Assembly: GCF_003628145.1 (NCBI RefSeq) | Contig: NZ_RBZV01000004.1 | Location: 141,049-205,048, forward strand | From: Trinickia fusca | GTDB taxonomy: Bacteria > Pseudomonadota > Gammaproteobacteria > Burkholderiales > Burkholderiaceae | DNA length: 64,000 bases | Reading direction: 5' to 3' | Shown: piece by piece, positions 1 to 64,000 of the stretch | Position numbering within the stretch: position 1 is the stretch's first letter | Layout of the letters: each line of letters begins with the position of its first letter | The notes under the pieces: generated by a model | Told to the model about the DNA's origin: nothing | What the model saw: only the letters and a program-made list of their open reading frames with translations | Databases searched by the model: none | Program-made: the position numbers and the translations under genes

Positions 1-1650
1 TCGGGCTTCCTGTATGGCGTCAATTCGCCGGGCGGCACGGTCAACTACGTCATCAAACGTCCGACTCGCGATCGATTCACGACGATGACCAGCGAGGTGC
101 GCAGCTATGACGGCTATTACGGTGCGGTCGACACCGGTGGCCCGATCGGCGATGGTCAGTTCGGCTACCGCTTCAACGTGGCCGGCGAAAAGGTCGGCAA
201 CTTCGGGCACGCCGGTGATCTGCGCCGCACATTCGTGAGCGGCGCATTCGACTGGGCCATCTCGCCGCGCGCGTTGCTGCGGCTCGACTTCGACTATCAG
301 AACAAGCGGCTCGCCGCGCAGCCCGTCATCGGGCTTCAGCCGGACGGCTCGCTGCCGCCGCAGTTCGATCCGCGCACGCTGCTCGGCCAGCCGTGGCTGC
401 AATACAGCACGAGCAGCTTCAACTTGGGCGGCCGCTTCGACTTCAAGCTGACCGACAACTGGAGCTTCACGACGCAGGTCGCGCAGTCGTACAACAACCG
501 CGATGCGGCCTTTCCGGACGTGTACTCGGTCGCGCCCAACGGCGACATCCTCAGCGGCGACATCTACCTCTCGCCAGACCAGAGTTTCCGTGTGCTGTCG
601 ACGAACACGTTCGTGACCGGCAGGTTCCATACGGGCCCGCTCGCGCACCAGCTCGTGACCGGCGTATCCACGCGCAACTACGAGGCGCGCGAGGGTGGCT
701 TCCGCGACGTTCCGCTGACCGTCGGCAACATCTTCAATCCCGTCTACGCGCCGGGATTGCCTGCGGGGTCGTTCCCGGCAAAGAACGTCAACAAGAACTA
801 CCAGCCCTGCGTCTTCGTCAGCGATATCGTCGACATCGGCTCGCAGTGGAGCGTGATGCTCGGCGTACGCCATGTGCGCTATCGCAACGACTCGTACCCG
901 GCGTCAGGCGGGGCATCGCATTACGAAGCGAACGTCAGCGTGCCGTCGGCCGGCCTGATCTTCAAGCCACTGCCCGCGCTCTCGACCTACGTGAGCTACG
1001 CGGAAGGCTTCGAGCAGGGCGGTGTCGCGCCGTACAACACGGTCAACGCCGGTCAATATCTATCGCCGATCAAGAGCAAGCAATACGAGGCGGGCGTGAA
1101 GGCCGATGTAGGCAACAGCCTGACCGTGAACGCCGCGGTGTTTCGTATCGAGAAGACGTTGCAGTACGTGAACACCGCCAACTACTTCGTGCAGGGTGGG
1201 ACGCAACGCCATACGGGTGCCGAGTTGACACTCAATGGCCGCGTGACACGCGACCTGTCGGTCATGGCGGGCGCCGCCTATCTCGACACCGTACAGCAGG
1301 ACACCGGCGACGCCTCGACGAACGGCAAGCGCGCAGCGAACGTACCGCGTTTCCAGGCGAATGCGTTCCTCGATTACCGGATCGCACCCGTGCGCGGGCT
1401 CAGCGTCGATGCTGGCGTGTACTACGTCGGCAGCCGTCCGGTGAACGCGCAGAACACGGTGTCCATGCCCGCGTACGTGCGCTTCGATGCCGGCGCGCGC
1501 TATCAGACGCATATCGGCGGCTACACGACGGTATTTCGCGCGGGCGTAGAGAACCTGACGGACAAACGCTACTGGGCGGCGGCGAACTACAACGCGGTGT
1601 GGCCAGGTCAACCTAGAACGTTCTTCATCTCGGCGCAGTTCGACATCTAG
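1..1650 (+). CDS. TonB-dependent siderophore receptor (5' end cut by window)
   Basis: Outer-membrane receptor for a ferric siderophore, energised by TonB-ExbBD. The reading frame is open from base 1, so the N-terminus, TonB box and most of the plug lie outside the window. The visible start carries the plug tail (SGFLYGVNSPGGTVNYVIKR), a typical FhuA/FpvA-family motif. The remaining ~520 residues alternate amphipathic strands and loops as in a 22-strand barrel, with conserved late-barrel segments (SKQYEAGVKAD, VPRFQANAFLDY, GVENLTDKRYW) and a terminal strand ending RTFFISAQFDI. It lies 157 bases upstream of the siderophore operon in the same orientation, so it is the likely uptake receptor for that product. 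The ligand cannot be read from sequence. Confidence 0.93.
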   Translation, partial: SGFLYGVNSPGGTVNYVIKRPTRDRFTTMTSEVRSYDGYYGAVDTGGPIGDGQFGYRFNVAGEKVGNFGHAGDLRRTFVSGAFDWAISPRALLRLDFDYQNKRLAAQPVIGLQPDGSLPPQFDPRTLLGQPWLQYSTSSFNLGGRFDFKLTDNWSFTTQVAQSYNNRDAAFPDVYSVAPNGDILSGDIYLSPDQSFRVLSTNTFVTGRFHTGPLAHQLVTGVSTRNYEAREGGFRDVPLTVGNIFNPVYAPGLPAGSFPAKNVNKNYQPCVFVSDIVDIGSQWSVMLGVRHVRYRNDSYPASGGASHYEANVSVPSAGLIFKPLPALSTYVSYAEGFEQGGVAPYNTVNAGQYLSPIKSKQYEAGVKADVGNSLTVNAAVFRIEKTLQYVNTANYFVQGGTQRHTGAELTLNGRVTRDLSVMAGAAYLDTVQQDTGDASTNGKRAANVPRFQANAFLDYRIAPVRGLSVDAGVYYVGSRPVNAQNTVSMPAYVRFDAGARYQTHIGGYTTVFRAGVENLTDKRYWAAANYNAVWPGQPRTFFISAQFDI

Positions 1651-1807
1651 ACACACGCACGCTGCGCCAGCGCATGACGCATACAACACGGCCTTCAGAG
1701 ACGCGCCACTGAGCGCGCTGGTCGTTTCCCCACAAAAACAGGCATGACCGAGGGTCATCCGTTGCGCCGCCGGCGTGACGGCGCCCGTCATTACACAAGG
1801 GAAACGT

Positions 1808-2878
1808 ATGAATCTCGCTGAAGGCATCGATATATGTGGTCTGCAGCCCATTTCGAAGTCGCTCGCGATCTATGAATTGCGCGACGACGAAATCGCCGGC
1901 CTGGCAGACACAGCACAAGAGCTTCTCGCGCTTCACGACAGCGTGGAAAGCACCCACTTCGCCACCGACTGCGCGCTCGCGTCGCAAGAGCTGCCTCGCT
2001 CGCTGCGCGCGCTCGCCCAGCGCTACCGTCAACTCGAACTGCCGTGCAGCGTACTGATGCTGCGCGGCATGCCCGTCGACGATGCGCGCATCGGTCCGTC
2101 GCCCTCGCATTGGGACGCCCCTTGGCGCAGCCCGCCGTCATTGCTCGAGGAGACGATGCAGTGCCTCATGACCTCGCTGCTCGGCGATATGTTCGGCTGG
2201 CGCACGCAGGAGAACGGACGCTTCCTGCGCCACATCGTGCCGATCGAGAAAGATCGCGCCGAGCAACTAGGCGGCGGCAGCAGCGTGACGCTGGTCTGGC
2301 ACAACGAGGAGGCGTTTCACGAGCATCGCGCGGACTTCCTGTCGCTGCTCTGCTACCGCAACGACGAACGCGCGCAGACGATCTTCTGCGGCATCGACGA
2401 AATCGACATTCCGGACGAGATGTGGCGCGTGCTATCGGCGCCGCGTTTCACGATCCTCCCCGACAAGTCCCATTTGCCCGAGCAGAACGTGAGCGCGCAA
2501 TGGCGGCTCGACGATCACGTGTTCGAGCAGATTCGTCTCATGCATGAAAGCCCACAGCCCGTTGCCGCCCTCGCCGGCCAGCGCGCCAAGCCGTGGGTAC
2601 GCATCGACGAGGCGTTCATGCGTGCGCTGCCCGGCGACGAGCAAGCCGAGCACGCGCTGCGATGGCTGTTCGACGCGTGTTACGCACAGCAGACCGCCGT
2701 CGAGATGCAGCCCGGCGACATGGTGTGGATCGACAACAAGCGCGCGGTGCACGGGCGCACCGTCTATCGCCCGAACTATGGTCCGCGCCAGCGTTGGCTG
2801 CGCCGCGTGAACGTTCAAGTCAACCTGCGCGAGACGCTGCCGTTCCGGCAAGCGCCGTCCACGCGCGAAATCCTGTGA
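1808..2878 (+). CDS. Fe(II)/2-oxoglutarate-dependent dioxygenase, clavaminate synthase/TauD-like
   Basis: Predicted cytoplasmic non-haem iron oxygenase of 356 residues that couples 2-oxoglutarate decarboxylation to substrate hydroxylation. The facial triad is visible as H165-x-E167 (in WHNEEAFHEHRADF) and distal H315 (in DNKRAVHGRTVY). Arginines near 327-333 are suitable for binding 2-oxoglutarate. An HxE rather than HxD motif is typical of the clavaminate-synthase-like branch that includes arginine and asparagine beta-hydroxylases. The ATG at 1808 is chosen over a GTG at 1775 because AAGGGA lies just upstream of it. First gene of the operon, 13 bases before the sbnB-like gene. Probable role: hydroxylating an amino-acid building block or the siderophore scaffold; the substrate is not deducible. 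Confidence 0.85.
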   Translation: MNLAEGIDICGLQPISKSLAIYELRDDEIAGLADTAQELLALHDSVESTHFATDCALASQELPRSLRALAQRYRQLELPCSVLMLRGMPVDDARIGPSPSHWDAPWRSPPSLLEETMQCLMTSLLGDMFGWRTQENGRFLRHIVPIEKDRAEQLGGGSSVTLVWHNEEAFHEHRADFLSLLCYRNDERAQTIFCGIDEIDIPDEMWRVLSAPRFTILPDKSHLPEQNVSAQWRLDDHVFEQIRLMHESPQPVAALAGQRAKPWVRIDEAFMRALPGDEQAEHALRWLFDACYAQQTAVEMQPGDMVWIDNKRAVHGRTVYRPNYGPRQRWLRRVNVQVNLRETLPFRQAPSTREIL

Positions 2879-2891
2879 TGTGAGGCAACGA

Positions 2892-3935
2892 ATGAATGCA
2901 GTGACTTTCGACGCATCCGCCGTGAATGAGCTCGCCGCCGTGCGGCCGGCTCTGGCCAATCAGCCGTCGCGTCTGCTCGTGCTCGGCAAGCCGTTGCTCG
3001 ACGAAATCGACGTCTCGCCGGCCGAGGTGCTCGCCGCGATCGAGCACGCGTATGTCGCACTCGGCATCGGCGAATCGGACAATCCGCGCAAGCTCAAGAG
3101 CGAGCCACCCGAGAAGCATTCGGTGGCCTATTCGATGCTGGGCCGCGACGGCGGCCGCCGCACCGTCGGCTTCAAGACGTCATACAAGTACGACCCCGAC
3201 CACCATCGCGACCTGCAGAAGTACTACACCACGCTGCTGCTGTTCGACGATGCCACCGGGCTGCCCGTCGCGCTGATGGACGCTAGCCTCGTGGGTGCGC
3301 TGCGCACGCCCGCGGTGTCGGCGCTGATCGCCCGCGAGGCTGCGCCGGATGCGCGCACGGCGCTCATTGTCGGGACCGGCACGCAGGGCCGCATGGCAGC
3401 CCCGTTTCTGCTGACTGCTTTGCCCGGGATCGAGCGCGTGATCCTGCACGGGCATCACGACGAGGGCATTCACGCCGTGCGGCAGAACCTCAAGCGCCAC
3501 CATCCGCATCGCGACATCGAGGTGTCCTCCGATCTCGATGCGAGCGCGCGGCAAGCCGACATCGTGCTCGGCGTCGCGGGAGCGGGCGCGCCTGAAGCAG
3601 TGCGATACGAATCGTTGAAACCCGGCGCACTCGCGCTGCTGGTGGGCTATGGCATCGACGCGGAGGCACTCCATCGTGCCGACTACCGAATCGCCACGAG
3701 CGAAGCTCAAATGCGCGTGACCGGGACCGATCTTGCCGATGCGCACGGCCAGCTTCCGCCGATCGATGCCGAGCTGCCCGACATCCTGCTCGGCCGCAAA
3801 CCCGCTCGCCGCTCGCCCGAACAGATCGTGTTCGCCTACAACAGCGGCATGGTCGTGACCGACATCGCACTCGGCCGGACGCTCGCGGAAGCCGCGCGCG
3901 CCAAGGGTCTCGGGCAGGAGGTCGAGCTATGGTGA
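2892..3935 (+). CDS. sbnB: SbnB-like N-(1-amino-1-carboxy-2-ethyl)glutamate dehydrogenase (ornithine cyclodeaminase fold)
   Basis: 347-residue member of the ornithine cyclodeaminase/mu-crystallin family. In staphyloferrin B synthesis SbnB oxidatively cleaves the SbnA product ACEGA with NAD to give L-2,3-diaminopropionate and 2-oxoglutarate. The NAD-binding Rossmann turn is visible as VGTGTQGRMAA after about residue 155, preceded by the family segment ALMDASLVGALRTPAVSAL. GAGG precedes the ATG at 2892; a GTG at 2880 is the weaker alternative. The flanking sbnA-like gene, PLP decarboxylase and sbnI-like gene favour the diaminopropionate role over proline formation from ornithine. The stop overlaps the next start in ATGGTGA. 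Confidence 0.85.
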   Translation: MNAVTFDASAVNELAAVRPALANQPSRLLVLGKPLLDEIDVSPAEVLAAIEHAYVALGIGESDNPRKLKSEPPEKHSVAYSMLGRDGGRRTVGFKTSYKYDPDHHRDLQKYYTTLLLFDDATGLPVALMDASLVGALRTPAVSALIAREAAPDARTALIVGTGTQGRMAAPFLLTALPGIERVILHGHHDEGIHAVRQNLKRHHPHRDIEVSSDLDASARQADIVLGVAGAGAPEAVRYESLKPGALALLVGYGIDAEALHRADYRIATSEAQMRVTGTDLADAHGQLPPIDAELPDILLGRKPARRSPEQIVFAYNSGMVVTDIALGRTLAEAARAKGLGQEVELW

Positions 3936-5314
3936 GCGCCATGGCGACAGCGACCATGCCGCCGTCCTTACCCGCGCTATGGCACCCTGCTCTGCGACGA
4001 TTCGTCGACGACCATCACACGCTGATTCGCGAACTCGCCGACGGTTTCAGCGCACCGCTCCACTTCGTGTTTCCCGAGCCGTTCGCGGACAACGTCGCAG
4101 CCTTTCAGCAGGTGCTGGCCGAGCACGGCATTGCCGGCCGCACGTTCTACGCGAAGAAGGCGAACAAGGCGCGTTGCTTCGTGCGTGCGTGTGCCGAATC
4201 GGGCATCGGCGTCGACGTAGCCAGCACGGGCGAGTTCGCCGACGCCTTGGCGGCCGGTGTGCGTGGCGCGGACATCGGCGTATCCGGTCCCGCGAAAGCG
4301 AGCGACCTGCTGATGCTCGCGGTGATGCACGATGCGCTCGTCGCGGTCGACAGCCTTGACGAACTCGCCCGGCTGGCAGCCATGGCGCGCAACCAGCGGC
4401 GTGCGGCGCGTGTGCTGCTGCGCATGCAGCCAGCGGACCAGAAGCGCAGCCGCTTCGGCTGGATGGACGACGCGCTCGAATCGGCTCTGGCGTTCTGTGT
4501 ATCGAACCAACCTCATCTTCGGTTCGAAGGCCTCTCGTTCCATCTTTCCGGCTATAGCGCGCAGGCACGCTGCACACAGGCGGGACGCGCAGTGCGTGCT
4601 TGTGTGGCGGCCCGCGCGCGCGGACTCTCGCCGCGCATGATCGACATCGGCGGCGGGTTCGCGATGTCGTATGTCCGCGAGTCCGACTGGCAGGCGTTTC
4701 TGGCCACCCATCAACCGCACGACTACCACGCGGGCAAGACGTTCGAGGGCTTCTATCCCTACTACCAGGCACCCTTTGGCGCCGCGATGCTCGATGCGAT
4801 CCTCGGCGGCGTGCCTGACGGAGAAACCCGCTCGCTGGCCGCCCTGCTCGACGAGCACGACTTGCAACTGATGCTCGAGCCTGGGCGCGCGCTGCTCGAT
4901 CAGGCCGGCTTCACGGTTTTCGCCGTACAAGGCGTGAAGGATCGCGACGGCTACGGCATCGCGACCGTCAACGGCACGAGTTTCAGCGTCTCGGAGCAAT
5001 GGTTCGCGAGCGAATTCCTGCCCGATCCCGAGCTGCTGCCTGCCGTGCGTGACACGCAAGGCACACCGTACCGCGCATGCATCGGCGGCGCCAGCTGTCT
5101 CGACAGCGACATGCTGACCTGGCGCAAGGTGGCCTTCCCACAACGTCCTCGCGCGGGCGACCTGCTGCTCTATCCGAACACGGCGGGCTATCAGATGGAT
5201 TCGAACGAATCGCCGTTCCACGAGCTGCCGCTGCCGCCGAAGATCGTCGTCACGCTCGCCGGCGATCGACCACGCTGGCGCATCGACCGCATTTCCCCTT
5301 TTTCAGGAGCTTGA
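3929..5314 (+). CDS. Type III PLP-dependent decarboxylase, SbnH-like
   Basis: 461-residue alanine-racemase-fold decarboxylase of the LysA/ornithine decarboxylase/SbnH group. The PLP lysine lies in YAKKANK (about K77). The phosphate-binding glycine motif appears as DIGGGF near residue 235, and a late segment LEPGRALLDQAG is typical of the family. In staphyloferrin B synthesis SbnH decarboxylates citryl-diaminopropionate to the diaminoethane adduct. Here the enzyme sits between sbnB-like and sbnA-like genes, so diaminopropionate or an adduct of it is the likely substrate. A strong ribosome binding site, AGGAGGT, lies 6 bases before the ATG, which overlaps the previous stop by 7 bases. Ornithine or diaminopimelate specificity cannot be excluded from sequence alone. 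Confidence 0.83.
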   Translation: MVSAMATATMPPSLPALWHPALRRFVDDHHTLIRELADGFSAPLHFVFPEPFADNVAAFQQVLAEHGIAGRTFYAKKANKARCFVRACAESGIGVDVASTGEFADALAAGVRGADIGVSGPAKASDLLMLAVMHDALVAVDSLDELARLAAMARNQRRAARVLLRMQPADQKRSRFGWMDDALESALAFCVSNQPHLRFEGLSFHLSGYSAQARCTQAGRAVRACVAARARGLSPRMIDIGGGFAMSYVRESDWQAFLATHQPHDYHAGKTFEGFYPYYQAPFGAAMLDAILGGVPDGETRSLAALLDEHDLQLMLEPGRALLDQAGFTVFAVQGVKDRDGYGIATVNGTSFSVSEQWFASEFLPDPELLPAVRDTQGTPYRACIGGASCLDSDMLTWRKVAFPQRPRAGDLLLYPNTAGYQMDSNESPFHELPLPPKIVVTLAGDRPRWRIDRISPFSGA

Positions 5315-5316
5315 GA

Positions 5317-6354
5317 ATGAACATGCGTTTCATAGGTGAGCAATCCGCCGTCATGCATCCGCCGATCGTATCGAAGGTGTCGGACCTGATCGGCCGCACC
5401 CCGCTCTTCGAATTGATTCGCGGTGCGAACGGTGCGCGCATTCTGCTGAAGCTCGAATCGACGAACCCGACCGGCAGCGCCAAGATCCGCATGGCGCGCC
5501 AGATGCTCGACGAAGCCGAGCAGGACGGCAGCCTGCGGTCAGCCGGACGCGTGATCGAGTCGACGTCCGGCAACACGGGCATGGGTCTCGCGCTGCTCTC
5601 GGCCGAACGAGGCTATCGCTTCACGGCCGTCGTGGACCGGCACGCGTCGAAGGACAAGCTGCGCGCGATGCAGGCATTCGGTGCCGAACTCGTCTATGTC
5701 TGCGACGGCGACGCGCTGGCGACGGCAGACCGCGAAGCGCTGGCCGAACGGATGGCAGCCGACGATCCGGACAGCATCTGGACCGAGCAGCACAACAATC
5801 CCGCGAACGGCAACGGCTATCGCATGGTCGCGCGCGAGCTGCGCGAGGTGCTTGGCGAGCAGATCGACTACCTCGTCGGCGCGGTCGGCACGGGCGGCTC
5901 GCTGTTCGGCACGGCGCGCGAACTGCGGGCAACCGGCCCGGCACCGCGTGTCATCGGCGTTGAACCGATCGGCTCGATCGCGTTCGGCGGCGACGGCGGC
6001 CCGTACTATCAGTCGGGCACCGGCACGCCGCCCGGCGCCGAGATCGGTGCGCTCGTCGATTACGCCTTGCTCGACGAAGGCATCAAGGTATCGGATGCGG
6101 CCGCGTTCAATACCGCGCGTTACATCGCGCGAAAGAAGGCGCTGCTGGTGGGCGGCTCGGCGGGCGGCGTGATCTGGCACGCATTGAAGATGTTCGCGAC
6201 ACTGCCGCCGAACGCGACCGTCGTCGTGCTGGTCTGCGACGGCGGCGAGAAATATCTCGACAGCGTGTTCGACGACGACTGGATGCGCGAACGCGACCTG
6301 CTCGACGACACGATCGCCCCCGAACTCGATCCCATCTTCGCGAACGCCGTATGA
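5317..6354 (+). CDS. sbnA: SbnA-like cysteine-synthase-family enzyme (ACEGA synthase)
   Basis: 345-residue fold-type II PLP enzyme. SbnA condenses O-phospho-L-serine with L-glutamate to form ACEGA, the precursor that SbnB turns into diaminopropionate. The PLP lysine lies in NPTGSAKIRMA (K56), where true cysteine synthases usually read NPxxSVKDR. Substrate- and phosphate-binding loops are STSGNTGMGLA and VGTGGSLFGTA, and the C-terminal loop is GGSAGG. The start is the ATG at 5317, with AGGAG 7 bases upstream; it sits 2 bases after the preceding stop. The change around the lysine and the sbnB/sbnI neighbours argue for diaminopropionate synthesis, not cysteine synthesis. The stop overlaps the next gene (ATGA). 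Confidence 0.87.
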   Translation: MNMRFIGEQSAVMHPPIVSKVSDLIGRTPLFELIRGANGARILLKLESTNPTGSAKIRMARQMLDEAEQDGSLRSAGRVIESTSGNTGMGLALLSAERGYRFTAVVDRHASKDKLRAMQAFGAELVYVCDGDALATADREALAERMAADDPDSIWTEQHNNPANGNGYRMVARELREVLGEQIDYLVGAVGTGGSLFGTARELRATGPAPRVIGVEPIGSIAFGGDGGPYYQSGTGTPPGAEIGALVDYALLDEGIKVSDAAAFNTARYIARKKALLVGGSAGGVIWHALKMFATLPPNATVVVLVCDGGEKYLDSVFDDDWMRERDLLDDTIAPELDPIFANAV

Positions 6355-7727
6355 CGTTCCATCGACAGTTCTGGTCCGATGCCACGCAAATCGGCACCCT
6401 CGCCGCGCCGCTGATCCTCACGCAGCTCGCGCAGGTCGCCCTCACCACCACCGATGTCGTGATGATGGGGATGCTCGGCCCACGCGAGATCGCCGCCGGC
6501 GGTCTCGCGCTGACGATCTTCAACCAGATGCGCACGATGGGCACCGGTCTCGTCACCGGCACCGGCAATCTCGTTGCTTTTGCCGACGGGCAAAGCGATC
6601 ACGCGCAAATTCAACGTTTGCTGCGCGCGAGCTTTGCCTTGTCGACGCTCGCCGCCCTCGTGTTCGCCCTGCTGATGCTCGCCGTCGAAAAGCCGTTGGC
6701 GTGGCTCGGCCAAGATCCCGCGATTGCGCGGCAAACGGCGTGCTACCTCGCCGCAGCCGCGCCCGGCATGCTGCCGTGCCTATGGTTCCAGTCGTTGCGG
6801 CAATACACGGTGGGACTGAGGCAGCCGGGGCCGCTGCTCGCGATCACGCTCGTGTCGATCGTCGTCAACGCGTTGCTCGACTATGCGCTGATGTTCGGCC
6901 GATTCGGTCTGCCGAAGCTGGGGCTGACCGGTGTCGCCTACGCGACGAGCGCCGTGTACCTGATCTCGTTCGGCCTGTTTCTCGCCATTGTTTCGAGGCG
7001 GGCGGGGCTCGCGCAACATCTGTCGCTTGCGGCTTGGCGTGCCGATGCGGCCGCCCTCGCACGCACGTGGAAGATGGGCCTGCCGATTGCCGCGACCTAC
7101 GGTTCCGAAGCGGCGTTCTTCACGGTGCTCACGCTCGTGATCGGCACGCTTGGCGCCAAAGCGCTCGCGGCGCAGACGGTCGTCAATCAGGTCATTTACA
7201 TCGTGTTCATGATCTCGGTCGGGCTGTCTCACGCGTCGTCGATCAGCATCAGCCGTGCGTGTGCCAGTCACGACTATCGGGGGGCGCGGCGGCTGGGCTA
7301 TACCGGGCTTGCGCTCGGCATCGCCGCGATGCTCCTCGTCGCGCTGCCGTATCTGACGGCCCCAGCGCGCGTGCTGTCGCCTTTCTTCGAGCAGGACGCG
7401 GCCGCGAACGCCGACGTGCTGCAACTCGCAACAGGATTGCTGGCGATTGCGGCGCTGCTGCAGATCTTCGATTGCAGCCAGAACATCGGGGTGGGCATCT
7501 TGCGCGGGCTCGGCGACGTCAAGAGTTCGTTTCGCATCTCGCTGGTCGGCTACTGGATGATCGGTCTGCCCATCGCTTGGGCGTCGGGCGTCGTGTTCGG
7601 CTATGGCTTGTATGGGATCTGGGTCGGGCTCGCCACCGGACTCGCGGCGACCGCCCTGCTGTTGCTGCGCAAGTTCGAGTACCGGCTCGGCGTCTTGGCA
7701 AAACAAGTGTCCGGAGAGCGGCCATGA
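6351..7727 (+). CDS. MATE family efflux transporter, probable siderophore exporter
   Basis: 458-residue inner-membrane protein with about twelve hydrophobic segments arranged as two homologous halves, as in NorM/DinF-type MATE transporters driven by Na+ or H+. N-terminal family features include PLILTQLAQVALTTTDVVMM and later DYALMFGRFGLPKLG. The gene is translationally coupled on both sides by ATGA overlaps, between the sbnA-like gene and the first FecCD permease. Its position inside a biosynthesis-uptake operon makes export of the finished siderophore the most likely job. That role is inferred from context, since MATE proteins also carry drugs. Confidence 0.88.
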   Translation: MTFHRQFWSDATQIGTLAAPLILTQLAQVALTTTDVVMMGMLGPREIAAGGLALTIFNQMRTMGTGLVTGTGNLVAFADGQSDHAQIQRLLRASFALSTLAALVFALLMLAVEKPLAWLGQDPAIARQTACYLAAAAPGMLPCLWFQSLRQYTVGLRQPGPLLAITLVSIVVNALLDYALMFGRFGLPKLGLTGVAYATSAVYLISFGLFLAIVSRRAGLAQHLSLAAWRADAAALARTWKMGLPIAATYGSEAAFFTVLTLVIGTLGAKALAAQTVVNQVIYIVFMISVGLSHASSISISRACASHDYRGARRLGYTGLALGIAAMLLVALPYLTAPARVLSPFFEQDAAANADVLQLATGLLAIAALLQIFDCSQNIGVGILRGLGDVKSSFRISLVGYWMIGLPIAWASGVVFGYGLYGIWVGLATGLAATALLLLRKFEYRLGVLAKQVSGERP

Positions 7728-8731
7728 ACGGGCGGCAGCGTGCGGCAGGTTCGGCCCTAGCGCTTGTACTTGTACTGGTCGCCGCGTTGGTGATCGTCGC
7801 CGTCGCCAGCCTGTGCCTGGGCAATCGCTCGCTGAGCCCCGGCTTTGCGCGGCACGCCATCATCAGCGACAGCGACACACCCGCCGCCATGATCGTCACC
7901 ACGTTGCGGCTGCCGCGTTTCGTTGCGGCGTTGCTGGTCGGCGCGAGCCTCGCGGCGGCGGGCGCGCTGATGCAGGGCATCACGCGCAACCCGCTCGCCG
8001 ATCCGACGCTCACCGGCGTGGTCGGCGGCGCGGCATTCGCGGTCGTCGCCGTCACTGTGCTTCGCCCCGCTGTTCCCGCGGCAGCCTATCCGTTCGTCGC
8101 GCTCGGCGGCGGCCTCTGCGCCGCCGCACTTACGTTTGCGCTCGCATGGCGCGCCCAGCTGTCGCCGCTGCGGCTGTCGTTGGCCGGCACGGCAGTCGCT
8201 GCGCTCGGCAGCGCCGGAATCGTGTCGCTGATGATCGCGGCGGGGCCGCAGGCCGGACCGTTGTTCTATTGGCTGGCTGGCGGGCTCGCGGGCGTCGGCT
8301 GGCAGCAAGTCGCCACCGTTGCGCCGTGGACCGCGGCGGGTCTGGCTGCGGCATTCGCCGGCGCGCGCGTGCTCAATACGCTGGCGCTCGGCGACGACGC
8401 CGCGCAGAGCGTGGGCCTCGACTTGTTGCGCTGGCGCCTGATATTGGGCGGCATCGCCGTTGCGCTGTCGGCATCGGTCGTCGCGATGGCCGGACCGGTC
8501 GGCTTCGTCGGGCTGTGCGTGCCGCATCTGGCGCGGCTGGCGCTCGGCACCGATTGTCGGCGCACGTTACCCATCGCAGCGCTTGCCGGTGCCCTGCTCG
8601 TTGCCGCAGCGGACCTCGTAGCGCGAACGGTGGCTGCGCCGCGCGAACTGCCTGTCGGCTTTCTGACTGCATTGGTCGCCACGCCGCTGTTGATCGCGAT
8701 GATTCGCCGCGATATAGGAGCGCCGGCATGA
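7724..8731 (+). CDS. FecCD-family iron-siderophore ABC transporter permease 1
   Basis: 335-residue inner-membrane permease of the BtuC/FecCD/FhuB family with about ten hydrophobic segments. Diagnostic motifs are LRLPRFVAALLVGASLAAAG, MQGITRNPLADPTLTG and, near the C-terminus, GPVGFVGLCVPHLARLALG, which contains the cytoplasmic loop that docks the ATPase. The start is the ATG at 7724, which overlaps the MATE stop (ATGA); the long frame open upstream of it runs antiparallel in phase through the MATE gene and is not coding. It forms a heterodimeric channel with the next gene for import of the ferric siderophore delivered to the periplasm. Confidence 0.93.
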   Translation: MNGRQRAAGSALALVLVLVAALVIVAVASLCLGNRSLSPGFARHAIISDSDTPAAMIVTTLRLPRFVAALLVGASLAAAGALMQGITRNPLADPTLTGVVGGAAFAVVAVTVLRPAVPAAAYPFVALGGGLCAAALTFALAWRAQLSPLRLSLAGTAVAALGSAGIVSLMIAAGPQAGPLFYWLAGGLAGVGWQQVATVAPWTAAGLAAAFAGARVLNTLALGDDAAQSVGLDLLRWRLILGGIAVALSASVVAMAGPVGFVGLCVPHLARLALGTDCRRTLPIAALAGALLVAAADLVARTVAAPRELPVGFLTALVATPLLIAMIRRDIGAPA

Positions 8732-9795
8732 TGGGTAGCCCGAAGACATTCGCCCCTGACGTTCCTATGCGTCGCACGCCCGTGCGTGCATACGGCCTGT
8801 ATGCAGGGCTGGTGGGGGCGCTCGCCATTGCCACCGTGCTGGCCCTGCTGTACGGCGCAACGGATTTTCCGCTCTGGGCCGCAGCCGAAGCGATTGCCCG
8901 CCGTCATGCCGCTCACGACATCGCCTTTGTCCTGTGGGATTTGCGCATGCCGCGCGTGCTGCTCGCGCTCATGATCGGTGCGCAGCTCGCGGCGAGCGGC
9001 TTGGTATTGCAGGCCGCGCTCCGCAATCCACTCGCCGAACCCAGTGTCATTGGCGTTTCGTCCGGCGCCATGCTCGGTGTCATGGTCTTGCTGCTCGCCA
9101 CGAACTTCGCCGGGTCGCTCGACAGCAGCCGGCTCGATTCGTACGACACCACGTGGATGCCGCTCGTCGCGCAACTCGGCGGTGCTGGAGCGGCACTCAC
9201 CGTCTATGCGCTGGCGTGGCGCGACGGGACGTCGCCATTGCGGCTCGTTCTGATGGGGGTGGCCGTCAGCGCAGCGCTGTACGCCATCGCGATGACGATC
9301 CTCGCCGGCTGGGGGTCGAGCCGTATCGAAGTATTGCTGACCTGGCTCTCCGGGAATCTGTATGCACGCGACTGGCAACACGTGCGCCTGCTCGCGCCGT
9401 GGACAGTCGCGACGCTCGCCCTGCTGCCGTTGATTCTGCCCGCGATGCAGGTCCTTTCGCTCGGCGACGATCCAGCCGCCAGCGTGGGGCTCGATGTCGA
9501 ACGCTGGCGCCTGGCTGCCATCGCCTACGCGGGCTTTGCGGCCGCCTGCGCGGTCGCGATCGCGGGGCCGATTGCCTTCGTCGGCTTGATCGCACCGCAT
9601 CTGGCGCGCCTGCTGATCGGCGCATCGCTCGGGCGTACCGCGCCGGCCGCGGTCCTGATCGGCTCGCTGATTACCGTGCTGGCGGACCTGGCAGGGCGCG
9701 TCGTCATAGCGCCCGCTGAAATTCCGGTAGGCGCGGTCACTGCCGTCTTCGGTGCGCCACTCTTTCTCTATTTGCTCTCTCGACGCTCCTCATGA
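8728..9795 (+). CDS. FecCD-family iron-siderophore ABC transporter permease 2
   Basis: Second permease of the pair, 355 residues. It repeats the family landmarks: DLRMPRVLLALMIGAQLAAS, LQAALRNPLAEPSVIGVSSG, and the ATPase-docking region PIAFVGLIAPHLARLLIG. A serine- and proline-containing N-terminal extension of about 20 residues precedes the first membrane helix, so the ATG at 8767 is a possible alternative start. The ATG at 8728 is preferred because it overlaps the previous stop (ATGA) and has AGGAG upstream. The stop overlaps the ATPase start, again ATGA. Confidence 0.92.
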   Translation: MMGSPKTFAPDVPMRRTPVRAYGLYAGLVGALAIATVLALLYGATDFPLWAAAEAIARRHAAHDIAFVLWDLRMPRVLLALMIGAQLAASGLVLQAALRNPLAEPSVIGVSSGAMLGVMVLLLATNFAGSLDSSRLDSYDTTWMPLVAQLGGAGAALTVYALAWRDGTSPLRLVLMGVAVSAALYAIAMTILAGWGSSRIEVLLTWLSGNLYARDWQHVRLLAPWTVATLALLPLILPAMQVLSLGDDPAASVGLDVERWRLAAIAYAGFAAACAVAIAGPIAFVGLIAPHLARLLIGASLGRTAPAAVLIGSLITVLADLAGRVVIAPAEIPVGAVTAVFGAPLFLYLLSRRSS

Positions 9796-10706
9796 CGCTC
9801 GTTGCCCGTGAACTTTCGCTCGGCTATGGCTCGCGCCGTATCGTCGATGACCTGTCGCTCACCATCGAAACGGGCCGAATCACCGTGCTGCTCGGCCCCA
9901 ACGGCTGCGGCAAGAGCACGCTGCTGCGCGCACTCGCCGGCCTGCTCGCGCCGCAACAAGGCTCGGCGCTGCTCGACGGCGTGCCGCTACGGGACTGGCC
10001 GCGCAAAAAACTCGCGCGGCGCATCGCCTTCCTGAAGCAGACGCAGGACGTACCCGACGGCTTGTCGGTGCAGGATCTCGTCCGTCATGGCCGCTTTGCC
10101 CATCGGGCGGCGTTGCGGGGCACGACGTTTGAAGATCGCGAGGCCGTCGAATGGGCGCTCGACGTGACGAACCTCGTCGCCATGCGCGATCGCCCGCTCA
10201 TCGCCCTATCGGGCGGCGAGCGGCAGCGCGTATGGATTGCGATGGCACTCGCCCAAAAAGCCGACATCCTGTTGCTCGACGAACCGACGACCTATCTCGA
10301 CCTCGGTCATCAAATCGAAGTCATGCAGACGCTGCATCACCTCAACGCGGCGTTCGGCTTGACGCTCGTGATGTCGCTCCATGACCTGAACCAGGCGATG
10401 CGCTACGCCCATCGCGCACTGGTGATGCGCAATGGACGGCTGGTGGCCGATGGCGTTCCCGTCGACGTGCTGACGCCCGAATTCGTCGCCGACGTGTTTC
10501 AGGTGCGCACCGAGCGGCTACAAGGGGCAAGCGATGGCTTTCCCGTTTGCCACCCGCTCAGCCCAGTGGCGACGCCGAACCCGGTCCGCCCTATGCGCCC
10601 TGTACAGGGCATGCGCAACACCCACGACGTCGACGCATCCACTGTGGCAAGCAAGGTCGGCAACGTGGTGACACTCGCGAGGCGGACGTCCCATGATCGA
10701 CCGTAA
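9792..10706 (+). CDS. Iron-siderophore ABC transporter ATP-binding protein (FecE/FhuC type)
   Basis: 304-residue cytoplasmic ATPase of the FecCD importer. Walker A is GPNGCGKST, the signature motif is LSGGERQRVWIAMALAQ, Walker B is ILLLDEPTTYLDLGHQ, and the switch histidine follows in MSLHDLNQA. Family members usually end near residue 255. This one carries about 45 extra residues rich in proline and valine after FPVCHPL, and this tail overlaps the next start by 14 bases. The extension is probably a by-product of gene overlap; no domain is recognised in it. Confidence 0.94.
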   Translation: MTLVARELSLGYGSRRIVDDLSLTIETGRITVLLGPNGCGKSTLLRALAGLLAPQQGSALLDGVPLRDWPRKKLARRIAFLKQTQDVPDGLSVQDLVRHGRFAHRAALRGTTFEDREAVEWALDVTNLVAMRDRPLIALSGGERQRVWIAMALAQKADILLLDEPTTYLDLGHQIEVMQTLHHLNAAFGLTLVMSLHDLNQAMRYAHRALVMRNGRLVADGVPVDVLTPEFVADVFQVRTERLQGASDGFPVCHPLSPVATPNPVRPMRPVQGMRNTHDVDASTVASKVGNVVTLARRTSHDRP

Positions 10707-11694
10707 GCGGCGAGCGCTCGCGTTATCCGTGTCGCTTTCGTCCGCGCTGATGTGGCAGTCCCGTGCACGTGCACACGCACGGACTGCATTCAGTGTGACC
10801 GACGATCGCGGCGCCGAACTGCGCTTCGATGCCGCACCGCGCCGGCTCGCGACGATCTCCTACTTCGGCGCCGATGCCGCCCTCGCGCTAGGCGTGCAGC
10901 CGGTTGCCTCGACGTTTCTCGTGCGGGGCAGGCGGCCCGCCTATCTGCTCGACCGGATGAACGACGTGATGGATCTCGGCCAGCGCGCCAGCCCGAATCT
11001 CGAACTGCTCGCGCGCGCCCAACCCGACCTGATCGTCGCGATTCGCCGCTACACCGAAGCCAATGCGGGGCGGCTTCAGCGGATTGCCCCCTATCTCGCG
11101 CTCGATCTCGAGACCTCGCAAGACAGCGACCACGGTATTGCGCTTGTCGGCGCGGCGCTTGGCAAAGCTGAGGCGGCTGCCGATCTGAACCGTCGATTCG
11201 CCCGCGTGCTGGCGCAGTATCGTGCGCGCGTGACGCCGCACCGCGCGCCGCGTTATCTGTTCGTCTGGGGTGCCGGGTCCGCGCCCTGGGCGTTCTACGA
11301 CGAGAACATGACGTGCTCGCTGCTGAACGCGTTGGGCGCCATCAATGTTGCGGGTCACAACCCGCTCCCGGCACAACGCGACAACACGGCATTCCAGATG
11401 AGTCTCGAAGCGCTGCTGCTGGCCGACCCCGACACGATCTTCGTCTATGACGACGGACCGTCGCGTGCCTTCGAGCGGAGCCCGGTGTGGCAGCACCTGT
11501 CGGCCGTGCGCAGCGCGCGCATCGTGCGAGTGGGCGATCACTGGATCGAATCGTTCGGTCCGATCGCCCGCCATGCCGTACTGGCCGAGGCGGCTGCCCA
11601 CCTTCACCCGGATGGGTTCGCGCCGCCCGACCTGCATGCCATCGCATCGTCCTACCTGAGTCTTTCCCACTCCAAACCGCTTGTCGACCTTTGA
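10693..11694 (+). CDS. Periplasmic iron-siderophore-binding protein (FecB/FhuD family)
   Basis: 333-residue cluster A-III substrate-binding protein. A basic N-terminus and hydrophobic stretch end in a signal-peptidase-I-like site (SRARAHA); no lipobox cysteine is present, so it should be soluble in the periplasm. Family features are PRRLATISYFGADAALALGV near the start, LELLARAQPDLIVA, and a long interlobe helix around DHGIALVGAALGKAEAAADL. It should hand the ferric siderophore taken up by the TonB receptor to the FecCD channel encoded just upstream. Confidence 0.92.
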   Translation: MIDRKRRALALSVSLSSALMWQSRARAHARTAFSVTDDRGAELRFDAAPRRLATISYFGADAALALGVQPVASTFLVRGRRPAYLLDRMNDVMDLGQRASPNLELLARAQPDLIVAIRRYTEANAGRLQRIAPYLALDLETSQDSDHGIALVGAALGKAEAAADLNRRFARVLAQYRARVTPHRAPRYLFVWGAGSAPWAFYDENMTCSLLNALGAINVAGHNPLPAQRDNTAFQMSLEALLLADPDTIFVYDDGPSRAFERSPVWQHLSAVRSARIVRVGDHWIESFGPIARHAVLAEAAAHLHPDGFAPPDLHAIASSYLSLSHSKPLVDL

Positions 11695-11705
11695 GGGACA
11701 TCGCC

Positions 11706-12134
11706 ATGCACCACAACATCTGGCGCATCGAGCTGATCGCCACCGACCATATCCTGCCCAATGAGGAACACGATGAAGCACGCATGCTCGAGGTGCTGGA
11801 AAGCATCCAGCACACCGGGCGCTGGACCGCGCCCATCGTGCTCGAGCGCGCCAGCCTTGCGGTGATGGACGGCCATCACCGGCTGGCAGCGGCACGGCGC
11901 TTGTCACTGCCGCGCGTGCCGTGCCTGTTGCTCGACTATCTGCAGGTCGACGTGGTGCCGCGACGCCCCGGCTTTCGCGTCGACGGCGACCAGATCATCG
12001 CGCGCTCGCGCTCACGCGAGCTCTATCCGCCCAAGACCACCCGACACATCTTTCCTCGACCGCTGCCGGATTGCAGCATCGATCTGCGTGCACTGGTGGC
12101 TTGGGTTGGCGATGACGTCGTTCAGTTCACCTGA
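11706..12134 (+). CDS. ParB/Srx-fold protein, SbnI-like free L-serine kinase
   Basis: 142-residue protein with the ParB N-terminal fold. The signature DGHHRLAAARRL lies at residues 55-66 and an acidic segment, LPNEEHD, at 17-23. In Staphylococcus aureus SbnI and archaeal SerK, this fold phosphorylates free L-serine using an equivalent glutamate, and the O-phosphoserine feeds SbnA. That function fits exactly here, beside sbnA- and sbnB-like genes. SbnI is about 250 residues, so this is a short version lacking the extra C-terminal region. Start ATG at 11706, with GAGG 9 bases upstream. A DNA-binding ParB role is unlikely, since no helix-turn-helix region follows. Its 3' end overlaps the convergent gene by 13 bases. 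Confidence 0.72.
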   Translation: MHHNIWRIELIATDHILPNEEHDEARMLEVLESIQHTGRWTAPIVLERASLAVMDGHHRLAAARRLSLPRVPCLLLDYLQVDVVPRRPGFRVDGDQIIARSRSRELYPPKTTRHIFPRPLPDCSIDLRALVAWVGDDVVQFT

Positions 12135-13468
12135 TAGATATGCACGGTGTTTTCATCGGCAAACGTATCGTTGAACTGGCCGCCCTTGATCGAGACACTG
12201 CGATTTTCGTACAGGACGGTCGCCGTCGTATCCGGCGCACCCGCCACGCTGAACGTGATCGTTTGAGCACCGGCATGGTGGGGGATGGCGAAGATCGTGA
12301 AGTGGCCGTTGCCGTACTTCGCCATGACGCTCATGTTGCCGGTCGTGGTGACGTAGCCGTTGGCGAAAGGCGCATTGAGCACGGGCGCCAATTCCGTCAG
12401 CTGTCCATTGACGGTCTTGATCGCGTTGTACATCGCGCCCGGGGCGTAGTGGCCGTTGCCGTCGTAGGCGGGCTCGTCGATGTTGCCGAATTGATCGAAG
12501 TACTGAACGCCCCGCGCGCCCGCGATGACGGCATTCCAGACCTCGGCCACCGTCTGGGCAGGCATCGGGTAGATAGGAATCTGGTCGATCGAGCCACCGT
12601 CCATATGGTCCATTTCGACGAACGGGAAGACCGCCTTGGCATTGCGGCAATATCCGCGCGCTTCCTTCACCTGGTCCGCCATATCGAAAACCGAGCCGCC
12701 GCGGAATACGAGCGGATAGATGTCGAAGCTGAAAATGTCCGTCGAGGCGCAAATCGCCTGCTTGTCCGCCAGGCTGTAATGGTCGTTGATCCCGCCGTCC
12801 ATCAAACTCGTCGTGACCTGCAGATAGATGGGACGCGTCGGGTCTGCGGCTCGCGACGCTTTCAGGGCACCCAGGAACGCCGCTGCGGTCAGGCCGCCCC
12901 ACTCGTTCTTCTGGTTGTTAGATGAAATGGACGTGGGCACCTGCTCGAAAAATTGTGTTCCGTTACCGTCGAGCTCGTCGCCGAAAACGTCGAATGCGGC
13001 ACGAGGCCCCCAGGGGGTACTCCCTGACTGCGTATAGAACGCACCGCCGGCGTAGAACCCGGGCTGGGCATACACGCCGGTCATATCGTTGCCGTTCGGG
13101 TTGTTCCAGACCGGCGCCCAAACACCGGCGTTATCGTCGCGCGTCGGCGCGAAGAAGTTGATGCCGATCGCGGCAAGCGAAGACGGCGTGGCTTCGGAGG
13201 GAAAGACGCCGATAGGGTAGAAGTTCGCGCCGGAGGGAAAGGCATTGGTCCACTTGGCGTAGTAGCTGGTCCCTCCATCGATGTCTTGAAGCGTGACGCC
13301 GGGCGGCAACGCCGCCGCCTCTTTGACGCTATTCGATACGCCCAAGGCCGTTGCTGCGCCATGCGCGCTGGCCAAGCTCGATCCATCGGCCGAAGCACCG
13401 CCAGGACCGCACGCGGTCACGCCAATTGCCGTTGAAGCAACCAAAGCAAAAGTTCGAATGAAGGACAT
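12122..13468 (-). CDS. Secreted lipoprotein with glycoside-hydrolase-like TIM-barrel features
   Basis: 448-residue exported protein. The start MSFIRTFALVASTAIGVTAC ends in a lipobox-like cysteine near residue 20, and small and polar residues follow. The body contains barrel-like strand segments with acidic residues: AFDVFGDELDG, DIFSFDIYPLVF and VFPFVEMDHMDGG. These recall glycosidases of clan GH-A, and a C-terminal beta-rich part (about 375-448) looks like an accessory domain. I cannot assign a family or substrate. Upstream ATGs at 13489 and 13510 are possible but give a worse signal peptide. It is convergent with the siderophore operon and does not appear to be part of it. Confidence 0.68.
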   Translation of the reverse strand: MSFIRTFALVASTAIGVTACGPGGASADGSSLASAHGAATALGVSNSVKEAAALPPGVTLQDIDGGTSYYAKWTNAFPSGANFYPIGVFPSEATPSSLAAIGINFFAPTRDDNAGVWAPVWNNPNGNDMTGVYAQPGFYAGGAFYTQSGSTPWGPRAAFDVFGDELDGNGTQFFEQVPTSISSNNQKNEWGGLTAAAFLGALKASRAADPTRPIYLQVTTSLMDGGINDHYSLADKQAICASTDIFSFDIYPLVFRGGSVFDMADQVKEARGYCRNAKAVFPFVEMDHMDGGSIDQIPIYPMPAQTVAEVWNAVIAGARGVQYFDQFGNIDEPAYDGNGHYAPGAMYNAIKTVNGQLTELAPVLNAPFANGYVTTTGNMSVMAKYGNGHFTIFAIPHHAGAQTITFSVAGAPDTTATVLYENRSVSIKGGQFNDTFADENTVHIYQVN

Positions 13469-13771
13469 GGTTTCTCGCAATGTGGCCATGATCGATCGGT
13501 ACCGGCGCATAGGCCGTTAGCGCCGGCACAGGCTTTTCTCGAGGGTAGTGCGCTGAACGACTGTCGCAGGGGAAGGGGTAAAGCTTGGACGGCAGGTGCT
13601 GCAAGATCGGTACGTCCACTGCGCGATGAAGAAGATCGCACGTTGGCACCGCGCATTGCACGCGGTGTTCCGTAGTTCTGCAGGGTCACACCAACCCCGA
13701 ACCTAGTGAAAGGGGGGCGTAACGCTTAGGATCGTTGACGCAGGTCAACTCGCGCGAGGGCGAACATCCCG

Positions 13772-14635
13772 CTATGCCTGATATTCGGAGAACAGCCGGC
13801 AAACGGCCTGCGGATCACGGCATGCGTGGAGCCGTTCGCGGAAATCCCGATCGCAGAAGCACTGCGCCACGTCGGCCAGCAAATGCAGATGAGTGGTGTT
13901 CGCCCACTCCGGGACGAAGAGGACGACCACATCGCTTACAGGCAGCCCATCCGGTGAGTCGAACGAAATCGGTGTGACAGGCCGAACATAAAGGACGATC
14001 ACGCGATGCAGCCCCTTGATCTGGCCGTGCGGCACGGCCACGCCCTGGCCGAGCCCTGTGGAACCCATCGCTTCGCGTTCCTCCAGCCCCCGAATCACGG
14101 CGCTCGCCGGTATGCCGTCCAGTCGCTCGACGCGCACCGCCACTTCATCGAACAGCGCGCGCCGGCTGGCGACCTCCAGCCCTATCAATACATGGCTCGG
14201 CGGGATCAATTTCGCAAGCGAGTCTTCCACCATCCGACCACTGCTGTGTCCGTCACGCCCGTTCGCTTTCGCCCTTTGCACCGGCTGCATCAAATCCTGC
14301 CACCCGTCGGTCGGTACGTTCGGCACCTCGAGCAAGTGCCCGAATTGTGCCGACGGCTCGAGCGCCGTCACCCGCTGTATCGCGTCGCCTACGGCCGCCT
14401 TGGGTAGATAGAGCGCCAGCCGCACTCGCCCAGTCCCATGTAGGGGCTCTACCCGCATGGTCCAAGGCTGGTCACCACAATCCCTGGTCAACGCCTGGCG
14501 CAGCGGTGTCGCATGCTGCGCATCGAGCGTGACGCGCAGCATGACGTTACGGTCTGAGTCAGGACGAGCGCGATGGTGCGGCATACCGGCATTCCGTCCA
14601 AAGAATGTCCGCAGGCTCGGCAGCTTGTGCTTCAT
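13772..14635 (-). CDS. ACT-like domain fused to PTS EIIA-Ntr-like domain
   Basis: 287-residue protein with two parts. Residues ~135-285 match PTS EIIA of the PtsN/fructose type: the phospho-accepting histidine lies in GQGVAVPHGQI (H203), followed by SFDSPDGLPVSDVVVLFVP and a C-terminal helix. Residues ~30-105 show a strand-helix-strand-strand-helix-strand pattern with ACT/ferredoxin-like spacing, not the usual PtsN N-terminus. No PTS permease is nearby, so a regulatory role sensing PTS phosphorylation, perhaps with ligand binding by the N-terminal part, is inferred. GAGG lies 8 bases before the ATG. The gene stands alone; 303 bases separate it from the next gene downstream. Confidence 0.78.
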   Translation of the reverse strand: MKHKLPSLRTFFGRNAGMPHHRARPDSDRNVMLRVTLDAQHATPLRQALTRDCGDQPWTMRVEPLHGTGRVRLALYLPKAAVGDAIQRVTALEPSAQFGHLLEVPNVPTDGWQDLMQPVQRAKANGRDGHSSGRMVEDSLAKLIPPSHVLIGLEVASRRALFDEVAVRVERLDGIPASAVIRGLEEREAMGSTGLGQGVAVPHGQIKGLHRVIVLYVRPVTPISFDSPDGLPVSDVVVLFVPEWANTTHLHLLADVAQCFCDRDFRERLHACRDPQAVCRLFSEYQA

Positions 14636-14815
14636 GTTGTAGGCCTCGACTGGGTTGACCGCCCGCGTGGCAGCCGCCCTTTCGCAATGTGAATTGGTCC
14701 AGTCGAGGTATACCGTGGCAGGAATAAAAATGCTGTAAATCCTGCGGAAAGCGATGCGCGGAGGGACGAGTTCCTCACCCCATTTCGATCGACGAATGGT
14801 GTTGCGCCGAGCTCG

Positions 14816-14842
14816 TGTTAGTATACCCCCCTACCCTATATA
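14816..14842 (+). promoter_or_regulatory. Probable DmeR operator (C-tract palindrome) at the dmeRF promoter
   Basis: The stretch GTTAGTATACCCCCCTACCC followed by TATATAA lies directly in front of the dmeR-like gene. A run of six C flanked by TAGTATA/TATA arms is the operator type used by the RcnR/DmeR subgroup of the CsoR family and closely resembles the DmeR site described for rhizobial dmeRF. It is expected to repress dmeRF until Co(II) or Ni(II) binds DmeR. Confidence 0.7.
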
Positions 14843-14856
14843 AAAGGCCGCCGACA

Positions 14857-15129
14857 GTGAGCCACACCATTCGCGAGAAACAGAAACTGCTCAACCGGAT
14901 TCGCCGCATCAAAGGGCAGATCGAGGCCATCGAACGTTCGCTCGAGGACGAGCGCGGGTGCAATGAGGTACTGCAGCAACTGACCAGCTGCCGGGGCGCG
15001 ATGAACGGCTTGCTCGCCGTGGTGCTCGAGGATCACATCCGCACGCATCTCGTCGATGCGGAAACCGACCACGACCACGGCAGCCCGACCGAGCAGCTGA
15101 TCGAGATCGTCCACAGCTATTTCAAGTAA
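14857..15129 (+). CDS. dmeR: CsoR/RcnR-family metal-responsive repressor (DmeR-like)
   Basis: 90-residue all-helical repressor of the CsoR/RcnR/FrmR family. The N-terminus SHTIREKQKLLNRIRRIKGQ carries the basic DNA-contact helix, and the metal-site cysteine lies in LTSCRGAMNGL. The N-terminal SHTI supplies the histidine expected for Ni/Co sensors. The likely start is the GTG at 14857; upstream in-frame codons would translate the operator. It lies 9 bases before dmeF and is expected to autoregulate the pair. Confidence 0.83.
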   Translation: MSHTIREKQKLLNRIRRIKGQIEAIERSLEDERGCNEVLQQLTSCRGAMNGLLAVVLEDHIRTHLVDAETDHDHGSPTEQLIEIVHSYFK

Positions 15130-15138
15130 GAGCCAGAC

Positions 15139-16440
15139 ATGAGCGACTTCAAGGATGCCGCATTCGGGGCGGGACACGACCATATCTTCCTGGGCGCGGC
15201 TCATGAAGAAAACGAACGCAGGACGTGGATGGTCATCGCACTGTGCAGCGCGATGATGGTGGCGGAGATCGTCGGTGGCAGCCTCTTTGGCTCCCTCGCA
15301 CTCGTTGCCGACGGCCTTCACATGTCGACGCACGCAGGTGCGATGCTGATTGCCGCGTTGGCTTACACGTATGCGCGCAAGCACGCGACGGACCCTCGCT
15401 TCGTCTTCGGGACCGGCAAGCTCGGGGACCTCGCAGGCTTCACCAGCGCCATCGTGCTCGCGATGATTGCTCTACTGATCGGATACGAGGCCGTTGCGCG
15501 CTTCCTGGCGCCTGTGCCCATCCACTTCGGCGAAGCCATTCCGATCGCCGTGGTCGGCCTGCTGGTCAATCTCGCGAGCGTATGGCTGCTGAGCGGCGAT
15601 CATCACGGTCACAGCCATGGTCACGGTCACGGTCATGGGCATAGTCACGGACATGGACATGACCATGACGAGGAACACGCCCACGATGAGGAAGTACGAC
15701 GCATCTTCGCCCCGGCTGGCGTATTCGCCGTGTCGATATTCGAAGATGGCGTACCGCCGGTGTTCCGCATCGCGCCTGAGACATCGAATTCCAAACTCAC
15801 CGCCGATGCCGTTTCCGTCACGACGATTCGGCCCGACGGAACACGTCAAACGTTCGCGTTTTCCGACCGGGGCGGCTATCTGGAATCGAAACAAGACATC
15901 CCCGAGCCACACGCGTTCAAGGTCATCGTCGGCTTGCCGGACGGCGAGCACGAAATTGAATTTGAAGAGCACACGCATGACCACGAAGACGCGCATGTTG
16001 CCGCGACGCGCGATCACAACATCCGCTCGGCTTACATTCACGTGATCGCCGACGCCGCTGTGTCGGTGCTGGCGATCATCGGCCTGGTCCTGGCCCGCGC
16101 GTTCGGCTGGCTCTGGATGGACCCGCTGGCCGGTGTCATTGGCGCCCTCGTGATCGCCAACTGGTCGTGGGGATTGATGCGCGATACGGGAGGCATTCTG
16201 CTCGATATGAGCTCGGATCGACGCATGGCCGACAACGTTCGTCACGTCATCGAGGATAACGGCGACAAGGTGCTCGACCTGCACGTCTGGCGCGTAGGCC
16301 CCGGGCACATGAGCGCCGTGGTGTCGGTCATCACCAACGACGCCGCGCGCCATCCTGGCTTCTATCACGCGGCACTCAAGCGCTTCAGGAACCTGTCGCA
16401 TGTGACGGTCGAAGTGAACGCTCCGCGTGTCGCGGCTTGA
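15139..16440 (+). CDS. dmeF: DmeF-type cation diffusion facilitator (Co/Ni efflux)
   Basis: 433-residue inner-membrane metal/proton antiporter. Helix II carries the CDF metal-site motif ADGLHMSTHAG and helix V carries HVIADAAVSVLAIIG. The cytoplasmic loop between helices IV and V is unusually long. It opens with a stretch of 31 residues dominated by His-Gly and His-Asp/Glu pairs (residues ~156-187) and contains an insert of about 100 residues with a second His-rich patch (EEHTHDHEDAHVAATRDH). Long inserts of this kind are typical of DmeF. The C-terminal domain includes LDLHVWRVGPGHMSAVVSV. With the adjoining DmeR, it should expel cobalt and nickel from the cytoplasm. Confidence 0.9.
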   Translation: MSDFKDAAFGAGHDHIFLGAAHEENERRTWMVIALCSAMMVAEIVGGSLFGSLALVADGLHMSTHAGAMLIAALAYTYARKHATDPRFVFGTGKLGDLAGFTSAIVLAMIALLIGYEAVARFLAPVPIHFGEAIPIAVVGLLVNLASVWLLSGDHHGHSHGHGHGHGHSHGHGHDHDEEHAHDEEVRRIFAPAGVFAVSIFEDGVPPVFRIAPETSNSKLTADAVSVTTIRPDGTRQTFAFSDRGGYLESKQDIPEPHAFKVIVGLPDGEHEIEFEEHTHDHEDAHVAATRDHNIRSAYIHVIADAAVSVLAIIGLVLARAFGWLWMDPLAGVIGALVIANWSWGLMRDTGGILLDMSSDRRMADNVRHVIEDNGDKVLDLHVWRVGPGHMSAVVSVITNDAARHPGFYHAALKRFRNLSHVTVEVNAPRVAA

Positions 16441-16443
16441 GCT

Positions 16444-16617
16444 ATGGCAATCAAATCCCCGTGTGTCGACGTGTGCACTTTCGATGGCAAGACCGGGCTC
16501 TGCGTCGGTTGCTTTCGTACACGCGATGAAATCCGGGACTGGAAGAAGATGACGGACCATCGACGTCATCAGATCATCAACGACAAGTTCAGGCGGCAAG
16601 CGAAGCTGGTTCGTTAG
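16444..16617 (+). CDS. DUF1289 family small cysteine-rich protein
   Basis: 57-residue protein, too short for most gene finders, starting 4 bases after the dmeF stop. It has the four-cysteine DUF1289 layout: SPCVDVCTFDGKTGLCVGC, then an arginine- and aspartate-containing helix (RDEIRDWKKM) and a basic tail. The cysteines could bind zinc or an iron-sulfur cluster. The family is widespread and uncharacterised. Close spacing suggests co-transcription with dmeRF, although the pairing may be coincidental. Confidence 0.82.
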   Translation: MAIKSPCVDVCTFDGKTGLCVGCFRTRDEIRDWKKMTDHRRHQIINDKFRRQAKLVR

Positions 16618-16713
16618 TCGCCGCTACGCTCGTAGCATCGAGCTTCACGTCGGGGGCCCGCTCGCACTGCGTACAATACGGGTTTCCCGATTCCAACTGC
16701 AGGACACTGTCGC

Positions 16714-17004
16714 ATGGCAATGAAGAAAACCGACCTTGAAAAGAACAAGGCATTGAAACTGACGCACTCGATGAAGCAAACGCGCTCCGAGCGCTTCGGC
16801 AAAGGCGCGACTGAAGTGCCGCTCGACCGGCGCGAGCAGCGCAAGCTCGATCAAGCGAAAGGGCTCGTGCCGTTTGCGTGCAAGCTCGATGGCGAGCTGG
16901 TGAGCGTGCTCAAGGAACGTGCGGCGGCTCATCCGGAGGGTATGACGGGTTTGCTCGACGAGTTGCTGCGGCAAGGTCTCGCGGCGGGTGACGGTAAGGC
17001 CTAA
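16714..17004 (+). CDS. Conserved hypothetical protein, 96 residues
   Basis: Small soluble protein with a lysine-rich N-terminal half (MAMKKTDLEKNKALKLTHSM) and a helical C-terminal half ending in LLDELLRQGLAAGDGKA. The second half (FACKLDGELVSVLKERAA) has a strand-then-helix rhythm reminiscent of ribbon-helix-helix proteins, but no clear family match. An unremarkable 96-base gap separates it from the DUF1289 gene. Codon use matches the neighbours, and the frame is clean with a sensible start. Function unknown. Confidence 0.7.
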   Translation: MAMKKTDLEKNKALKLTHSMKQTRSERFGKGATEVPLDRREQRKLDQAKGLVPFACKLDGELVSVLKERAAAHPEGMTGLLDELLRQGLAAGDGKA

Positions 17005-17035
17005 GCTCGGCCGACCGCTCCCGCTTCACTCCGGC

Positions 17036-17055
17036 GGATTGATCGCTATCAATCC
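17036..17055. terminator. Inverted repeat between convergent genes
   Basis: Perfect 8-base stem GGATTGAT/ATCAATCC with a CGCT loop lies between the 96-residue gene (+) and mipA-like gene (-). No T-run follows on either strand, so it is only a weak candidate for a bidirectional terminator. Confidence 0.35.
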
Positions 17056-17105
17056 GTCCCCCCAGGCTTTGCCCACGAGACCTCTCCTATACCCAACGCG
17101 ATGCC

Positions 17106-17918
17106 TCAGAACGTGTAATTCACCGCGCCCTGCACCTGATAGTTGAATCTGCTCTTGACGATTGGGCTGCGTGACGCCGTGCCCGTGTACCTCATGATCT
17201 GGCCAGCTACCGTCGTGGACCAGTGTCGCGAAAACGTGTGAGTCCACTCGACGCCGGTACCCAGGGCGTATAGGCCACCGCCGGTCATATACGCCGGAAA
17301 CCCGGATTGCGCGCTTTGCGCAGGCGTCACGCCAAAGAATGTCTGGTTATATTTTGCGCTGCCAAAATGGGCCGCCGCGTTGACCGCAATTTTGTCGTTG
17401 AGCGCATTGAGCACGGTTGCGTCGGCCATCAAATGGTAGGTGATGCCCCGCTCACGCGCCGTCAATGGCAAATCGACAGACATATCAACGCTACCCCATT
17501 CGCCGAATCGGTAGCCGGTCGTCAGGCTCGCAAGCACAGCCCCTTTGATGTCCCCCATCCCCTTCAGGGCATCGGAGCCTTGGCCAAATTGCGTGTTCCT
17601 GGCCTTACGGCCCGCATCGTAGTTAAGCGCAGCACTCGCGAAAAAATTGAAGGGCAACGCCAGTTCATAACCGATCCCGCGCGAGGAACTGGCGAACAAT
17701 CCCCAGGGGGCCTTCGCGTCGAAAAGTATGACGGGCGCGAATTGATAAGTCTTGCTTCCCATGTAGCGCGGCCCGTAGCCACCGCCGACACCCACGCTGA
17801 GAGCGTAGCCGTTCCCCGCTTTTTCCGGCCCATTTACAACAGGTCCGCTTTCAGCGCGCGCGCCGCTTGAGATGAATAGGATCGTACCGAAAATCACCGC
17901 ATGCCTTTTGTTCATCAT
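17106..17918 (-). CDS. MipA/OmpV family outer-membrane protein
   Basis: About 270 residues. The signal peptide MMNKRHAVIFGTILFISSGA is followed by ARA and a mature beta-rich protein. Typical MipA/OmpV segments are visible: GGGYGPRYMGSKTYQFAPV, a middle YRFGEWGSVDMSVDLPLTAR, and a late VEWTHTFSRHWSTTV, with a C-terminal aromatic residue (NYTF) as expected for outer-membrane insertion. Start 17918 is chosen for its signal peptide; 17948 is an alternative. It is divergent from an RstA-like regulator, an arrangement common for this family, so the two-component system probably controls it. It may act as a murein-synthesis scaffold or an outer-membrane antigen/channel. Confidence 0.86.
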   Translation of the reverse strand: MMNKRHAVIFGTILFISSGARAESGPVVNGPEKAGNGYALSVGVGGGYGPRYMGSKTYQFAPVILFDAKAPWGLFASSSRGIGYELALPFNFFASAALNYDAGRKARNTQFGQGSDALKGMGDIKGAVLASLTTGYRFGEWGSVDMSVDLPLTARERGITYHLMADATVLNALNDKIAVNAAAHFGSAKYNQTFFGVTPAQSAQSGFPAYMTGGGLYALGTGVEWTHTFSRHWSTTVAGQIMRYTGTASRSPIVKSRFNYQVQGAVNYTF

Positions 17919-18237
17919 CGTCTTGGAGTTGATTGAAAGACGATGCATGGTATGGACACGCGATAGGCGCGTCTGTGAACGATTGGCGGGAATATGTGTA
18001 AACCTGTGACGCGTATCGCGTTCGATGGCGCATCGCGCCCGACGAATCGCCTTGTTCCTCTTGATGTGTATACACACTTTTTCACAAACCACCAACAAAA
18101 TCCCAGTGGTGTTGGGCGCATCGAAACGCTTACATTAGTCTCAAGTGACAACCGGGCGAATTCAGATGGGGCGCCGACCACCCTGCAAGCGTCACCTGCC
18201 CCTAAAATGCGCCATTCTGGACGCGGAAAGACGTGCC

Positions 18238-18945
18238 ATGCAAAGACTCCTTTTGATCGAAGACGACGAGAAGCTCGCGACGCTGATGTCCGAGTATCTC
18301 CGGCATTACGGCTTTGACGTGACCATCGCGAATGACGGCAATACCGCTGTCGAGCGTGTACAGAACGACACACCGGACCTCGTCGTGCTCGACGTGATGT
18401 TGCCGGGACTCAATGGCGTCGACGTTTGCAAGAGAATCCGTACTTTTTCGTCCGTGCCGGTGCTGATCCTCACGGCGCGCGGCGAATCACACGATCAGGT
18501 CTTGGGTTTGGAGATAGGCGCGGACGATTACGTGGTCAAGCCGGTCGACCCACCCGTATTGCTGGCGCGAATTCGTGCCTTGCTGCGCCGCGCTAAGGAA
18601 TCCACGCCAATGAGCACATCGGCCGAGCGCGATCCGCTGCGCTATGGCCGCCTTGCCATTTACGTGCAGGACCGAAAGGTGATTTGGCGCGATCAGCCGA
18701 TGGACCTGACGTCGACCGAACTCAACCTTCTGAACATACTTGCGTCCTCGCCGGGGGTTGTGCTGAGTCGCGACGCGATCTTGCAAAAGCTTCGAGGAAT
18801 CGGCTTCGACGGCATCGACCGTTCGACTGACGTCGGTATTTCGAAGCTGCGCAGAAAATTCGATGACTCCGCAGCCGAACCACGACGTATCAAGACTGTA
18901 TGGGGGCGAGGCTATTTGTTTGCTCCTTCCGAGTGGGAAGATTGA
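18238..18945 (+). CDS. OmpR-family response regulator, RstA-like
   Basis: 235-residue two-component regulator. The receiver domain has the acidic pair in LLIEDDEK, the phospho-acceptor in LVVLDVMLPG, and TARGE and VKPVD. The C-terminal winged helix ends RRIKTVWGRGYLFAPSEWE, which closely follows the RstA C-terminus. Start ATG at 18238, with GGAAAG 7 bases upstream; a longer upstream frame to 18145 lacks support. It probably regulates the divergent mipA-like gene. The histidine kinase follows after one base. Confidence 0.92.
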   Translation: MQRLLLIEDDEKLATLMSEYLRHYGFDVTIANDGNTAVERVQNDTPDLVVLDVMLPGLNGVDVCKRIRTFSSVPVLILTARGESHDQVLGLEIGADDYVVKPVDPPVLLARIRALLRRAKESTPMSTSAERDPLRYGRLAIYVQDRKVIWRDQPMDLTSTELNLLNILASSPGVVLSRDAILQKLRGIGFDGIDRSTDVGISKLRRKFDDSAAEPRRIKTVWGRGYLFAPSEWED

Positions 18946-18946
18946 C

Positions 18947-20257
18947 ATGCTTCAAATGTTGTTGCGGCTTTACGTGCCAGCGGCGCTTGTCATGGCCATT
19001 GCTGTCGTCGCGCTAAACAAGACGTTCGAATACACGTTTTCGGATTCTTTTGCGGCGCAGGCCCGAGAAACGTCAAGAGGCGAAATGCAGTTGATCGCCG
19101 AAGCGCTCAACTCGGCCCCGAGCTCCGGGCGCGAGGATCGAATGCAATCCGTGAGGGCGCTGACGGCCACGCCAATATCCTTGGTGCCGGCCGCATCGCT
19201 GAAACTCGATCGCGATCAGGAGAACCAGTTACGCCACCATCAGATAGTCGTCGCGATGCCGGACTGCACGAAATTCACGGTGCCGGACTGTACAAAATAT
19301 CTGTTGCTCGCCGACGGCAAAACGGTACTCCAGGCTCGCCAACTGGCGGAGCCACGTGCACTGCGCATGCTGAGCTACATCGGTTGGCCCATGCTCGCCC
19401 TGACCATGTTGCTCCCGTTGCTTACATGGGTACGCGTTTTGTGGAGGGATCTTGTAGTACTCACCAACGCCGCGCGAAAGTTCGGTAGCGGCGAGCTTAC
19501 GCAACGTGCGGTGGTAGGTAAGCGCTCGCATGTACGGCAGCTCGCGCTACAGTGGAACAGCATGGCTGAACGTGTTCAACGCATGGTCAATTACGAGCGT
19601 GAGCTGCTTCATGCCGTGTCACATGAGTTGCGCACGCCGATTTCGCGGATCGGCTTCGGGCTGGCGCTGCTTCGCAAAGAGTCCGAATTGGAATCCAATG
19701 GACATCGGATCGACAGCATTGCGGCTGACTTGCGGGAACTCGATGAACTGGTCAATGAATTACTGACGTTGGGTAGTCTCCAGCATGCTGCATCCAACCG
19801 TCCGCGAGTATCGGTTTCGGTTCGCGAACTGATCTACGACGCCGTGGAATCGTTCGCCGAAGAAATGCAGCGCGATCACATCGAATGCGAGCTGGATCTC
19901 GATCCAACGATTCAGGTCGTGCAGGTGGAACCAAGGCTGACTGCGCGGATGCTGATGAATCTTGTCAAGAACGCCATGAAATACGGCCACGGACGCATGC
20001 GGATCAGTACCCGAGCGGCAGAACATGGAACCTGGACCATTGTCGTCGACGACGACGGGCCCGGCATACCGCAATCCGAACGCTTGAATGTCTTCGAGCC
20101 CTTCTATCGACTTGATCAAAGCCGAACGCGGGAAACGGGCGGCTTTGGCCTCGGCCTGTCGATTGTCAAGACTGTCGTCGAAGCGCAGGGAGGCATCGTA
20201 TCCATCGACACGTCGCCGCTCGGCGGCGCACGATTAATACTGAGCATGCCGAAATAA
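18947..20257 (+). CDS. Sensor histidine kinase, RstB-like
   Basis: 436-residue inner-membrane kinase with two membrane helices (about residues 3-22 and 145-165) flanking a periplasmic domain. That domain contains two short CTK repeats, MPDCTKFTVPDCTKYLLLA, which put a cysteine pair in the sensing region. A HAMP domain follows, then the phospho-accepting histidine in HAVSHELRTPISRIGFGLAL (about residue 226) and a HATPase with NLVKNAMKYG, DDDGPGIP and GGFGLGLSIV. The signal is unknown; the cysteine pair could sense metal or redox state. Encoded 1 base after the RstA-like regulator. Confidence 0.92.
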   Translation: MLQMLLRLYVPAALVMAIAVVALNKTFEYTFSDSFAAQARETSRGEMQLIAEALNSAPSSGREDRMQSVRALTATPISLVPAASLKLDRDQENQLRHHQIVVAMPDCTKFTVPDCTKYLLLADGKTVLQARQLAEPRALRMLSYIGWPMLALTMLLPLLTWVRVLWRDLVVLTNAARKFGSGELTQRAVVGKRSHVRQLALQWNSMAERVQRMVNYERELLHAVSHELRTPISRIGFGLALLRKESELESNGHRIDSIAADLRELDELVNELLTLGSLQHAASNRPRVSVSVRELIYDAVESFAEEMQRDHIECELDLDPTIQVVQVEPRLTARMLMNLVKNAMKYGHGRMRISTRAAEHGTWTIVVDDDGPGIPQSERLNVFEPFYRLDQSRTRETGGFGLGLSIVKTVVEAQGGIVSIDTSPLGGARLILSMPK

Positions 20258-20389
20258 CCGGCATGCAACGAACCAGGAAACCGTCTCCTAAGCGAATGTA
20301 GACTTATATACGGGCAAAGCCCCAGCCCAGGACGATGCACTTTTTGAAAACCCGGCCAGTACGATCAGACCACTCTTTGCGAGAAAAAT

Positions 20390-20680
20390 ATGGCAATCGA
20401 CCTGTTCCAGATGTTCGAGAAGTTCCAAGATGAGTTCCTGAAATTCGACCGGGTGACATACAAGCTGAGTAGCCGACCGGACTTACATGCTTTCATCCTG
20501 CTGAACACGATCCAGCCGTCGGAGGACGAGATGATCGCCGACGCAGCGGAAAATTATATCTGGCTCGACATAGATTGCAGGGCGCTCGCCAAGGTCATTA
20601 CGGAAGCCCAAGTCATCGAACTCGTCCGCTGCGGGGTCTTCTATGACAAAGATGATGGTCGTCTTTCGATGATTGCGTGA
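20390..20680 (+). CDS. Hypothetical protein, 96 residues
   Basis: Small acidic soluble protein starting MAIDLFQMFEKFQDEFLKFD. It has an amphipathic helix at the N-terminus, a central segment HAFILLNTIQPSEDEMIADA, and a C-terminal helix (ALAKVITEAQVIELVRCGV) ending YDKDDGRLSMIA. No signal peptide or membrane segment. Start and codon use are reasonable. I do not recognise a family; it stands alone between the RstB-like gene and a toxin-antitoxin locus, so an accessory origin is plausible. Confidence 0.55.
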   Translation: MAIDLFQMFEKFQDEFLKFDRVTYKLSSRPDLHAFILLNTIQPSEDEMIADAAENYIWLDIDCRALAKVITEAQVIELVRCGVFYDKDDGRLSMIA

Positions 20681-20684
20681 GGGT

Positions 20685-20780
20685 CTAGTACGCCTGCAGG
20701 GGTGTCAGCCCTAGCGCGGCCAGGATCGCCACCGCGTCATCATGGAGTACGGCAATCTGCGCTTTGGCGTCGTCGCTCAC
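20685..20780 (-). CDS. Possible 31-residue third product of the toxin-antitoxin operon
   Basis: A GTG start 2 bases after the toxin stop opens a frame for SDDAKAQIAVLHDDAVAIL followed by AALGLTPLQAY. The sequence is helix-forming with sensible codon use and ends in TAG. It could be a real small protein, or the tail of a former antitoxin or other gene. No database search was possible. Confidence 0.35.
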   Translation of the reverse strand: MSDDAKAQIAVLHDDAVAILAALGLTPLQAY

Positions 20781-20782
20781 GA

Positions 20783-21073
20783 TTAATACCCCGCTTCCTT
20801 CTGGTGCCGGACCGCCAGAATCGTCACCCTATCGGCATCAACGCGATACCTGGCCACATAGCCGTTATCCCCGAAGTCGATGGGCCACTCCCGATACTGC
20901 TCGGGCAGATCCTCCACAAGACGTCCCATTCGAGGGTGCGCACCGAGGGCCTGTACGCCCTGTCTAATCGCTTCGCCAGCACGCCTCGCGGCCTCGATGC
21001 TCTTCGGCCGCAGGAAGTCGCGCAGCCGTTGCATGTCTCGGATTGCTGCTGGCGCGAAGATTACTTGTGGCAT
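20783..21073 (-). CDS. RelE/ParE-superfamily toxin
   Basis: 96-residue ParE-like toxin. The N-terminal helical hairpin (FAPAAIRDMQRLRDFLRPK) and C-terminal strands (GYVARYRVDADRVTILAVRH) give the standard RelE/ParE fold. ParE proteins usually inhibit DNA gyrase; RelE relatives cleave mRNA on ribosomes. The start overlaps the antitoxin stop by 13 bases, the usual antitoxin-first coupling. The length and the conserved RVTILAVRHQ ending suggest an intact protein. Confidence 0.86.
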   Translation of the reverse strand: MPQVIFAPAAIRDMQRLRDFLRPKSIEAARRAGEAIRQGVQALGAHPRMGRLVEDLPEQYREWPIDFGDNGYVARYRVDADRVTILAVRHQKEAGY

Positions 21074-21339
21074 TCAGGCGTGGGCAGCTCGTCTTCGGTT
21101 CCCCAGCCCGCAAGCCACTTATCGACCTCCGCAGCCGTCGCGTGCAGGCCGGTCGCCTGAAATTCATCCCATGCGTTGAGCGTCTCGCGATTCAACGCCT
21201 CCCGCTTCTCCTCGCGCTGGACGTACTGCTCGATGGCTTCACGCATAATCCAATGCGGAGTGCGCCGACGGGCTTCGGCCAGGTGCTGCACCCGCCCTTT
21301 CAGCTCATCATCGAGTTTGATGGATGTTGCCGTTACCAT
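21061..21339 (-). CDS. Ribbon-helix-helix antitoxin (CopG/ParD type)
   Basis: 92-residue antitoxin. The N-terminal ribbon-helix-helix is clear: TSIKLDDELKGRVQHLAEA then RRTPHWIMREAIEQYVQRE. The C-terminal part (about 50-92), rich in acidic residues and tryptophan, should neutralise the toxin. It probably binds its own promoter upstream of 21339 and represses the operon. First gene of the pair, overlapping the toxin by 13 bases. Confidence 0.87.
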   Translation of the reverse strand: MVTATSIKLDDELKGRVQHLAEARRRTPHWIMREAIEQYVQREEKREALNRETLNAWDEFQATGLHATAAEVDKWLAGWGTEDELPTPECHK

Positions 21340-22541
21340 GACGCGGCCTCTATAGCAAAAGGTAATACCTCCGACTACTATAGACCTGGTTGCTGCTGTA
21401 GTCCATGCTGCCCTGATATTTGCGAAAACCGATCGCGTCGTTCATGGCCTGCCGGGACGGCGTGGCGCTCGTACGCGTTGCTGCTTCGATGAGTCCGCCA
21501 CCCTGGCGCGCCGTTGCGCTTCCTGCCGTGCATCCCGGATGCCGAACCTCGATTCGATGTTCGACCATGATGTCGATCGCACGTCGCTTGAATTCTTCGC
21601 TATGAAGCCTCGCCGAGGGAATCGTCATTGAATACAGATACGGCTCAGATCCACGGTCCTGCGAAATACACTTCTGTTCAACCACGGCACGAACGTGTAC
21701 TCGTAGTAAGCGTGAGTAGAAACATGGATCCAGTGACTCAAGACGTTCGTCATAGCCCTTACCTGTGAATCGACAATCTCGCCGCCGTACGCGCTGCGTT
21801 CGTCGCATACGGTATGGCCGCGTATCGGCCATAGAGCAAAGGTAGGCCTGCTGCGTCTTCGACACCATCCTACAAACGATTCGCCTCGCCCCTGCATAGG
21901 CATGCCGCCCTCATACAAAGGTATATCCGTACGCGCCCCTAGGTCGAAGCGGCCTCGATCACTCGAAGCCGCCGATCGGCGCGTCGACGCCTATGCTGCG
22001 CGCTATACACCCACGGCGACTTCAACTCTTCGGCAGCGAGATACGATCAGCCGGACGGCCATTGGACAGCATGCACATGATCGGCACACGGGTATTACTC
22101 CTCGTGAGGCTAGCCGGAGAAGCGGGCCGATCGCGACCGCGCAGGATGACGATCGGGGAGCGTCGCCGGGTACGGTAAGGGCGGACGCGGCCTCGCTGAG
22201 GTTGAGTCGACATGGGCGCCTCTCGAGGAAAAAGCGATGAATGGCTTCGCATGATCGGGACAGACGAATCAATGCCGGCTTCTGGTTTTCATTTTCGGGC
22301 TTCGCCGGTCGCGTATGCCGATGACATCTTCACGATATAAGAGCGGCGCGCAATACACAAATCTACGAACAGGTGGCCCGCCTCGGACGAGAGCATGAGC
22401 CGATCATCCTTTCGTATAGGGCATCGGCCGATACGTTCGTATAGTGTCCGTTCCGTCGCTCGCGACCTAGACTACCCTCATAACGCGTGCCAGATGTCCA
22501 CCTGATCACGCTGCATCACCCGACGCAGCGAGGAGGGCCGT
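21340..22541. other. 1.2-kb stretch without a confident gene, probably decayed
   Basis: No frame here combines a start with ribosome binding site, normal codon use and a recognisable product. On the minus strand a piece reading SARLHSEEFKRRAIDIMVEH (about 21545-21625) resembles the first helix of IS3-type transposase OrfA, then degenerates. A second minus-strand frame, 21625-21918, contains SHWIHVSTHAYYEYTFVPWL and could be a fragment of a lost gene. Composition is less biased to G/C at third positions than the flanks. The last ~100 bases probably hold the promoter of the receiver gene at 22542. Confidence 0.45.
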
Positions 22542-22913
22542 ATGGGTGCCGGCCGAACCGTTTCGATCGTCGACGATGACGAGGCTGTCCGTCTGGCCGT
22601 CGCGAGCCTGGTTCGTTCATTGGGATGGAAGGCACAGCTGTTTGCGTCGGCCGAGGAATTCCTCGCTTCCGCGCACCTGAGCGACACGACCTGTTTGATC
22701 TCCGACGAGCGCATGCCGACCATGACCGGCACGGCCATGCACGATCGTCTCCTGCGGCGCGGCTATGCGATGCCGACCATTTTCGTCACCGCGTTTCCAA
22801 CGCCCGAACTGTGCGCGAAAATCGGCACGAATGCGGTACTAGCCGTCGTCGAAAAGCCGGTCGACGCGCAAACGATCGAGCATTGGCTCAACGTTGCGCT
22901 GAACCGGCCATGA
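22542..22913 (+). CDS. Single-domain response regulator (receiver only)
   Basis: 123-residue stand-alone receiver of the FixJ type with no output domain. Conserved residues are intact: VSIVDDDEAVR, phospho-acceptor in LISDERMPTMTG, FVTAF and the lysine in VEKPVD. A strong AGGAGGG lies before the ATG. Its 3' end overlaps the convergent FixJ-like gene by 26 bases. It probably serves as a phosphate sink or shuttle for the kinase at 25082, or modulates the two-domain regulator. Confidence 0.87.
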   Translation: MGAGRTVSIVDDDEAVRLAVASLVRSLGWKAQLFASAEEFLASAHLSDTTCLISDERMPTMTGTAMHDRLLRRGYAMPTIFVTAFPTPELCAKIGTNAVLAVVEKPVDAQTIEHWLNVALNRP

Positions 22914-23586
22914 CGTTCGGCTTCGCCATCCGCGGACAGACGCGCAGCGCTTCCGCCCTTCTGACGAGATCGGCCAGCGAGCGAGCGCCCATCTTCTTCA
23001 TGACCTGGCCACGATGAATCTTCACGGTGATCTCGCTGAGATTCATCGCCGAGGCAATCTGCTTGTTCAGCAGCCCGGCCACCACGAACTCCATCACCTC
23101 GCGTTCGCGCGGCGTCAGCGACTCAAACGAAGCACGCAGTGAGGCGATCGATCGTTCGGCAGCAAGACGCTCGCCGTCTCGCGTCAACGCGCTCGACACC
23201 GCATCGAGCATGTCCTGATCGCGAAACGGCTTGGCAAGGAAGTCGATGGCGCCCGCCTTCATCGCTTTCACCGTCATCGCAATATCGCCATGCCCCGTCA
23301 TGAATACGATCGGCATGCACAGGTGGCTTTTCGCCAACTCGTCCTGAAACGCGAGTCCGCTTTCGCCGCGCAACCTTACATCGAGCACGAGGCAACTAGG
23401 CGCGTCGTACTTCGGGAACGCGAGGAACGCCTGCGACGATTCGAACGTCTCGACATGCAATCCAATCGAGCGAAAGAGGCAGCTGAGCGCCAGCCGCATC
23501 GATTCGTCATCGTCCAGAACATAGACGACCGGCGGGTTGTCTCCTGCCGCGCAGCCGCACGGCGTCTGATCGGAACCCAGGCTCAT
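22888..23586 (-). CDS. FixJ/NarL-type response regulator (receiver + LuxR HTH)
   Basis: 232-residue transcription factor. The receiver shows VVYVLDDDESMR, phospho-acceptor in CLVLDVRLRGESG, FMTGHGD and AKPFRDQDML. The C-terminal LuxR-type helix-turn-helix reads SLTPREREVMEFVVAGLLNK with SEITVKIHRGQVMKKM. ATG at 23586 is chosen: AGGAAGG lies about 8 bases upstream and the receiver begins shortly after. Divergent from the binding-protein/kinase operon, it is the likely output regulator of that kinase. Confidence 0.92.
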   Translation of the reverse strand: MSLGSDQTPCGCAAGDNPPVVYVLDDDESMRLALSCLFRSIGLHVETFESSQAFLAFPKYDAPSCLVLDVRLRGESGLAFQDELAKSHLCMPIVFMTGHGDIAMTVKAMKAGAIDFLAKPFRDQDMLDAVSSALTRDGERLAAERSIASLRASFESLTPREREVMEFVVAGLLNKQIASAMNLSEITVKIHRGQVMKKMGARSLADLVRRAEALRVCPRMAKPNVMAGSAQR

Positions 23587-23942
23587 CCCATTCCCCTTCC
23601 TCTTCCCGGTGGGATCGCTGCTTGGTGACGGCAAGCCTCGTAACGATGCGATGCCGCGGGGTAGACGCTTACAGCGATCTCGCCGTGCCGGATCGATCCG
23701 ATCTTCTATCTTCTGTCTGACGAAGAGAATCGGATCGTACAAGCCGATGTTTTTGTCTGTTGTTTGCGAGTGGCCATGAGCGTTGCTGGCGGTCATTCTA
23801 CGCTCAAGAAATGTGCGGCAGCCGTGTCTTTAGGCGAGGCCGCTGGAATAGTATTTTGTTCGCAGGGTTACGCTGCGAGCAGCATGGTGGTTCGCCTTCA
23901 ATGGTGGTCAACTCGCCCCCGATGGGGCCGTTGGGGAGCGGC
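23587..23942. promoter_or_regulatory. Divergent promoter region between the FixJ-like regulator and the sensor operon
   Basis: 356 bases without a credible gene. It contains a self-complementary CGGATCGATCCG near 23691 and a related GAATCGGATCG near 23729, both plausible operator elements. Short frames entering the binding-protein gene from upstream lack ribosome binding sites. Confidence 0.45.
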
Positions 23943-25085
23943 ATGAGGGGCTTGCTTCTAGCATGGGTATGGGCATTCGCGTGCATGCCCTTGGGTACCA
24001 CGGCTCAGGGTTTGTCCACGGCCTCCGTACCCCAGTCCCCGGTCGCCGCCTGGCGGGGCTACCTGACCGAAGCGAAGCGCGTCGTCGACGCCGCGGCGCA
24101 ACCTGCTCCCCCTTGGAACGGGCCGCGCACCGGGCCACGCGCTCAACCCGGGAAACACCTCGCGGTAGTCGCCGAGGATTTGCGCAACGGCGGCATCCTC
24201 GGCGTCATCGACGGTGTGCTGGAGGCGGCCAAGGTCATAGGCTGGAGCGTGAAGATATTCGACTCCGGCGGCTCGCCGGATCTGCGATTGAAGGTGCTGG
24301 CGAATGCGCTGGCAAGTCGTCCGGACGGCCTCATCATCGTCGGCGGCGACGCACACGCGCTGCTGCCCGGCCTGCAGCCATTTGCCAAGCAGAGCCTCCC
24401 GATCGTCGGCTGGCATGTCGCAGCGAAGGCCGGACCGGTGCCTGGCACGCCTGTGGCGATGAACGTATCGACGGATCCGCTCGAAGTCGCGCGGGTCACC
24501 GCGCTGGCGGCCATCGTGCAGTCCGGTGGGCGCGCAGGCGTCGTCATTTTCACCGACTCCAATTTTCAAGTTGCGCAAGACAAGGCCGATGAAATGGCTG
24601 CGGTCGTACGCGCTTGCCGCAGCTGCACGTTGCTCGGCGTGCGCGACGTGGCGATCTCGCAATGCGAGGCACTGATGCCGGGCACGACACACGCCTTGCT
24701 CGCGCAGTATGGCAAGCGCTGGACCTATGCGCTGGCGATCAACGACATCTACTTCGACTACGCTGCCCCCGTTCTGACCGAGGCCGGCATTCCGAACGGT
24801 GCCATGGTGATGCTGTCTGCAGGCGACGGCAGCGAGTCCGCCTTCCTGCGCATCCGGCAAAGCACGTTCCAGACAGCCACCGTCGCCGAACCGCTGAATC
24901 TGCACGGCTGGCAGTTGATCGACGAGATGAACAGGCGCTTCGCTGGGGAACGCGTCACCGGTTACGTATTTCCGGTGCATCTCGTGACGGCGAGCAACAT
25001 CGACGCGGACGGCGGCGATCGCCTGCTCTACGATCCCGCCAACGGCTACCGCGACATCTATCGCCACATCTGGCAACGCCCGTGA
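23943..25085 (+). CDS. Periplasmic sugar-binding-protein-like sensor component (RbsB fold)
   Basis: 380-residue exported protein of the peripla_BP_4/ribose-binding family. The signal peptide MRGLLLAWVWAFACMPLGTT is followed by AQG. The fold is visible in KHLAVVAEDLRNGGILGVID, SRPDGLIIVGGD, TFTDSN-like VVIFTDSNFQVAQDK, and a late YALAINDIYFDYAAPVL. No ABC permease or ATPase is adjacent; instead the stop overlaps the start of a histidine kinase (GTGA). It is therefore likely to present a bound ligand to that kinase, as TorT or LuxP do. The ligand is unknown. Confidence 0.85.
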   Translation: MRGLLLAWVWAFACMPLGTTAQGLSTASVPQSPVAAWRGYLTEAKRVVDAAAQPAPPWNGPRTGPRAQPGKHLAVVAEDLRNGGILGVIDGVLEAAKVIGWSVKIFDSGGSPDLRLKVLANALASRPDGLIIVGGDAHALLPGLQPFAKQSLPIVGWHVAAKAGPVPGTPVAMNVSTDPLEVARVTALAAIVQSGGRAGVVIFTDSNFQVAQDKADEMAAVVRACRSCTLLGVRDVAISQCEALMPGTTHALLAQYGKRWTYALAINDIYFDYAAPVLTEAGIPNGAMVMLSAGDGSESAFLRIRQSTFQTATVAEPLNLHGWQLIDEMNRRFAGERVTGYVFPVHLVTASNIDADGGDRLLYDPANGYRDIYRHIWQRP

Positions 25086-27169
25086 AACTACCGCTTCCCC
25101 AGTCCCTCACCGCGCAATTCTCGCTCGTCGCGTCATGCCTGGCCGCGCTCGTGGTCGCAGTCGGTGCAACGACCCTCTACTCGTTGACCGGGTCGGCTCA
25201 CGCGCTGCGCCAGTTGGCAGAAGATCGGCTCGCGCGCCTGCAGGACGCACAGGACCTGGTCCAGCAAACCCTGATGATCGAACGCATGGCGCTGCAGCTC
25301 TCGAGTGACGAAACCGTCGACGCCGTGCGCGAGACGCAACGGCATGTCATCGAAAGCCTGACGTCGTTCGATCGCCTCGTTGACGGGCTCGCCTCCGCGC
25401 CGCCTGCGCGCGAAGAGGTTGGCGTCGACACGCTGGCGCTGCATCGATCGAGCCAGCGCTTTCGCAACACGGTCAACATCGAGGCGCAGGTGCGCGAGAC
25501 TGCGCTGGCCCTGGGAACCGCGCCGCGGCCCAACGCGTCGTTGTCCAGCCTCGACGACGATCTGCACCGCCAGGCCAATACCCTGGCCGTCGCAGCGCGC
25601 CAGCAATCGGCTCAACTCACGCGCGAATACCGCCAAGCGGTCCAGAACCTGGCCGACGATTCGGATCGCACGCGTGCGTGGGTCGTCGGCGAAGTGGCGG
25701 TGAGCCTGTTGTTGGCCTGGCTGATCGCTCGCGTCTTCCTCGGTCGCCATATCGTGGGTCGACTGCGCCGAGTCAGCCACTATTTGCGGCACGGCGATGT
25801 CGGCGGCACCCAAACCGGTGTCCCCGTGTACGGACGCGACGAGATTGCCGACATGGCGCGCGCCGTCGAGCAGTTCCTCGAAGACCGGCGCCAGCGCAAG
25901 CAGGCCGAGGATGCGCTGAAGGTGCTCAACGCTGAACTCGAGGAGCGCGTGGTGCGGCGCACGGCCGACCTCAGCACGGCGCTTTTGGGACGGACGGCCG
26001 AGATCCGCGATCGGCAGCATGCCGAAGAGGCCGCGCGGGCGAGCGAGCACTTCCTGAACAGCATCATCGAGAACATCCCGGACATGATCTTCGTCAAGGA
26101 TGCCGCGACGCTGCGCTTCGTCCGCTTCAACAAGGCGGGGGAGCAACTGCTTGGCTACCGGCGCGAGGAACTCATCGGCAAGTCCGTCTACGAACTGTTT
26201 CCGGCTCAGGAGGCCGATTTCTTCGCTCTGAAGGATCGTGACGTGCTTCAGTCGCGGCAGATGGTCAACATTCCGGAGGAGCCCGTTCTGACACGTCACG
26301 GGCCGCGCCTGGTGCATACGATGAAGATTCCGATCGTCGACGTGCGCGGCGAGCCTCAGTTTTTGCTCGGCATCTCGCGCGACATCACGGAGCACAAGCG
26401 TGCGGAAGCCGAATTGCGCGAGAGCGAGCGGCGGTACCGCGAGGTTCAGATGGCGCTGGCACACGCGAACCGCGTCATGACGATGGGGCAGCTCACGGCT
26501 TCCATCAGCCATGAAATCAAGCAGCCGATCGCGGCGAGCGCCACCAATGCTCAGGCAGGGCTGCTTTGGTTACATGCCAAGCCGCCCAATCTGGAGGAAG
26601 TTCGACAAGCGTTCGATCGAATCAACAAGGACATGAGGCGCGCCAGCGAAGTCATGAACCGGATTCATGGCCTCGTCAAGAAGGCGCCGCCGTCGATGGA
26701 GAGGCTGCAGATCAACGAGGCCATTGGCGAGGTCATCGCCCTCATGCGCAGTGAGCTCGCGAAGCACGGCGTCTTCGTGCGAACGCAGCTTGCACAGGAT
26801 CTGCCTCCCGTGGAAGGCGATCGCGTCGCACTTCAGCAGGTGATGCTGAACCTGATCATCAACGCTATCGAGGCGATGGGCACGGTCGACGATAGGCCTC
26901 GAGAAATGACCATCAGGACCGGCAGGCATCATTCCGGTGGCATCGTCGTTTCCGTGTGCGATTCAGGGCCGGGGGTGACGGTCGACGACATCGAGTGCCT
27001 CTTCGAGCCGTTTTACACGTCGAAGACCGGTGGAATGGGCATGGGGTTGTCGATTTGTCGTTCGATAGTGGAAGCACACGGGGGACGGTTGTGGGCGAGC
27101 CCGAACGTGCCTCATGGCGCCGAGTTTCAGTTCACCGTGCCGGCTCAACCGATCGGTTCCGCTGTATAA
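25082..27169 (+). CDS. Membrane histidine kinase with HAMP and PAS domains
   Basis: 695-residue kinase. The GTG start overlaps the binding-protein stop by 4 bases. Membrane helices at about 12-34 and 200-220 flank a helical periplasmic sensor domain. A HAMP domain and coiled coil follow, then a PAS domain (about 320-440) with NIPDMIFVKDAATLRFVRFN and RDITEHKRAEAELR. The phospho-accepting histidine lies in TASISHEIKQPIAAS (about 477). The HATPase shows LNLIINAIEAMG, CDSGPG and MGMGLSICRSIVEAHGG. The HEIKQP phosphorylation box is typical of FixL/DctB-type kinases, which pair with FixJ-like regulators such as the divergent gene at 22888. Confidence 0.92.
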   Translation: MKLPLPQSLTAQFSLVASCLAALVVAVGATTLYSLTGSAHALRQLAEDRLARLQDAQDLVQQTLMIERMALQLSSDETVDAVRETQRHVIESLTSFDRLVDGLASAPPAREEVGVDTLALHRSSQRFRNTVNIEAQVRETALALGTAPRPNASLSSLDDDLHRQANTLAVAARQQSAQLTREYRQAVQNLADDSDRTRAWVVGEVAVSLLLAWLIARVFLGRHIVGRLRRVSHYLRHGDVGGTQTGVPVYGRDEIADMARAVEQFLEDRRQRKQAEDALKVLNAELEERVVRRTADLSTALLGRTAEIRDRQHAEEAARASEHFLNSIIENIPDMIFVKDAATLRFVRFNKAGEQLLGYRREELIGKSVYELFPAQEADFFALKDRDVLQSRQMVNIPEEPVLTRHGPRLVHTMKIPIVDVRGEPQFLLGISRDITEHKRAEAELRESERRYREVQMALAHANRVMTMGQLTASISHEIKQPIAASATNAQAGLLWLHAKPPNLEEVRQAFDRINKDMRRASEVMNRIHGLVKKAPPSMERLQINEAIGEVIALMRSELAKHGVFVRTQLAQDLPPVEGDRVALQQVMLNLIINAIEAMGTVDDRPREMTIRTGRHHSGGIVVSVCDSGPGVTVDDIECLFEPFYTSKTGGMGMGLSICRSIVEAHGGRLWASPNVPHGAEFQFTVPAQPIGSAV

Positions 27170-27183
27170 GGACCGTGATGAGA

Positions 27184-27930
27184 TCAGGATTCCTTCGAAA
27201 AATTTCGACATGGCTCGACGTGGACATCGCGCCATGCCAGCATCTTCGGCAACCGTTGCTCGAGCGCATCGTCGAAGCCGCATCGATGACGCCACTCGGC
27301 AGGATTTTCATAGGTTCCGAACAGCATGTCCCACCAGGTGATGTCGCCGTAATTGTTCTTGTGACATCCGTGGCGATGATGGATGCGATGCATTTCCGGT
27401 CGCTGAAAGACGAACCCAACCCAGCGCGGTGTCTTGACGTTGGTGTGATAGAAAAACTCGCCCAACGCGGTGCAAAGCGTGTAGATGCCGCCTGCCGCTG
27501 GAGACAGTCCAAGGAACGTATAAACCAGCAAGCTGCCGATCAATGAGTTCACCACCATTTCGGCCGGGTGCTTATAGAACGACGTGATGACCTCGAGCCG
27601 TTGCGGGCTGTGATGAATCTGGTGGAACACACGCCAAAGCAAGTCCGATTCGTGACGCCAGCGGTGCCACCAATAGAAGACGAACGTTGCGACGAAGTAA
27701 GCAAGCACGGCTCCAACAACAGGGGGGACATGCCGTGAGAGATGAAATAACGACCACGATGCCAACCACCGTTCCCAGCTCACGCCGGCAAGCAGCACAA
27801 CAGCGATCTGGATGCCGTTGATGAGCAGAACACGCGCGGGCCAATGGCGGACTTTGGGCAACGGCCAACCTGGGATCAGGCGCTCGACGAGGAAGCAGCA
27901 AGCAATAACAAGGAACGCGATGGCAATCAT
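27184..27930 (-). CDS. Sterol desaturase/fatty acid hydroxylase family membrane protein
   Basis: 248-residue membrane diiron enzyme. Its histidine clusters are visible: HRWRHE, HQIHHSPQ and HRIHHRHG, with a further histidine in FFYHT. Four or so hydrophobic helices, starting MIAIAFLVIACCFLVERLIP. Family members hydroxylate or desaturate lipid acyl or sterol carbons using O2. ATG at 27930 is preceded by GGGAGG and overlaps the stop of the upstream YiiX-type gene (ATGA), so the two are co-translated. Its exact lipid substrate is unknown. Confidence 0.88.
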   Translation of the reverse strand: MIAIAFLVIACCFLVERLIPGWPLPKVRHWPARVLLINGIQIAVVLLAGVSWERWLASWSLFHLSRHVPPVVGAVLAYFVATFVFYWWHRWRHESDLLWRVFHQIHHSPQRLEVITSFYKHPAEMVVNSLIGSLLVYTFLGLSPAAGGIYTLCTALGEFFYHTNVKTPRWVGFVFQRPEMHRIHHRHGCHKNNYGDITWWDMLFGTYENPAEWRHRCGFDDALEQRLPKMLAWRDVHVEPCRNFSKES

Positions 27931-28556
27931 GCTCGCCCTCCCTGCGTATGGCGGCGGGTGCCATGGTTGGATCGCACGACGCCATCGAATACCCGTTCCA
28001 GCGAAGGGCTGTTCAACAGGCTGGCGGGCGTGACCGTCTCTCGTTCCCACGGGATACAGCCGAGGTACCACATACGCCAGAAGCCGAGCGCAGCCCCGGG
28101 CTGACGCTCGAGTAATGTCGCAAAGCTTTCCACCTCGCCCACGTTGATGCCGGTTGCCTCCGCAAGGACTTCGCGTGCGAAGCGCGAGCAGAACTGGCGT
28201 TTCGAATGCAGGTTGAACCCGGTGTCGTACCAGATGCCCATGCGCCGGCGAGCCGCCTCCGACACGCGAATTTGTTGCGATGGCTCCAATGAGCGCTTAA
28301 GCCGGGCAACGGCGATACGACCATATTCGGAGCGAGCGACAAAGCGCTCGATGGAGGTAATTCGGCTACGGGGAAATGCGCTTTCTGCGATCGCGATTTC
28401 GCCCTCCGAATTGCGGACGATGATGCCGACATGATTGGTCCACGATCCCGTGGCGATTGAAATTTCGCGGAACGGGCGGGCACGAACGCGGATGAAGAGG
28501 ACGTCGCCAATCTGCAAGCTGGCGGACAGTGCCTGAACGTCGGTATCGAAGCGCAT
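27927..28556 (-). CDS. YiiX/YebB-type permuted NlpC/P60 (papain-like) hydrolase
   Basis: 209-residue protein of the permuted NlpC/P60 group. The order of catalytic elements is histidine first, in TNHVGIIVRNSEGEIAI (about residue 42), then cysteine in KRQFCSRFAREVL (about 145), the reverse of ordinary papain folds. No signal peptide is seen. Permuted members related to LRAT act on lipids or acyl groups, others on peptidoglycan or amide bonds. Coupling to a fatty-acid-hydroxylase-family gene makes a lipid substrate attractive. Start ATG at 28556; an upstream GTG/ATG extension lacks support. Confidence 0.75.
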   Translation of the reverse strand: MRFDTDVQALSASLQIGDVLFIRVRARPFREISIATGSWTNHVGIIVRNSEGEIAIAESAFPRSRITSIERFVARSEYGRIAVARLKRSLEPSQQIRVSEAARRRMGIWYDTGFNLHSKRQFCSRFAREVLAEATGINVGEVESFATLLERQPGAALGFWRMWYLGCIPWERETVTPASLLNSPSLERVFDGVVRSNHGTRRHTQGGRA

Positions 28557-28719
28557 GGTCGATTCTTGGTGGTTTTGGATGTAGGGACCACAGCTTGCTA
28601 TCGAGTCTCGCAAAGTGCACCACATTATGGTGTTAGTGGTAACTTACGAGCGGTAGAGTATTAAAAATCGATACCAATCCCAGAAATTGGGCAGACGCCA
28701 TCGCAGACGCCGTAGACCT

Positions 28720-29478
28720 ATGAACGAAGTTGCCCAACTCATCGCCACCATCAAACGACACCTCAAAGCGCAAGGCTTGACCTATCGCGAGGTGGCCAAC
28801 GCGCTTGAACTGTCCGAGGCCAGTATCAAGCGGCTGTTTGCCAGCGAACGATTTACGGTGGATCGTCTGGTGCAGCTCAGCACGTTGCTGGGTTTCACGC
28901 TGGCCGAGCTTGCTCAGGATGCCGCTGCCGAACTGCCGGCGCTGCGCACGCTCACCATCGAACAGGAAACACGACTAGTCTCCGATCGCAAGTTGCTGCT
29001 GGTGGCGGTCTGCGCGTTGAACCACTGGTCGGTGGCGGAGATCGTCGCTGCCTACCGGGTCACGTACGCCGAATGCCTCAAGAGGCTTCTGGTGCTCGAA
29101 CGCATGGGCTTGATCGCGCTCTTGCCGAATGACCGAATCAGGCTGATCGTCATGCGCGATTTTCATTGGCTGCCCGACGGCCCTATTCGCGCTTTTTTCA
29201 TGCAGGAGGGTTTGGGCGACTTCTTGAGCAACAGCTTTGACGAGCCAGAACAGACACTGGAATTCGCTCACGCCATGCTGACCGAACCGGCGCTGGAACA
29301 GCTACGGCTGGAATTGCAGAAGGTTCGAGCGCGACTCGCGCTATTGCATGACGAGTCGTCGACGGCTCCGTTGGCGCAGCGGCGCGGCGTCGGCATGCTG
29401 CTGGCGACTCGGGAATGGGAGCCCGCCATGTTTGCGCAGATGCGTATGCCGGCCCTTCGGAAAGGCGCACGCACTTAA
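28720..29478 (+). CDS. XRE-family transcriptional regulator
   Basis: 252-residue regulator. The N-terminal helix-turn-helix of the Cro/CI type spans about residues 8-65 (GLTYREVANALELSEASIKR, FTVDRLVQLSTLLGFTLAEL). The remaining ~185 residues are helical, with no recognised ligand domain. It is divergent from the YiiX/hydroxylase operon, separated by 163 bases, and is the obvious candidate regulator of it. The intergenic stretch includes a small dyad, GTTAGTGGTAAC, near 28630. Confidence 0.82.
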   Translation: MNEVAQLIATIKRHLKAQGLTYREVANALELSEASIKRLFASERFTVDRLVQLSTLLGFTLAELAQDAAAELPALRTLTIEQETRLVSDRKLLLVAVCALNHWSVAEIVAAYRVTYAECLKRLLVLERMGLIALLPNDRIRLIVMRDFHWLPDGPIRAFFMQEGLGDFLSNSFDEPEQTLEFAHAMLTEPALEQLRLELQKVRARLALLHDESSTAPLAQRRGVGMLLATREWEPAMFAQMRMPALRKGART

Positions 29479-29589
29479 GCGCTCCCTAAAGTTTCGTCTG
29501 CAAGCGTCGTTATCTCGCGGAGAACATAAGCCTGCCCGTCCGACGCGGACATGGGACAGACCTCGAGAACAACCCCACACACTCAATCG

Positions 29590-30294
29590 ATGAGGCAACG
29601 CGCAACTCGGGAACTCGCGACACGCATGTCGTCGTGGATCATGGCGGCCTACGCCCTTTGCATGGGAGCCAATGCGCAAGCGGCTCCCGCCAAACCTGAT
29701 AAGCACGCGAGCACCGCGGAAATGCCATCACAAGTTGCCGTCTGCATCGGCTGTCATGGCGCACGCGGCGAGGGCAATGTGACTGCCGGCTTTCCGCGAC
29801 TGGCGGGCACCGGCGCCGCCTATCTGTCCGAGCAACTCGCCAACTTCGCGTCCGGCCAGCGCGCGAGCGCCGTCATGCAGCCGTTCGCGCAAGCCCTGTC
29901 GCCCGAGCAGCGCGAGGCGGCCGTCCGCTACTTCAGCACGCTGCCCGCGGCTGCGCCGACCGACGCCCGCCTCCCGGTCACGCCGTCGCAGACCGGCGCC
30001 TGGCTCGCCACACGCGGACGCTGGAACGATGGCTTGCCCGCCTGTGTCCAGTGCCACGGACCGGGCGGTACCGGGGTCGGCCAGCACTTCCCGCCGCTCG
30101 CGGGCCAACCTGCGACGTATCTTGCACGCCAGTTGTCGGATTGGAAGGCCGGACAACGTCCACCCGGGCCGCTCGGCCTGATGCCCGCCATTGCGAAGAA
30201 GCTGTCGGACGCGGAGATCACCGCCGTCGCCGACTACTACGCCACGCTTGGCACGCCCGCGCCGCAAGACGCCAAGCCGGAGGGCCAGCCATGA
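29590..30294 (+). CDS. tsdB: Diheme cytochrome c, TsdB-like
   Basis: About 234 residues, exported. An arginine-rich N-terminus and hydrophobic stretch (MSSWIMAAYALCMGANAQA) form the signal peptide. Two haem c sites, CIGCH and CVQCH, lie in two similar halves of about 90 residues, each followed by a PxLAGxxAxYL-type segment as in cytochrome c4/c553-like proteins. The stop overlaps the start of the tsdA-like gene (ATGA). In several Proteobacteria TsdB is the electron acceptor encoded just before TsdA. The start could instead be 29626. Confidence 0.82.
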   Translation: MRQRATRELATRMSSWIMAAYALCMGANAQAAPAKPDKHASTAEMPSQVAVCIGCHGARGEGNVTAGFPRLAGTGAAYLSEQLANFASGQRASAVMQPFAQALSPEQREAAVRYFSTLPAAAPTDARLPVTPSQTGAWLATRGRWNDGLPACVQCHGPGGTGVGQHFPPLAGQPATYLARQLSDWKAGQRPPGPLGLMPAIAKKLSDAEITAVADYYATLGTPAPQDAKPEGQP

Positions 30295-31214
30295 ACACGC
30301 GCGCATCGATCCGGTTTGCGCTCGCCGCCGCTATCACGGCCATCGTGAGCGCGCTGCCACACTTGGCGCACGCGCAAACCACACTCGCCCCCGCAGCACA
30401 AACGCAAGCAGCAGCCGTGACGCGGCCGTTCGCACCGCCGCCCGAAAGCAGCATGCCGGCGACCGGCGACTTCGGCGCAACGGTCAGGCTAGGCCAACAG
30501 ATCTTCTTGCACACCGGGGAATTGGCCGGCAAGTACGTCGGCAACTCACTCAACTGCGCGAGCTGCCACCTCGACGCGGGGCGCAAAGCCGATTCGGGTC
30601 CGCTGTGGGCCGCCTATGTCTCGTATCCCGCCTGGCGCAGCAAGGACGGCAAAGTCAGCACGCTGGCCGAACGCATGCAGGGGTGCTTCCTGTACAGCAT
30701 GAATGGCAAGGCGCCGCCGGCCAACGATCCATTGATGGTTGCGCTGGAAACCTACGCCTTCTGGCTTGCCCAGGGTGCGCCGGTGGGTGGCACGCTGTCG
30801 GGACGCGGCTACCCCAAGCTGCCCGCCCCTGCCCAAGTGCCGGACTATGCGCGCGGCGGCCAGGTCTATGCGCAGCATTGCGCGTTGTGTCACGGCGACG
30901 ATGGGCAGGGCCAGACGAGCCACGGCGAGACGGTCTTTCCGCCGTTGTGGGGCCCGCGCTCGTTCAACTGGGGCGCCGGCATGCACGAACTGCAGAACGC
31001 GTCCGCCTTCATCAAGGCGAACATGCCGCTTGGCCTCGGCGGCACGTTGACGGATCAGGAAGCATGGGATGTCGCGAAGTTCATGGACAGTCACGAACGT
31101 CCGCAGGACCCTCGCTTCACGGGTTCGGTAGAAACAACGCGCACGCGTTACCACGACTCTCCGTGGTCGATGTATGGCCGCACGGTCAACGGACATGTTC
31201 TCGGCTCGCAGTAA
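30291..31214 (+). CDS. tsdA: Thiosulfate dehydrogenase TsdA-like diheme cytochrome c
   Basis: 307-residue periplasmic enzyme oxidising thiosulfate to tetrathionate (or the reverse). Signal peptide MNTRASIRFALAAAITAIVS with cleavage after AHA. Two haem sites: C89-ASCH and C197-ALCH. The TsdA hallmarks are visible: NSLNCASCHLDAGRKADSGP, then a lone cysteine in MQGCFLYSMNGKAPP (C132), which in TsdA is the unusual axial ligand of the active-site haem. Also DPLMVALETYAFWLAQGAPV. The tsdB-like partner upstream and chemoreceptor downstream fit a thiosulfate-use module. Confidence 0.85.
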   Translation: MNTRASIRFALAAAITAIVSALPHLAHAQTTLAPAAQTQAAAVTRPFAPPPESSMPATGDFGATVRLGQQIFLHTGELAGKYVGNSLNCASCHLDAGRKADSGPLWAAYVSYPAWRSKDGKVSTLAERMQGCFLYSMNGKAPPANDPLMVALETYAFWLAQGAPVGGTLSGRGYPKLPAPAQVPDYARGGQVYAQHCALCHGDDGQGQTSHGETVFPPLWGPRSFNWGAGMHELQNASAFIKANMPLGLGGTLTDQEAWDVAKFMDSHERPQDPRFTGSVETTRTRYHDSPWSMYGRTVNGHVLGSQ

Positions 31215-31259
31215 ATGCCGGACGACCGTGTGGTGTAGTGAGTAAGAGAAGAGAAAAAA

Positions 31260-32801
31260 ATGCGATTCGATAGAAAGTTGATCGTTTGCTCGGCGGTGCC
31301 GGCTGCAATATTCATGGTCGCGGTGAGCACCAGCATCTGGGGATCGATGCGCACGCAGTCGGAGTTCGAGCACTACATCGGGGTCGATCAGAAGATCAGC
31401 GGCGGCTTGGAAGAGATGTACGCACAAGGTCTGCAAATGGGACAGGCCTTGCGCAACGTGCTGCTGAAGCCGACCGACGCGCAGGGTTTTCGCAATCTCG
31501 ACGACGCCGAAAAACAATACGCCACGGTCGCGGCGGAGACCGCCACCTATGCGCGCGATACGTCCGAGGCAGCCACCCTGGACGCCCTATCGAAGCTGCG
31601 CGACGAGCATCGATCGGCGCAACAGAAGGTCCTGCTCGCGATCCGCGGCAACGACCTGACCCACGCGGGCGAGCTCCTCGTCAACGAGGAAACGCCTGCT
31701 TGGCGACGCCTGCGCGGCGAGCTGGTCAAGGACATCAAGCGCTCGCAAGCGCACACGGAAGAGGTCCGTACCGAGGCCATCACGCACGCGCAAAACGCCG
31801 TCAGGCTCGCGCTTGTGCTCGCGCTCGCGGCCTTGTTGAGCGCGTTCGCGATGGTCAGGCTGCTGACGCGGACAGTCCGCACGGAAATAGGAGGAGATCC
31901 CGATGATGCGCGGACCGCGTTGAAGGGCCTCGCGAGCGGCGATCTGGCAACGTCGATCGCGCTGCACGCGAACGACCGCACGAGCATGATGGCCTCGCTC
32001 AATGCGATGCGTGAGCATCTGGCCAGCCTCATCAGCAACATCAAGGCAACGGCCGAGTCGATCTCCGCGGCATCGGACGAGATCGCTGAAAGCAGCCTCA
32101 ACTTGTCGCAGCGGACCGAGGAACAAGCCGCCTCGCTAGAGGAAACCGCGGCCAGCATGGAGCAGTTGACCACGACGGTAAAGCAGAACGCCGAGAACGC
32201 ACGCGAGGCCACCACGCTGGCGGCCGCGGCCGCCGACATCGCTGATCAGTGCCACGCGGTCGTCGGTCAAATGCTGGCGACCATGGCAGACATCACCACC
32301 AACTCGACGAAAATCGCCGACATCACGGCGCTGATCGAAGGCATCGCCTTCCAGACCAACATCCTCGCGCTGAACGCCGCCGTCGAGGCTGCGCGTGCGG
32401 GCGAGCACGGACGTGGCTTTGCGGTGGTGGCCTCCGAGGTCCGCAGTCTGGCACAGCGCTCGTCGAACGCATCGAAGGACATCAAGACCCTCATTCAGAG
32501 CTCGGCGCAGACGGTTGAAGCAGGCTCGGTGCATGCGCGGGAAGTCGGCCGCTTCACGGAAGAAGTGCAGCAGGCGATCCGGCGGGTCGCGTCGATCAAC
32601 GGCGAGATTTCGACCGCGTCGCACGAACAGGGGATCGGCATCGAGCAGGTCAATCAGGCCATCGGCCAGATGGATCAGGTCACCCAGCAGAACGCCGCCC
32701 TCGTCAGCGAGGCGGCAGGCGCCGCGCAGTCGATGAATACGCGAGCGAACCAGTTGCGCGAGGCGGCCGTCGTCTTCAAGCTGCCGAAAAACCGCCACTG
32801 A
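31260..32801 (+). CDS. Methyl-accepting chemotaxis protein
   Basis: 513-residue Tsr/Tar-type chemoreceptor. Membrane helices at about 8-28 and 182-202 bracket a four-helix periplasmic sensor domain of the Burkholderia/Pseudomonas 4HB type. A HAMP-like region follows and a cytoplasmic coiled coil with the conserved tip [20 protein letters not shown] and [15 protein letters not shown]. No C-terminal NWETF pentapeptide is present. Situated 45 bases after tsdA in the same orientation, it may guide movement towards thiosulfate or a related signal; that is inference from context. Confidence 0.92.
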
Positions 32802-32814
32802 ATCCAACCGCGCC

Positions 32815-32844
32815 AAAAAGCGCCCGGCCCACCAAGGCCGGGCG
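32815..32844 (-). terminator. Rho-independent terminator of the DUF4148 gene
   Basis: Stem CGCCCGGCC/GGCCGGGCG (9 bases, loop CACCAA) at 32821-32844. Read on the minus strand it is followed by CTTTTT, so it fits termination of the leftward DUF4148 gene. It could also slow transcription from the chemoreceptor gene. Confidence 0.72.
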
Positions 32845-32888
32845 AAACCGTCGGTATCCCAACGGCGGAGGTAATACGTTGTCCTATG

Positions 32889-32923
32889 CAACGAGCCTGC
32901 TTTGGTTAAAGGCAGGCTCGTTG
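32889..32923. terminator. Strong hairpin between convergent genes
   Basis: Perfect 12-base stem CAACGAGCCTGC/GCAGGCTCGTTG around an 11-base loop, with partial TTT/AAA pairing inside it. No T-run follows on either strand. It lies between the chemoreceptor and DUF4148 genes and may back up the neighbouring terminator. Confidence 0.45.
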
Positions 32924-32982
32924 TGTCTTGCAGAAAGAGAAGGCGAGAGACGCAGCATCGGGCGATGCGACCTCACCGAGGC

Positions 32983-33318
32983 TTATTGACCGAAGAAAAT
33001 CGACTTCTCAGCGGCCCCTGCGGCATGGCCCGCTTGGACCTTGACGTCAGCCACGCCGCCGACGTCGTTCGCCGCCGTCTGCGTCACCGCCGCTTGTTGC
33101 GTACCGGCGTGTTGCGCAGCGACACGCGCTTCTGCTGCCTGAATGTCGGCCGGATAGTACGGGTCGCTGCCGCGCGAGGGAACGTAGCCGACCTTGGCCA
33201 GATCGACGAGTTGCTGCTGAACGTCTGCACGCGTCACCGGCTGGTTCGATTGGGCAAACGAAGCGATCGGGGTGGCCAGAACGGCGGCAAGAGCGACGGC
33301 ACTGATGAGCGATTTCAT
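32983..33318 (-). CDS. DUF4148 family exported protein
   Basis: 111-residue small secreted protein. Signal peptide MKSLISAVALAAVLATPIAS, cleavage after SFA. The mature part has the DUF4148 signature TRADVQQQLVDLAKVGYVPS followed by YYPADIQAAEARVAAQ. The family is almost confined to Burkholderiales and has no known function. GGAGGTAG precedes the ATG at 33318. A run related to AATCT..AGG/CCTAGATT, upstream at 33398-33422, may be a regulatory dyad. Confidence 0.88.
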   Translation of the reverse strand: MKSLISAVALAAVLATPIASFAQSNQPVTRADVQQQLVDLAKVGYVPSRGSDPYYPADIQAAEARVAAQHAGTQQAAVTQTAANDVGGVADVKVQAGHAAGAAEKSIFFGQ

Positions 33319-33397
33319 GGTAACTACCTCCAAGGATTATTTCGTAATCAGCTATAAACGGTTGTCTCTAGCTGTTGAAATGAATTCTAGGAGCAAG

Positions 33398-33422
33398 AAT
33401 CTTTAGGGTAAATACCTAGATT
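33398..33422. promoter_or_regulatory. Imperfect dyad upstream of the DUF4148 gene
   Basis: AATCTTTAGG and CCTAGATT form an inverted repeat with a 2-base bulge around GTAAATA, about 80 bases before the DUF4148 start in an AT-rich stretch. It could be an operator; no regulator can be named. Confidence 0.3.
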
Positions 33423-33525
33423 CCGAAAACACTGTTTCCCTTAACAAGACAATCGCAGCCTGGAGATAGGGGGCCACAGCGGGGCCAGGCGAGCCCCCGT
33501 GCCATCCTTCACGACGCACTCACGC

Positions 33526-34269
33526 TCACGTCAAGAACTCCAACGCCCCCGTCCCAAGGTTGTACATCGCACCGACGATCTTGATCGTGCCCTTGGTCTC
33601 GAGTTCCGCGAGCACGGGACTATCCTGACGAATGTTGGCAACGGTCAACTCGACGTTCTTGCGCGCCACGGCATTCACGAAAGCGTAGTTCGTTGCAGAA
33701 CGATCGCCGTCGTAGGTCGTTGCCTCAACGGCAGGTTTGATCTTGGACAGCAATCCGGTGAGATTGCCTAGCTCGGCATTGGCAATGGCTCCCTTGATGG
33801 CGCCACAGGCCGTGTGCCCCATGACGACGACGACCTTTGCCCCAGACAACTTGCAGGCGAACTCCATACTGCCAAGGATGTCGTTGTTTTCCACATTGCC
33901 GGCCACGCGACAGTTGAAGATGTCGCCGATACCCAGGTCCATGATCACTTCCGCCGGTGCGCGCGAGTCGATGCAACTGAGCAGCACGGCAGCGGGATAC
34001 TGCCCGGATGCGCTCGCTCTCTGCTCGCGCAAGTAATTGCGCGGTTTCCTTTCGCCCTTCTGAAAGCGAGCATTGCCTCGTTTCATGAACTCGATGATCT
34101 GATCTGGCGTCATGCTGTCGCGCTGCGCCTTGGTCAATGCGTCCGCATGCGCAGGCTCGGTGAAGAGCGGTCCCGTGAGCCCAACCACCGTCGCGGTGCC
34201 AGCCAACTTGAGGAAACTCCGACGACCCGAGCCTCGGTATTGCTTCGGATACCCAAATATGTCGCACAT
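33526..34269 (-). CDS. Tat-exported beta-carbonic anhydrase
   Basis: 247-residue beta-class carbonic anhydrase interconverting CO2 and bicarbonate. Zinc ligands appear in LLSCIDSRAP and VVVMGHTACGAIKG, and the Asp-Arg dyad in the first of these. The N-terminus has a Tat-type signal, GSGRRSFLKLAGTATVVGL, so the enzyme is predicted periplasmic. The start at 34269 is supported by AAGGGGG; the 19 residues available upstream lack one. It stands alone; the G10 tract at 34392 lies upstream. Confidence 0.9.
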   Translation of the reverse strand: MCDIFGYPKQYRGSGRRSFLKLAGTATVVGLTGPLFTEPAHADALTKAQRDSMTPDQIIEFMKRGNARFQKGERKPRNYLREQRASASGQYPAAVLLSCIDSRAPAEVIMDLGIGDIFNCRVAGNVENNDILGSMEFACKLSGAKVVVVMGHTACGAIKGAIANAELGNLTGLLSKIKPAVEATTYDGDRSATNYAFVNAVARKNVELTVANIRQDSPVLAELETKGTIKIVGAMYNLGTGALEFLT

Positions 34270-34375
34270 GACCTTGCCCCCTTTTTGACGACTGGCCTCG
34301 CAAGCGGTCGATTCAATATAGGCCATCGCTGTTGGGGTTCAAGTGTCATGCGGAGTGGTGAACCACGCTTCACCG

Positions 34376-34401
34376 CCCCCGGAAGCTAGCCGGGGGGGGG
34401 G
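34376..34401 (-). terminator. C/G hairpin with a ten-G homopolymer
   Basis: CCCCCGG and CCGGGGG pair around AAGCTAG just past the end of the alpha/beta hydrolase gene, and the right arm runs into ten consecutive G (34392-34401). It probably ends hydrolase transcription, though no U-run follows. The homopolymer also lies upstream of the carbonic anhydrase start. Confidence 0.4.
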
Positions 34402-34427
34402 CTGAGCGCGCAGCGAGTCTTTCCCTT

Positions 34428-35240
34428 TCAGAGCGCAACGTTGTCGAGAAAGTAACGTATCGCGCGGTTGAATTCCCCGGGCCTTTGCAGCGGGGCGAAG
34501 TGACTGACGCCCGGTAGAAGAATCAACTCGGCACCGGGAATGCTACGGGCAAGATATTCGGCGTGCTCAAGCTTGATGAATTCGTCATGCTCGCTTTGGA
34601 CGATCGCGACGGGCACGCAGATATCGGCCAGATCGCGAGCGTCGTAATTGGGCTGGGTCTTCATCATTTCACCGACCGCACGCACGAACGCGTCGAACTC
34701 GTCCGGTGTGGCCGATAGCTCGGCATAGTCTTTGGCATGCCGCTTGAAACACCGATCAAGGGCCGGACTCGGCGCGAATTCCTTGGTGCCGCTCGGATCC
34801 ATATTGCAGCCAAAGAAGAACACGCCTACCACGCGCTCGGGGAATTTCATCCCGAGGATCATGGCGATGCAGGCGCCGTCGCTCCAACCCACGATGGGCG
34901 CTCGTTCGAGATGCAATGCGTCCATGACGGCCAGAACGTCGGATGCTATCAGCTCGTACGTGTAGGCGCGGGTATCGCGTGTACTGCGGCCGTGGCCGCG
35001 GCTGTCGACCAGCAATACGCAATGACCGGAGCCGACCAGTTCCGAAACCTGATAGCCCCAATTGCCGCTATGGCCGAGGCCACCATGCAGCAAGATCACG
35101 GGGGCGTCGGCTCGGTCTCCGTACGTCGCGTACCAGATTCGGGCGCCATCATGGTCCACGTATCCCTGATCGCTCGCAGCCGGCAGCGGTTTGGCGCCAT
35201 GTGCTTCGAAGTGAGCAAGATCGTCGTCGAATATCTTCAT
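34428..35240 (-). CDS. Alpha/beta hydrolase
   Basis: 270-residue cytoplasmic alpha/beta-fold hydrolase. The oxyanion region is VILLHGGLGHSGNWG. The nucleophile elbow reads IVGWSDGACIA, so serine is the nucleophile. The acid lies in IVQSEHDEFI and the histidine in PGVSHFAPLQRPGEF. It resembles 3-oxoadipate enol-lactonase/haloperoxidase-type enzymes, but the substrate cannot be told. ATG at 35240 is chosen over an upstream extension to 35309. Confidence 0.88.
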   Translation of the reverse strand: MKIFDDDLAHFEAHGAKPLPAASDQGYVDHDGARIWYATYGDRADAPVILLHGGLGHSGNWGYQVSELVGSGHCVLLVDSRGHGRSTRDTRAYTYELIASDVLAVMDALHLERAPIVGWSDGACIAMILGMKFPERVVGVFFFGCNMDPSGTKEFAPSPALDRCFKRHAKDYAELSATPDEFDAFVRAVGEMMKTQPNYDARDLADICVPVAIVQSEHDEFIKLEHAEYLARSIPGAELILLPGVSHFAPLQRPGEFNRAIRYFLDNVAL

Positions 35241-35348
35241 TGTTGAGTCGCCCCCAGATGAACACGGATTGTGTTTCATACGACGAACGAGGCCAGCGGA
35301 AATCGACATCCTGGCGAATGGGCGACACCCAATCTATCGGCAACGCGC

Positions 35349-35999
35349 CTACTTTGGGGCGCCATCCTTGTCGGCAGCCGGAGACAGCGCCTTGCTCACC
35401 TTCGAGAAGAAGTCGTCATAGAGCTCGGGTTGCAAGAGGGTCTTCGTCCGTGAATCACCGTTGCTGTCCCAAACGGTGCCGTCGAACCTCGTCCGAACGA
35501 TCGTTGCCCCACCGTCGTCGCCAGCCCTGACGGTGACGATGGCCGCGACTCTTTCGTGGTCGGCTTTAGCCGGGAATATGCTGGTATAGGACTTCAGCGC
35601 GCCCCGGAGAAGTTGTCGCCATTTCGGCACTAGCGTTGCATTGTGCTCAGCCTCGACCAGCCCTGAGTCTCTGTCCACCGATACGGGAGCGAAGCCCAGG
35701 TCACCCAGCACTTTGGCCACCGCATCCATCGTCCGATCTCGCGTCACATTGGCATAGGCGTGGTCCCGCATGGCGCGCAAGCTCTGTTGCTCCGCATCAG
35801 TCAGATCAACCGCTACCTGACTTGAGCTGTATCGTACCAGTGTTCCCCCATTTCCCGTTTCCCGTTCATTCTTGGGCGGGCTGGCGCAGGCGCCCAGCAT
35901 CGAGAGTGCGCTGGCGAGCGCTAGCGTAGTCCCTGTGCGGCCAATCGCTTTCGCGCGGCGCCGCTTCATTATTCTTCGTGAAATGGCCGACATGTTCAT
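35349..35999 (-). CDS. Hypothetical lipoprotein
   Basis: About 216 residues. A basic N-terminus (MKRRRAKAIG) is followed by a hydrophobic stretch ending in the lipobox LGACAS. The mature part includes AVAKVLGDLGFAPVSVDRDS and GLVEAEHNATLVPKWRQLL, a pattern seen in lipoproteins that pair a twice-repeated alpha/beta unit with the outer membrane. Function unknown. The start is uncertain among 35999, 35993 and 35969. It is divergent from the LysR gene at 36099. Confidence 0.72.
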   Translation of the reverse strand: MNMSAISRRIMKRRRAKAIGRTGTTLALASALSMLGACASPPKNERETGNGGTLVRYSSSQVAVDLTDAEQQSLRAMRDHAYANVTRDRTMDAVAKVLGDLGFAPVSVDRDSGLVEAEHNATLVPKWRQLLRGALKSYTSIFPAKADHERVAAIVTVRAGDDGGATIVRTRFDGTVWDSNGDSRTKTLLQPELYDDFFSKVSKALSPAADKDGAPK

Positions 36000-36098
36000 T
36001 ATCTCTAAACCCCAATGGCGCTTATGATATTGACCATTCCGCATAGCAACAAACGAGTTATTCTCTCTAACTCCGTAGTAATTCTTTGATATCGAGTC

Positions 36099-37007
36099 AT
36101 GCGTCGATTGCCGCCGTTGAATGCCTTGCGCAGTTTCGAAGCCGCCGGGCGTCTGAATAGCCTGACCCTCGCCGCCGAGGAGTTGAACGTCACCCAGAGC
36201 GCAATTGCCCAACAGATTCGCGTGTTGGAAGCGTTTTTCGGACAGAAGCTTTTTGAACGCGACGGACGATCATTACGTCTGACACTGCGCGCGCAGCATT
36301 ACCTCGTCGATGTCGCAAGCTGCATCGGGCGCCTGACCGAGGCGACGGAGCAGATGTTCGAGCCCGACCGGCATCAGATCCGGGTCAACGCGTCAGCCTC
36401 GTTCGCGCATGGCTGGTTGCTTGGACAACTCGCGCGTTTCCATGCGCAACATCCCGACATCGAGATTCACGTGGTGTCGACGCCCGACATGCAAGTCGAA
36501 CGCATCGACGAATCGTGCGACGTGGTCATTCGCCGCTACACGCCCGAGTTACGGCGCAGGGGCTTCGTGTCGAAGCCGTTGCTGGGCAACGTAGTCGTGG
36601 CGGTTTGTTCGCCGCATCTTCCGGCGTTGCCTGCGATGCGTACGCCATCCGATTTGCTCGCCGCGCCGCTGCTGCATTACGCCGGTGTGCCGCGAGCATG
36701 GCAGTACTGGTTCCAGCGCGCAGGCGTGCCGACCGGAGAGACACTCCGCGGACCGTTCTACGATGAATTCTGTTTGCAGGTAAAGGCCGTGGTGAGCGGG
36801 CTAGGCGTCGGCCTCGCTCCGCGCGCGGTCGTTCAGGATGAGATAGCGCACGGGCGCCTCGTCGCGCTGTTTCCCGAGGTGAAGCTCGAAGGCCCTCCGT
36901 TTCATTGCCTCTATCGTGAAACCACTGACAATAAGCCGCTCAACGCCTTTGTCGAATGGCTATTCACGTGCGCATCCGATTTGCACGAGTCCCTTCAAAC
37001 CGAATAG
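36099..37007 (+). CDS. LysR-family transcriptional regulator, GcvA-like
   Basis: 302-residue regulator. The N-terminal helix-turn-helix reads PPLNALRSFEAAGRLNSLTL followed by NVTQSAIAQQIRVLE, the wording typical of the GcvA/AmpR branch. The C-terminal co-inducer domain contains VNASASFAHGWLLGQLARFH and GVGLAPRAVVQDEIA. Divergent from the lipoprotein gene at 35349 and convergent with the acetyltransferase, overlapping the latter by 13 bases. The target is likely the divergent gene. Confidence 0.9.
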   Translation: MRRLPPLNALRSFEAAGRLNSLTLAAEELNVTQSAIAQQIRVLEAFFGQKLFERDGRSLRLTLRAQHYLVDVASCIGRLTEATEQMFEPDRHQIRVNASASFAHGWLLGQLARFHAQHPDIEIHVVSTPDMQVERIDESCDVVIRRYTPELRRRGFVSKPLLGNVVVAVCSPHLPALPAMRTPSDLLAAPLLHYAGVPRAWQYWFQRAGVPTGETLRGPFYDEFCLQVKAVVSGLGVGLAPRAVVQDEIAHGRLVALFPEVKLEGPPFHCLYRETTDNKPLNAFVEWLFTCASDLHESLQTE

Positions 37008-37714
37008 CGCTGGCGAACATCGGTCAGTGATTGTCGCTGCCGGCCTTGCTCATCGAAGTTTTCGGCCGACAGCCATGCCTGGAAGGCCTGTTTGAGCGAA
37101 GGCCACTCCTTGTCGAGGATGGAAAACCACGCGGTATCGCGGTTGCGCCCCTTGTACACCACCGCCTGACGAAAGATCCCCTCGAAACTGAAGCCGAGCC
37201 GCTCGGCCGCCTTGCGGGAAGGCGCGTTGAGACTGTCGCATTTCCATTCGTAGCGGCGATACCCGAGTTCATCGAAGACGTAGGCCATGAGCAGGAACTG
37301 CGCTTCAGTCGAAATGGGCGTCTGCTTGAGCAGCGGCGAGAACACCACACTGCCCACCTCGATGACGCCGTGGGTCGGTTCGATGCGCATCAGCGCCAGG
37401 GCGCCGACCGCTTTGCCCGTCTTGCGTTCAATGACCGCGTAGTGCCGAGGATCGGTGCTGCGCGCGGCGCCTTCAGCGTAGCGGCGATAGTCTTCGGCAT
37501 GGTCGAACGGCCCGACGAATAGGTAAGTCCAGTCCCGGTGATCGGGTGCGGCACGGTAGGCCGCGTAGAGATCGTCGGCGTGGCGCTCCGCATCCAGTGG
37601 TTCGAGCCGGCAGGACGTGCCCTCGAGCGTCACGCCCGCGGGTACAGGGCGCGAGGACCATCCCGGCACCGGTTCGCCGATAGGTTGAGCGTATTCGTTG
37701 GTGCGCGTGGACAT
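36995..37714 (-). CDS. GNAT N-acetyltransferase (RimJ/RimL type)
   Basis: 239-residue acetyltransferase. The RimJ/RimL-like layout is visible: LEPLDAERHADDLYAAYR, RHYAVIERKTGKAVGALALM, and the late segment WKCDSLNAPSRKAAERLGFS then EGIFRQAVVYKGRNRDTAWF. Members acetylate amino groups of proteins or small molecules. ATG at 37714 follows GGGAGA. Divergent from a MocR regulator, with a nested inverted repeat between them (37752-37794), which suggests that the MocR protein controls this gene. Confidence 0.88.
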   Translation of the reverse strand: MSTRTNEYAQPIGEPVPGWSSRPVPAGVTLEGTSCRLEPLDAERHADDLYAAYRAAPDHRDWTYLFVGPFDHAEDYRRYAEGAARSTDPRHYAVIERKTGKAVGALALMRIEPTHGVIEVGSVVFSPLLKQTPISTEAQFLLMAYVFDELGYRRYEWKCDSLNAPSRKAAERLGFSFEGIFRQAVVYKGRNRDTAWFSILDKEWPSLKQAFQAWLSAENFDEQGRQRQSLTDVRQRYSV

Positions 37715-37751
37715 GGCATCTCCCGGTTTGCGTGGCATGGAGAAGACTTTA

Positions 37752-37794
37752 GAATTCCTGTGGCTCATGCAAAAGAGCCAAAAGCATGGAATTC
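37752..37794. promoter_or_regulatory. Nested inverted repeats between divergent GNAT and MocR genes
   Basis: Outer arms GAATTCC (37752-37758) and GGAATTC (37788-37794) enclose inner arms TGGCTC (37761-37766) and GAGCCA (37775-37780). Two-tier symmetry in a divergent intergenic region is what a MocR-type dimer operator would look like. Assignment to the adjacent regulator is inferred. Confidence 0.55.
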
Positions 37795-37841
37795 AATGGT
37801 GCCACGAACAAAAGCGGCTTCTACGAGGCTTGCTCACACGC

Positions 37842-39320
37842 ATGTCTGCAACCGATGAATCTTCCAGCCCGGTGCTGGACCTTCTTCTCGAAACACCGCT
37901 CGTCAGAGACCGGGACGGAGAGTCCTTGCAGCGGCAATTGCTCCACCGCATCCGCGGCGCGATCCTGGATGGCCGGTTGCCATCCGGTTGCCGCCTGCCC
38001 GGCTCACGTGCCCTTGCAGCCGCGCTTGGCATCTCGCGCAACAGCGTGACAGCGGTGTACGAGTTGCTGGGGGCGGAAGGATATATCGCGTTGAGCCGCC
38101 AAGGAACGAGGGTCACCACGCTGGAGCGGTTGAAGGCGGAACACCAGCGGGTCCAGCACACCGCATCGCCCGAAATTTCAACACGCGGCACTCGTATTCG
38201 GGATGCATTCTTCGACGCGCCAGACACCCTTGCCCTTCGGCCCGGCGTTCCCGCTTTGGGGCGGTTCCCGCTCAGCGCCTGGAAGAACTGCCTCGATCGC
38301 GCGATTCGGAGCGCAGGTGTCACCGCCCTCGGCTATGGCGATCCGCAAGGCGAGCGGGCCTTGCGCGTCGCCATCATGCAGCACTTGGCGGTCGCGCGCG
38401 GCGCGCGCTGCGAACCGGAACAGGTCGTCATTACCGAGGGTGCGCAAGAGGCGCTGTCCCTATGCATCCGGCTGGTGACGAATCCAGGGCAGGTCGCCTG
38501 GGTGGAAGAGCCCGGCTGGCGCGGCGCCCAAACTGCGTTGCTATGCGGTGACTTGAACGTCGTGCCGGTGCGGGTCGATGCCAATGGCCTACACGTTTCC
38601 GACGACGCCTGGAATGCCGAGGCCCCGCGGCTCGTCTACACGACGCCTTCTCACCAATACCCGACAGGCGCTGTCCTGACGGCGTCACGCCGGCTCGACT
38701 TGATCGGCAAGGCCCAGGCGCATGGTGCCTGGATCCTCGAGGACGACTACGACAGCGAGTTCCGCCATTCCGGAGAACCCATCTGTGCCATGCAGGGCAT
38801 GGTGCCGCAAGCGCCGGTCTTGTACATAGGCACGTTCAGCAAGACGCTATTTCCGTCGCTGCGCCTGGGCTTCGTGGTGCTTCCCGAGGTATTGGTCGCC
38901 AAGGCTACGCCGTTGCTAAGGGAAACACTGCGCGGCGGCCACCGTTACGAGCAGCTCGCCTTGGCCGAGTTCATCGAGAGCGGCCAGTTCAGCCGGCACC
39001 TCGGACGCATGCGCCGCCTCTACAGGAGACGACTGGACGCACTCAGAACAGCCCTGAAGCAGCATTTGGATGTGCCGCACGTCGTCATGGGGGGTGACAG
39101 CGGCATGCATCTGACTATCCGGCTGCCTGCCGAATGCATCGACCGGCGAATCGCGCAAGCGGCTCGCCAATTCGACATGGCGCCGGCGCCGTTGTCCCAC
39201 TTTGCGCTGTGCCCGCGCCCCGAAGACAATGGGCTTGTTCTCGGGTATGGCAACACGTCGGAGTCGCTGTTCGTGCCGCTTATCCGGCAATTAGCGCGAT
39301 TGATTCACGAGCATCGCTAG
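37842..39320 (+). CDS. MocR/PdxR-type regulator (GntR HTH + aminotransferase domain)
   Basis: 492-residue regulator. The N-terminal GntR winged helix (about 18-90) reads LLHRIRGAILDGRLPSGCRL followed by GSRALAAALGISRNSVTAVY. The C-terminal fold-type I aminotransferase domain has VITEGAQEALSLCIRLV, WILEDDYDSEFR and the PLP lysine in YIGTFSKTLFPSLRLGF. Such proteins sense PLP or a PLP adduct. Divergent from a GNAT gene, its probable target. ATG at 37842 is chosen; the frame is open upstream to 37698 but that would cover the operator-like region. Confidence 0.9.
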   Translation: MSATDESSSPVLDLLLETPLVRDRDGESLQRQLLHRIRGAILDGRLPSGCRLPGSRALAAALGISRNSVTAVYELLGAEGYIALSRQGTRVTTLERLKAEHQRVQHTASPEISTRGTRIRDAFFDAPDTLALRPGVPALGRFPLSAWKNCLDRAIRSAGVTALGYGDPQGERALRVAIMQHLAVARGARCEPEQVVITEGAQEALSLCIRLVTNPGQVAWVEEPGWRGAQTALLCGDLNVVPVRVDANGLHVSDDAWNAEAPRLVYTTPSHQYPTGAVLTASRRLDLIGKAQAHGAWILEDDYDSEFRHSGEPICAMQGMVPQAPVLYIGTFSKTLFPSLRLGFVVLPEVLVAKATPLLRETLRGGHRYEQLALAEFIESGQFSRHLGRMRRLYRRRLDALRTALKQHLDVPHVVMGGDSGMHLTIRLPAECIDRRIAQAARQFDMAPAPLSHFALCPRPEDNGLVLGYGNTSESLFVPLIRQLARLIHEHR

Positions 39321-39395
39321 TATGGCCTTCCCAAGTTGACGCGCAATTGGCGAACGCTCAGAATGCGCCGGTCCCAAACCGGTCTGTGCAATCCC

Positions 39396-40253
39396 ATGGC
39401 TCACGACGCTCATGCACTTCCTGATCACTGTCCTAATTGCGGTGCTGCCGTGCATGGGCCTTATTGCGCGCAATGTGGTCAAGAAACGGTGCATGAATTG
39501 CCGACCTTACGCGAATTCGCACACGAGTACCTGCACCACTATGTCGCAGCGGATGGCAAGCTGCTGCCCACGCTGAAGCTGCTCCTGCTCAAGCCTGGGC
39601 AATTGACGCTCGAATATCTGGCAGGCCGTCGGCAGCGCTATGTCAAACCGCTGTCGCTCTATGTCACGTTCAGCTTTCTGTTTTTTCTTTTCCTGAGCTT
39701 GACGAGTTCCAGCACGCCAGACCACTTCGTTTATGTCGACAATCGGCCCGTCGCTCATCCGGAGCAACACCTTGCCGGGCTCGCGGCCGCCAAAGCCGAC
39801 CCCGATGAGCGGAAGGTGCTCGGCGCGCTAGCCAGCGCCGTGAGCGAGCTGCAAGACCCCGACAAATTGGCCGAGTTCAGAGAACATCTTCTGCATCGTC
39901 TGCCGTATGCCATATTCGCGCTGATGCCGATCTTCGCGGCAATGTGTGCGCTCGTCTATCGGAGACGGCGTCAGAACTATGGCATGCATGTCTTGTTTAC
40001 CCTGCACCTGAACGCATTCATCTTTGCGGTCTTTCTGCTTGGTTTGATCCCTGCCGTGCAGGCTCATGCTGCCTGGGCCGCATCAGTGATCTTCCTCTAC
40101 CTCGTCGTCGCGCTCAAACGCGTGCACGGCGGCCGGTGGTGGCCACAATTGGCGCGTGGCATGCTGCTGGGCAGTTGTTACGTCATCCTGAGCAGTGTGG
40201 CGATCGGTGCCGCCATGGCCGCATCGGCGGGCGTGCAGTGGCACCTTCATTGA
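39396..40253 (+). CDS. DUF3667 family membrane protein with N-terminal zinc ribbon
   Basis: 285-residue protein. A zinc ribbon, HCPNCGAAVHGPYCAQCGQE, opens it. Next comes the DUF3667 segment LREFAHEYLHHYVAADGKLL and a PGQLTLEYLAGRRQRYVKPL motif. Four or five hydrophobic helices follow (from about residue 90). Function unknown; the family is common in Proteobacteria. The ATG at 39396 is chosen over an upstream extension because the ribbon starts soon after it. Confidence 0.85.
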   Translation: MAHDAHALPDHCPNCGAAVHGPYCAQCGQETVHELPTLREFAHEYLHHYVAADGKLLPTLKLLLLKPGQLTLEYLAGRRQRYVKPLSLYVTFSFLFFLFLSLTSSSTPDHFVYVDNRPVAHPEQHLAGLAAAKADPDERKVLGALASAVSELQDPDKLAEFREHLLHRLPYAIFALMPIFAAMCALVYRRRRQNYGMHVLFTLHLNAFIFAVFLLGLIPAVQAHAAWAASVIFLYLVVALKRVHGGRWWPQLARGMLLGSCYVILSSVAIGAAMAASAGVQWHLH

Positions 40254-40317
40254 CGCACTCGGTAGGCACGGCCTTTCGTCGTCGCTCCCCCTCCTATTGC
40301 TCCTGAACGCAGTTTCC

Positions 40318-40346
40318 CTGGGCCGCCGCACACTCGAGCGGCCCAG
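40318..40346. terminator. Hairpin between convergent genes
   Basis: Perfect 9-base stem CTGGGCCGC/GCGGCCCAG with an 11-base loop lies between the DUF3667 and pectin-acetylesterase-like genes. No T-run follows, so assignment as a bidirectional terminator is tentative. Confidence 0.45.
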
Positions 40347-40381
40347 AGCCGGGATCGTCGCCCGGAGGAGCGACTACACCA

Positions 40382-41740
40382 TCAGCCCCCTGCCTGCCCC
40401 GTGAGATTGAAGATGCTGTCGATCCACGAGAGGAACGTCGAGAATGTGAAGTCCGACCATTGCTGCGTGCGGAATGCTTTCATGACAGGCGTATCGGCCG
40501 GATCCTGCTGGTTGAGCAGATCATTGACGAACGTTCCGATATCCGCATCGATGCCGTTCTCATGGATACCCGAGCCCGTGAAGCTGACGGCGGTCACCTG
40601 ATGGTTCCTCATGAAGTCGCTGCGCGCCCACGGCATGAAGTATCCCCAGTTCGGCAGCGGATTCAACGTCTCTTTCAGGAGATCGAGTTCCTGGTCGAAC
40701 ATCGTGAGCGACAGGGCGTCCTTGGTCGGGCCGTCCGGCGCGGCGATCACCGCGGGCACGAACGGGCGGTAGTGGTAGGCCGCGATGATTTTGTCTTGTT
40801 GATACGTCGAATAGCCGAAGCGATCGTGAGGATACGTTTGCGACAGTGCCGCGTACGCGCTGCCCATGTTGTTCGGATCGAAGGACGGAGCGAGCTGGGC
40901 ATTGATCGTGATCATGCCGTTGGGCGCGTTCATCCCCCATTCGGTGCGCGCCTTGTCGTACAAGCCGACCGATGGGTGTATCGTCGGGTCCGCGTCGAAG
41001 GGCGTATTGAAGACCGTGCCGGCATCGTCGAGCAGCGAGCTATGCGCCTGCGGTTGCAACGTGTTGCGCAGCGTCGCGTAGTTGGCGAGGGTCCCGTAGC
41101 CACCCGCGCTCGTCCCATACACCAACATCCGGCTCGGCTGGCCGAACCCGTTGGCGACGAGCCACTGCGCAACGGCCTGGATGTTCTGCATCCCGTTGAA
41201 GTGCTGGACCCGCCAGTCACCCGTGGGCGAGGTGTAGTTGCGCACCGCGCTGCCCATGTGAATGTCGCCCGTGCAATACGGCACGAACACCTGGGTCCAA
41301 TCCTGCGTCTCCACCTTCGGCTCGCCAACGAGGATATGCGCGAGATCCATCCGGATCATCAACGGCGACAGGAACGACGAAAACAAGCTCTCGTTAGTCG
41401 TGCCGTTCATGTAGTTCTGCGGAATGCCATTGGGATTGAAGGCGCCTAGCCCCGCCTCCGGGCCAGTCGCGGCTTCAGTACAGGTGCCGTAGTCCCAGCA
41501 TGCGCCGCCAGGTTCCATCATGAAGAGGAGATTGCTCGATTGCGCGCGATTGATATAGAAGCGCATCGGCGTACCGTTGCCGCATGAGGCGCCGGTGCTT
41601 TCCGGCAACGTCACTTCGTACCACGAATAATAGGGAATCGACGGATCCGGCACTGTCGTATCCGAGGCATTGCCGTTGAGTGCGGCACAGCCTAGCAAAG
41701 TGCCGACGCATAGGGGTTTCAACAATTTAGGCACAGACAT
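40382..41740 (-). CDS. Secreted pectin-acetylesterase-family hydrolase
   Basis: 452-residue exported hydrolase of the pectinacetylesterase/Notum fold. The signal peptide MSVPKLLKPLCVGTLLGCAA ends near NGNAS. The family oxyanion region is LLFMMEPGGACWDYGTC, the nucleophile is in MLVYGTSAGGYGTLANYATL (S211), and DDAGTVF supplies the usual acidic segment. Notum-fold enzymes remove acetyl or acyl esters from polysaccharides or proteins. GGAGGAG lies before the ATG at 41740. The next gene upstream (41808) is close and may be co-transcribed. Confidence 0.83.
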   Translation of the reverse strand: MSVPKLLKPLCVGTLLGCAALNGNASDTTVPDPSIPYYSWYEVTLPESTGASCGNGTPMRFYINRAQSSNLLFMMEPGGACWDYGTCTEAATGPEAGLGAFNPNGIPQNYMNGTTNESLFSSFLSPLMIRMDLAHILVGEPKVETQDWTQVFVPYCTGDIHMGSAVRNYTSPTGDWRVQHFNGMQNIQAVAQWLVANGFGQPSRMLVYGTSAGGYGTLANYATLRNTLQPQAHSSLLDDAGTVFNTPFDADPTIHPSVGLYDKARTEWGMNAPNGMITINAQLAPSFDPNNMGSAYAALSQTYPHDRFGYSTYQQDKIIAAYHYRPFVPAVIAAPDGPTKDALSLTMFDQELDLLKETLNPLPNWGYFMPWARSDFMRNHQVTAVSFTGSGIHENGIDADIGTFVNDLLNQQDPADTPVMKAFRTQQWSDFTFSTFLSWIDSIFNLTGQAGG

Positions 41741-41807
41741 ATCTCCTCCATTTAATTGACTTGGTGTCTCCACCGCGTACAGGCGCGACGAGGCGCACAC
41801 GGGAAGG

Positions 41808-42521
41808 TCAATGCGTATTGGGTGAAGAAGTGCTGTCGAACAGTTGCACGCGCAGTGCCTGTAGACGCTGCGTGATGATGAGCTGTTGCTGGGCGGGATC
41901 GGGGACACTAGCCTGAACCTGCTGGATGATGTCGCGGCTCTGCTGCGTGTAGGTCAAATAGCGCGGATCCTGTGCAGGCGATGGCCCCACGGTCTGACGG
42001 GCATAGGCATCCCACTGCTGCTGCGCCGCCTGAATGGCTGCGCTGCGTGTGGTCGGATCGCTTTCCGCGTCTGTCAGCAGCGCTACGCTGAGTGCTTCCG
42101 CTTGCACCGGCACGATCTCGTGGCTTGCGACATGCTCAGGCAGTTCGGCAAGAATCGCGCGCGCTAACCGGGCCCTCTCCGCCTCCGGCATGCTGCTCCT
42201 GCCGTTGCCGTAGGCTTCGACCTGATCGCGGAAACGCGCGAACTCGACGATGCGCCGTACTTCCGCTTCCGCGTCCTTGCGACCCGCCAAACTCTTGCGC
42301 AATGCGTTCAGATCCAGCGCGCGCTCTGCGGGACCGGCTTTGACAAGCGCATCCGCGGACGCACCGACGGGCAGCCCGCCCTGCACACTCGCCGTCGTAT
42401 CGGATCGTATGGGCCGAGTGGCAACCGCCTGCGATGGCGTCTCATATCGCCAGACTGCGATAGCGGCACCGATGGCCGCCACTAGCAACGCGCGTCTCCA
42501 AAGCGTTTTCGATTGCTTCAC
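41808..42521 (-). CDS. Hypothetical membrane-anchored helical protein
   Basis: 237-residue protein. One N-terminal membrane anchor (RRALLVAAIGAAIAVW), a low-complexity linker, and a long all-helical domain (about 65-237) with LRKSLAGRKDAEAEVRRIVE and DPAQQQLIITQRLQALRVQL. This layout recalls lipase-specific foldases (LifO/Lif), which are anchored helical chaperones encoded next to a secreted esterase, but the foldase signature RxxFDYxLS is not present. Since it immediately precedes the acetylesterase-like gene (67 bases), a helper for that enzyme is possible. Family not recognised. Confidence 0.68.
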   Translation of the reverse strand: MKQSKTLWRRALLVAAIGAAIAVWRYETPSQAVATRPIRSDTTASVQGGLPVGASADALVKAGPAERALDLNALRKSLAGRKDAEAEVRRIVEFARFRDQVEAYGNGRSSMPEAERARLARAILAELPEHVASHEIVPVQAEALSVALLTDAESDPTTRSAAIQAAQQQWDAYARQTVGPSPAQDPRYLTYTQQSRDIIQQVQASVPDPAQQQLIITQRLQALRVQLFDSTSSPNTH

Positions 42522-42809
42522 GCCGCCTCCCTGTTGGGTCGTCGTGGCTTTTTACGCTGCTTATCCGCGACTAGGTTTTAGGACGAAACACCCTCATCGT
42601 CAAAGGCACCACTAGATTTAGTCCACTAATACCCAGTGAATCGGACGTGATTACCCATTTTGCATGGATCGCCAGTGGCCGATGCGATTCACGATGTCGG
42701 CGCGCACGGCCGCGCTCCCGCTATGCAAAGAGGGTTATCGCACGGCGGCAGGCGAGGCGTTTGTACAATTGCTGATCAGAAGCGTTGGAACGAAAAAGTG
42801 AGCACCAGG

Positions 42810-43568
42810 ATGAACATCGAAGCGTACCTTGCCCGGATTAATTTTCATTCGACACCTGAGCCGAACAAGTCAGGTCTATCGGCCCTGCAATATGCCCATA
42901 TGCTGTCCGTTCCCTTCGAAAACCTGGACGTTCATCTCGGGCGGAAGATCGTCCTCGACGAGGCGCAGCTGTTCGACAAAATCGTCGAGCGACGGCGCGG
43001 CGGGTTCTGTTACGAGCTCAATAGTTTGTTTGCCAGCCTGCTGACGCAACTCGGCTTTCAGGTGACCCTTATCGCCGCACAGGTATTTCAAGACGACGGG
43101 ACGATCGGCCCTCCGTTCGATCACCTGGCGTTGTTGGTCGCCGTCGGCAACGAGCAATATCTTGTCGATGTCGGATTCGGCGATTCCTCCACTATGCCGT
43201 TGCGACTCAGCGAGCGGGGTGAGCAAGCGAGTGGCCGCGGAGTCTATCAAATCTGCGCCGATACGAACGGGCTTACATTGATGAAGAGGACTGCGGCAGA
43301 GCCCCATTCAATGCAACCTTTGTACAGATTTTCGACCACCCCGCGTCAGCTCGCGGAGTTCAACGAGATGTGCATCTACCATCAAACATCCGAACGTTCG
43401 CATTTCACCAAAAAGGAAATCTGCTCGCGCGTCACGCCTTCAGGCCGGATCACGATCAGCGGGACACAGTTGATCGAAACCACTGGCGAATCCCGGCAAG
43501 TGACCGAGCTTCGGACGCCCGAGGAACGACAGCACGCGTTGATGCAGCATTTCGCGATTCGCCTATGA
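42810..43568 (+). CDS. Arylamine N-acetyltransferase
   Basis: 252-residue NAT-family enzyme transferring acetyl from acetyl-CoA to arylamines or hydrazines. The catalytic triad is intact: Cys in RRRGGFCYELN (C67), His in PPFDHLALLV (H105) and Asp in YLVDVGFGD (D120). The start MNIEAYLARINFHSTPEPNK is typical. An in-frame GTG at 42798 is an alternative. The stop overlaps the convergent DUF1643 gene by 6 bases. Preceded by a 288-base stretch (42522-42809) in which I see no gene. Confidence 0.93.
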   Translation: MNIEAYLARINFHSTPEPNKSGLSALQYAHMLSVPFENLDVHLGRKIVLDEAQLFDKIVERRRGGFCYELNSLFASLLTQLGFQVTLIAAQVFQDDGTIGPPFDHLALLVAVGNEQYLVDVGFGDSSTMPLRLSERGEQASGRGVYQICADTNGLTLMKRTAAEPHSMQPLYRFSTTPRQLAEFNEMCIYHQTSERSHFTKKEICSRVTPSGRITISGTQLIETTGESRQVTELRTPEERQHALMQHFAIRL

Positions 43569-44108
43569 TCCTTCTCCGCAAGCGCGGAGCTCAAAATGCC
43601 CTGGCCGCACACTCGCGGCCAGATAAAGCGGGTGCTTCGGGCTGCCGTCGTGGTTGAGCCCAAGATGGAATAGCTTGTGTTGCGCACCGGCAGCGGACAA
43701 TAGCCGCATGACCTCGATCGCGCGCTCGCGCGCAGCGCGATGCGAGCCCCAGGCGCAGATCACTGTCGACGCGCGCTCGATCGCCTTCACAATTGCGGCA
43801 TCTGCCAGAGCGCGCTCGCCGAGCGGGTCGGGATGCTGAAGCAACTTGTTTGGATTAGTTGCGCGTAGCGGATACAGATTGACGACCTCGAGCCGCCCGA
43901 AGGCTTCTTTGACAGCCCAGGCGAGGCAGCGCGCGATCGTCGGGTCCGTCACGCGATGATCGGCAGTCGACGGATTGAGCATCAGAAATGCAACCGTTGG
44001 ATGTGCGCGATCCCACTCGCGCCACAGCAGGTATCGATACGAGCCGCAATCGCTGAACTCGGCCCCACCTTGCATCGATGCATTGGTGCTGTCAGTCAAG
44101 TATTCCAT
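43563..44108 (-). CDS. DUF1643 family protein
   Basis: 181-residue soluble protein with DUF1643 landmarks: YRYLLWREWD, VAFLMLNPSTADHRVTDPTI, NLYPLRATNP, and the glycine-rich end of VICAWGSHRAARERAIEV. The family is widespread in bacteria and phages and has no established function. ATG at 44108 is preceded by GAAGGA; a GTG at 44123 is the alternative. The 265 bases upstream (44109-44373) are relatively AT-rich and hold promoters for this and the divergent GH26-like gene. Confidence 0.87.
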   Translation of the reverse strand: MEYLTDSTNASMQGGAEFSDCGSYRYLLWREWDRAHPTVAFLMLNPSTADHRVTDPTIARCLAWAVKEAFGRLEVVNLYPLRATNPNKLLQHPDPLGERALADAAIVKAIERASTVICAWGSHRAARERAIEVMRLLSAAGAQHKLFHLGLNHDGSPKHPLYLAASVRPGHFELRACGEGS

Positions 44109-44373
44109 GACTGCGTCCTTCACGAATTAAATTCGTCGCAAATTCGTAGGAAAAGCGCGTCATTTTCGTAATTCTCCGCTCAAACCTACTCAATTGCCGA
44201 TCCCACACAAATTGAATGTCAACCTCACTGCAAGCGAATGTACGCGCATGCTAAATTCGGCCTGCCTCTGCCATTTGGCAAGCAAATAGGTCTCCTAACA
44301 GAGTGATCTATTTTTATACAGCATTCGCTACGAGAAATATTCCTTTCACTAGTACACCCATTGGAGAGCAGTC

Positions 44374-45336
44374 ATGTTTAGAACGCGACATACGTGGTCC
44401 TCTATAGTGTCGATCGCAATCGGTGTCTTGCTGACTACAGCGGCGAACGCAGGTCCCGTTATCTCGGGAAAATTTTCTCCACCTAGTGGCGATATCTATC
44501 TCGGCGTATCGACTGACTGGGATCGGCTGGACAAATTCGACCAGAACGCCGGACTGCCCACCGGCCCGGCAATCTACGGGCGCTGGACGACACCGGACGG
44601 CCCTTTCCAACCTATCTTAGATCAAACGGCGCTCCGTCCTGGCCTCACGCCCATGGTGACCTGGAATTTGCCGTTCGTAGGGGGCCAGGTCACCGATGGC
44701 AGCCATGACGGTTACATACGCACTCAGGCGGACGCGGCTAAAGCATTTGGCAAGCCGGTTTTCGTTCGTCTGGACTGGGAAATGAATGCCTTTTGGTATC
44801 CCAATTGGAACATGGACCCGGTCCAACCGGCTGAGTACGTCGCTTCGTGGAGACATGTCGTAGCCATCTTCAACGAGGAAGGTGCGACGAACGTCGCCTT
44901 CGTATGGTGCCCCAACGTCGGCGACCACTTCACCAAGACCGGTGCGCGGGTAAGAACCAGTTCATGGTATCCGGGCGACGATGTCGTAGATTGGGTCGGA
45001 CTGGATTCCTATCCTCAAAGCGACCCTAATCCGAACAATTTGCTCACCGAGACCGATGGCATGAATCAAATGGCCAACTTCGCGTTGGCACACGGGAAGC
45101 CGATGATGCTCGCCGAGTGGGCGCCCAATACGCCGCATCCCGACACCGCTGACCCGTTCAATCTGGTATTCAACTGGGCGACGGCAAACCCGGCGGTTCA
45201 AGCGTTGGTCTATTTCGATTTCATCACGCAGGGGAAAGACTTCACGCTGGCCGACCACCCCGTCGGGGCGGCAACGTATCAAGCACTGAGCAGCGACAAG
45301 TCCAAGTATTTGACTACTGTCGTCGGCGCTCAATGA
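44374..45336 (+). CDS. Secreted GH26-like glycoside hydrolase
   Basis: 320-residue exported protein. Signal peptide MFRTRHTWSSIVSIAIGVLL, cleavage near ANA. The (beta/alpha)8 fold of clan GH-A is indicated by PVFVRLDWEMNAFWYPNWN, with E136 as acid/base, and MMLAEWAPNTP, with E248 as nucleophile. VAFVWCPNVG and VVDWVGLDSYPQ lie between them. The layout matches GH26 beta-mannanase or related enzymes. The substrate is likely a beta-linked plant or microbial polysaccharide. A terminator follows at 45386. Confidence 0.85.
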   Translation: MFRTRHTWSSIVSIAIGVLLTTAANAGPVISGKFSPPSGDIYLGVSTDWDRLDKFDQNAGLPTGPAIYGRWTTPDGPFQPILDQTALRPGLTPMVTWNLPFVGGQVTDGSHDGYIRTQADAAKAFGKPVFVRLDWEMNAFWYPNWNMDPVQPAEYVASWRHVVAIFNEEGATNVAFVWCPNVGDHFTKTGARVRTSSWYPGDDVVDWVGLDSYPQSDPNPNNLLTETDGMNQMANFALAHGKPMMLAEWAPNTPHPDTADPFNLVFNWATANPAVQALVYFDFITQGKDFTLADHPVGAATYQALSSDKSKYLTTVVGAQ

Positions 45337-45385
45337 GGTTCGACGTGACCCGCGGTAGCGGTTGAGAACACCGATGGTTTGGTTC

Positions 45386-45416
45386 AAGGGGAGCGACTTT
45401 GGGCACTCCCCTTTTT
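45386..45416 (+). terminator. Rho-independent terminator after the GH26-like gene
   Basis: Stem AAGGGGAG/CTCCCCTT (8 bases, 12-base loop) followed by TTTTT, 50 bases downstream of the stop. The closest candidate gene for it is the GH26-like gene. Confidence 0.8.
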
Positions 45417-45438
45417 CAACAACGCGGTCAGCGCCCAG

Positions 45439-46254
45439 TTACTTATGCCGTACTGCCGTCGAGCTCACGACAGTCACTTCCTCGCCCGATGCCGTCGCGC
45501 CAGTGTAGGCGCCATGGAAGTACTGCGGATCGACCTTGTTCATGTCAGTCTCGGCAGGCCAACTGGCTTGCTTGTCCACTTCGATTGCCTCCGGGCTCGA
45601 CGACGTCGAGTCGACGGGCACGTAATGATTCGCCGGATTGAGCAATTCACGCAAGTCTTGATCGGCGACACCGCGCTGCGTCGCATCCAGCCCGTCCGGT
45701 CCGTCCGACTTCAGCGTCGGCTGCAAGTGCTCGAGCACCTCGTGCACCGTCGGCCCAGCATTCTCGAACGCGATGGTATTCGCGTCTTGCCCCTTGAAGT
45801 CCGTCAGGATCTGATTGAGCCCTGCGAGCGCAGCGGCCCCGCGCCCTTGGGACGAAGCACCCGCTTCGGCATGATCGACGTCCGCCTGCAATTGGATGGC
45901 ATTTTCGGAGGCCTTGACGTTCGCTGCGTCGTTACCCGAGTACTGGTTGAGCACGGTCGCCTTCGCTTCGTCGAATCCGTGCTGATCGGCCTCCATGTCC
46001 GTGACAGTCGCGCCCGCGTTGCCGGTTTCGGCCTGGTAGTACTTGAGTACGTCTCTCGTCACGGAATTGGTCAAGTCCCGGTGCGCCTGTTCATAAGCCC
46101 CCTGTGCCTTCACTGCGGCGCTACCCGTCGGTGGCTGCGGATTGGCGGTGGCCGCCGCGTCATAGCGCTGCAGCGATTGCTTCAATGCATTGTTTTCGGC
46201 ATCGATGAGCGGGGATTGCAGGGGCAGTGCCCCACCTTGGATCGCGTTGTTCAT
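45439..46254 (-). CDS. Hypothetical protein, 271 residues
   Basis: Soluble, Ala/Gln/Asn-rich, without signal peptide or membrane helix. Starts MNNAIQGGALPLQSPLIDAE and contains helical segments AYEQAHRDLTNSVTRDVLKY and NLAST-like AENAIQLQADVDHAEAG; the composition suggests a helical, partly disordered protein. Such a profile is shared by secreted effectors and surface helper proteins, but I recognise no family. AGGAG precedes the ATG at 46254. Just upstream lies an AT-rich stretch with a perfect 13-base inverted repeat (46332-46381), so the gene may be specifically regulated. Confidence 0.72.
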   Translation of the reverse strand: MNNAIQGGALPLQSPLIDAENNALKQSLQRYDAAATANPQPPTGSAAVKAQGAYEQAHRDLTNSVTRDVLKYYQAETGNAGATVTDMEADQHGFDEAKATVLNQYSGNDAANVKASENAIQLQADVDHAEAGASSQGRGAAALAGLNQILTDFKGQDANTIAFENAGPTVHEVLEHLQPTLKSDGPDGLDATQRGVADQDLRELLNPANHYVPVDSTSSSPEAIEVDKQASWPAETDMNKVDPQYFHGAYTGATASGEEVTVVSSTAVRHK

Positions 46255-46331
46255 AGGGTAGTTCTCCTGTCGAGACGATACGGATGAAAGCACGCGATAT
46301 CATGGTCGACACCCTCATTGAACGAGCGAGT

Positions 46332-46381
46332 ATTTTCCGTAAATTCAATGCGATAGGTGGCCCGGGGTATTTACGGAAAAT
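46332..46381. promoter_or_regulatory. Perfect 13-base inverted repeat upstream of the 271-residue gene
   Basis: ATTTTCCGTAAAT at 46332-46344 and ATTTACGGAAAAT at 46369-46381 are exact reverse complements 24 bases apart, in an otherwise GC-rich region about 80-130 bases upstream of the gene start. It looks like a pair of half-sites for a dimeric or looping regulator. The half-site TTTCCGTAAAT itself is nearly palindromic. Confidence 0.55.
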
Positions 46382-46480
46382 CGTGTCAAGAGCGGTAGCG
46401 CGCCGAGTACGCCGGTGGCGGCACGCATCCTCGTAGGATGACGACGCGTGGATCAATAGCGTCCCCGGTGTCGCAGGGAA

Positions 46481-47050
46481 TCACGCCCTGTCGTCACGCG
46501 TCCCCGCAGGCAATGGCGGGTTTGTTGCGCCGCTACCGAGCGGCCGCTGCATGAGCACCGTGTCCACCCACTGACCCCGTTTGAATCCGACTGCAGCCAA
46601 GACCCCGATCTTCCGGAAGCCCAGGCTCTCGTGAAGCGCAATCGATCCCGCGTTGCCGCTATCGCCTACGACGGCAAGCATTTGTCGCCATGGTCCCTGT
46701 TCGCATCGGAGAGTCAGTTCGCTCAAAAGAGCCCGACCGATCCCTCGCCGGCCCAAGCCGTTTTCAACATAGACGGAATCCTCGATCGTGAAGCGATACG
46801 CCGAACGAGGCCGATAAGGTGTCGCGTACGCGTAGCCAACCACCTTGCCCTCTACCTCCGCCACTAGATAAGGCAGCCCCGCCGTCAACACGGCATCCCG
46901 ACGCCCCGCCATATCGTCACGAGAAGGCGGCGTTTCTTCGAACGAGGCGATTCCGTTCAGCACGTAGTGCGCGTAGATGCCCTGAACGGCTGTTATGTCG
47001 GCCGTTTCGGCATCGCGCACCCAGATCTTGCTGTCAACCGTTGATTCCAT
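46481..47050 (-). CDS. GNAT acetyltransferase, phosphinothricin acetyltransferase-like
   Basis: 189-residue acetyltransferase of the Pat/MnaT group, which acetylate L-amino-acid sulfones, methionine sulfoximine or phosphinothricin. Visible landmarks are IYAHYVLNGIASFEETPPS, VGYAYATPYRPRSAYRFTIE, the acetyl-CoA loop NGLGRRGIGRALL and GDSGNAGSIALHESLGFRKI. Members usually act as detoxification enzymes. Divergent from the LysR gene at 47190, which probably regulates it. Confidence 0.9.
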   Translation of the reverse strand: MESTVDSKIWVRDAETADITAVQGIYAHYVLNGIASFEETPPSRDDMAGRRDAVLTAGLPYLVAEVEGKVVGYAYATPYRPRSAYRFTIEDSVYVENGLGRRGIGRALLSELTLRCEQGPWRQMLAVVGDSGNAGSIALHESLGFRKIGVLAAVGFKRGQWVDTVLMQRPLGSGATNPPLPAGTRDDRA

Positions 47051-47189
47051 TTATCGTCCCTAAACGCCGAACCCGACATTCGCCGCAGCATGCTCTCGCT
47101 CCGCGGTGCCCAGCAGGGATAATGCCGTGACCTCTCGCATAAAAGAAGCGTTGACAGCTTATGCGATCGATAAGCATTTCTTTGATGAA

Positions 47190-48092
47190 ATGAAGAACCT
47201 GAATCTCGACTATCTGAACACCTTCGTCGCCGTCGTCAGGCTCGGTAGCTTTTCCGCTGCCGCCGATGAGCTCCAACTCAGCCAGCCGGCGGTAAGCCTT
47301 CAAATTCGGCAACTGGAAAGGAGCCTTGGAACGACGCTAATCGAGCGCGTCGGCCGAGTGGCCAAGGCGACCGTAGCCGGCGAGGCGTTGCTAGGACACG
47401 CTACGGGGATCGACGCTGCAGTCAGGTCAGCGATCGCTGACGTTTCCCAGCATGTGGCAGAAGGCACAGGACGCGTTCGCATCGGCACCGGCGCTACCGC
47501 CTGCATTTTTTTGCTCCCACGCATCGTGGCAACCGTGCGTCGACGGTATCCCAACCTCGAGATCACGGTAACGACCGGCAACACCGCGGACATCACGAAG
47601 GCGGTCGAAGAAAACGTCCTCGACGTCGGGCTCGTCACGATGCCGGTATCGGGCCGCAGCTTGGACGTCACACCCGTGATGAACGATGAATTCGTGCTCA
47701 TCGCGCCGGCCGATATGACGCTACCCGCCCGCATCACGGCCGCCGCGCTCGCGACCCGGCCTGCCATTCTCTACGAACAGGGCGGCAACACCCGCAGAAT
47801 TACCGATGAGTGGTTTGCGCGAAGCGGCACGAAAATCACGCCGATCATGTCGATGGGAAGCGTGGAGGCAATCAAGGCAATGGTGAGCGCCGGGCTCGGC
47901 TGTGCGATTCTTCCGGCGCTTGCCACCGGCAACCTACCTTCGGCCGGCGAGGTCGTGATCCGCTCGCTGTCTCCCCGGCTCCACCGTCGACTGGCATCGG
48001 TTGTCAGACGTGACAAACGCCTATACGCCGGGCTCTCGGACGTACTCCAATGTTTCAGGGATTTGTCCAATTCAACCCGGCAAATACGGTGA
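47190..48092 (+). CDS. LysR-family transcriptional regulator
   Basis: 300-residue regulator. Helix-turn-helix: LNLDYLNTFVAVVRLGSFSA then QLSQPAVSLQIRQLE. Co-inducer domain from about residue 90 with VRIGTGATACIFLLPRIVAT. The ATG at 47190 is chosen because it puts the HTH at the usual distance; the frame is open upstream to 47106 without support. Divergent from the Pat-like gene. Its 3' end overlaps the DJ-1/PfpI gene by 21 bases. Confidence 0.88.
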   Translation: MKNLNLDYLNTFVAVVRLGSFSAAADELQLSQPAVSLQIRQLERSLGTTLIERVGRVAKATVAGEALLGHATGIDAAVRSAIADVSQHVAEGTGRVRIGTGATACIFLLPRIVATVRRRYPNLEITVTTGNTADITKAVEENVLDVGLVTMPVSGRSLDVTPVMNDEFVLIAPADMTLPARITAAALATRPAILYEQGGNTRRITDEWFARSGTKITPIMSMGSVEAIKAMVSAGLGCAILPALATGNLPSAGEVVIRSLSPRLHRRLASVVRRDKRLYAGLSDVLQCFRDLSNSTRQIR

Positions 48093-48674
48093 GATGTGCT
48101 TCAGCGCGTTCTCCACGTACGCCTCTTTCTCGCCGACAGGCGCGACGTAATGCAGCGCCGAGGCCGCGGCTTCGATGCCTTCCGTCCGCGCGATGATCCA
48201 GGCCGCAATGTACGGCGAAGCCAGGCAGCCGCCCGCAGTCGCGACATTGCCGTGTGCATAAAGCGGCTGGTTCAGAACTTCCACGCCCGCTTCCTGTACC
48301 CACGGCTTCGTCGTCAGGTCTGTGCATGCCGGGACGCTGCCGAGCAGCCCCAGCTTGGCCAAAACCAACGTGCCGGAGCACTGTGCGGCGATCAGCTGAC
48401 GGGACGGATCGAGTGTCAGGCGAGCCATCAGCCCAGCGTCGGCGACGATCTGGCGGGTCTGAACCCCGCTGCCGACAATGACTGCGTCGGCTGTACGTGC
48501 GTCCTCCAGTATCGACTGGGCACGGACGGTGACGCCGTTCATCGAAGTGACTGCTTGTTGCGGGCAGCACAAGGTCACCCGCCAATCAGGCTTGTTGATC
48601 CGGTTGAGAACGCCCAAGGCGATGAGGGAGTCGAGTTCGTTGAAACCGTCGAACGTAAGGATAGCGATATGCAT
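48072..48674 (-). CDS. DJ-1/PfpI family protein
   Basis: 200-residue class I glutamine-amidotransferase-like protein. The N-terminal strand MHIAILTFDGFNELDSLIAL and the nucleophile elbow IAAQCSGTLVLAKLGLL with C99 are clear. The usual AxCxGxxxL of chaperone/glyoxalase members reads AQCSGTLVL, so the family branch resembles isonitrile hydratase-like and transcriptional-regulator-related DJ-1 proteins. Function not assignable. Only 58 bases separate its start from the divergent GyrB-like gene. Confidence 0.88.
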   Translation of the reverse strand: MHIAILTFDGFNELDSLIALGVLNRINKPDWRVTLCCPQQAVTSMNGVTVRAQSILEDARTADAVIVGSGVQTRQIVADAGLMARLTLDPSRQLIAAQCSGTLVLAKLGLLGSVPACTDLTTKPWVQEAGVEVLNQPLYAHGNVATAGGCLASPYIAAWIIARTEGIEAAASALHYVAPVGEKEAYVENALKHISPYLPG

Positions 48675-48732
48675 GACGCGGTAAAATTAGCAGGTAGTCA
48701 CGACGGAAATCACAAGGAGATAACAGCTTATT

Positions 48733-49287
48733 ATGGATTCCAACTCCATACGCCGAAAAACTCAGTTGCTGACGCCGAATCAGGTTTGCGCTGAGCTCCT
48801 CGCCCTCAGCGTCGTCGAATACAGCTACACGCCAAGCTTAGCCATCACCGTCGAGCTGAATGAAACCGGAGGCAAGATCTCCGATACGGGTCGGGGCATG
48901 AATCTGATACCGGATCGAGGCGATACACTTCCACACGCGCAGCGTGCGCTAACCAGCATCTATCCGTGTCGCCCCGCGACGCCGGAAATCGAGTCGATCC
49001 TTTGCGCGCAGATCTGGGGAGAGCTCGGTTCACTAGGTCCGATGCTCGCCAACCTTTCTTGCCCTTCCTTGCAGTTCATCAGCCAGCGAGAAGGCGAAGT
49101 GTGGTCACAAAGCTACCGTTACGCCACGCCCGTTGGCCCAGCGACGATGCTGGGTGCTACCGATAAGACCGGGACGACCCAGGTATTCGAAACAGCGGCG
49201 CCGATCGATCGTGTCGTGATCGCGAACCTCGTCGACACCCTCTGCACAGCCATCCCTGGCCTGCGCATCACTCTGCTGACGTCCTGA
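48733..49287 (+). CDS. Stand-alone GyrB/ParE-like GHKL ATPase-domain protein
   Basis: 184-residue protein whose order of segments follows the GyrB N-terminal ATPase domain: a strand pair ITVELNETGGKISDTGRGM (GyrB: VEDNGRGI), then ALTSIYPCRPATPEI (GyrB: EVVLTxLHAGGKF), LGPMLANLSCPSLQFISQRE (GyrB: GVGxSVVNALS then strands) and GATDKTGTTQVFE (GyrB: GETDRxGTTVRF). The N-terminal ExxDN box is not apparent and the glycine-rich lid is shortened, so ATP binding may be lost. It lacks transducer, toprim and breakage domains. Function unknown; possible gyrase modulator. Confidence 0.7.
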   Translation: MDSNSIRRKTQLLTPNQVCAELLALSVVEYSYTPSLAITVELNETGGKISDTGRGMNLIPDRGDTLPHAQRALTSIYPCRPATPEIESILCAQIWGELGSLGPMLANLSCPSLQFISQREGEVWSQSYRYATPVGPATMLGATDKTGTTQVFETAAPIDRVVIANLVDTLCTAIPGLRITLLTS

Positions 49288-49306
49288 GAAGCACGATACC
49301 GTCCGG

Positions 49307-49325
49307 GGCACCGCTTTGCGGTGCC
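49307..49325 (+). terminator. Hairpin after the GyrB-like gene
   Basis: Perfect 8-base stem GGCACCGC/GCGGTGCC with a TTT loop lies 20 bases after the stop. No U-run follows, so it may act as a weak terminator or mRNA-stabilising hairpin. Confidence 0.5.
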
Positions 49326-49466
49326 TCGTGCAGCTGCGCGATCGCGATAACGGCCAGTCGATCTGCTGTAGAAATGAAATGCGCGTGCAACGTCCGCTTT
49401 CTTCGCGGGATCGGTATCATTTAAGCTATTTTTCTTGACCAGGCCGCACGGCGGGAGAATCGTGTC

Positions 49467-50087
49467 ATGCATGTCGGTGAGCGTTTCAATAGCATTACCC
49501 ACCTTGTTGGCGCGGTGTTGTCGGCGGTGGGACTTTCCGCGCTCGTAACGATGGGCGCCCTCGACGGCGATGCATACAAGGTGGTGAGCTTCAGCGTGTA
49601 CGGCGCGATGCTTTGCGCGCTCTACGGGATCTCGACGCTTTACCATAGCGTGCGCAGCCCGCGACTGAAGGCTGTCCTTCAGAAATGCGATCATTCGGCG
49701 ATCTATTTGCTGATTGCAGGCAGCTACACCCCGTTCACGCTTGTCACGCTGCGCGGGCCGTGGGGGTGGTCGCTGTTCGGCGTAAGCTGGGGGCTCGCGG
49801 CACTCGGCATCGCGCAGGAGCTCACGCTCGGGCGACGTACCCGCAGCATTTCGATGGCGCTCTACGTCGTGATGGGCTGGCTCGCGCTCGTTGCGATTCG
49901 CCCGTTGATTCATGCGCTGCCGGCGGCGGGAACGGCTTGGCTCCTCGTGGGCGGGGTAATTTACAGCGCCGGCATCTACTTCTTCATCAACGACGAGCGT
50001 ATCCGCCACGGACACGGTATCTGGCATCTGTTTGTGCTGGGCGGCAGCTTATGCCAGTTCGTGAGCGTGGCGCGATACGTGGCTTGA
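49467..50087 (+). CDS. Hemolysin III family (PAQR) membrane protein
   Basis: 206-residue seven-helix membrane protein. The PAQR zinc-site motifs are visible: GISTLYHSVRS, KCDHSAIYLLIAGSYTPF and HGHGIWHLFVLGGSL. Despite the hemolysin name, the family is thought to act as membrane-bound hydrolase-like or lipid-homeostasis factors. The ATG at 49467 follows GGGAGA. Stands alone; the following gene is convergent, 119 bases away. Confidence 0.92.
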   Translation: MHVGERFNSITHLVGAVLSAVGLSALVTMGALDGDAYKVVSFSVYGAMLCALYGISTLYHSVRSPRLKAVLQKCDHSAIYLLIAGSYTPFTLVTLRGPWGWSLFGVSWGLAALGIAQELTLGRRTRSISMALYVVMGWLALVAIRPLIHALPAAGTAWLLVGGVIYSAGIYFFINDERIRHGHGIWHLFVLGGSLCQFVSVARYVA

Positions 50088-50206
50088 TGTGCGGCGGCGG
50101 ATTCGCGCGATGGGGTGATCACGGTGTGTGATGCTTCGGCCATGCCCCCTGACGGCCAAAACCCTTGTCGGCTAGGACTGCGTCCAGGGTGTCCAAGCGT
50201 TCTAGA

Positions 50207-50764
50207 CTAGTGCCCACGCAGCACGTCCGAACGCGAAGTCGTATAGACGACACCCGACGCATCGAAATGCACGTTGAAGAATGCCTCGCCCGTCGGCCCG
50301 CCCTCCTGCCACTTCCAGCTCCATACGGTCTCCGGCTTCAGCCGATAAACGGCGACCTCGCCCGGTTTGCCAAGCAGCCGCCGCACTTCGTCCTGCGTCA
50401 TGCCGATGTGGACCTTCGCGAAGTTCTCGGCTGTCAGCACTTGAGTGACAGCACTGAGCGTGCCCTGCGGATTGATGTCGACCATGTAGGTGTTGAGGCC
50501 TTGCGGGCCACGCGGATATTCGAAGCGCTTCGAGCCGTCCGCGAACGTGCGCTCGGTCTCGGGCTTACCCAGCTGCTCACGGATCTGCGCCTCGGTGGTG
50601 ACACCCGGCGTGAGCCCTCTGAGCAGGAGCGCATCAGGCTTGATCGCGTTGAAGAAGGCCTTGAGTTTTTCCATGGCGCGCTCGCCCTCGTGATCGTCGC
50701 AGCCGGCAAGCGCGAGCGTCACGCCCAACGAAGCGACGGTAAGCAGTCTAAACAGGGATGCCAT
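50207..50764 (-). CDS. Lipoprotein with tandem BamE/SmpA-like domains
   Basis: 185-residue lipoprotein. The signal peptide MASLFRLLTVASLGVTLALA ends in a lipobox, LAGCDD. Two BamE/OmlA-type repeats follow: GVTTEAQIREQLGKPETERT (about 52-71) and IGMTQDEVRRLLGKPGEVAV (about 121-140), each followed by beta strands. BamE assists outer-membrane protein assembly, but BamE itself has one such unit and is usually about 115 residues, so this is a related lipoprotein. ATG at 50764 gives the lipobox at the right distance. Confidence 0.82.
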   Translation of the reverse strand: MASLFRLLTVASLGVTLALAGCDDHEGERAMEKLKAFFNAIKPDALLLRGLTPGVTTEAQIREQLGKPETERTFADGSKRFEYPRGPQGLNTYMVDINPQGTLSAVTQVLTAENFAKVHIGMTQDEVRRLLGKPGEVAVYRLKPETVWSWKWQEGGPTGEAFFNVHFDASGVVYTTSRSDVLRGH

Positions 50765-50978
50765 CTTGCGTAAGAGAATCGCTGCATCGCGTTGCCGATC
50801 AAGACAACAGCATAGCGCACCCGTCATGCCGGACTTCAGGCGAGCGGCAGGCGCTCACGAAGAAGCTTGACCCTGCCCGTCGCAGGGCTTCTTTGCCACC
50901 GTCAGCAGCATTGCGAACGCTTTGGCACAATGCCCCCTTTCGTTTCCGCCCGGTCGCCCTGCGCGGCACGCCACAGCG

Positions 50979-51980
50979 ATGATTCCATTTTCGGTACTCG
51001 ATCTCTCCCCCGTGCCCGTCGGCAAGACGCCGGCCGATGCCTTCCGCCATACGCTCGATCTCGCTCAACATGCCGAGCGCTTGGGCTATCTGCGCTTCTG
51101 GCTCGCCGAGCATCACAACATGCCAGGCATCGCGAGCGCGGCGACCGCAGTCGTGATCGGCCACGTTGCGGGCGGCACGAAAACGATCCGCGTCGGCTCG
51201 GGAGGCATCATGCTGCCGAATCACGCACCGCTCGTGATCGCCGAGCAGTTCGGCACGCTCGCGTCTCTGTATCCAGGGCGTATCGATCTGGGGCTCGGCC
51301 GCGCGCCGGGCACCGACCAGACCACCGCTTCAGCGCTGCGCCGCGACCTGCGTGGCAGTGCGGAGCAGTTTCCCGACGACGTAGTGGAGTTGCAGCGTTA
51401 TTTCGCCGAGCCGGTTGCCGGTCAACGCGTTCGCGCGGTGCCCGGCGCGGGCCTGAATGTGCCGATCTGGCTGCTCGGCTCATCGCTGTTCTCCGCGCAG
51501 CTCGCGGCGGCACTCGGCTTGCCGTTCGCGTTCGCGTCGCACTTCGCGCCCGATCAGCTACTCACGGCACTCAAGGTGTACCGCTCGCAGTTTCGTCCGT
51601 CCGCGGCACTCGCGAAGCCCTATGCGATGGTCGGCGTGAACCTCTTCGCTGCCGATACCGACGCCGAGGCCGCACGGCTCTTCACTTCACTACAGCAGCA
51701 GTTCCTCGCACTGCGTCGCGGCACGCCCGGACAGCTGCCGCCCCCCGTCGATCGGCTCGAAGCATCGGAGCTCGAACTGGCGGGCGTCGCGCATTCGCTG
51801 GCTTGTTCGGCGATCGGCAGCCCCAAGACGGTACGCGCCGGACTGGAATCGATCATCGCGCAGACCCAGGCCGACGAGCTCATCCTCACTGCGCAAATCT
51901 ACGATCACGCGGCGCGGCTTCGCTCATTCGAAATCGGCGCAGAGGTGCGCAACGCGATGGCAACGGCAACCGCAGGCTGA
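50979..51980 (+). CDS. LLM-class flavin-dependent oxidoreductase (YhbW-like)
   Basis: 333-residue luciferase-like monooxygenase. Typical segments: [74 protein letters not shown] and the C-terminal [19 protein letters not shown]. These FMNH2-dependent enzymes oxidise a small organic substrate; the natural substrate of this branch is unknown. ATG at 50979 is chosen because the family begins at [11 protein letters not shown]. Confidence 0.92.
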
Positions 51981-52117
51981 AAGCCGTTTTAGCCTCAGCA
52001 AAATTGTTTGCTCACAGTGCTTACGTTTTGTCACGAGATCAGGGTCAACTCATGTCGTCGGGCTCGCGTTAAACAGGCAGCGCTGAACTTTCTCAGCCGC
52101 CTTAAAAGGAGTCACAC

Positions 52118-52516
52118 ATGAAGACGATTTTCGCTGCTCTCGCTTCCGCTCTGCTCGTTTCGACGGCTTTCGCGCAGACCGCCGCACCGGCATCGTCGAC
52201 TGCGGCAACCGCCGCCACCACCGCTGCTCCGGCCGGTCAAGCAGACTTGAAGGCCAGCACCGAAATGCAGAGCGGCGCGACGAAGGCCGACGCTTCGACC
52301 AACGAAGCGAGCCCCGCAACCGACAAGGCGGGCGCCGACGTTCACGCTAAAAAGAAGGCTGCCGTCCACGCCAAGACTCACGCACACAAGATGAGCAAGA
52401 AGAAGGAAAGCGTGGACACGGGTGCCGAAAAGGCCAAGACCGATACCGGCAACGACGCCACCACGGCACCCGCGAAGGCCGACACCAAGACCGATGGCAC
52501 GGTCAAGACGCAATAA
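52118..52516 (+). CDS. Low-complexity exported protein
   Basis: 132-residue secreted protein. Signal peptide MKTIFAALASALLVSTAFAQ, then a mature chain of Ala, Thr, Lys, Asp and Ser with a central basic patch (HAKKKAAVHAKTHAHKMSKK) and almost no hydrophobic core, so probably disordered. The basic and acidic character could suit periplasmic polyanion binding. AAAGGAG precedes the ATG and a strong terminator follows at 52573, so it is a monocistronic gene. Function unknown. Confidence 0.83.
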   Translation: MKTIFAALASALLVSTAFAQTAAPASSTAATAATTAAPAGQADLKASTEMQSGATKADASTNEASPATDKAGADVHAKKKAAVHAKTHAHKMSKKKESVDTGAEKAKTDTGNDATTAPAKADTKTDGTVKTQ

Positions 52517-52572
52517 GATCAGCGCGCTTCGGCACGCTCCAGCTCGTCAGTCACCACGCTGAGCATGTCGTT

Positions 52573-52601
52573 AAAAGGCGAGTCTTCGGACTCGCTTTTT
52601 C
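52573..52601. terminator. Rho-independent terminator with UUCG tetraloop
   Basis: Stem GCGAGTC/GACTCGC closed by a TTCG loop at 52578-52595, preceded by AAAA and followed by TTTTT, so it can terminate in both directions. It ends the low-complexity exported-protein gene on the plus strand. Confidence 0.92.
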
Positions 52602-52715
52602 TTAGGATTACTGACTTATAGCGTCAACGCGCCGCCATCCTCCGACAGGATCAACGTACCGACGGCGCTATACTTTCTCGCTTTCGCTGCCGTCGTCAGG
52701 TCCTAAGGATTCCCC

Positions 52716-53057
52716 ATGAGCACATTGCCCCATTGCCCGAAATGCAATTCCGAGTTCACGTACGAAGATGGGGGCGTGTACATCTGCCCGGAATGTGCGC
52801 ATGAATGGTCGGCGCAAACGGCCACGTCGACCGAAACAGCCGGCAAGGTTTATCGCGATTCAGCCGGCAACGTCCTGCAGGATGGGGACACCGTCACGGT
52901 CATCAAGGACTTGAAGCTCAAGGGCTCGGGCGGCGTCATCAAGATGGGCACCAAAGTAAAGAATATCCGGCTCGTGGACAGTGATCACGACATCGATTGC
53001 AAGATCGATGGTTTTGGTGCGATGAGTTTGAAATCGGAGTTCGTCAAGAAGGCGTGA
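52716..53057 (+). CDS. YjdM/PhnA-family zinc ribbon protein
   Basis: 113-residue protein. The zinc ribbon is [20 protein letters not shown] then ECAHEWS. A C-terminal domain [20 protein letters not shown] and [20 protein letters not shown] is the conserved PhnA/YjdM core. Although early work named it PhnA, the family is not part of phosphonate breakdown and has no agreed function. Complete and stand-alone. Confidence 0.93.
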
Positions 53058-53152
53058 TTCGCCAGCCTGGCGGGCGCCAGAAAAATATCGACGTCGAATG
53101 AGCCCGACCTCTCGAGCTCATTCCCCACGACTCCGCCACCCGCCTGTCGCGC

Positions 53153-53518
53153 TTACTTACCCGCCGCGGCCTGGCACTTCTTCACGAATGCCACCTTGGC
53201 AGCACCGACCAGCGGCTTGCCGTTCGAGCCGACGGCCTTCGCTTCGCAGTCCGATGCACCTGCGCTCTTCATGTCACCCGCGCTCTTCTTCGCATCGGCT
53301 TCGCACTTCTTGATGAACGATGCCTTGGCCGCGCCAGCAAGCGGCTTGCCGTTCTTGCCGATCGCCTTCGCGTCGCAGCTCGACGAAGCCGGTTGTGCAG
53401 CGGCAGCGGTGGGCGCCATCTTGGCAGCAGAAGCAGCGGTGGCAGCCGACGCTTGAGCATGGGCGAGACCAACGGTGAACAGGCCAGCGATAGCGACAGC
53501 AGCAAATTTTTTGAACAT
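53153..53518 (-). CDS. PsiF-repeat exported protein
   Basis: 121-residue periplasmic protein. Signal peptide MFKKFAAVAIAGLFTVGLAH, cleavage near AQA. The mature part has two PsiF units, CDAKAIGKNGKPLAGAAKAS and CEAKAVGSNGKPLVGAAKVA, each ending FIKKC or FVKKC, joined by a lysine-rich spacer. The name comes from a phosphate-starvation-inducible E. coli protein whose role is unknown. GGAGGG lies 7 bases before the ATG at 53518. Confidence 0.9.
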   Translation of the reverse strand: MFKKFAAVAIAGLFTVGLAHAQASAATAASAAKMAPTAAAAQPASSSCDAKAIGKNGKPLAGAAKASFIKKCEADAKKSAGDMKSAGASDCEAKAVGSNGKPLVGAAKVAFVKKCQAAAGK

Positions 53519-53576
53519 GACCATCCCTCCAGGGTGAGATGAAGCGGGATGCTTCATCACCGTTAACGTTCCTTAA

Positions 53577-54674
<1,098 letters not shown>

Positions 54675-54839
54675 AGATCGTTGGTAGCGGCCGTTGTCGG
54701 TCGATTCGCGAGTCGTGGAGTATGCGAAAGAGGTATGTGCTGTTGCGCGGCAATAAACACGACGTTGATATAACATTTCGTGCGCCGTTGCAGACCGCGC
54801 GCTCAAGCGCATTGCCCCACAACATCAACAACAGCAGCA

Positions 54840-55874
54840 ATGACATCTGCCCGACCGTTCATGCCGTGCCCGCATGGGCTTCCGAGAACCGCGATCACGA
54901 CACGCCCTCGCGTGGCGGTGCTGTGCATGGCCGCCATGCTCGCGACCACGGCTTGTCATCAAGGCAGCACCAGCTCGAACGCATCGCCGAGCCGATCCGC
55001 CCAGCGGGCACACGCCGAAACGAACACATCGTCGGCAGCTTCGTCGTCGAACGAAGCGCCCGCGATTGCACCTTCGCTCAGACGCGCCGAGCTCATGCAA
55101 GCCATATTTCCTGGCTGGAAAGACTCGGAGAAAGGCGACACGCGTATCGTCGATGCCGAAGTCCCCGATCGCGATCAGCAAGGCAAGCTTTCGAACGACC
55201 TCGTCGGCAGCCGGCTCGACATCAAACCGCGTGAAGTCATCCGGCTCGACGATACGCATGCGGCCTTGATCACCGAAGGCGTGGAGGTGACCGAGGACGG
55301 CGAGCGCGTCGATTCGCATGCGTCGGGGGCATGGCTCGGCGCCTACTTCTTCCTGCACGAACCGGCCGGGTGGACGCTCGAGCAACGTATCGACGGTGTC
55401 GCCTATCAAGGCGCCTCGGGCAGCTATGGGCAAACGAACGTCATCAAACTGTCGGCCGCCACGTTCGGCCTGGTCGTGACCTCGGGCAGTTGCTGGCAAG
55501 GCTACTGTGGATCGTGGGCCACGGTGTTCGGCATCGAGCCCGACCACATCGACAAGCTCGCCGATACCGTGCCCGTCAGCGCCAGCAACCTCGGCGCGAA
55601 GGAAGAATGCGAGGCCGTGCTCAAGCGCAGCGAACCCGCTTCGAACCACCCCGGCATTGCGGCGGATTCGCCGCAATGCTTCGACATCGGCGGCAATATC
55701 GACGTCGTGCCGGGCACCGATGCGCCCGGCGACTTGCATATCGCTTTCAGCGGCGCGATGACGATCGGCGACTCGGCTACACAGGCGCAAAGTATCGACG
55801 AGGTGGCCATCTATCGCATCAGCAACGGCAAGTACACGCTGACGCAGGGGCGCAATCCGGTGCCGGCGTTCTGA
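54840..55874 (+). CDS. Hypothetical lipoprotein
   Basis: About 344 residues. A hydrophobic segment, RPRVAVLCMAAMLATTACHQ, contains a lipobox-like LATTAC, followed by a low-complexity Ser/Ala/Asn linker and a globular domain (about 110-344). Visible in it are SLRRAELMQAIFPGWKDSEK, AYFFLHEPAGWTLEQRIDGV and GSCWQGYCGSWATVFGIEPD, with two nearby cysteines, and a C-terminal VAIYRISNGKYTLTQGRNPV. I do not recognise a family. Start uncertain: 54840, 54861 or 54927. The neighbouring MFS gene is convergent, 9 bases away. Confidence 0.72.
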   Translation: MTSARPFMPCPHGLPRTAITTRPRVAVLCMAAMLATTACHQGSTSSNASPSRSAQRAHAETNTSSAASSSNEAPAIAPSLRRAELMQAIFPGWKDSEKGDTRIVDAEVPDRDQQGKLSNDLVGSRLDIKPREVIRLDDTHAALITEGVEVTEDGERVDSHASGAWLGAYFFLHEPAGWTLEQRIDGVAYQGASGSYGQTNVIKLSAATFGLVVTSGSCWQGYCGSWATVFGIEPDHIDKLADTVPVSASNLGAKEECEAVLKRSEPASNHPGIAADSPQCFDIGGNIDVVPGTDAPGDLHIAFSGAMTIGDSATQAQSIDEVAIYRISNGKYTLTQGRNPVPAF

Positions 55875-55883
55875 CCTGATCGC

Positions 55884-57086
55884 TCAGGCCGGGATGGGCG
55901 CGCGCTTGCGGCTCACGAATGCGCGCAGTGCCACGACAACCGGCGGCAAAGCGCCGAGCACGATCACGCCTTGCCAACCGAAGCGGCTCCAGACCCATGT
56001 CGTCAGCGGCGAAGCAATGGCTGCGCCACTGAGAAGGCCCAGGATATAAACGGCGCCGACGCGACTGCGCGCTTGTTGCCCGAGCGAGAAGATGCGTGTT
56101 TGATTCGAAATGTGAGCGATCGTGAGTCCGACGTCGAGCAGGATGGCTCCCAGCCCCAACGCGGTCAGGCTGCTACCGGACACCGCCGTCACGAGCCACG
56201 CCGACACGCCACATGCCGCGCCGAATGCGACACCGAAGTGAGCCCCGCGCCGATCGACGAGTTTGCCGAGCCTCGGCGCCACGACGACACCCGCCGCACC
56301 GACGAGCGCAAACCATGCGACGGCCGTGCTGCCGAGCCCGAACGCAGGACTCGCCAAGCGCAGCGGCAGCGCGATCCAGTAGACGTTGAACGAGCCGAAC
56401 ATCAATGCCTGCGTCAGCGCCGCGCTGCGCAGCGTCGGCTCGCTTCGCCAGACGGTCGCGAGCGATGCGAGCATGCCGGCATAGGAACTGTGCGCGAGCG
56501 CCGTCATGCGCGGCATGACGAAGCGGATAGCGATCGCCATGGCGACACACAGCAGCGCGCCGATGCGAAACGGCGCCTGCCAGCTCACATGCTCACCCAA
56601 TACGCCGCTCAACGCACGCGCGACCAGAATGCCGGCGAATATGCCGCTCGCCAGTCTGCCGAGGATCTTGCCGCGTTCGGCCGGATCGATGAAGCGCGAT
56701 ACGAGCGGCGGCAGCAGGTACGGCGTGACCGTCGTGAGTCCCACGAAGAAGCTCGTGGCGAGCAGTGCCGTACTGCTGCGAGCCATCGTGACGGCGACGA
56801 GGCCCACGGCGTTGGCAAGCAGCAGCGTCACGATGAGCTTGCGGCCGTCGAGCCGATCGCCGAGCGGCAACAGCAGCAGGACGCCGAACCAGATGCCGAT
56901 CTGGCTTGCCATCGGCACGAGACCGACTGAGGCAATCGGCAGCGAAAACGCGTGGGCGATGTGAATCAGCAACGGCTGCGCATAGTAGGCACTGCCGATC
57001 GCCACGCCGCAGGCCACGCAAGCCAAGCTCTCGGCTCGTTCGCTCAGATGGACGGTAGGCGTGTCGAGGGTGCGGGACGTGTTCAT
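55884..57086 (-). CDS. MFS transporter (12-TM, AraJ/YnfM-like efflux family)
   Basis: 400-residue inner-membrane protein with about twelve hydrophobic segments. The MFS motif between helices 2 and 3 is LPLGDRLDGRKLIVTLLLAN, and the start of the transporter domain reads CGVAIGSAYYAQPLLIHIAH, typical of the sugar/arabinose-efflux-like DHA1 group. Likely a proton-driven exporter of an unknown small molecule. ATG at 57086 puts about 15 residues before helix 1. Divergent from a LysR gene that probably controls it. Confidence 0.9.
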   Translation of the reverse strand: MNTSRTLDTPTVHLSERAESLACVACGVAIGSAYYAQPLLIHIAHAFSLPIASVGLVPMASQIGIWFGVLLLLPLGDRLDGRKLIVTLLLANAVGLVAVTMARSSTALLATSFFVGLTTVTPYLLPPLVSRFIDPAERGKILGRLASGIFAGILVARALSGVLGEHVSWQAPFRIGALLCVAMAIAIRFVMPRMTALAHSSYAGMLASLATVWRSEPTLRSAALTQALMFGSFNVYWIALPLRLASPAFGLGSTAVAWFALVGAAGVVVAPRLGKLVDRRGAHFGVAFGAACGVSAWLVTAVSGSSLTALGLGAILLDVGLTIAHISNQTRIFSLGQQARSRVGAVYILGLLSGAAIASPLTTWVWSRFGWQGVIVLGALPPVVVALRAFVSRKRAPIPA

Positions 57087-57312
57087 TCTCAAGGTCCAAT
57101 GAATCGGGTTGAAGATGAACGCGACTCTATGCAGCACGTGGTACGACACCAAGACAGCGATGCTCAATTGATTCTTGCGCGACGCTTCATAATGACGCAC
57201 AACGCTCAACGCGCAATACGCAACGCACACACGCGAAAGCCGATAACATCGCACGCACGAGGCAGCCGTGCGCTCGTACCGCCGCTTGATGCCGCCACTC
57301 GCATTCGACTCG

Positions 57313-58389
57313 ATGGATACCGCCAAAGCCCTTTCGATTTTCGCCGCCGTCGTGCGCGCCAAAAGCTTCACGCACGCGGCGCAGGCAACGGGCATCACTC
57401 CGCCCGCCGTCAGCCGCTCGATCGCGCTGCTCGAGAAGCATCTCGGCGTGCGCCTGTTTCACCGCACGACGCGGCGCGTCAGCCTGACCGAAGAAGGCGA
57501 GAAGCTGTTCGAGCTGACCGACGAGGGGCTACGGCTGCTCGACGAGGCGATGGACAAGACCCGCTATCTGACGCGCGGCCTCGCCGGCGTCATCCGCATC
57601 ACGGCCACGCGGTCGATCAACCATTGCGTGCTGGTTCCGCTGATCGCCGCGTTTCGCGAAGCGCATCCCGCCGTGCGGTTCGACGTGACGCTCGATGCGC
57701 AATTTACCGACCTCGTCGCCGCGAAGATCGACGTGGGTTTCCGTATCGGCGGCGAGCCGCCGAGCCTGTCCGTCGCGCGACCCATCGGCACGCTGGCGTT
57801 CGCCGTCTGCGCGTCGCCGGCCTATCTCGCGCGGCACGGAACACCCGCCACCGTCGACGAACTGCTCACGCATACGTGTACGGGATTTCGCAATCCGAAC
57901 ACAGGCCGGATCGACCCGTGGGAGCTCATGATCGACGGCGAGCTTGTCCACCAGCACGTGCCGGCCACGATTGCGTTCAACGATGCCCCAGCGGAGCTGC
58001 ATGCGATGTGCGCGGGCCTCGGCATTGGCTTGTTGCCGTACCACCTGGTGGCCGACTACTTGCGCGCCGGTCTGCTCGAGCCGGTCATACGTGAACACTG
58101 GAGCGAGCCGGGCAAGATCTATCTCTACTACCCGCAACACCAGCGCATGCCCGCGCGCGTACGTGCCTTCATCGATTTCGCGCTCGATTGGATCAAGTCG
58201 CACCCGCTGCCCGAGCTGACCAGCGATGCGCACGCGATGCACGAGAATCGCGAGACCGCGCGCGCCGCGCGCCGGAACACGCGTGCGGCGAAATCGAAGA
58301 CTGCTGGCGACGTCGCCCGAGCCCCTCGCTCAACCCGCGCTAAAAAGGCCCATTCCGGCGCCATCGCCGTGCCCCGGAAGCGCGCTTGA
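57313..58389 (+). CDS. LysR-family transcriptional regulator
   Basis: 358-residue regulator. HTH: MDTAKALSIFAAVVRAKSFT then GITPPAVSRSIALLEKHLGV. The co-inducer domain begins near ITATRSINHCVLVPLIAAFR. It has an unusual 55-residue basic C-terminal tail rich in Arg, Ala and Lys (AARAARRNTRAAKSKTAGD and onward), which LysR proteins normally lack and which could add non-specific DNA or RNA binding. Divergent from the MFS gene at 55884, its probable target. ATG at 57313 chosen; 57268 is an alternative. Confidence 0.89.
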   Translation: MDTAKALSIFAAVVRAKSFTHAAQATGITPPAVSRSIALLEKHLGVRLFHRTTRRVSLTEEGEKLFELTDEGLRLLDEAMDKTRYLTRGLAGVIRITATRSINHCVLVPLIAAFREAHPAVRFDVTLDAQFTDLVAAKIDVGFRIGGEPPSLSVARPIGTLAFAVCASPAYLARHGTPATVDELLTHTCTGFRNPNTGRIDPWELMIDGELVHQHVPATIAFNDAPAELHAMCAGLGIGLLPYHLVADYLRAGLLEPVIREHWSEPGKIYLYYPQHQRMPARVRAFIDFALDWIKSHPLPELTSDAHAMHENRETARAARRNTRAAKSKTAGDVARAPRSTRAKKAHSGAIAVPRKRA

Positions 58390-58523
58390 GGAACTGCGTC
58401 ATGTCGTCGATGAGCGCCTGCTCCCGCGGGCCAGGTTGCTGCGGAAGCCGCTCTTGCCGAATGCCTGGGAAACACTACGCCGTTGGCGCGGCGGCGCAGG
58501 GTACATGCCCCGCGCCTGTCCTG

Positions 58524-59963
58524 CTACGGCCGACTCCCTGCCGTCTCCTCCTTCGCGATGCCAAACGTGCACGCCGCTGACAGCACGGCAATCAACACGC
58601 AAGCCGCGCTGTACGTCGCTCTCGCATCAGGCAGCACCGTCGACATACGGAAGTACAGCGTCCCGATGCCGATGACCCCGACCAGGTTCGCCAGTTGAAT
58701 GACGGTCGGAAGGACGCCGGACGCCGCGCCGACGAGATGCGGCTCGAGCGTTCCGATCGCCCGGCCCACGGTCGGCGTAAAGATGATGCCGGTCGCGAAT
58801 CCGATCAGAAACATCGGTGCGATCGAAACACGAATCAGCGACCCGGCCTCACCGCCCAGCTGCGGTAGCACGGCCAGCCACAAGTAGCCGACGCCCGTCA
58901 GGCCGCTGCACACGATCATCAGGCGTATGCCGAACTTGCGCAGCGCGGCCGGCGCCAGCAGCGAAGCGATTCCGTAGCCCAACCCCGGCGCAATCAGCAC
59001 GAGCCCGAACCGCGACGGCGACATGCCGAGCCCGTTCTGAAAGAACAGCGTGAGAACGAACAGAAAGCCCGCCAGTGCCGCCTGCAATGCAAAGACGACC
59101 CAGAGCCCCGCCGTGAAGCGCCGCTGAGTGAGCAACTTGGGGTGCAGCAACGCATTGCGCAACGCCCGCACGCGGCGTCGCTCATGCCACAGGAACAGCG
59201 CGCCAACGATCGGAAACAGCGCGAGCGGCACGGCCAGCTTCCAGACGTCGACATGCCCCGATGCCAACCCGGCGATCGGATAGAACAATGCGACGAGAGC
59301 GATCGTCAGCAGCGCCGCCCCACCCACGTCGAAGCCGACCTTGCTGTTAGTCTTCGCAACCGGCAACACGACGAGCCCGGCCGCGATCGCAGCAATGCCG
59401 ATCGGGACGTTGATGAGGAACAGCATGCGCCACTCGGGACCGCCTCGGCCATGCCCCATCAGCAGCGCCCCCAGGACCTGACCCAGGATCGACGCGAGCC
59501 CGACAGTGGCCCCGTAGATGGCCAATGCCTTGGGCTTTTCCCGATCGTCGAACGAGGTCTGAATCGTGGCGAACACCTGCGGCACCATCAGCGCCGCGCC
59601 CACCCCTTGAAACGCGCGCGCGGCGATCAGCATGCCCACGCTCGACGCGAGACCGCACGCCAGCGAAAAGATCGAGAACAGCAGCATGCCGGCGAGAAAG
59701 ACCTTCTTGCGGCCGTAGTGATCGCCGGCGCGCCCCCCCATGATCAGAAACAGCGCATAACACAGCGTGTAACTCGCCACGGCCCACTCCAGCTGCTCCG
59801 ATGTCGCACCGAAGGCGATCTGGATCGAAGGTAGCGCGATGTTCACGATGAACACGTCGACCAAGGCCATGAACATGGCCGTGACGACCACCACCAGCGC
59901 ATACCACCGGTTGCGGACGTCGTCGCCGTGCCGGGCCGGCGAGAGATCGGCGGCGACTTTCAT
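58524..59963 (-). CDS. 14-TM MFS exporter (EmrB/QacA, DHA2 family)
   Basis: 479-residue drug:H+ antiporter-type membrane protein with about fourteen hydrophobic segments. Motif D1 (ALVDVFIVNIALPSIQIAFG), motif A (GGRAGDHYGRKKVFLAGMLL) and motif C-like GATVGLASILGQVLGALL are visible. It is the last gene of a four-gene operon; its start overlaps the stop of the pyruvyltransferase-family gene (ATGA on the minus strand). By position it should export the operon's product or confer self-resistance. Confidence 0.92.
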   Translation of the reverse strand: MKVAADLSPARHGDDVRNRWYALVVVVTAMFMALVDVFIVNIALPSIQIAFGATSEQLEWAVASYTLCYALFLIMGGRAGDHYGRKKVFLAGMLLFSIFSLACGLASSVGMLIAARAFQGVGAALMVPQVFATIQTSFDDREKPKALAIYGATVGLASILGQVLGALLMGHGRGGPEWRMLFLINVPIGIAAIAAGLVVLPVAKTNSKVGFDVGGAALLTIALVALFYPIAGLASGHVDVWKLAVPLALFPIVGALFLWHERRRVRALRNALLHPKLLTQRRFTAGLWVVFALQAALAGFLFVLTLFFQNGLGMSPSRFGLVLIAPGLGYGIASLLAPAALRKFGIRLMIVCSGLTGVGYLWLAVLPQLGGEAGSLIRVSIAPMFLIGFATGIIFTPTVGRAIGTLEPHLVGAASGVLPTVIQLANLVGVIGIGTLYFRMSTVLPDARATYSAACVLIAVLSAACTFGIAKEETAGSRP

Positions 59964-61237
59964 AGCGCGGGCCCGTAGGCCGGCACGCTACGCTCGCCTT
60001 GACTTACGTTCGAGCGCCAGCCGAACGCATGCTGCGCCACGATGTCGTAGTTGCGCTGGTCCTCGCGTTGCAGCGCCAGCACGCCGGGCCGTATGCGCGC
60101 GCGCGTGCTCTCGACCTTCTCGGCGTTGCCGGCCAGTTGACGATGCAGCGCGATCAGTCGATCGATGCGGTCCACGCTGTCATACGGCACGAAGCACTCG
60201 GGCATATCCAGGTGCTCGGCAATGAACTTCGTGCGCGTGTCGTGCCCCAAGCCGATGAACGGCACGGCATAGGGCAGCGGAAGCACGAGCGCGTGGTAGC
60301 GCGACGTGGTGACCGACGAGAACATCGACATCAACGCCGACATCTGCGGCGGCGTCAGGTCGTCGCCGGCCAGCAGCAGCACGCGCCTCGGGTCTTTGAC
60401 GGCCTGCGCGATCCGCTCGGCGATGCGCCGGTCGGCCGGGTCCATCACGAGCAGCGGAACGAGGCCGTCCTTCGAGAAATCGAGCAGGTAATCGACGTAG
60501 CGCACCCAATCGGCGATCAGGGTCTCGCTCATCCGCCGGCCGCCATCGCCCCACGTCGCTTTGATCGGCCAGCGCAGATATTCGTCGCGACGGCCGAACA
60601 GCGCGATTTTCGCAGGCCACATATGAAAGTCGACCGGTGCCACGGCATCGAGACGCTGATCCTTGATGCCGTAACGACTGGCGAGCTGTCGACGCAACAC
60701 GTCGCTAGGCAACGGCATCGACAGCGCACAGTCGGCCGTGACCTGGATCGGAATCTTCACGCCCAATTGCAGCAACACATCGCGTGCCGACGGCGCGCGC
60801 ACCGTCAGCAGCTCGATGCTGTTGAGCGCGGAGACCATCCTGCCTTTGCGCACGGGGCTGATGCGCCCCGAATCGAGCGCCAGGCCCACGACATACTTCT
60901 GCTGCCGCTCGGCCTCCTCCATCGCATGCGCGAACACCTCGATCATGAGCGGAGAGAACTCATCGGTCAGCATGTTCCCTTCGGCGAGGATCATCACGTC
61001 GGTGTCGCCGATTAGCCGCGTCGCTTTGCCCTTGTAGAAGGCAGGATGCAGGTAGGCCGTCGATACGTTGTAGTCGCGCCCGACATAAGCGAGCCGCTTC
61101 TTGTCGAATGTCGACACAGTGATGTCGATGTGCGGCGCCCGCTGCCGCAAGTTGTGAATCATCGAGATCAGGCGCGCCTCGGCTCCGAGGTTGCGAAAGC
61201 CGTGATAGCCATAGATGAAGACTTTTCGTCGCTGCAT
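59960..61237 (-). CDS. Polysaccharide pyruvyl transferase family protein
   Basis: 425-residue glycosyltransferase-B-like protein of the CsaB/WcaK family. Landmarks: FIYGYHGFRNLGAEARLISM at the N-terminus (the usual GxxNxGDE motif here reads FRNLGAEA), VILAEGNMLTDEFSP, VTADCALSMPLP and the C-terminal SSVTTSRYHALVLPLPYAVP then FIGLGHDTRTKFIAEHLDMP. Family members transfer pyruvate ketals onto sugars or, in WcaK-like branches, have other roles. No polysaccharide genes are nearby; it sits between an N-acyltransferase and an exporter, 2 bases after the former. A small-molecule substrate is therefore likely. The frame open beyond the ATG at 61237 belongs to no gene. Confidence 0.85.
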   Translation of the reverse strand: MQRRKVFIYGYHGFRNLGAEARLISMIHNLRQRAPHIDITVSTFDKKRLAYVGRDYNVSTAYLHPAFYKGKATRLIGDTDVMILAEGNMLTDEFSPLMIEVFAHAMEEAERQQKYVVGLALDSGRISPVRKGRMVSALNSIELLTVRAPSARDVLLQLGVKIPIQVTADCALSMPLPSDVLRRQLASRYGIKDQRLDAVAPVDFHMWPAKIALFGRRDEYLRWPIKATWGDGGRRMSETLIADWVRYVDYLLDFSKDGLVPLLVMDPADRRIAERIAQAVKDPRRVLLLAGDDLTPPQMSALMSMFSSVTTSRYHALVLPLPYAVPFIGLGHDTRTKFIAEHLDMPECFVPYDSVDRIDRLIALHRQLAGNAEKVESTRARIRPGVLALQREDQRNYDIVAQHAFGWRSNVSQGERSVPAYGPAL

Positions 61238-61239
61238 GG

Positions 61240-61875
61240 TCAGCTCCAGGTATCTTGTTCGTCGATGGCCAATGCGCCCTCGTCCAGCAGACGCGCCGGC
61301 TCGCCACCCTGCGCCCCGGTGAAGATCACGTTGGACGAGTCGTGCAGCGCCGCGGTGCGCGCGATGTTGCCGAGGATCACGCGATACGGTTCGCTGGTCC
61401 TTTCCTGCAGATGGAACGGTTCGCCGATAGGCTCCGAGCCCATCGCCACCATCAACTTCAAGACGCTGACCCGGCAGTACGCGATGAAACGCGTCGTCGC
61501 AAGATGCTGCTGGACCCACTTCGCGGCAGCGGGCAGCAGAATGCCGGCGTAGGACCGGACATTCGGCTCGCTCGGCACCGCCGCCAACCGCGACACTTCG
61601 AGCAAATCGTCGGCCCCCTCGAACTCGGTCGGCAGCAGCCCTAGATCGCGCATCTCGACATGGCGGGCACCGACGGGCGTCAGACGTACCGTCGCCACGC
61701 ACCGCTCGCCGTGGCGCAGCAGCATGACCGCGCCTTGGGCGTCGCGTTGATCTTCTTTCTCCCGCTCATGGAAAGTTAGCCCCAGGCGGCTTTGATACAG
61801 GTGTTCGCGCACGGCCCTGGCATCTTCCAGATCGGCGGGAGTACGAACTGGACCGAAAGTAAGTAACGTTTCCAT
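61240..61875 (-). CDS. N-acyltransferase, FeeM/LuxI-like GNAT fold
   Basis: 211-residue acyltransferase. The N-terminal half follows the N-acyl amino acid synthase/autoinducer synthase plan: RAVREHLYQSRLGLTFHERE, then AVMLLRHGERCVATVRLTPV, MRDLGLLPTEFEGADD and LLEVSRLAAVPSEP. The VRLTP arginine and EVSRLAV glutamate correspond to conserved positions of LuxI and FeeM. Such enzymes join a fatty acyl chain from acyl-ACP to an amine. It lies 7 bases after the diiron oxidase gene. The acceptor and chain length are unknown; no LuxR partner is encoded in the operon. Confidence 0.78.
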   Translation of the reverse strand: METLLTFGPVRTPADLEDARAVREHLYQSRLGLTFHEREKEDQRDAQGAVMLLRHGERCVATVRLTPVGARHVEMRDLGLLPTEFEGADDLLEVSRLAAVPSEPNVRSYAGILLPAAAKWVQQHLATTRFIAYCRVSVLKLMVAMGSEPIGEPFHLQERTSEPYRVILGNIARTAALHDSSNVIFTGAQGGEPARLLDEGALAIDEQDTWS

Positions 61876-61882
61876 TTGATGA

Positions 61883-62614
61883 CTACTCCTTCGAGCGGCC
61901 GGCGGTATAGGCGTCGAAAGCGGCTTCGAGCAGCTTGCCGGTCAGGTATAGCGTCGTGCGAGCGACCTCGATCACCGACGCTTGATCTTCCGGGCTCACC
62001 GCATAACGCTCGATCGCGTCGTGCACTTGCTTCGCGTGATGCACGTCGACCTTCTGGTGGCTCACGAAGAACGTCAGTTGCGGGTCCGTGAAGCCCAGAT
62101 GCTGGCGGATCGCCGTCAGCACTTCGGCGATGTGGTCGTATGCCGTTTCAGCCCAGTAGCTGTAGCCGAGGCGGGCAATCGCTCCCTTCGTGAAGCCGAT
62201 GTAGTAGAGGTAGGCGATCAGCGCTTGCGTCGGCGGCAGCGGCGCACGGGCGAGCAGATCGGGCGTGAGCAGACCGACCACGCGCAGATCGTGCTCTACC
62301 ATCTTCTCGTGGCCGAGCTCGTCGTCGGCGTGCTCGTAGCAAAACTTGAGCAGGCCAATGTTCTCCGGCGACACCTTCCACGCGGCAAATGCCTGATTGA
62401 TCGAGTTATGGCGCGTGTAGTGGAACAGCTCGACCATCAGCGCCTGATAAAGATCCTGGTCGATGCCGTGCTCGCGGATGTGCTTCCATAGCCTGCCCGC
62501 GTGAACCTCGGCCCACCCCTGATTGACCACGTGATCCAGACGCGAAAAGATGTCCGAACCGGCATCGCCTGATTCAGGTTTTTGTTCAGAAAGGAATTCC
62601 TGAGTGACCGCCAT
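61883..62614 (-). CDS. Heme-oxygenase-like diiron oxidase (iron-containing redox enzyme family)
   Basis: 243-residue all-helical protein of the HO-like diiron oxidase/oxygenase superfamily (TenA/PqqC-like fold; UndA, SznF and BesC are members). A likely iron-binding set is visible: E62 and H65 in VELFHYTRHN, D98-ELG-H102 in HADDELGHEKM, E156 in SYWAETAYDH, and the diagnostic H186-QKV-D190-VH-H193. Members perform O2-dependent N-oxygenation, C-C cleavage or decarboxylation. First gene of the operon. GGAGG lies before the ATG at 62614. Substrate unknown; an acyl-amino acid made by the next gene is an attractive guess. Confidence 0.82.
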   Translation of the reverse strand: MAVTQEFLSEQKPESGDAGSDIFSRLDHVVNQGWAEVHAGRLWKHIREHGIDQDLYQALMVELFHYTRHNSINQAFAAWKVSPENIGLLKFCYEHADDELGHEKMVEHDLRVVGLLTPDLLARAPLPPTQALIAYLYYIGFTKGAIARLGYSYWAETAYDHIAEVLTAIRQHLGFTDPQLTFFVSHQKVDVHHAKQVHDAIERYAVSPEDQASVIEVARTTLYLTGKLLEAAFDAYTAGRSKE

Positions 62615-63135
62615 TTTCCCGCCTCCAATATAAAGAAATACGACTTCCCAATTCAAGTTTCCATTTTCAACAGACAAGCATCCGCCCTGGGCAAATCGAG
62701 CCCAATGACAGATTCATTACCAATCGATGATTCGAAAGCGAAGATTCACGCCCATCCACGACGCCACAAGCTACTGATTTTCATGGCGACATCCCTCCCC
62801 GCCCCAGGAAAGGATCTGAGCGCGACAGCCGAGGCGAGCATGATGATCTGCCGATACTTCGGCAGCGCGGAACTGGTTTAACTGGCGATGCATGTTAAGC
62901 AAATACCTATCACGATGCATCTGCCAAATATCGTAGTATTTCGTTATTCACCGGAACACATTAAATGATAATTCTATCGAATAATATGCATTCAGCATTT
63001 TATTGAATAACTCAATACGAATAATCGCGCATCGACATAAATTTAGAAGTCGGCAACTCATGACGACCGTCACTTGCCGAATTTGGCGTACGCGGCTTCG
63101 CACTCTGGGCGCTCTATCGCGTCGGATGGGTACGG
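62615..63135. promoter_or_regulatory. AT-rich leader/intergenic region upstream of the four-gene operon
   Basis: About 520 bases with no credible gene. The stretch 62885-63020 is strikingly AT-rich for this genome and contains an imperfect inverted repeat AATAATATGC/GCATTTTATT (62980-63004) and two copies of CGATGCAT. It probably carries the operon promoter and operator; low GC also hints at H-NS-type silencing or recent acquisition. Confidence 0.5.
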
Positions 63136-63172
63136 CAGAAAGCGGGCACCGTGCGACGGTGCCCGCTTTCTG
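63136..63172 (-). terminator. Strong 16-base hairpin downstream of the aminotransferase-domain gene
   Basis: Perfect stem CAGAAAGCGGGCACCG/CGGTGCCCGCTTTCTG with a TGCGA loop, 70 bases past the stop of the minus-strand gene at 63242. The arm contains TTT but no long U-run follows. It would insulate the downstream operon's AT-rich leader from read-through. Confidence 0.7.
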
Positions 63173-63241
63173 CGTTCGGTGGGGCTATTTAGGAAATCGA
63201 AGCGATCGGGTGATCGCAGTCGCGTAGATGGGGCAGGCGAC

Positions 63242-64000
63242 TCAACCGACACGCGCCTCGGCCGACGCAAGTTCGTCGAGGCTTCGCCGAATATCTTGCG
63301 CCAAGCGACGAGCGCCGGCTTGATCGAGATTCGAAATCGTCACGCGCATGCCCTGCCAGATGTCTTGCACGCAGAACACCTCGCCGTTGCGCACGAGCCA
63401 ACCACGCCGCGCCAGCCCAAGCACCACGGCCTGCCCGTCATGACTGAGCGGCACCCACAGGTTCAAACCGTCGGCCGGCACCAACGCTGCCAGACCCTGC
63501 TCGTGCAGTGCGTCGACCAACCATGCGCGCCGGTTCGCGTAGTCGAGCTTGGCATCGGCCAGACGTTGCATGACCTTCCGCGAACTCAGGCAAGCACACA
63601 CGATGTCTTGTAGCAAATGACTGACCCAGCTCGTGCCGGGCGCCAGACGCAAGCGCAAACGCTGCGACGTCCGGCGATCGCTCGCCACCAAGGCGAGCCG
63701 CAAATCGGGCCCCAGCGCTTTCGACACGGAGCGGATCAAGGCCCAGCGCTGTGTCGAAGGCGGAACGATCGAGCGATATGCCGAGTCTGTCAGGAGTGCG
63801 AAATGATCGTCGATGATGACGAGTACGTTCGGATGCCGCGCGAGCACCCGGCGCAGCGCCTTGGCCCGCGCTTCGCTGAGGTTGCAGCCGGTGGGATTGT
63901 GGGCGCGCGGGGTCACGATCACGGCCTGCGCCCCCTTTGACAACGCCGCCTCCAACGCGTCCGCACGAATGCCCTCGCCATCGACGGGCACGCCGATCGG
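63242..64000 (-). CDS. PtsJ/MocR-like aminotransferase-domain protein (N-terminus cut by window)
   Basis: C-terminal ~250 residues of a fold-type I aminotransferase; the frame runs off the right edge (PIGVPVDGEGIRADALEAAL is its visible start). VIVTPRAHNPTGCNLSEARA, VLVIIDDHFALL and LIRSVSKALGPDLRLALVAS with the PLP lysine place it in the PtsJ/MocR regulator branch, where a GntR helix-turn-helix precedes this domain. If so, the HTH lies outside the window. It could also be a plain aminotransferase. Followed by a strong hairpin at 63136. Confidence 0.83.
   Translation of the reverse strand, partial: PIGVPVDGEGIRADALEAALSKGAQAVIVTPRAHNPTGCNLSEARAKALRRVLARHPNVLVIIDDHFALLTDSAYRSIVPPSTQRWALIRSVSKALGPDLRLALVASDRRTSQRLRLRLAPGTSWVSHLLQDIVCACLSSRKVMQRLADAKLDYANRRAWLVDALHEQGLAALVPADGLNLWVPLSHDGQAVVLGLARRGWLVRNGEVFCVQDIWQGMRVTISNLDQAGARRLAQDIRRSLDELASAEARVG

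Follow-up and report, generated by a model that had tools for sequence, protein, structure and literature searches.

Our analyses indicate that the genes for a haem-oxygenase-like diiron oxidase (HDO) and for an N-acyltransferase with a predicted FeeM/AHL-synthase fold (AT) form a pair that recurs in several types of operons, in which the accessory genes change. This conclusion, which is based upon sequence comparisons, is well supported, and it is a more general and better supported finding than the four-gene set in which the pair occurs in Trinickia fusca. The operon of this species, located in the stretch of 64,000 nucleotides that was analysed (hereafter the window), may represent an NRPS/PKS-free biosynthetic operon built upon this portable two-enzyme core, a reading to which we give slightly less than an even chance.

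Arrangement of the operon

Four minus-strand genes, coding for the HDO, the AT, a polysaccharide-pyruvyl-transferase family protein (PPT) and an MFS exporter, are arranged head to tail at positions 58524–62614 of the window (Table 1). The HDO and AT genes are separated by 7 bases and the AT and PPT genes by 2 bases, while the PPT stop and the MFS start overlap by 4 bases, in agreement with the packing described in a first-pass annotation of this DNA. The intergenic region upstream of the operon is probably its promoter region, and a single weak sigma-70-like match is present upstream of the operon at 62656–62627 (1 found vs. 0.7 expected). The perfect inverted repeat is a possible terminator-type hairpin; it was absent from the output of the terminator scan.

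Table 1. Features of the operon and its upstream region (positions in the window).
Feature	Position	Strand	Basis
HDO, haem-oxygenase-like diiron oxidase, 243 aa	61883..62614	-	PF14518, 3dde similarity, AF2 model
AT, putative FeeM/AHL-synthase-fold N-acyltransferase, 211 aa	61240..61875	-	AF2 and Foldseek, sub-threshold PF21926, leave-one-out HMM
PPT, polysaccharide-pyruvyl-transferase family (CsaB/WcaK-like), 425 aa	59960..61237	-	PF04230
MFS exporter, DHA2/EmrB-like type, 479 aa	58524..59963	-	PF07690, TIGR00711 below cut-off
Intergenic region upstream of operon, rich in A and T	62615..63241		GC 49.8% vs. 62.1% in the window
Inverted repeat, perfect, 18-bp	63135..63173		Between operon and upstream aminotransferase-family gene

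The finding that positions 55800–64000 gave only short matches in 10 other genomes of the genus would be expected if this were a patchwork operon, recently acquired or decaying, whose genes have no common product. However, the frames of all four genes are open and their candidate active-site residues are retained, the genes are tightly spaced, and the HDO-AT pair is present in this genome as two modules, and we thus regard a patchwork as improbable.

The HDO protein

The HDO matched the PF14518 model with 69.6 bits (curated cut-off 28.9), and its nearest solved structure was 3dde (E 2.5e-42). Its AF2 model, which is of moderate confidence (pLDDT 68), gave TM-scores of 0.79/0.82 with 3dde, consistent with a haem-oxygenase-like fold. 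The candidate metal ligands are E99, H102, E156, H186, D190, and H193, with E62 as a further possibility. Residues H186, D190, H193, and E156 align with positions of CADD that we take to be metal ligands, and E99 and H102 align with MboA. In an alignment of 11 HDO sequences, H186, D190, H193, E156, and E99 were invariant, whereas H102 was present in 10 (replaced by Q in one) and E62 in nine (replaced by Q in two). A carboxylate/histidine set that includes the H-x3-D-x2-H motif is thus present, and we infer that it binds iron. The PF14518 score, the conserved motif and the modelled fold bear out the initial description of this protein as a heme-oxygenase-like diiron oxidase with such a site.

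In an unrooted tree of HDO sequences, the window protein formed a long branch, and the group of four sequences to which it belongs was supported 88/93. In a second unrooted tree, based upon other sequences, the group containing the window HDO was supported 100/100, and the DUF3419-type HDOs formed a separate group. The HDO of locus L052, which has an interrupted frame, was excluded from both trees, and the second was also constructed without L062 and eight Pseudomonas sequences.

Unusual oxidations of many kinds are catalysed by HDOs, most of these enzymes being without a known function (PMC13232832). The same report describes DtpC, a protein with an HDO-like domain that limits peroxide in dried Acinetobacter, and the window HDO could similarly be protective in desiccation or oxidative stress rather than biosynthetic. 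However, the DtpC operon, as described there, includes the catalase KatE, whereas an acyltransferase is the partner of the HDO in the window, and relatives of this HDO occur elsewhere in biosynthetic-looking contexts; a protective role is therefore highly unlikely.

The AT protein

The first-pass annotation of this protein as a FeeM/LuxI-like acyltransferase is borne out, by its predicted fold rather than by the family models. Its AF2 model (pTM 0.73) points to a FeeM/AHL-synthase fold, the top Foldseek matches being the CoA-dependent AHL synthases RpaI, BjaI, and MesI, with FeeM at rank 8. In contrast, its score against the FeeM model PF21926 was 22.3 bits (cut-off 27), and no AHL-synthase (LuxI family) model in Pfam or NCBIfam matched it at E values up to 1, for which reason its identification as a LuxI-type AHL synthase was set aside. 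Its identity to FeeM and to the AHL synthases RpaI, BjaI, MesI, and LasI is 14–18%. The residues R64..P67 and E93-x-S-R96 are present. An HMM built from the ATs of the other modules (leave-one-out) ranked the window AT first among 392 ORF fragments of the window (E 3e-12), and the FeeM-family cut-off was reached by two other HDO partners, from Agarilytica (35 bits) and genome G876 (44.4 bits). Searches against solved structures gave no match for the AT sequence, and for the A4 AT profile the sole match was a GNAT (E 0.21).

The Foldseek matches, together with the match of a profile of the DUF3419-type ATs to the AHL synthase TofI (E 0.0017), raise the question of whether the AT is an AHL-synthase-like enzyme in an operon that makes a diffusible signal. 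The HDO would then convert the aroyl or acyl amide made by the AT into a quorum signal other than an AHL, to be exported and recognised by a LuxR-type receptor. A version of the pair on Pseudomonas syringae plasmids in fact adjoins a LuxR-family gene, being "adjacent to a luxR receptor" (PMC6238374). However, no LuxR-type gene was present among the flanking genes scanned here, the AHL-synthase models were unmatched, and a freely diffusing signal should need no drug-type exporter. Hence, we consider a diffusible signal to be an unlikely product.

The PPT and MFS proteins

The PPT scored 49.6 bits against PF04230 (cut-off 25.3), which upholds its assignment to the CsaB/WcaK family; with 75.2 bits it fell well below the cut-off of the CsaB equivalog TIGR03609 (213.1), and the cut-off of the WcaK equivalog was also not reached. 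Its only match among solved structures (E 0.54) was ignored. For CsaB, PMC10435577 reports that R148 and H308 bind PEP, based upon mutants, and R306, based upon docking. The PPT residues R147, R313, and H315, which are also conserved in E. coli WcaK, correspond in position to CsaB R148, R306, and H308, and the PEP-binding residues are thus predicted to be kept. At the place equivalent to CsaB K328 the PPT has R335; a K328R change in CsaB is stated in that source to reduce activity while retaining it. The MFS protein matched PF07690 (MFS_1) with 150.4 bits, above the cut-off, in accordance with its proposed exporter family, and scored 196.3 bits against TIGR00711 (DHA2/EmrB; cut-off 230.2).

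The PPT, and perhaps the MFS protein, could alternatively serve a surface glycan or lipid, with the HDO and AT making a separate acyl-amine product and the transcript alone in common. The PF04230 enzymes described in PMC10435577 act on saccharides, the genes scanned next to the other AT-HDO modules included no PPT, and the module of genome G081 includes a gene of the capsule-synthesis family PGA_cap. However, none of the 20 proteins scanned around the operon belongs to a polysaccharide family, as the first-pass annotation had also noted, and the PPT gene lies between those for the AT and the MFS protein with a 2-base gap on one side and a 4-base overlap on the other, making this division of labour doubtful.

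Occurrence of the HDO-AT pair in other genomes

In a scan of genome contigs with two exact peptide patterns derived from three HDOs, an AT-type gene was found just before the HDO and a DUF3419 gene after it in all 16 loci, a result that speaks for DUF3419-type relatives only, due to the exact patterns used. In Zooshikella, one FMN-binding gene lies between the AT-type gene and the HDO. An AT-type gene also preceded the HDO in 4/4 plasmid records examined (26 matched), among them an Agarilytica plasmid. Contig C1 of the T. fusca genome itself carries a second module, in which the AT precedes the HDO and a DUF3419 gene is present, and genome G629 has a DUF3419-type module of the same order, close to which an FMN reductase is encoded.

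In G081, which belongs to the same family as T. fusca, an HDO found from the AT search adjoins the AT, together with racemase, amidase, and EamA genes; this HDO is of a distant kind, as it scores 20.1 bits (Pfam cut-off 28.9) and has H-x3-D-x4-H. Conversely, the HDO search in G876 led to an adjacent FeeM-family protein scoring above the Pfam cut-off. Of five matches obtained with the AT only, four had an adjacent HDO, two of these being from T. fusca, whose ATs were part of the profile, and two from G028 and G048, which belong to one genus; a weak AT match in G019 was without an HDO. As the AT profile was partly trained on loci that were then found, the leave-one-out search and the searches from AT to HDO are the cleaner tests.

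As a control, 14 loci with more distantly related HDOs (L019–L032, flanks ≤1.5 kb) were scanned, and none gave an AT match at E < 1. The pairing is not universal. Locus L063 has an HDO without an AT match, and in G819 a related HDO lies beside GH3 and KAS III genes without an AT profile match, a 39-residue AT tblastn match (E 4.7e-4) being on another, neighbouring gene. A further AT match in G350 (41% over 98 aa) was taken as spurious, no HDO or AT profile match being present in 19.5 kb.

The HDO gene comes first in the window, G081, and G876, and the AT gene in the others, and the link between the two genes is therefore not merely one of inherited order. On the P. syringae plasmids the pair is accompanied by a PaaK-like ligase and an FMN reductase, and EamA exporters are found with it both there and in G081. 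An AMP-binding gene, perhaps outside the operon, was also observed near the module of Pseudomonas locus L040.

Conservation of the four-gene set

The set of HDO, AT, PPT, and MFS genes was not found outside T. fusca in the genomes sampled. The AT matched three of 398 same-family genomes, with the four-gene operon only in T. fusca, and a PPT search at 1e-15 matched one of 369 class genomes, which was again T. fusca. No matches to the AT or PPT were found by tblastn against plasmids, nor to the HDO against phages, and relatives of these three proteins were not encoded in the viral contigs scanned. Of the conservation anticipated for the operon, the part that stands is thus the HDO-AT pair and not the four-gene set, and the link of the PPT and MFS genes to the pair derives solely from the structure of the operon. 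Literature searches on the gene set and on the HDO-acyltransferase pair revealed no described pathway, as had been proposed, and the literature examined gives no substrate or product for any member of the pair.

Proposed function of the operon

The HDO and AT very probably act in one pathway. In the biosynthetic reading that we prefer, the AT would use acyl-ACP or acyl-CoA as donor to acylate the amine of an amino acid or a similar compound, and the HDO, using O2 and two irons, would oxidise the amine-bearing part of the resulting amide by C-C cleavage/decarboxylation, desaturation, or N-oxygenation. With phosphoenolpyruvate as donor, the PPT would then pyruvylate hydroxyls of this product, which would thereby become acidic and be exported by the MFS protein. 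We infer the chemistry of the product, the order of these steps and the link of the PPT and MFS proteins to the pair. That all four proteins act on one product, roughly as proposed, is somewhat less than evenly likely, and any particular oxidation by the HDO is less likely still.

More broadly, the AT and HDO may constitute a portable core, so far unrecognised, from which natural products are made without an NRPS. In this view an N-acyl or N-aroyl amino acid is made by the AT, its amino-acid end is rewritten by the HDO, dedicated to this step, and the product is diversified by accessory genes (DUF3419, aryl ligase, racemase/amidase, pyruvyltransferase), a proposal that we make tentatively and hold to be rather short of an even chance. 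If correct, the window operon would be the first known in which a PEP-dependent pyruvyltransferase modifies a small molecule of this kind. The recurring AT partner also narrows the likely substrate of the 3dde-type HDO group to acylated amines.

Comparison with known systems

The window HDO shares its fold, by structure comparison, with the characterised HDOs CADD, AetD, UndA, and BesC; its H-x3-D-x2-H motif aligns with that of CADD, and its likeness to MboA is by sequence. The sequence similarity to characterised HDOs is weak, the best match (E 8e-8) being to a 4-aminobenzoate synthase, and 3dde, its nearest solved relative, carries the title "domain of unknown function". With the CsaB/WcaK ketal pyruvyltransferases the PPT has in common its family and the three residues noted above; no polysaccharide gene is seen near it.

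The AT-HDO-DUF3419 cassette, for which no description was found in literature searches, is present in Pseudomonas, Corallococcus, Zooshikella, a Deefgea plasmid, G629, and the second T. fusca module. Its HDO is 37–44% identical to the window HDO and is likewise accompanied by an AT homologue, but the AT precedes the HDO and DUF3419 stands where the window has the PPT and MFS genes; in some copies, a gene for an AdoMet decarboxylase or for a hydrolase of the beta-lactamase family also lies close by. The window operon, with no DUF3419 beside its pair, is not a member of this cassette.

The highest HDO identity found (47.5–47.9%) is to an uncharacterised chorismate-derived pathway on plasmids of the P. 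syringae group, which is induced in planta (PMC6238374). An AT homologue lies directly upstream of this HDO, and the operon includes anthranilate-synthase-type enzymes, a PaaK-like ligase, an FMN reductase, a hydrolase, and an EamA transporter, but no PPT or MFS genes. Chorismate enzymes and an aryl ligase were absent from the window operon and the flanking genes scanned, and the operon does not belong to this pathway. The HDO-AT pair that they share nevertheless offers a handle on the plasmid pathway.

Organization and Surroundings of the Operon

The four genes that the first-pass annotation had proposed as an undescribed small-molecule operon, encoding a haem-oxygenase-like diiron oxidase (HDO), a FeeM/AHL-synthase-fold acyltransferase (AT), a polysaccharide-pyruvyl-transferase-family protein (PPT) and a DHA2/EmrB-like exporter (MFS), were confirmed head to tail at the positions assigned to them. 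They are separated by gaps of 7 and 2 bases, followed by an overlap of 4, and GGAGG/AGGAG-type ribosome sites are present for HDO and AT. Because the 627-base stretch upstream is AT-rich (49.8% GC vs. 62.1% for the window) and contains an inverted repeat, transcription of the operon probably begins from a promoter of its own. A LysR-type regulator gene lies downstream, facing the operon. The window also holds a siderophore-type locus with transport genes (TonB receptor, MatE, FecCD permease, ABC ATPase, periplasmic binding protein) and enzymes (TauD-like, ornithine cyclodeaminase family, PLP decarboxylase, PALP enzyme), a set reminiscent of the SbnA/SbnB diaminopropionate route.

Coordinates of the features (G000, the window's own genome; other G numbers, sampled genomes; L, loci; C, contigs)
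Feature	Location	Strand	Remark
HDO	window 62614-61883	minus	ORF
AT	window 61875-61240	minus	ORF
PPT	window 61237-59960	minus	ORF
MFS	window 59963-58524	minus	ORF
Inverted repeat	window 63135-63173		perfect, 18 bp; within AT-rich stretch
Siderophore-type locus	window 85-11694	plus	
Second AT-HDO module of G000	C1, about 813-817 kb (L033:6163-10790)		with DUF3419
Third HDO of G000	C40, 217.5-218.1 kb (L014)		distant (20% identical)
VRP3 family gene	C34, L036:3990-4883		outside window; ABC transporter set and MFS gene near
FeeM plus cNMP-binding (cyclic-nucleotide-binding) domains	G876, L079:7457-9321		one ORF, directly after HDO
AT-HDO beside ABC transporter genes	L086:4326-10047; L087:3366-9727		two small genomes, one same-family genus; fructose-bisphosphatase follows in L086
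HDO with GH3-type and KAS III-type genes	G819, L080:9589-13280		adjoining
Pseudomonas anatoliensis HDO frame	L052, near 10000-10650		interrupted by stop codon

Distribution of the Four Genes and of the HDO-AT Pair

Conservation of all four genes together was not borne out in the genomes sampled by searches with AT, PPT and HDO. The window AT was matched in 3 of 398 same-family genomes at 1e-3 (its own, G081 and G350), and the PPT, searched at 1e-15 in 369 class genomes, was matched only in its own. For the HDO, a search at 1e-3 gave matches in 6 of the 11 genomes of the genus, all of those outside G000 being distant HDOs (21–25%). At 1e-10, 16 of 399 genomes from the order were matched (strong only in its own and G629), at 1e-15, 4 of 369 from the class (its own, G819, G876 and G903), and at 1e-20, of 398 from the phylum, only its own. 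Compared with the 10 other genus genomes, the stretch 55800-64000 gave only short matches. The VRP3 family protein on C34, outside the window (PF03536), scored 222 bits.

An unrecognised core module possibly lies behind the window operon. The HDO matched 26 plasmid records (23 from Pseudomonas), and an AT-type gene directly precedes it in all four records examined. In two P. syringae group plasmids the pair is accompanied by anthranilate-synthase-type, PaaK-like ligase, FMN reductase, EamA and hydrolase genes, in a Deefgea plasmid by DUF3419 and speD; the fourth is Agarilytica pSU2. A scan of genome_contigs with two exact peptide patterns from three aligned HDOs yielded 16 loci (14 Pseudomonas, 1 Corallococcus, 1 Zooshikella), all with a gene resembling the G000-C1 or G629 ATs before the HDO and a DUF3419 gene after it; in Zooshikella an FMN-binding gene separates AT and HDO. 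Such DUF3419-type modules are present in G629 and in G000 itself, where a PNP-oxidase-family ORF overlaps the module end and a beta-lactamase-family hydrolase lies further on. AdoMet decarboxylase genes stand beside the module in G629, Corallococcus and Deefgea (L034, L037, L057). The interrupted P. anatoliensis frame is perhaps a pseudogene or a sequence error.

In unrooted trees with long branches, the window HDO clustered with those of Agarilytica and the P. syringae plasmids (support 88/93 in one tree, 100/100 in another), separate from the DUF3419-type HDOs.

A profile of 12 other ATs, leaving out that of the window, ranked the latter first among 392 window ORF fragments (E 3e-12), and a profile of 10 DUF3419-type ATs alone still matched it at E 2.3e-7. 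When the search began from the AT, and not from the HDO, it led to G081. There the AT gene and an HDO-like gene share 4 bases and are arranged as in the window, and genes of the PGA_cap, alanine racemase, amidase and EamA families come next; this HDO is distant (20.1 bits vs. a cut-off of 28.9), with the ligand helix H-x3-D-x4-H. A six-AT profile run over 41 same-family genomes gave five matches, four of them adjoined by an HDO (both G000 modules, G028 and G048) and a weak one, in G019, with no HDO adjoining. As the ATs of G000 themselves supply two of its six rows, and both G028 and G048 belong to one genus, only one new context was gained: the pair there neighbours an ABC transporter, and DUF3419 is absent among the genes scanned. 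In G876, reached by HDO search, the gene directly after the HDO scores 44.4 bits for a FeeM domain, against a cut-off of 27. The AT profile gave no noteworthy match near the HDOs of G819 and L063, and none in 14 more distant HDO loci, whose flanks are short.

Proposed Pathway and Comparison with Known Systems

Judging from its fold and context, the AT would join an acyl group to an amine. According to PMC13185094, the substrates of known HDOs are mostly amino acids or compounds derived from them, and the reactions include O-atom transfer, desaturation and C-C scission, among others; hence the HDO probably oxidizes the AT product on its amine side. The PPT would then attach pyruvate taken from PEP, with the MFS as the presumed exporter. 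In this chain from AT through HDO and PPT to MFS, the first link is strong and we infer the remaining ones.

In the literature searched, with most subscription papers outside it, no description was found of an HDO-acyltransferase pair or of such a gene set. The pathway on the P. syringae pv. actinidiae plasmid is described in PMC6238374 as uncharacterised, proceeding from chorismate and induced in planta. That the P. syringae plasmid operon carries a PaaK-like ligase of its own is consistent with an acyl- or aroyl-CoA donor, the kind that RpaI and BjaI use. As a small HDO pathway, the window operon would belong to a kind already known.
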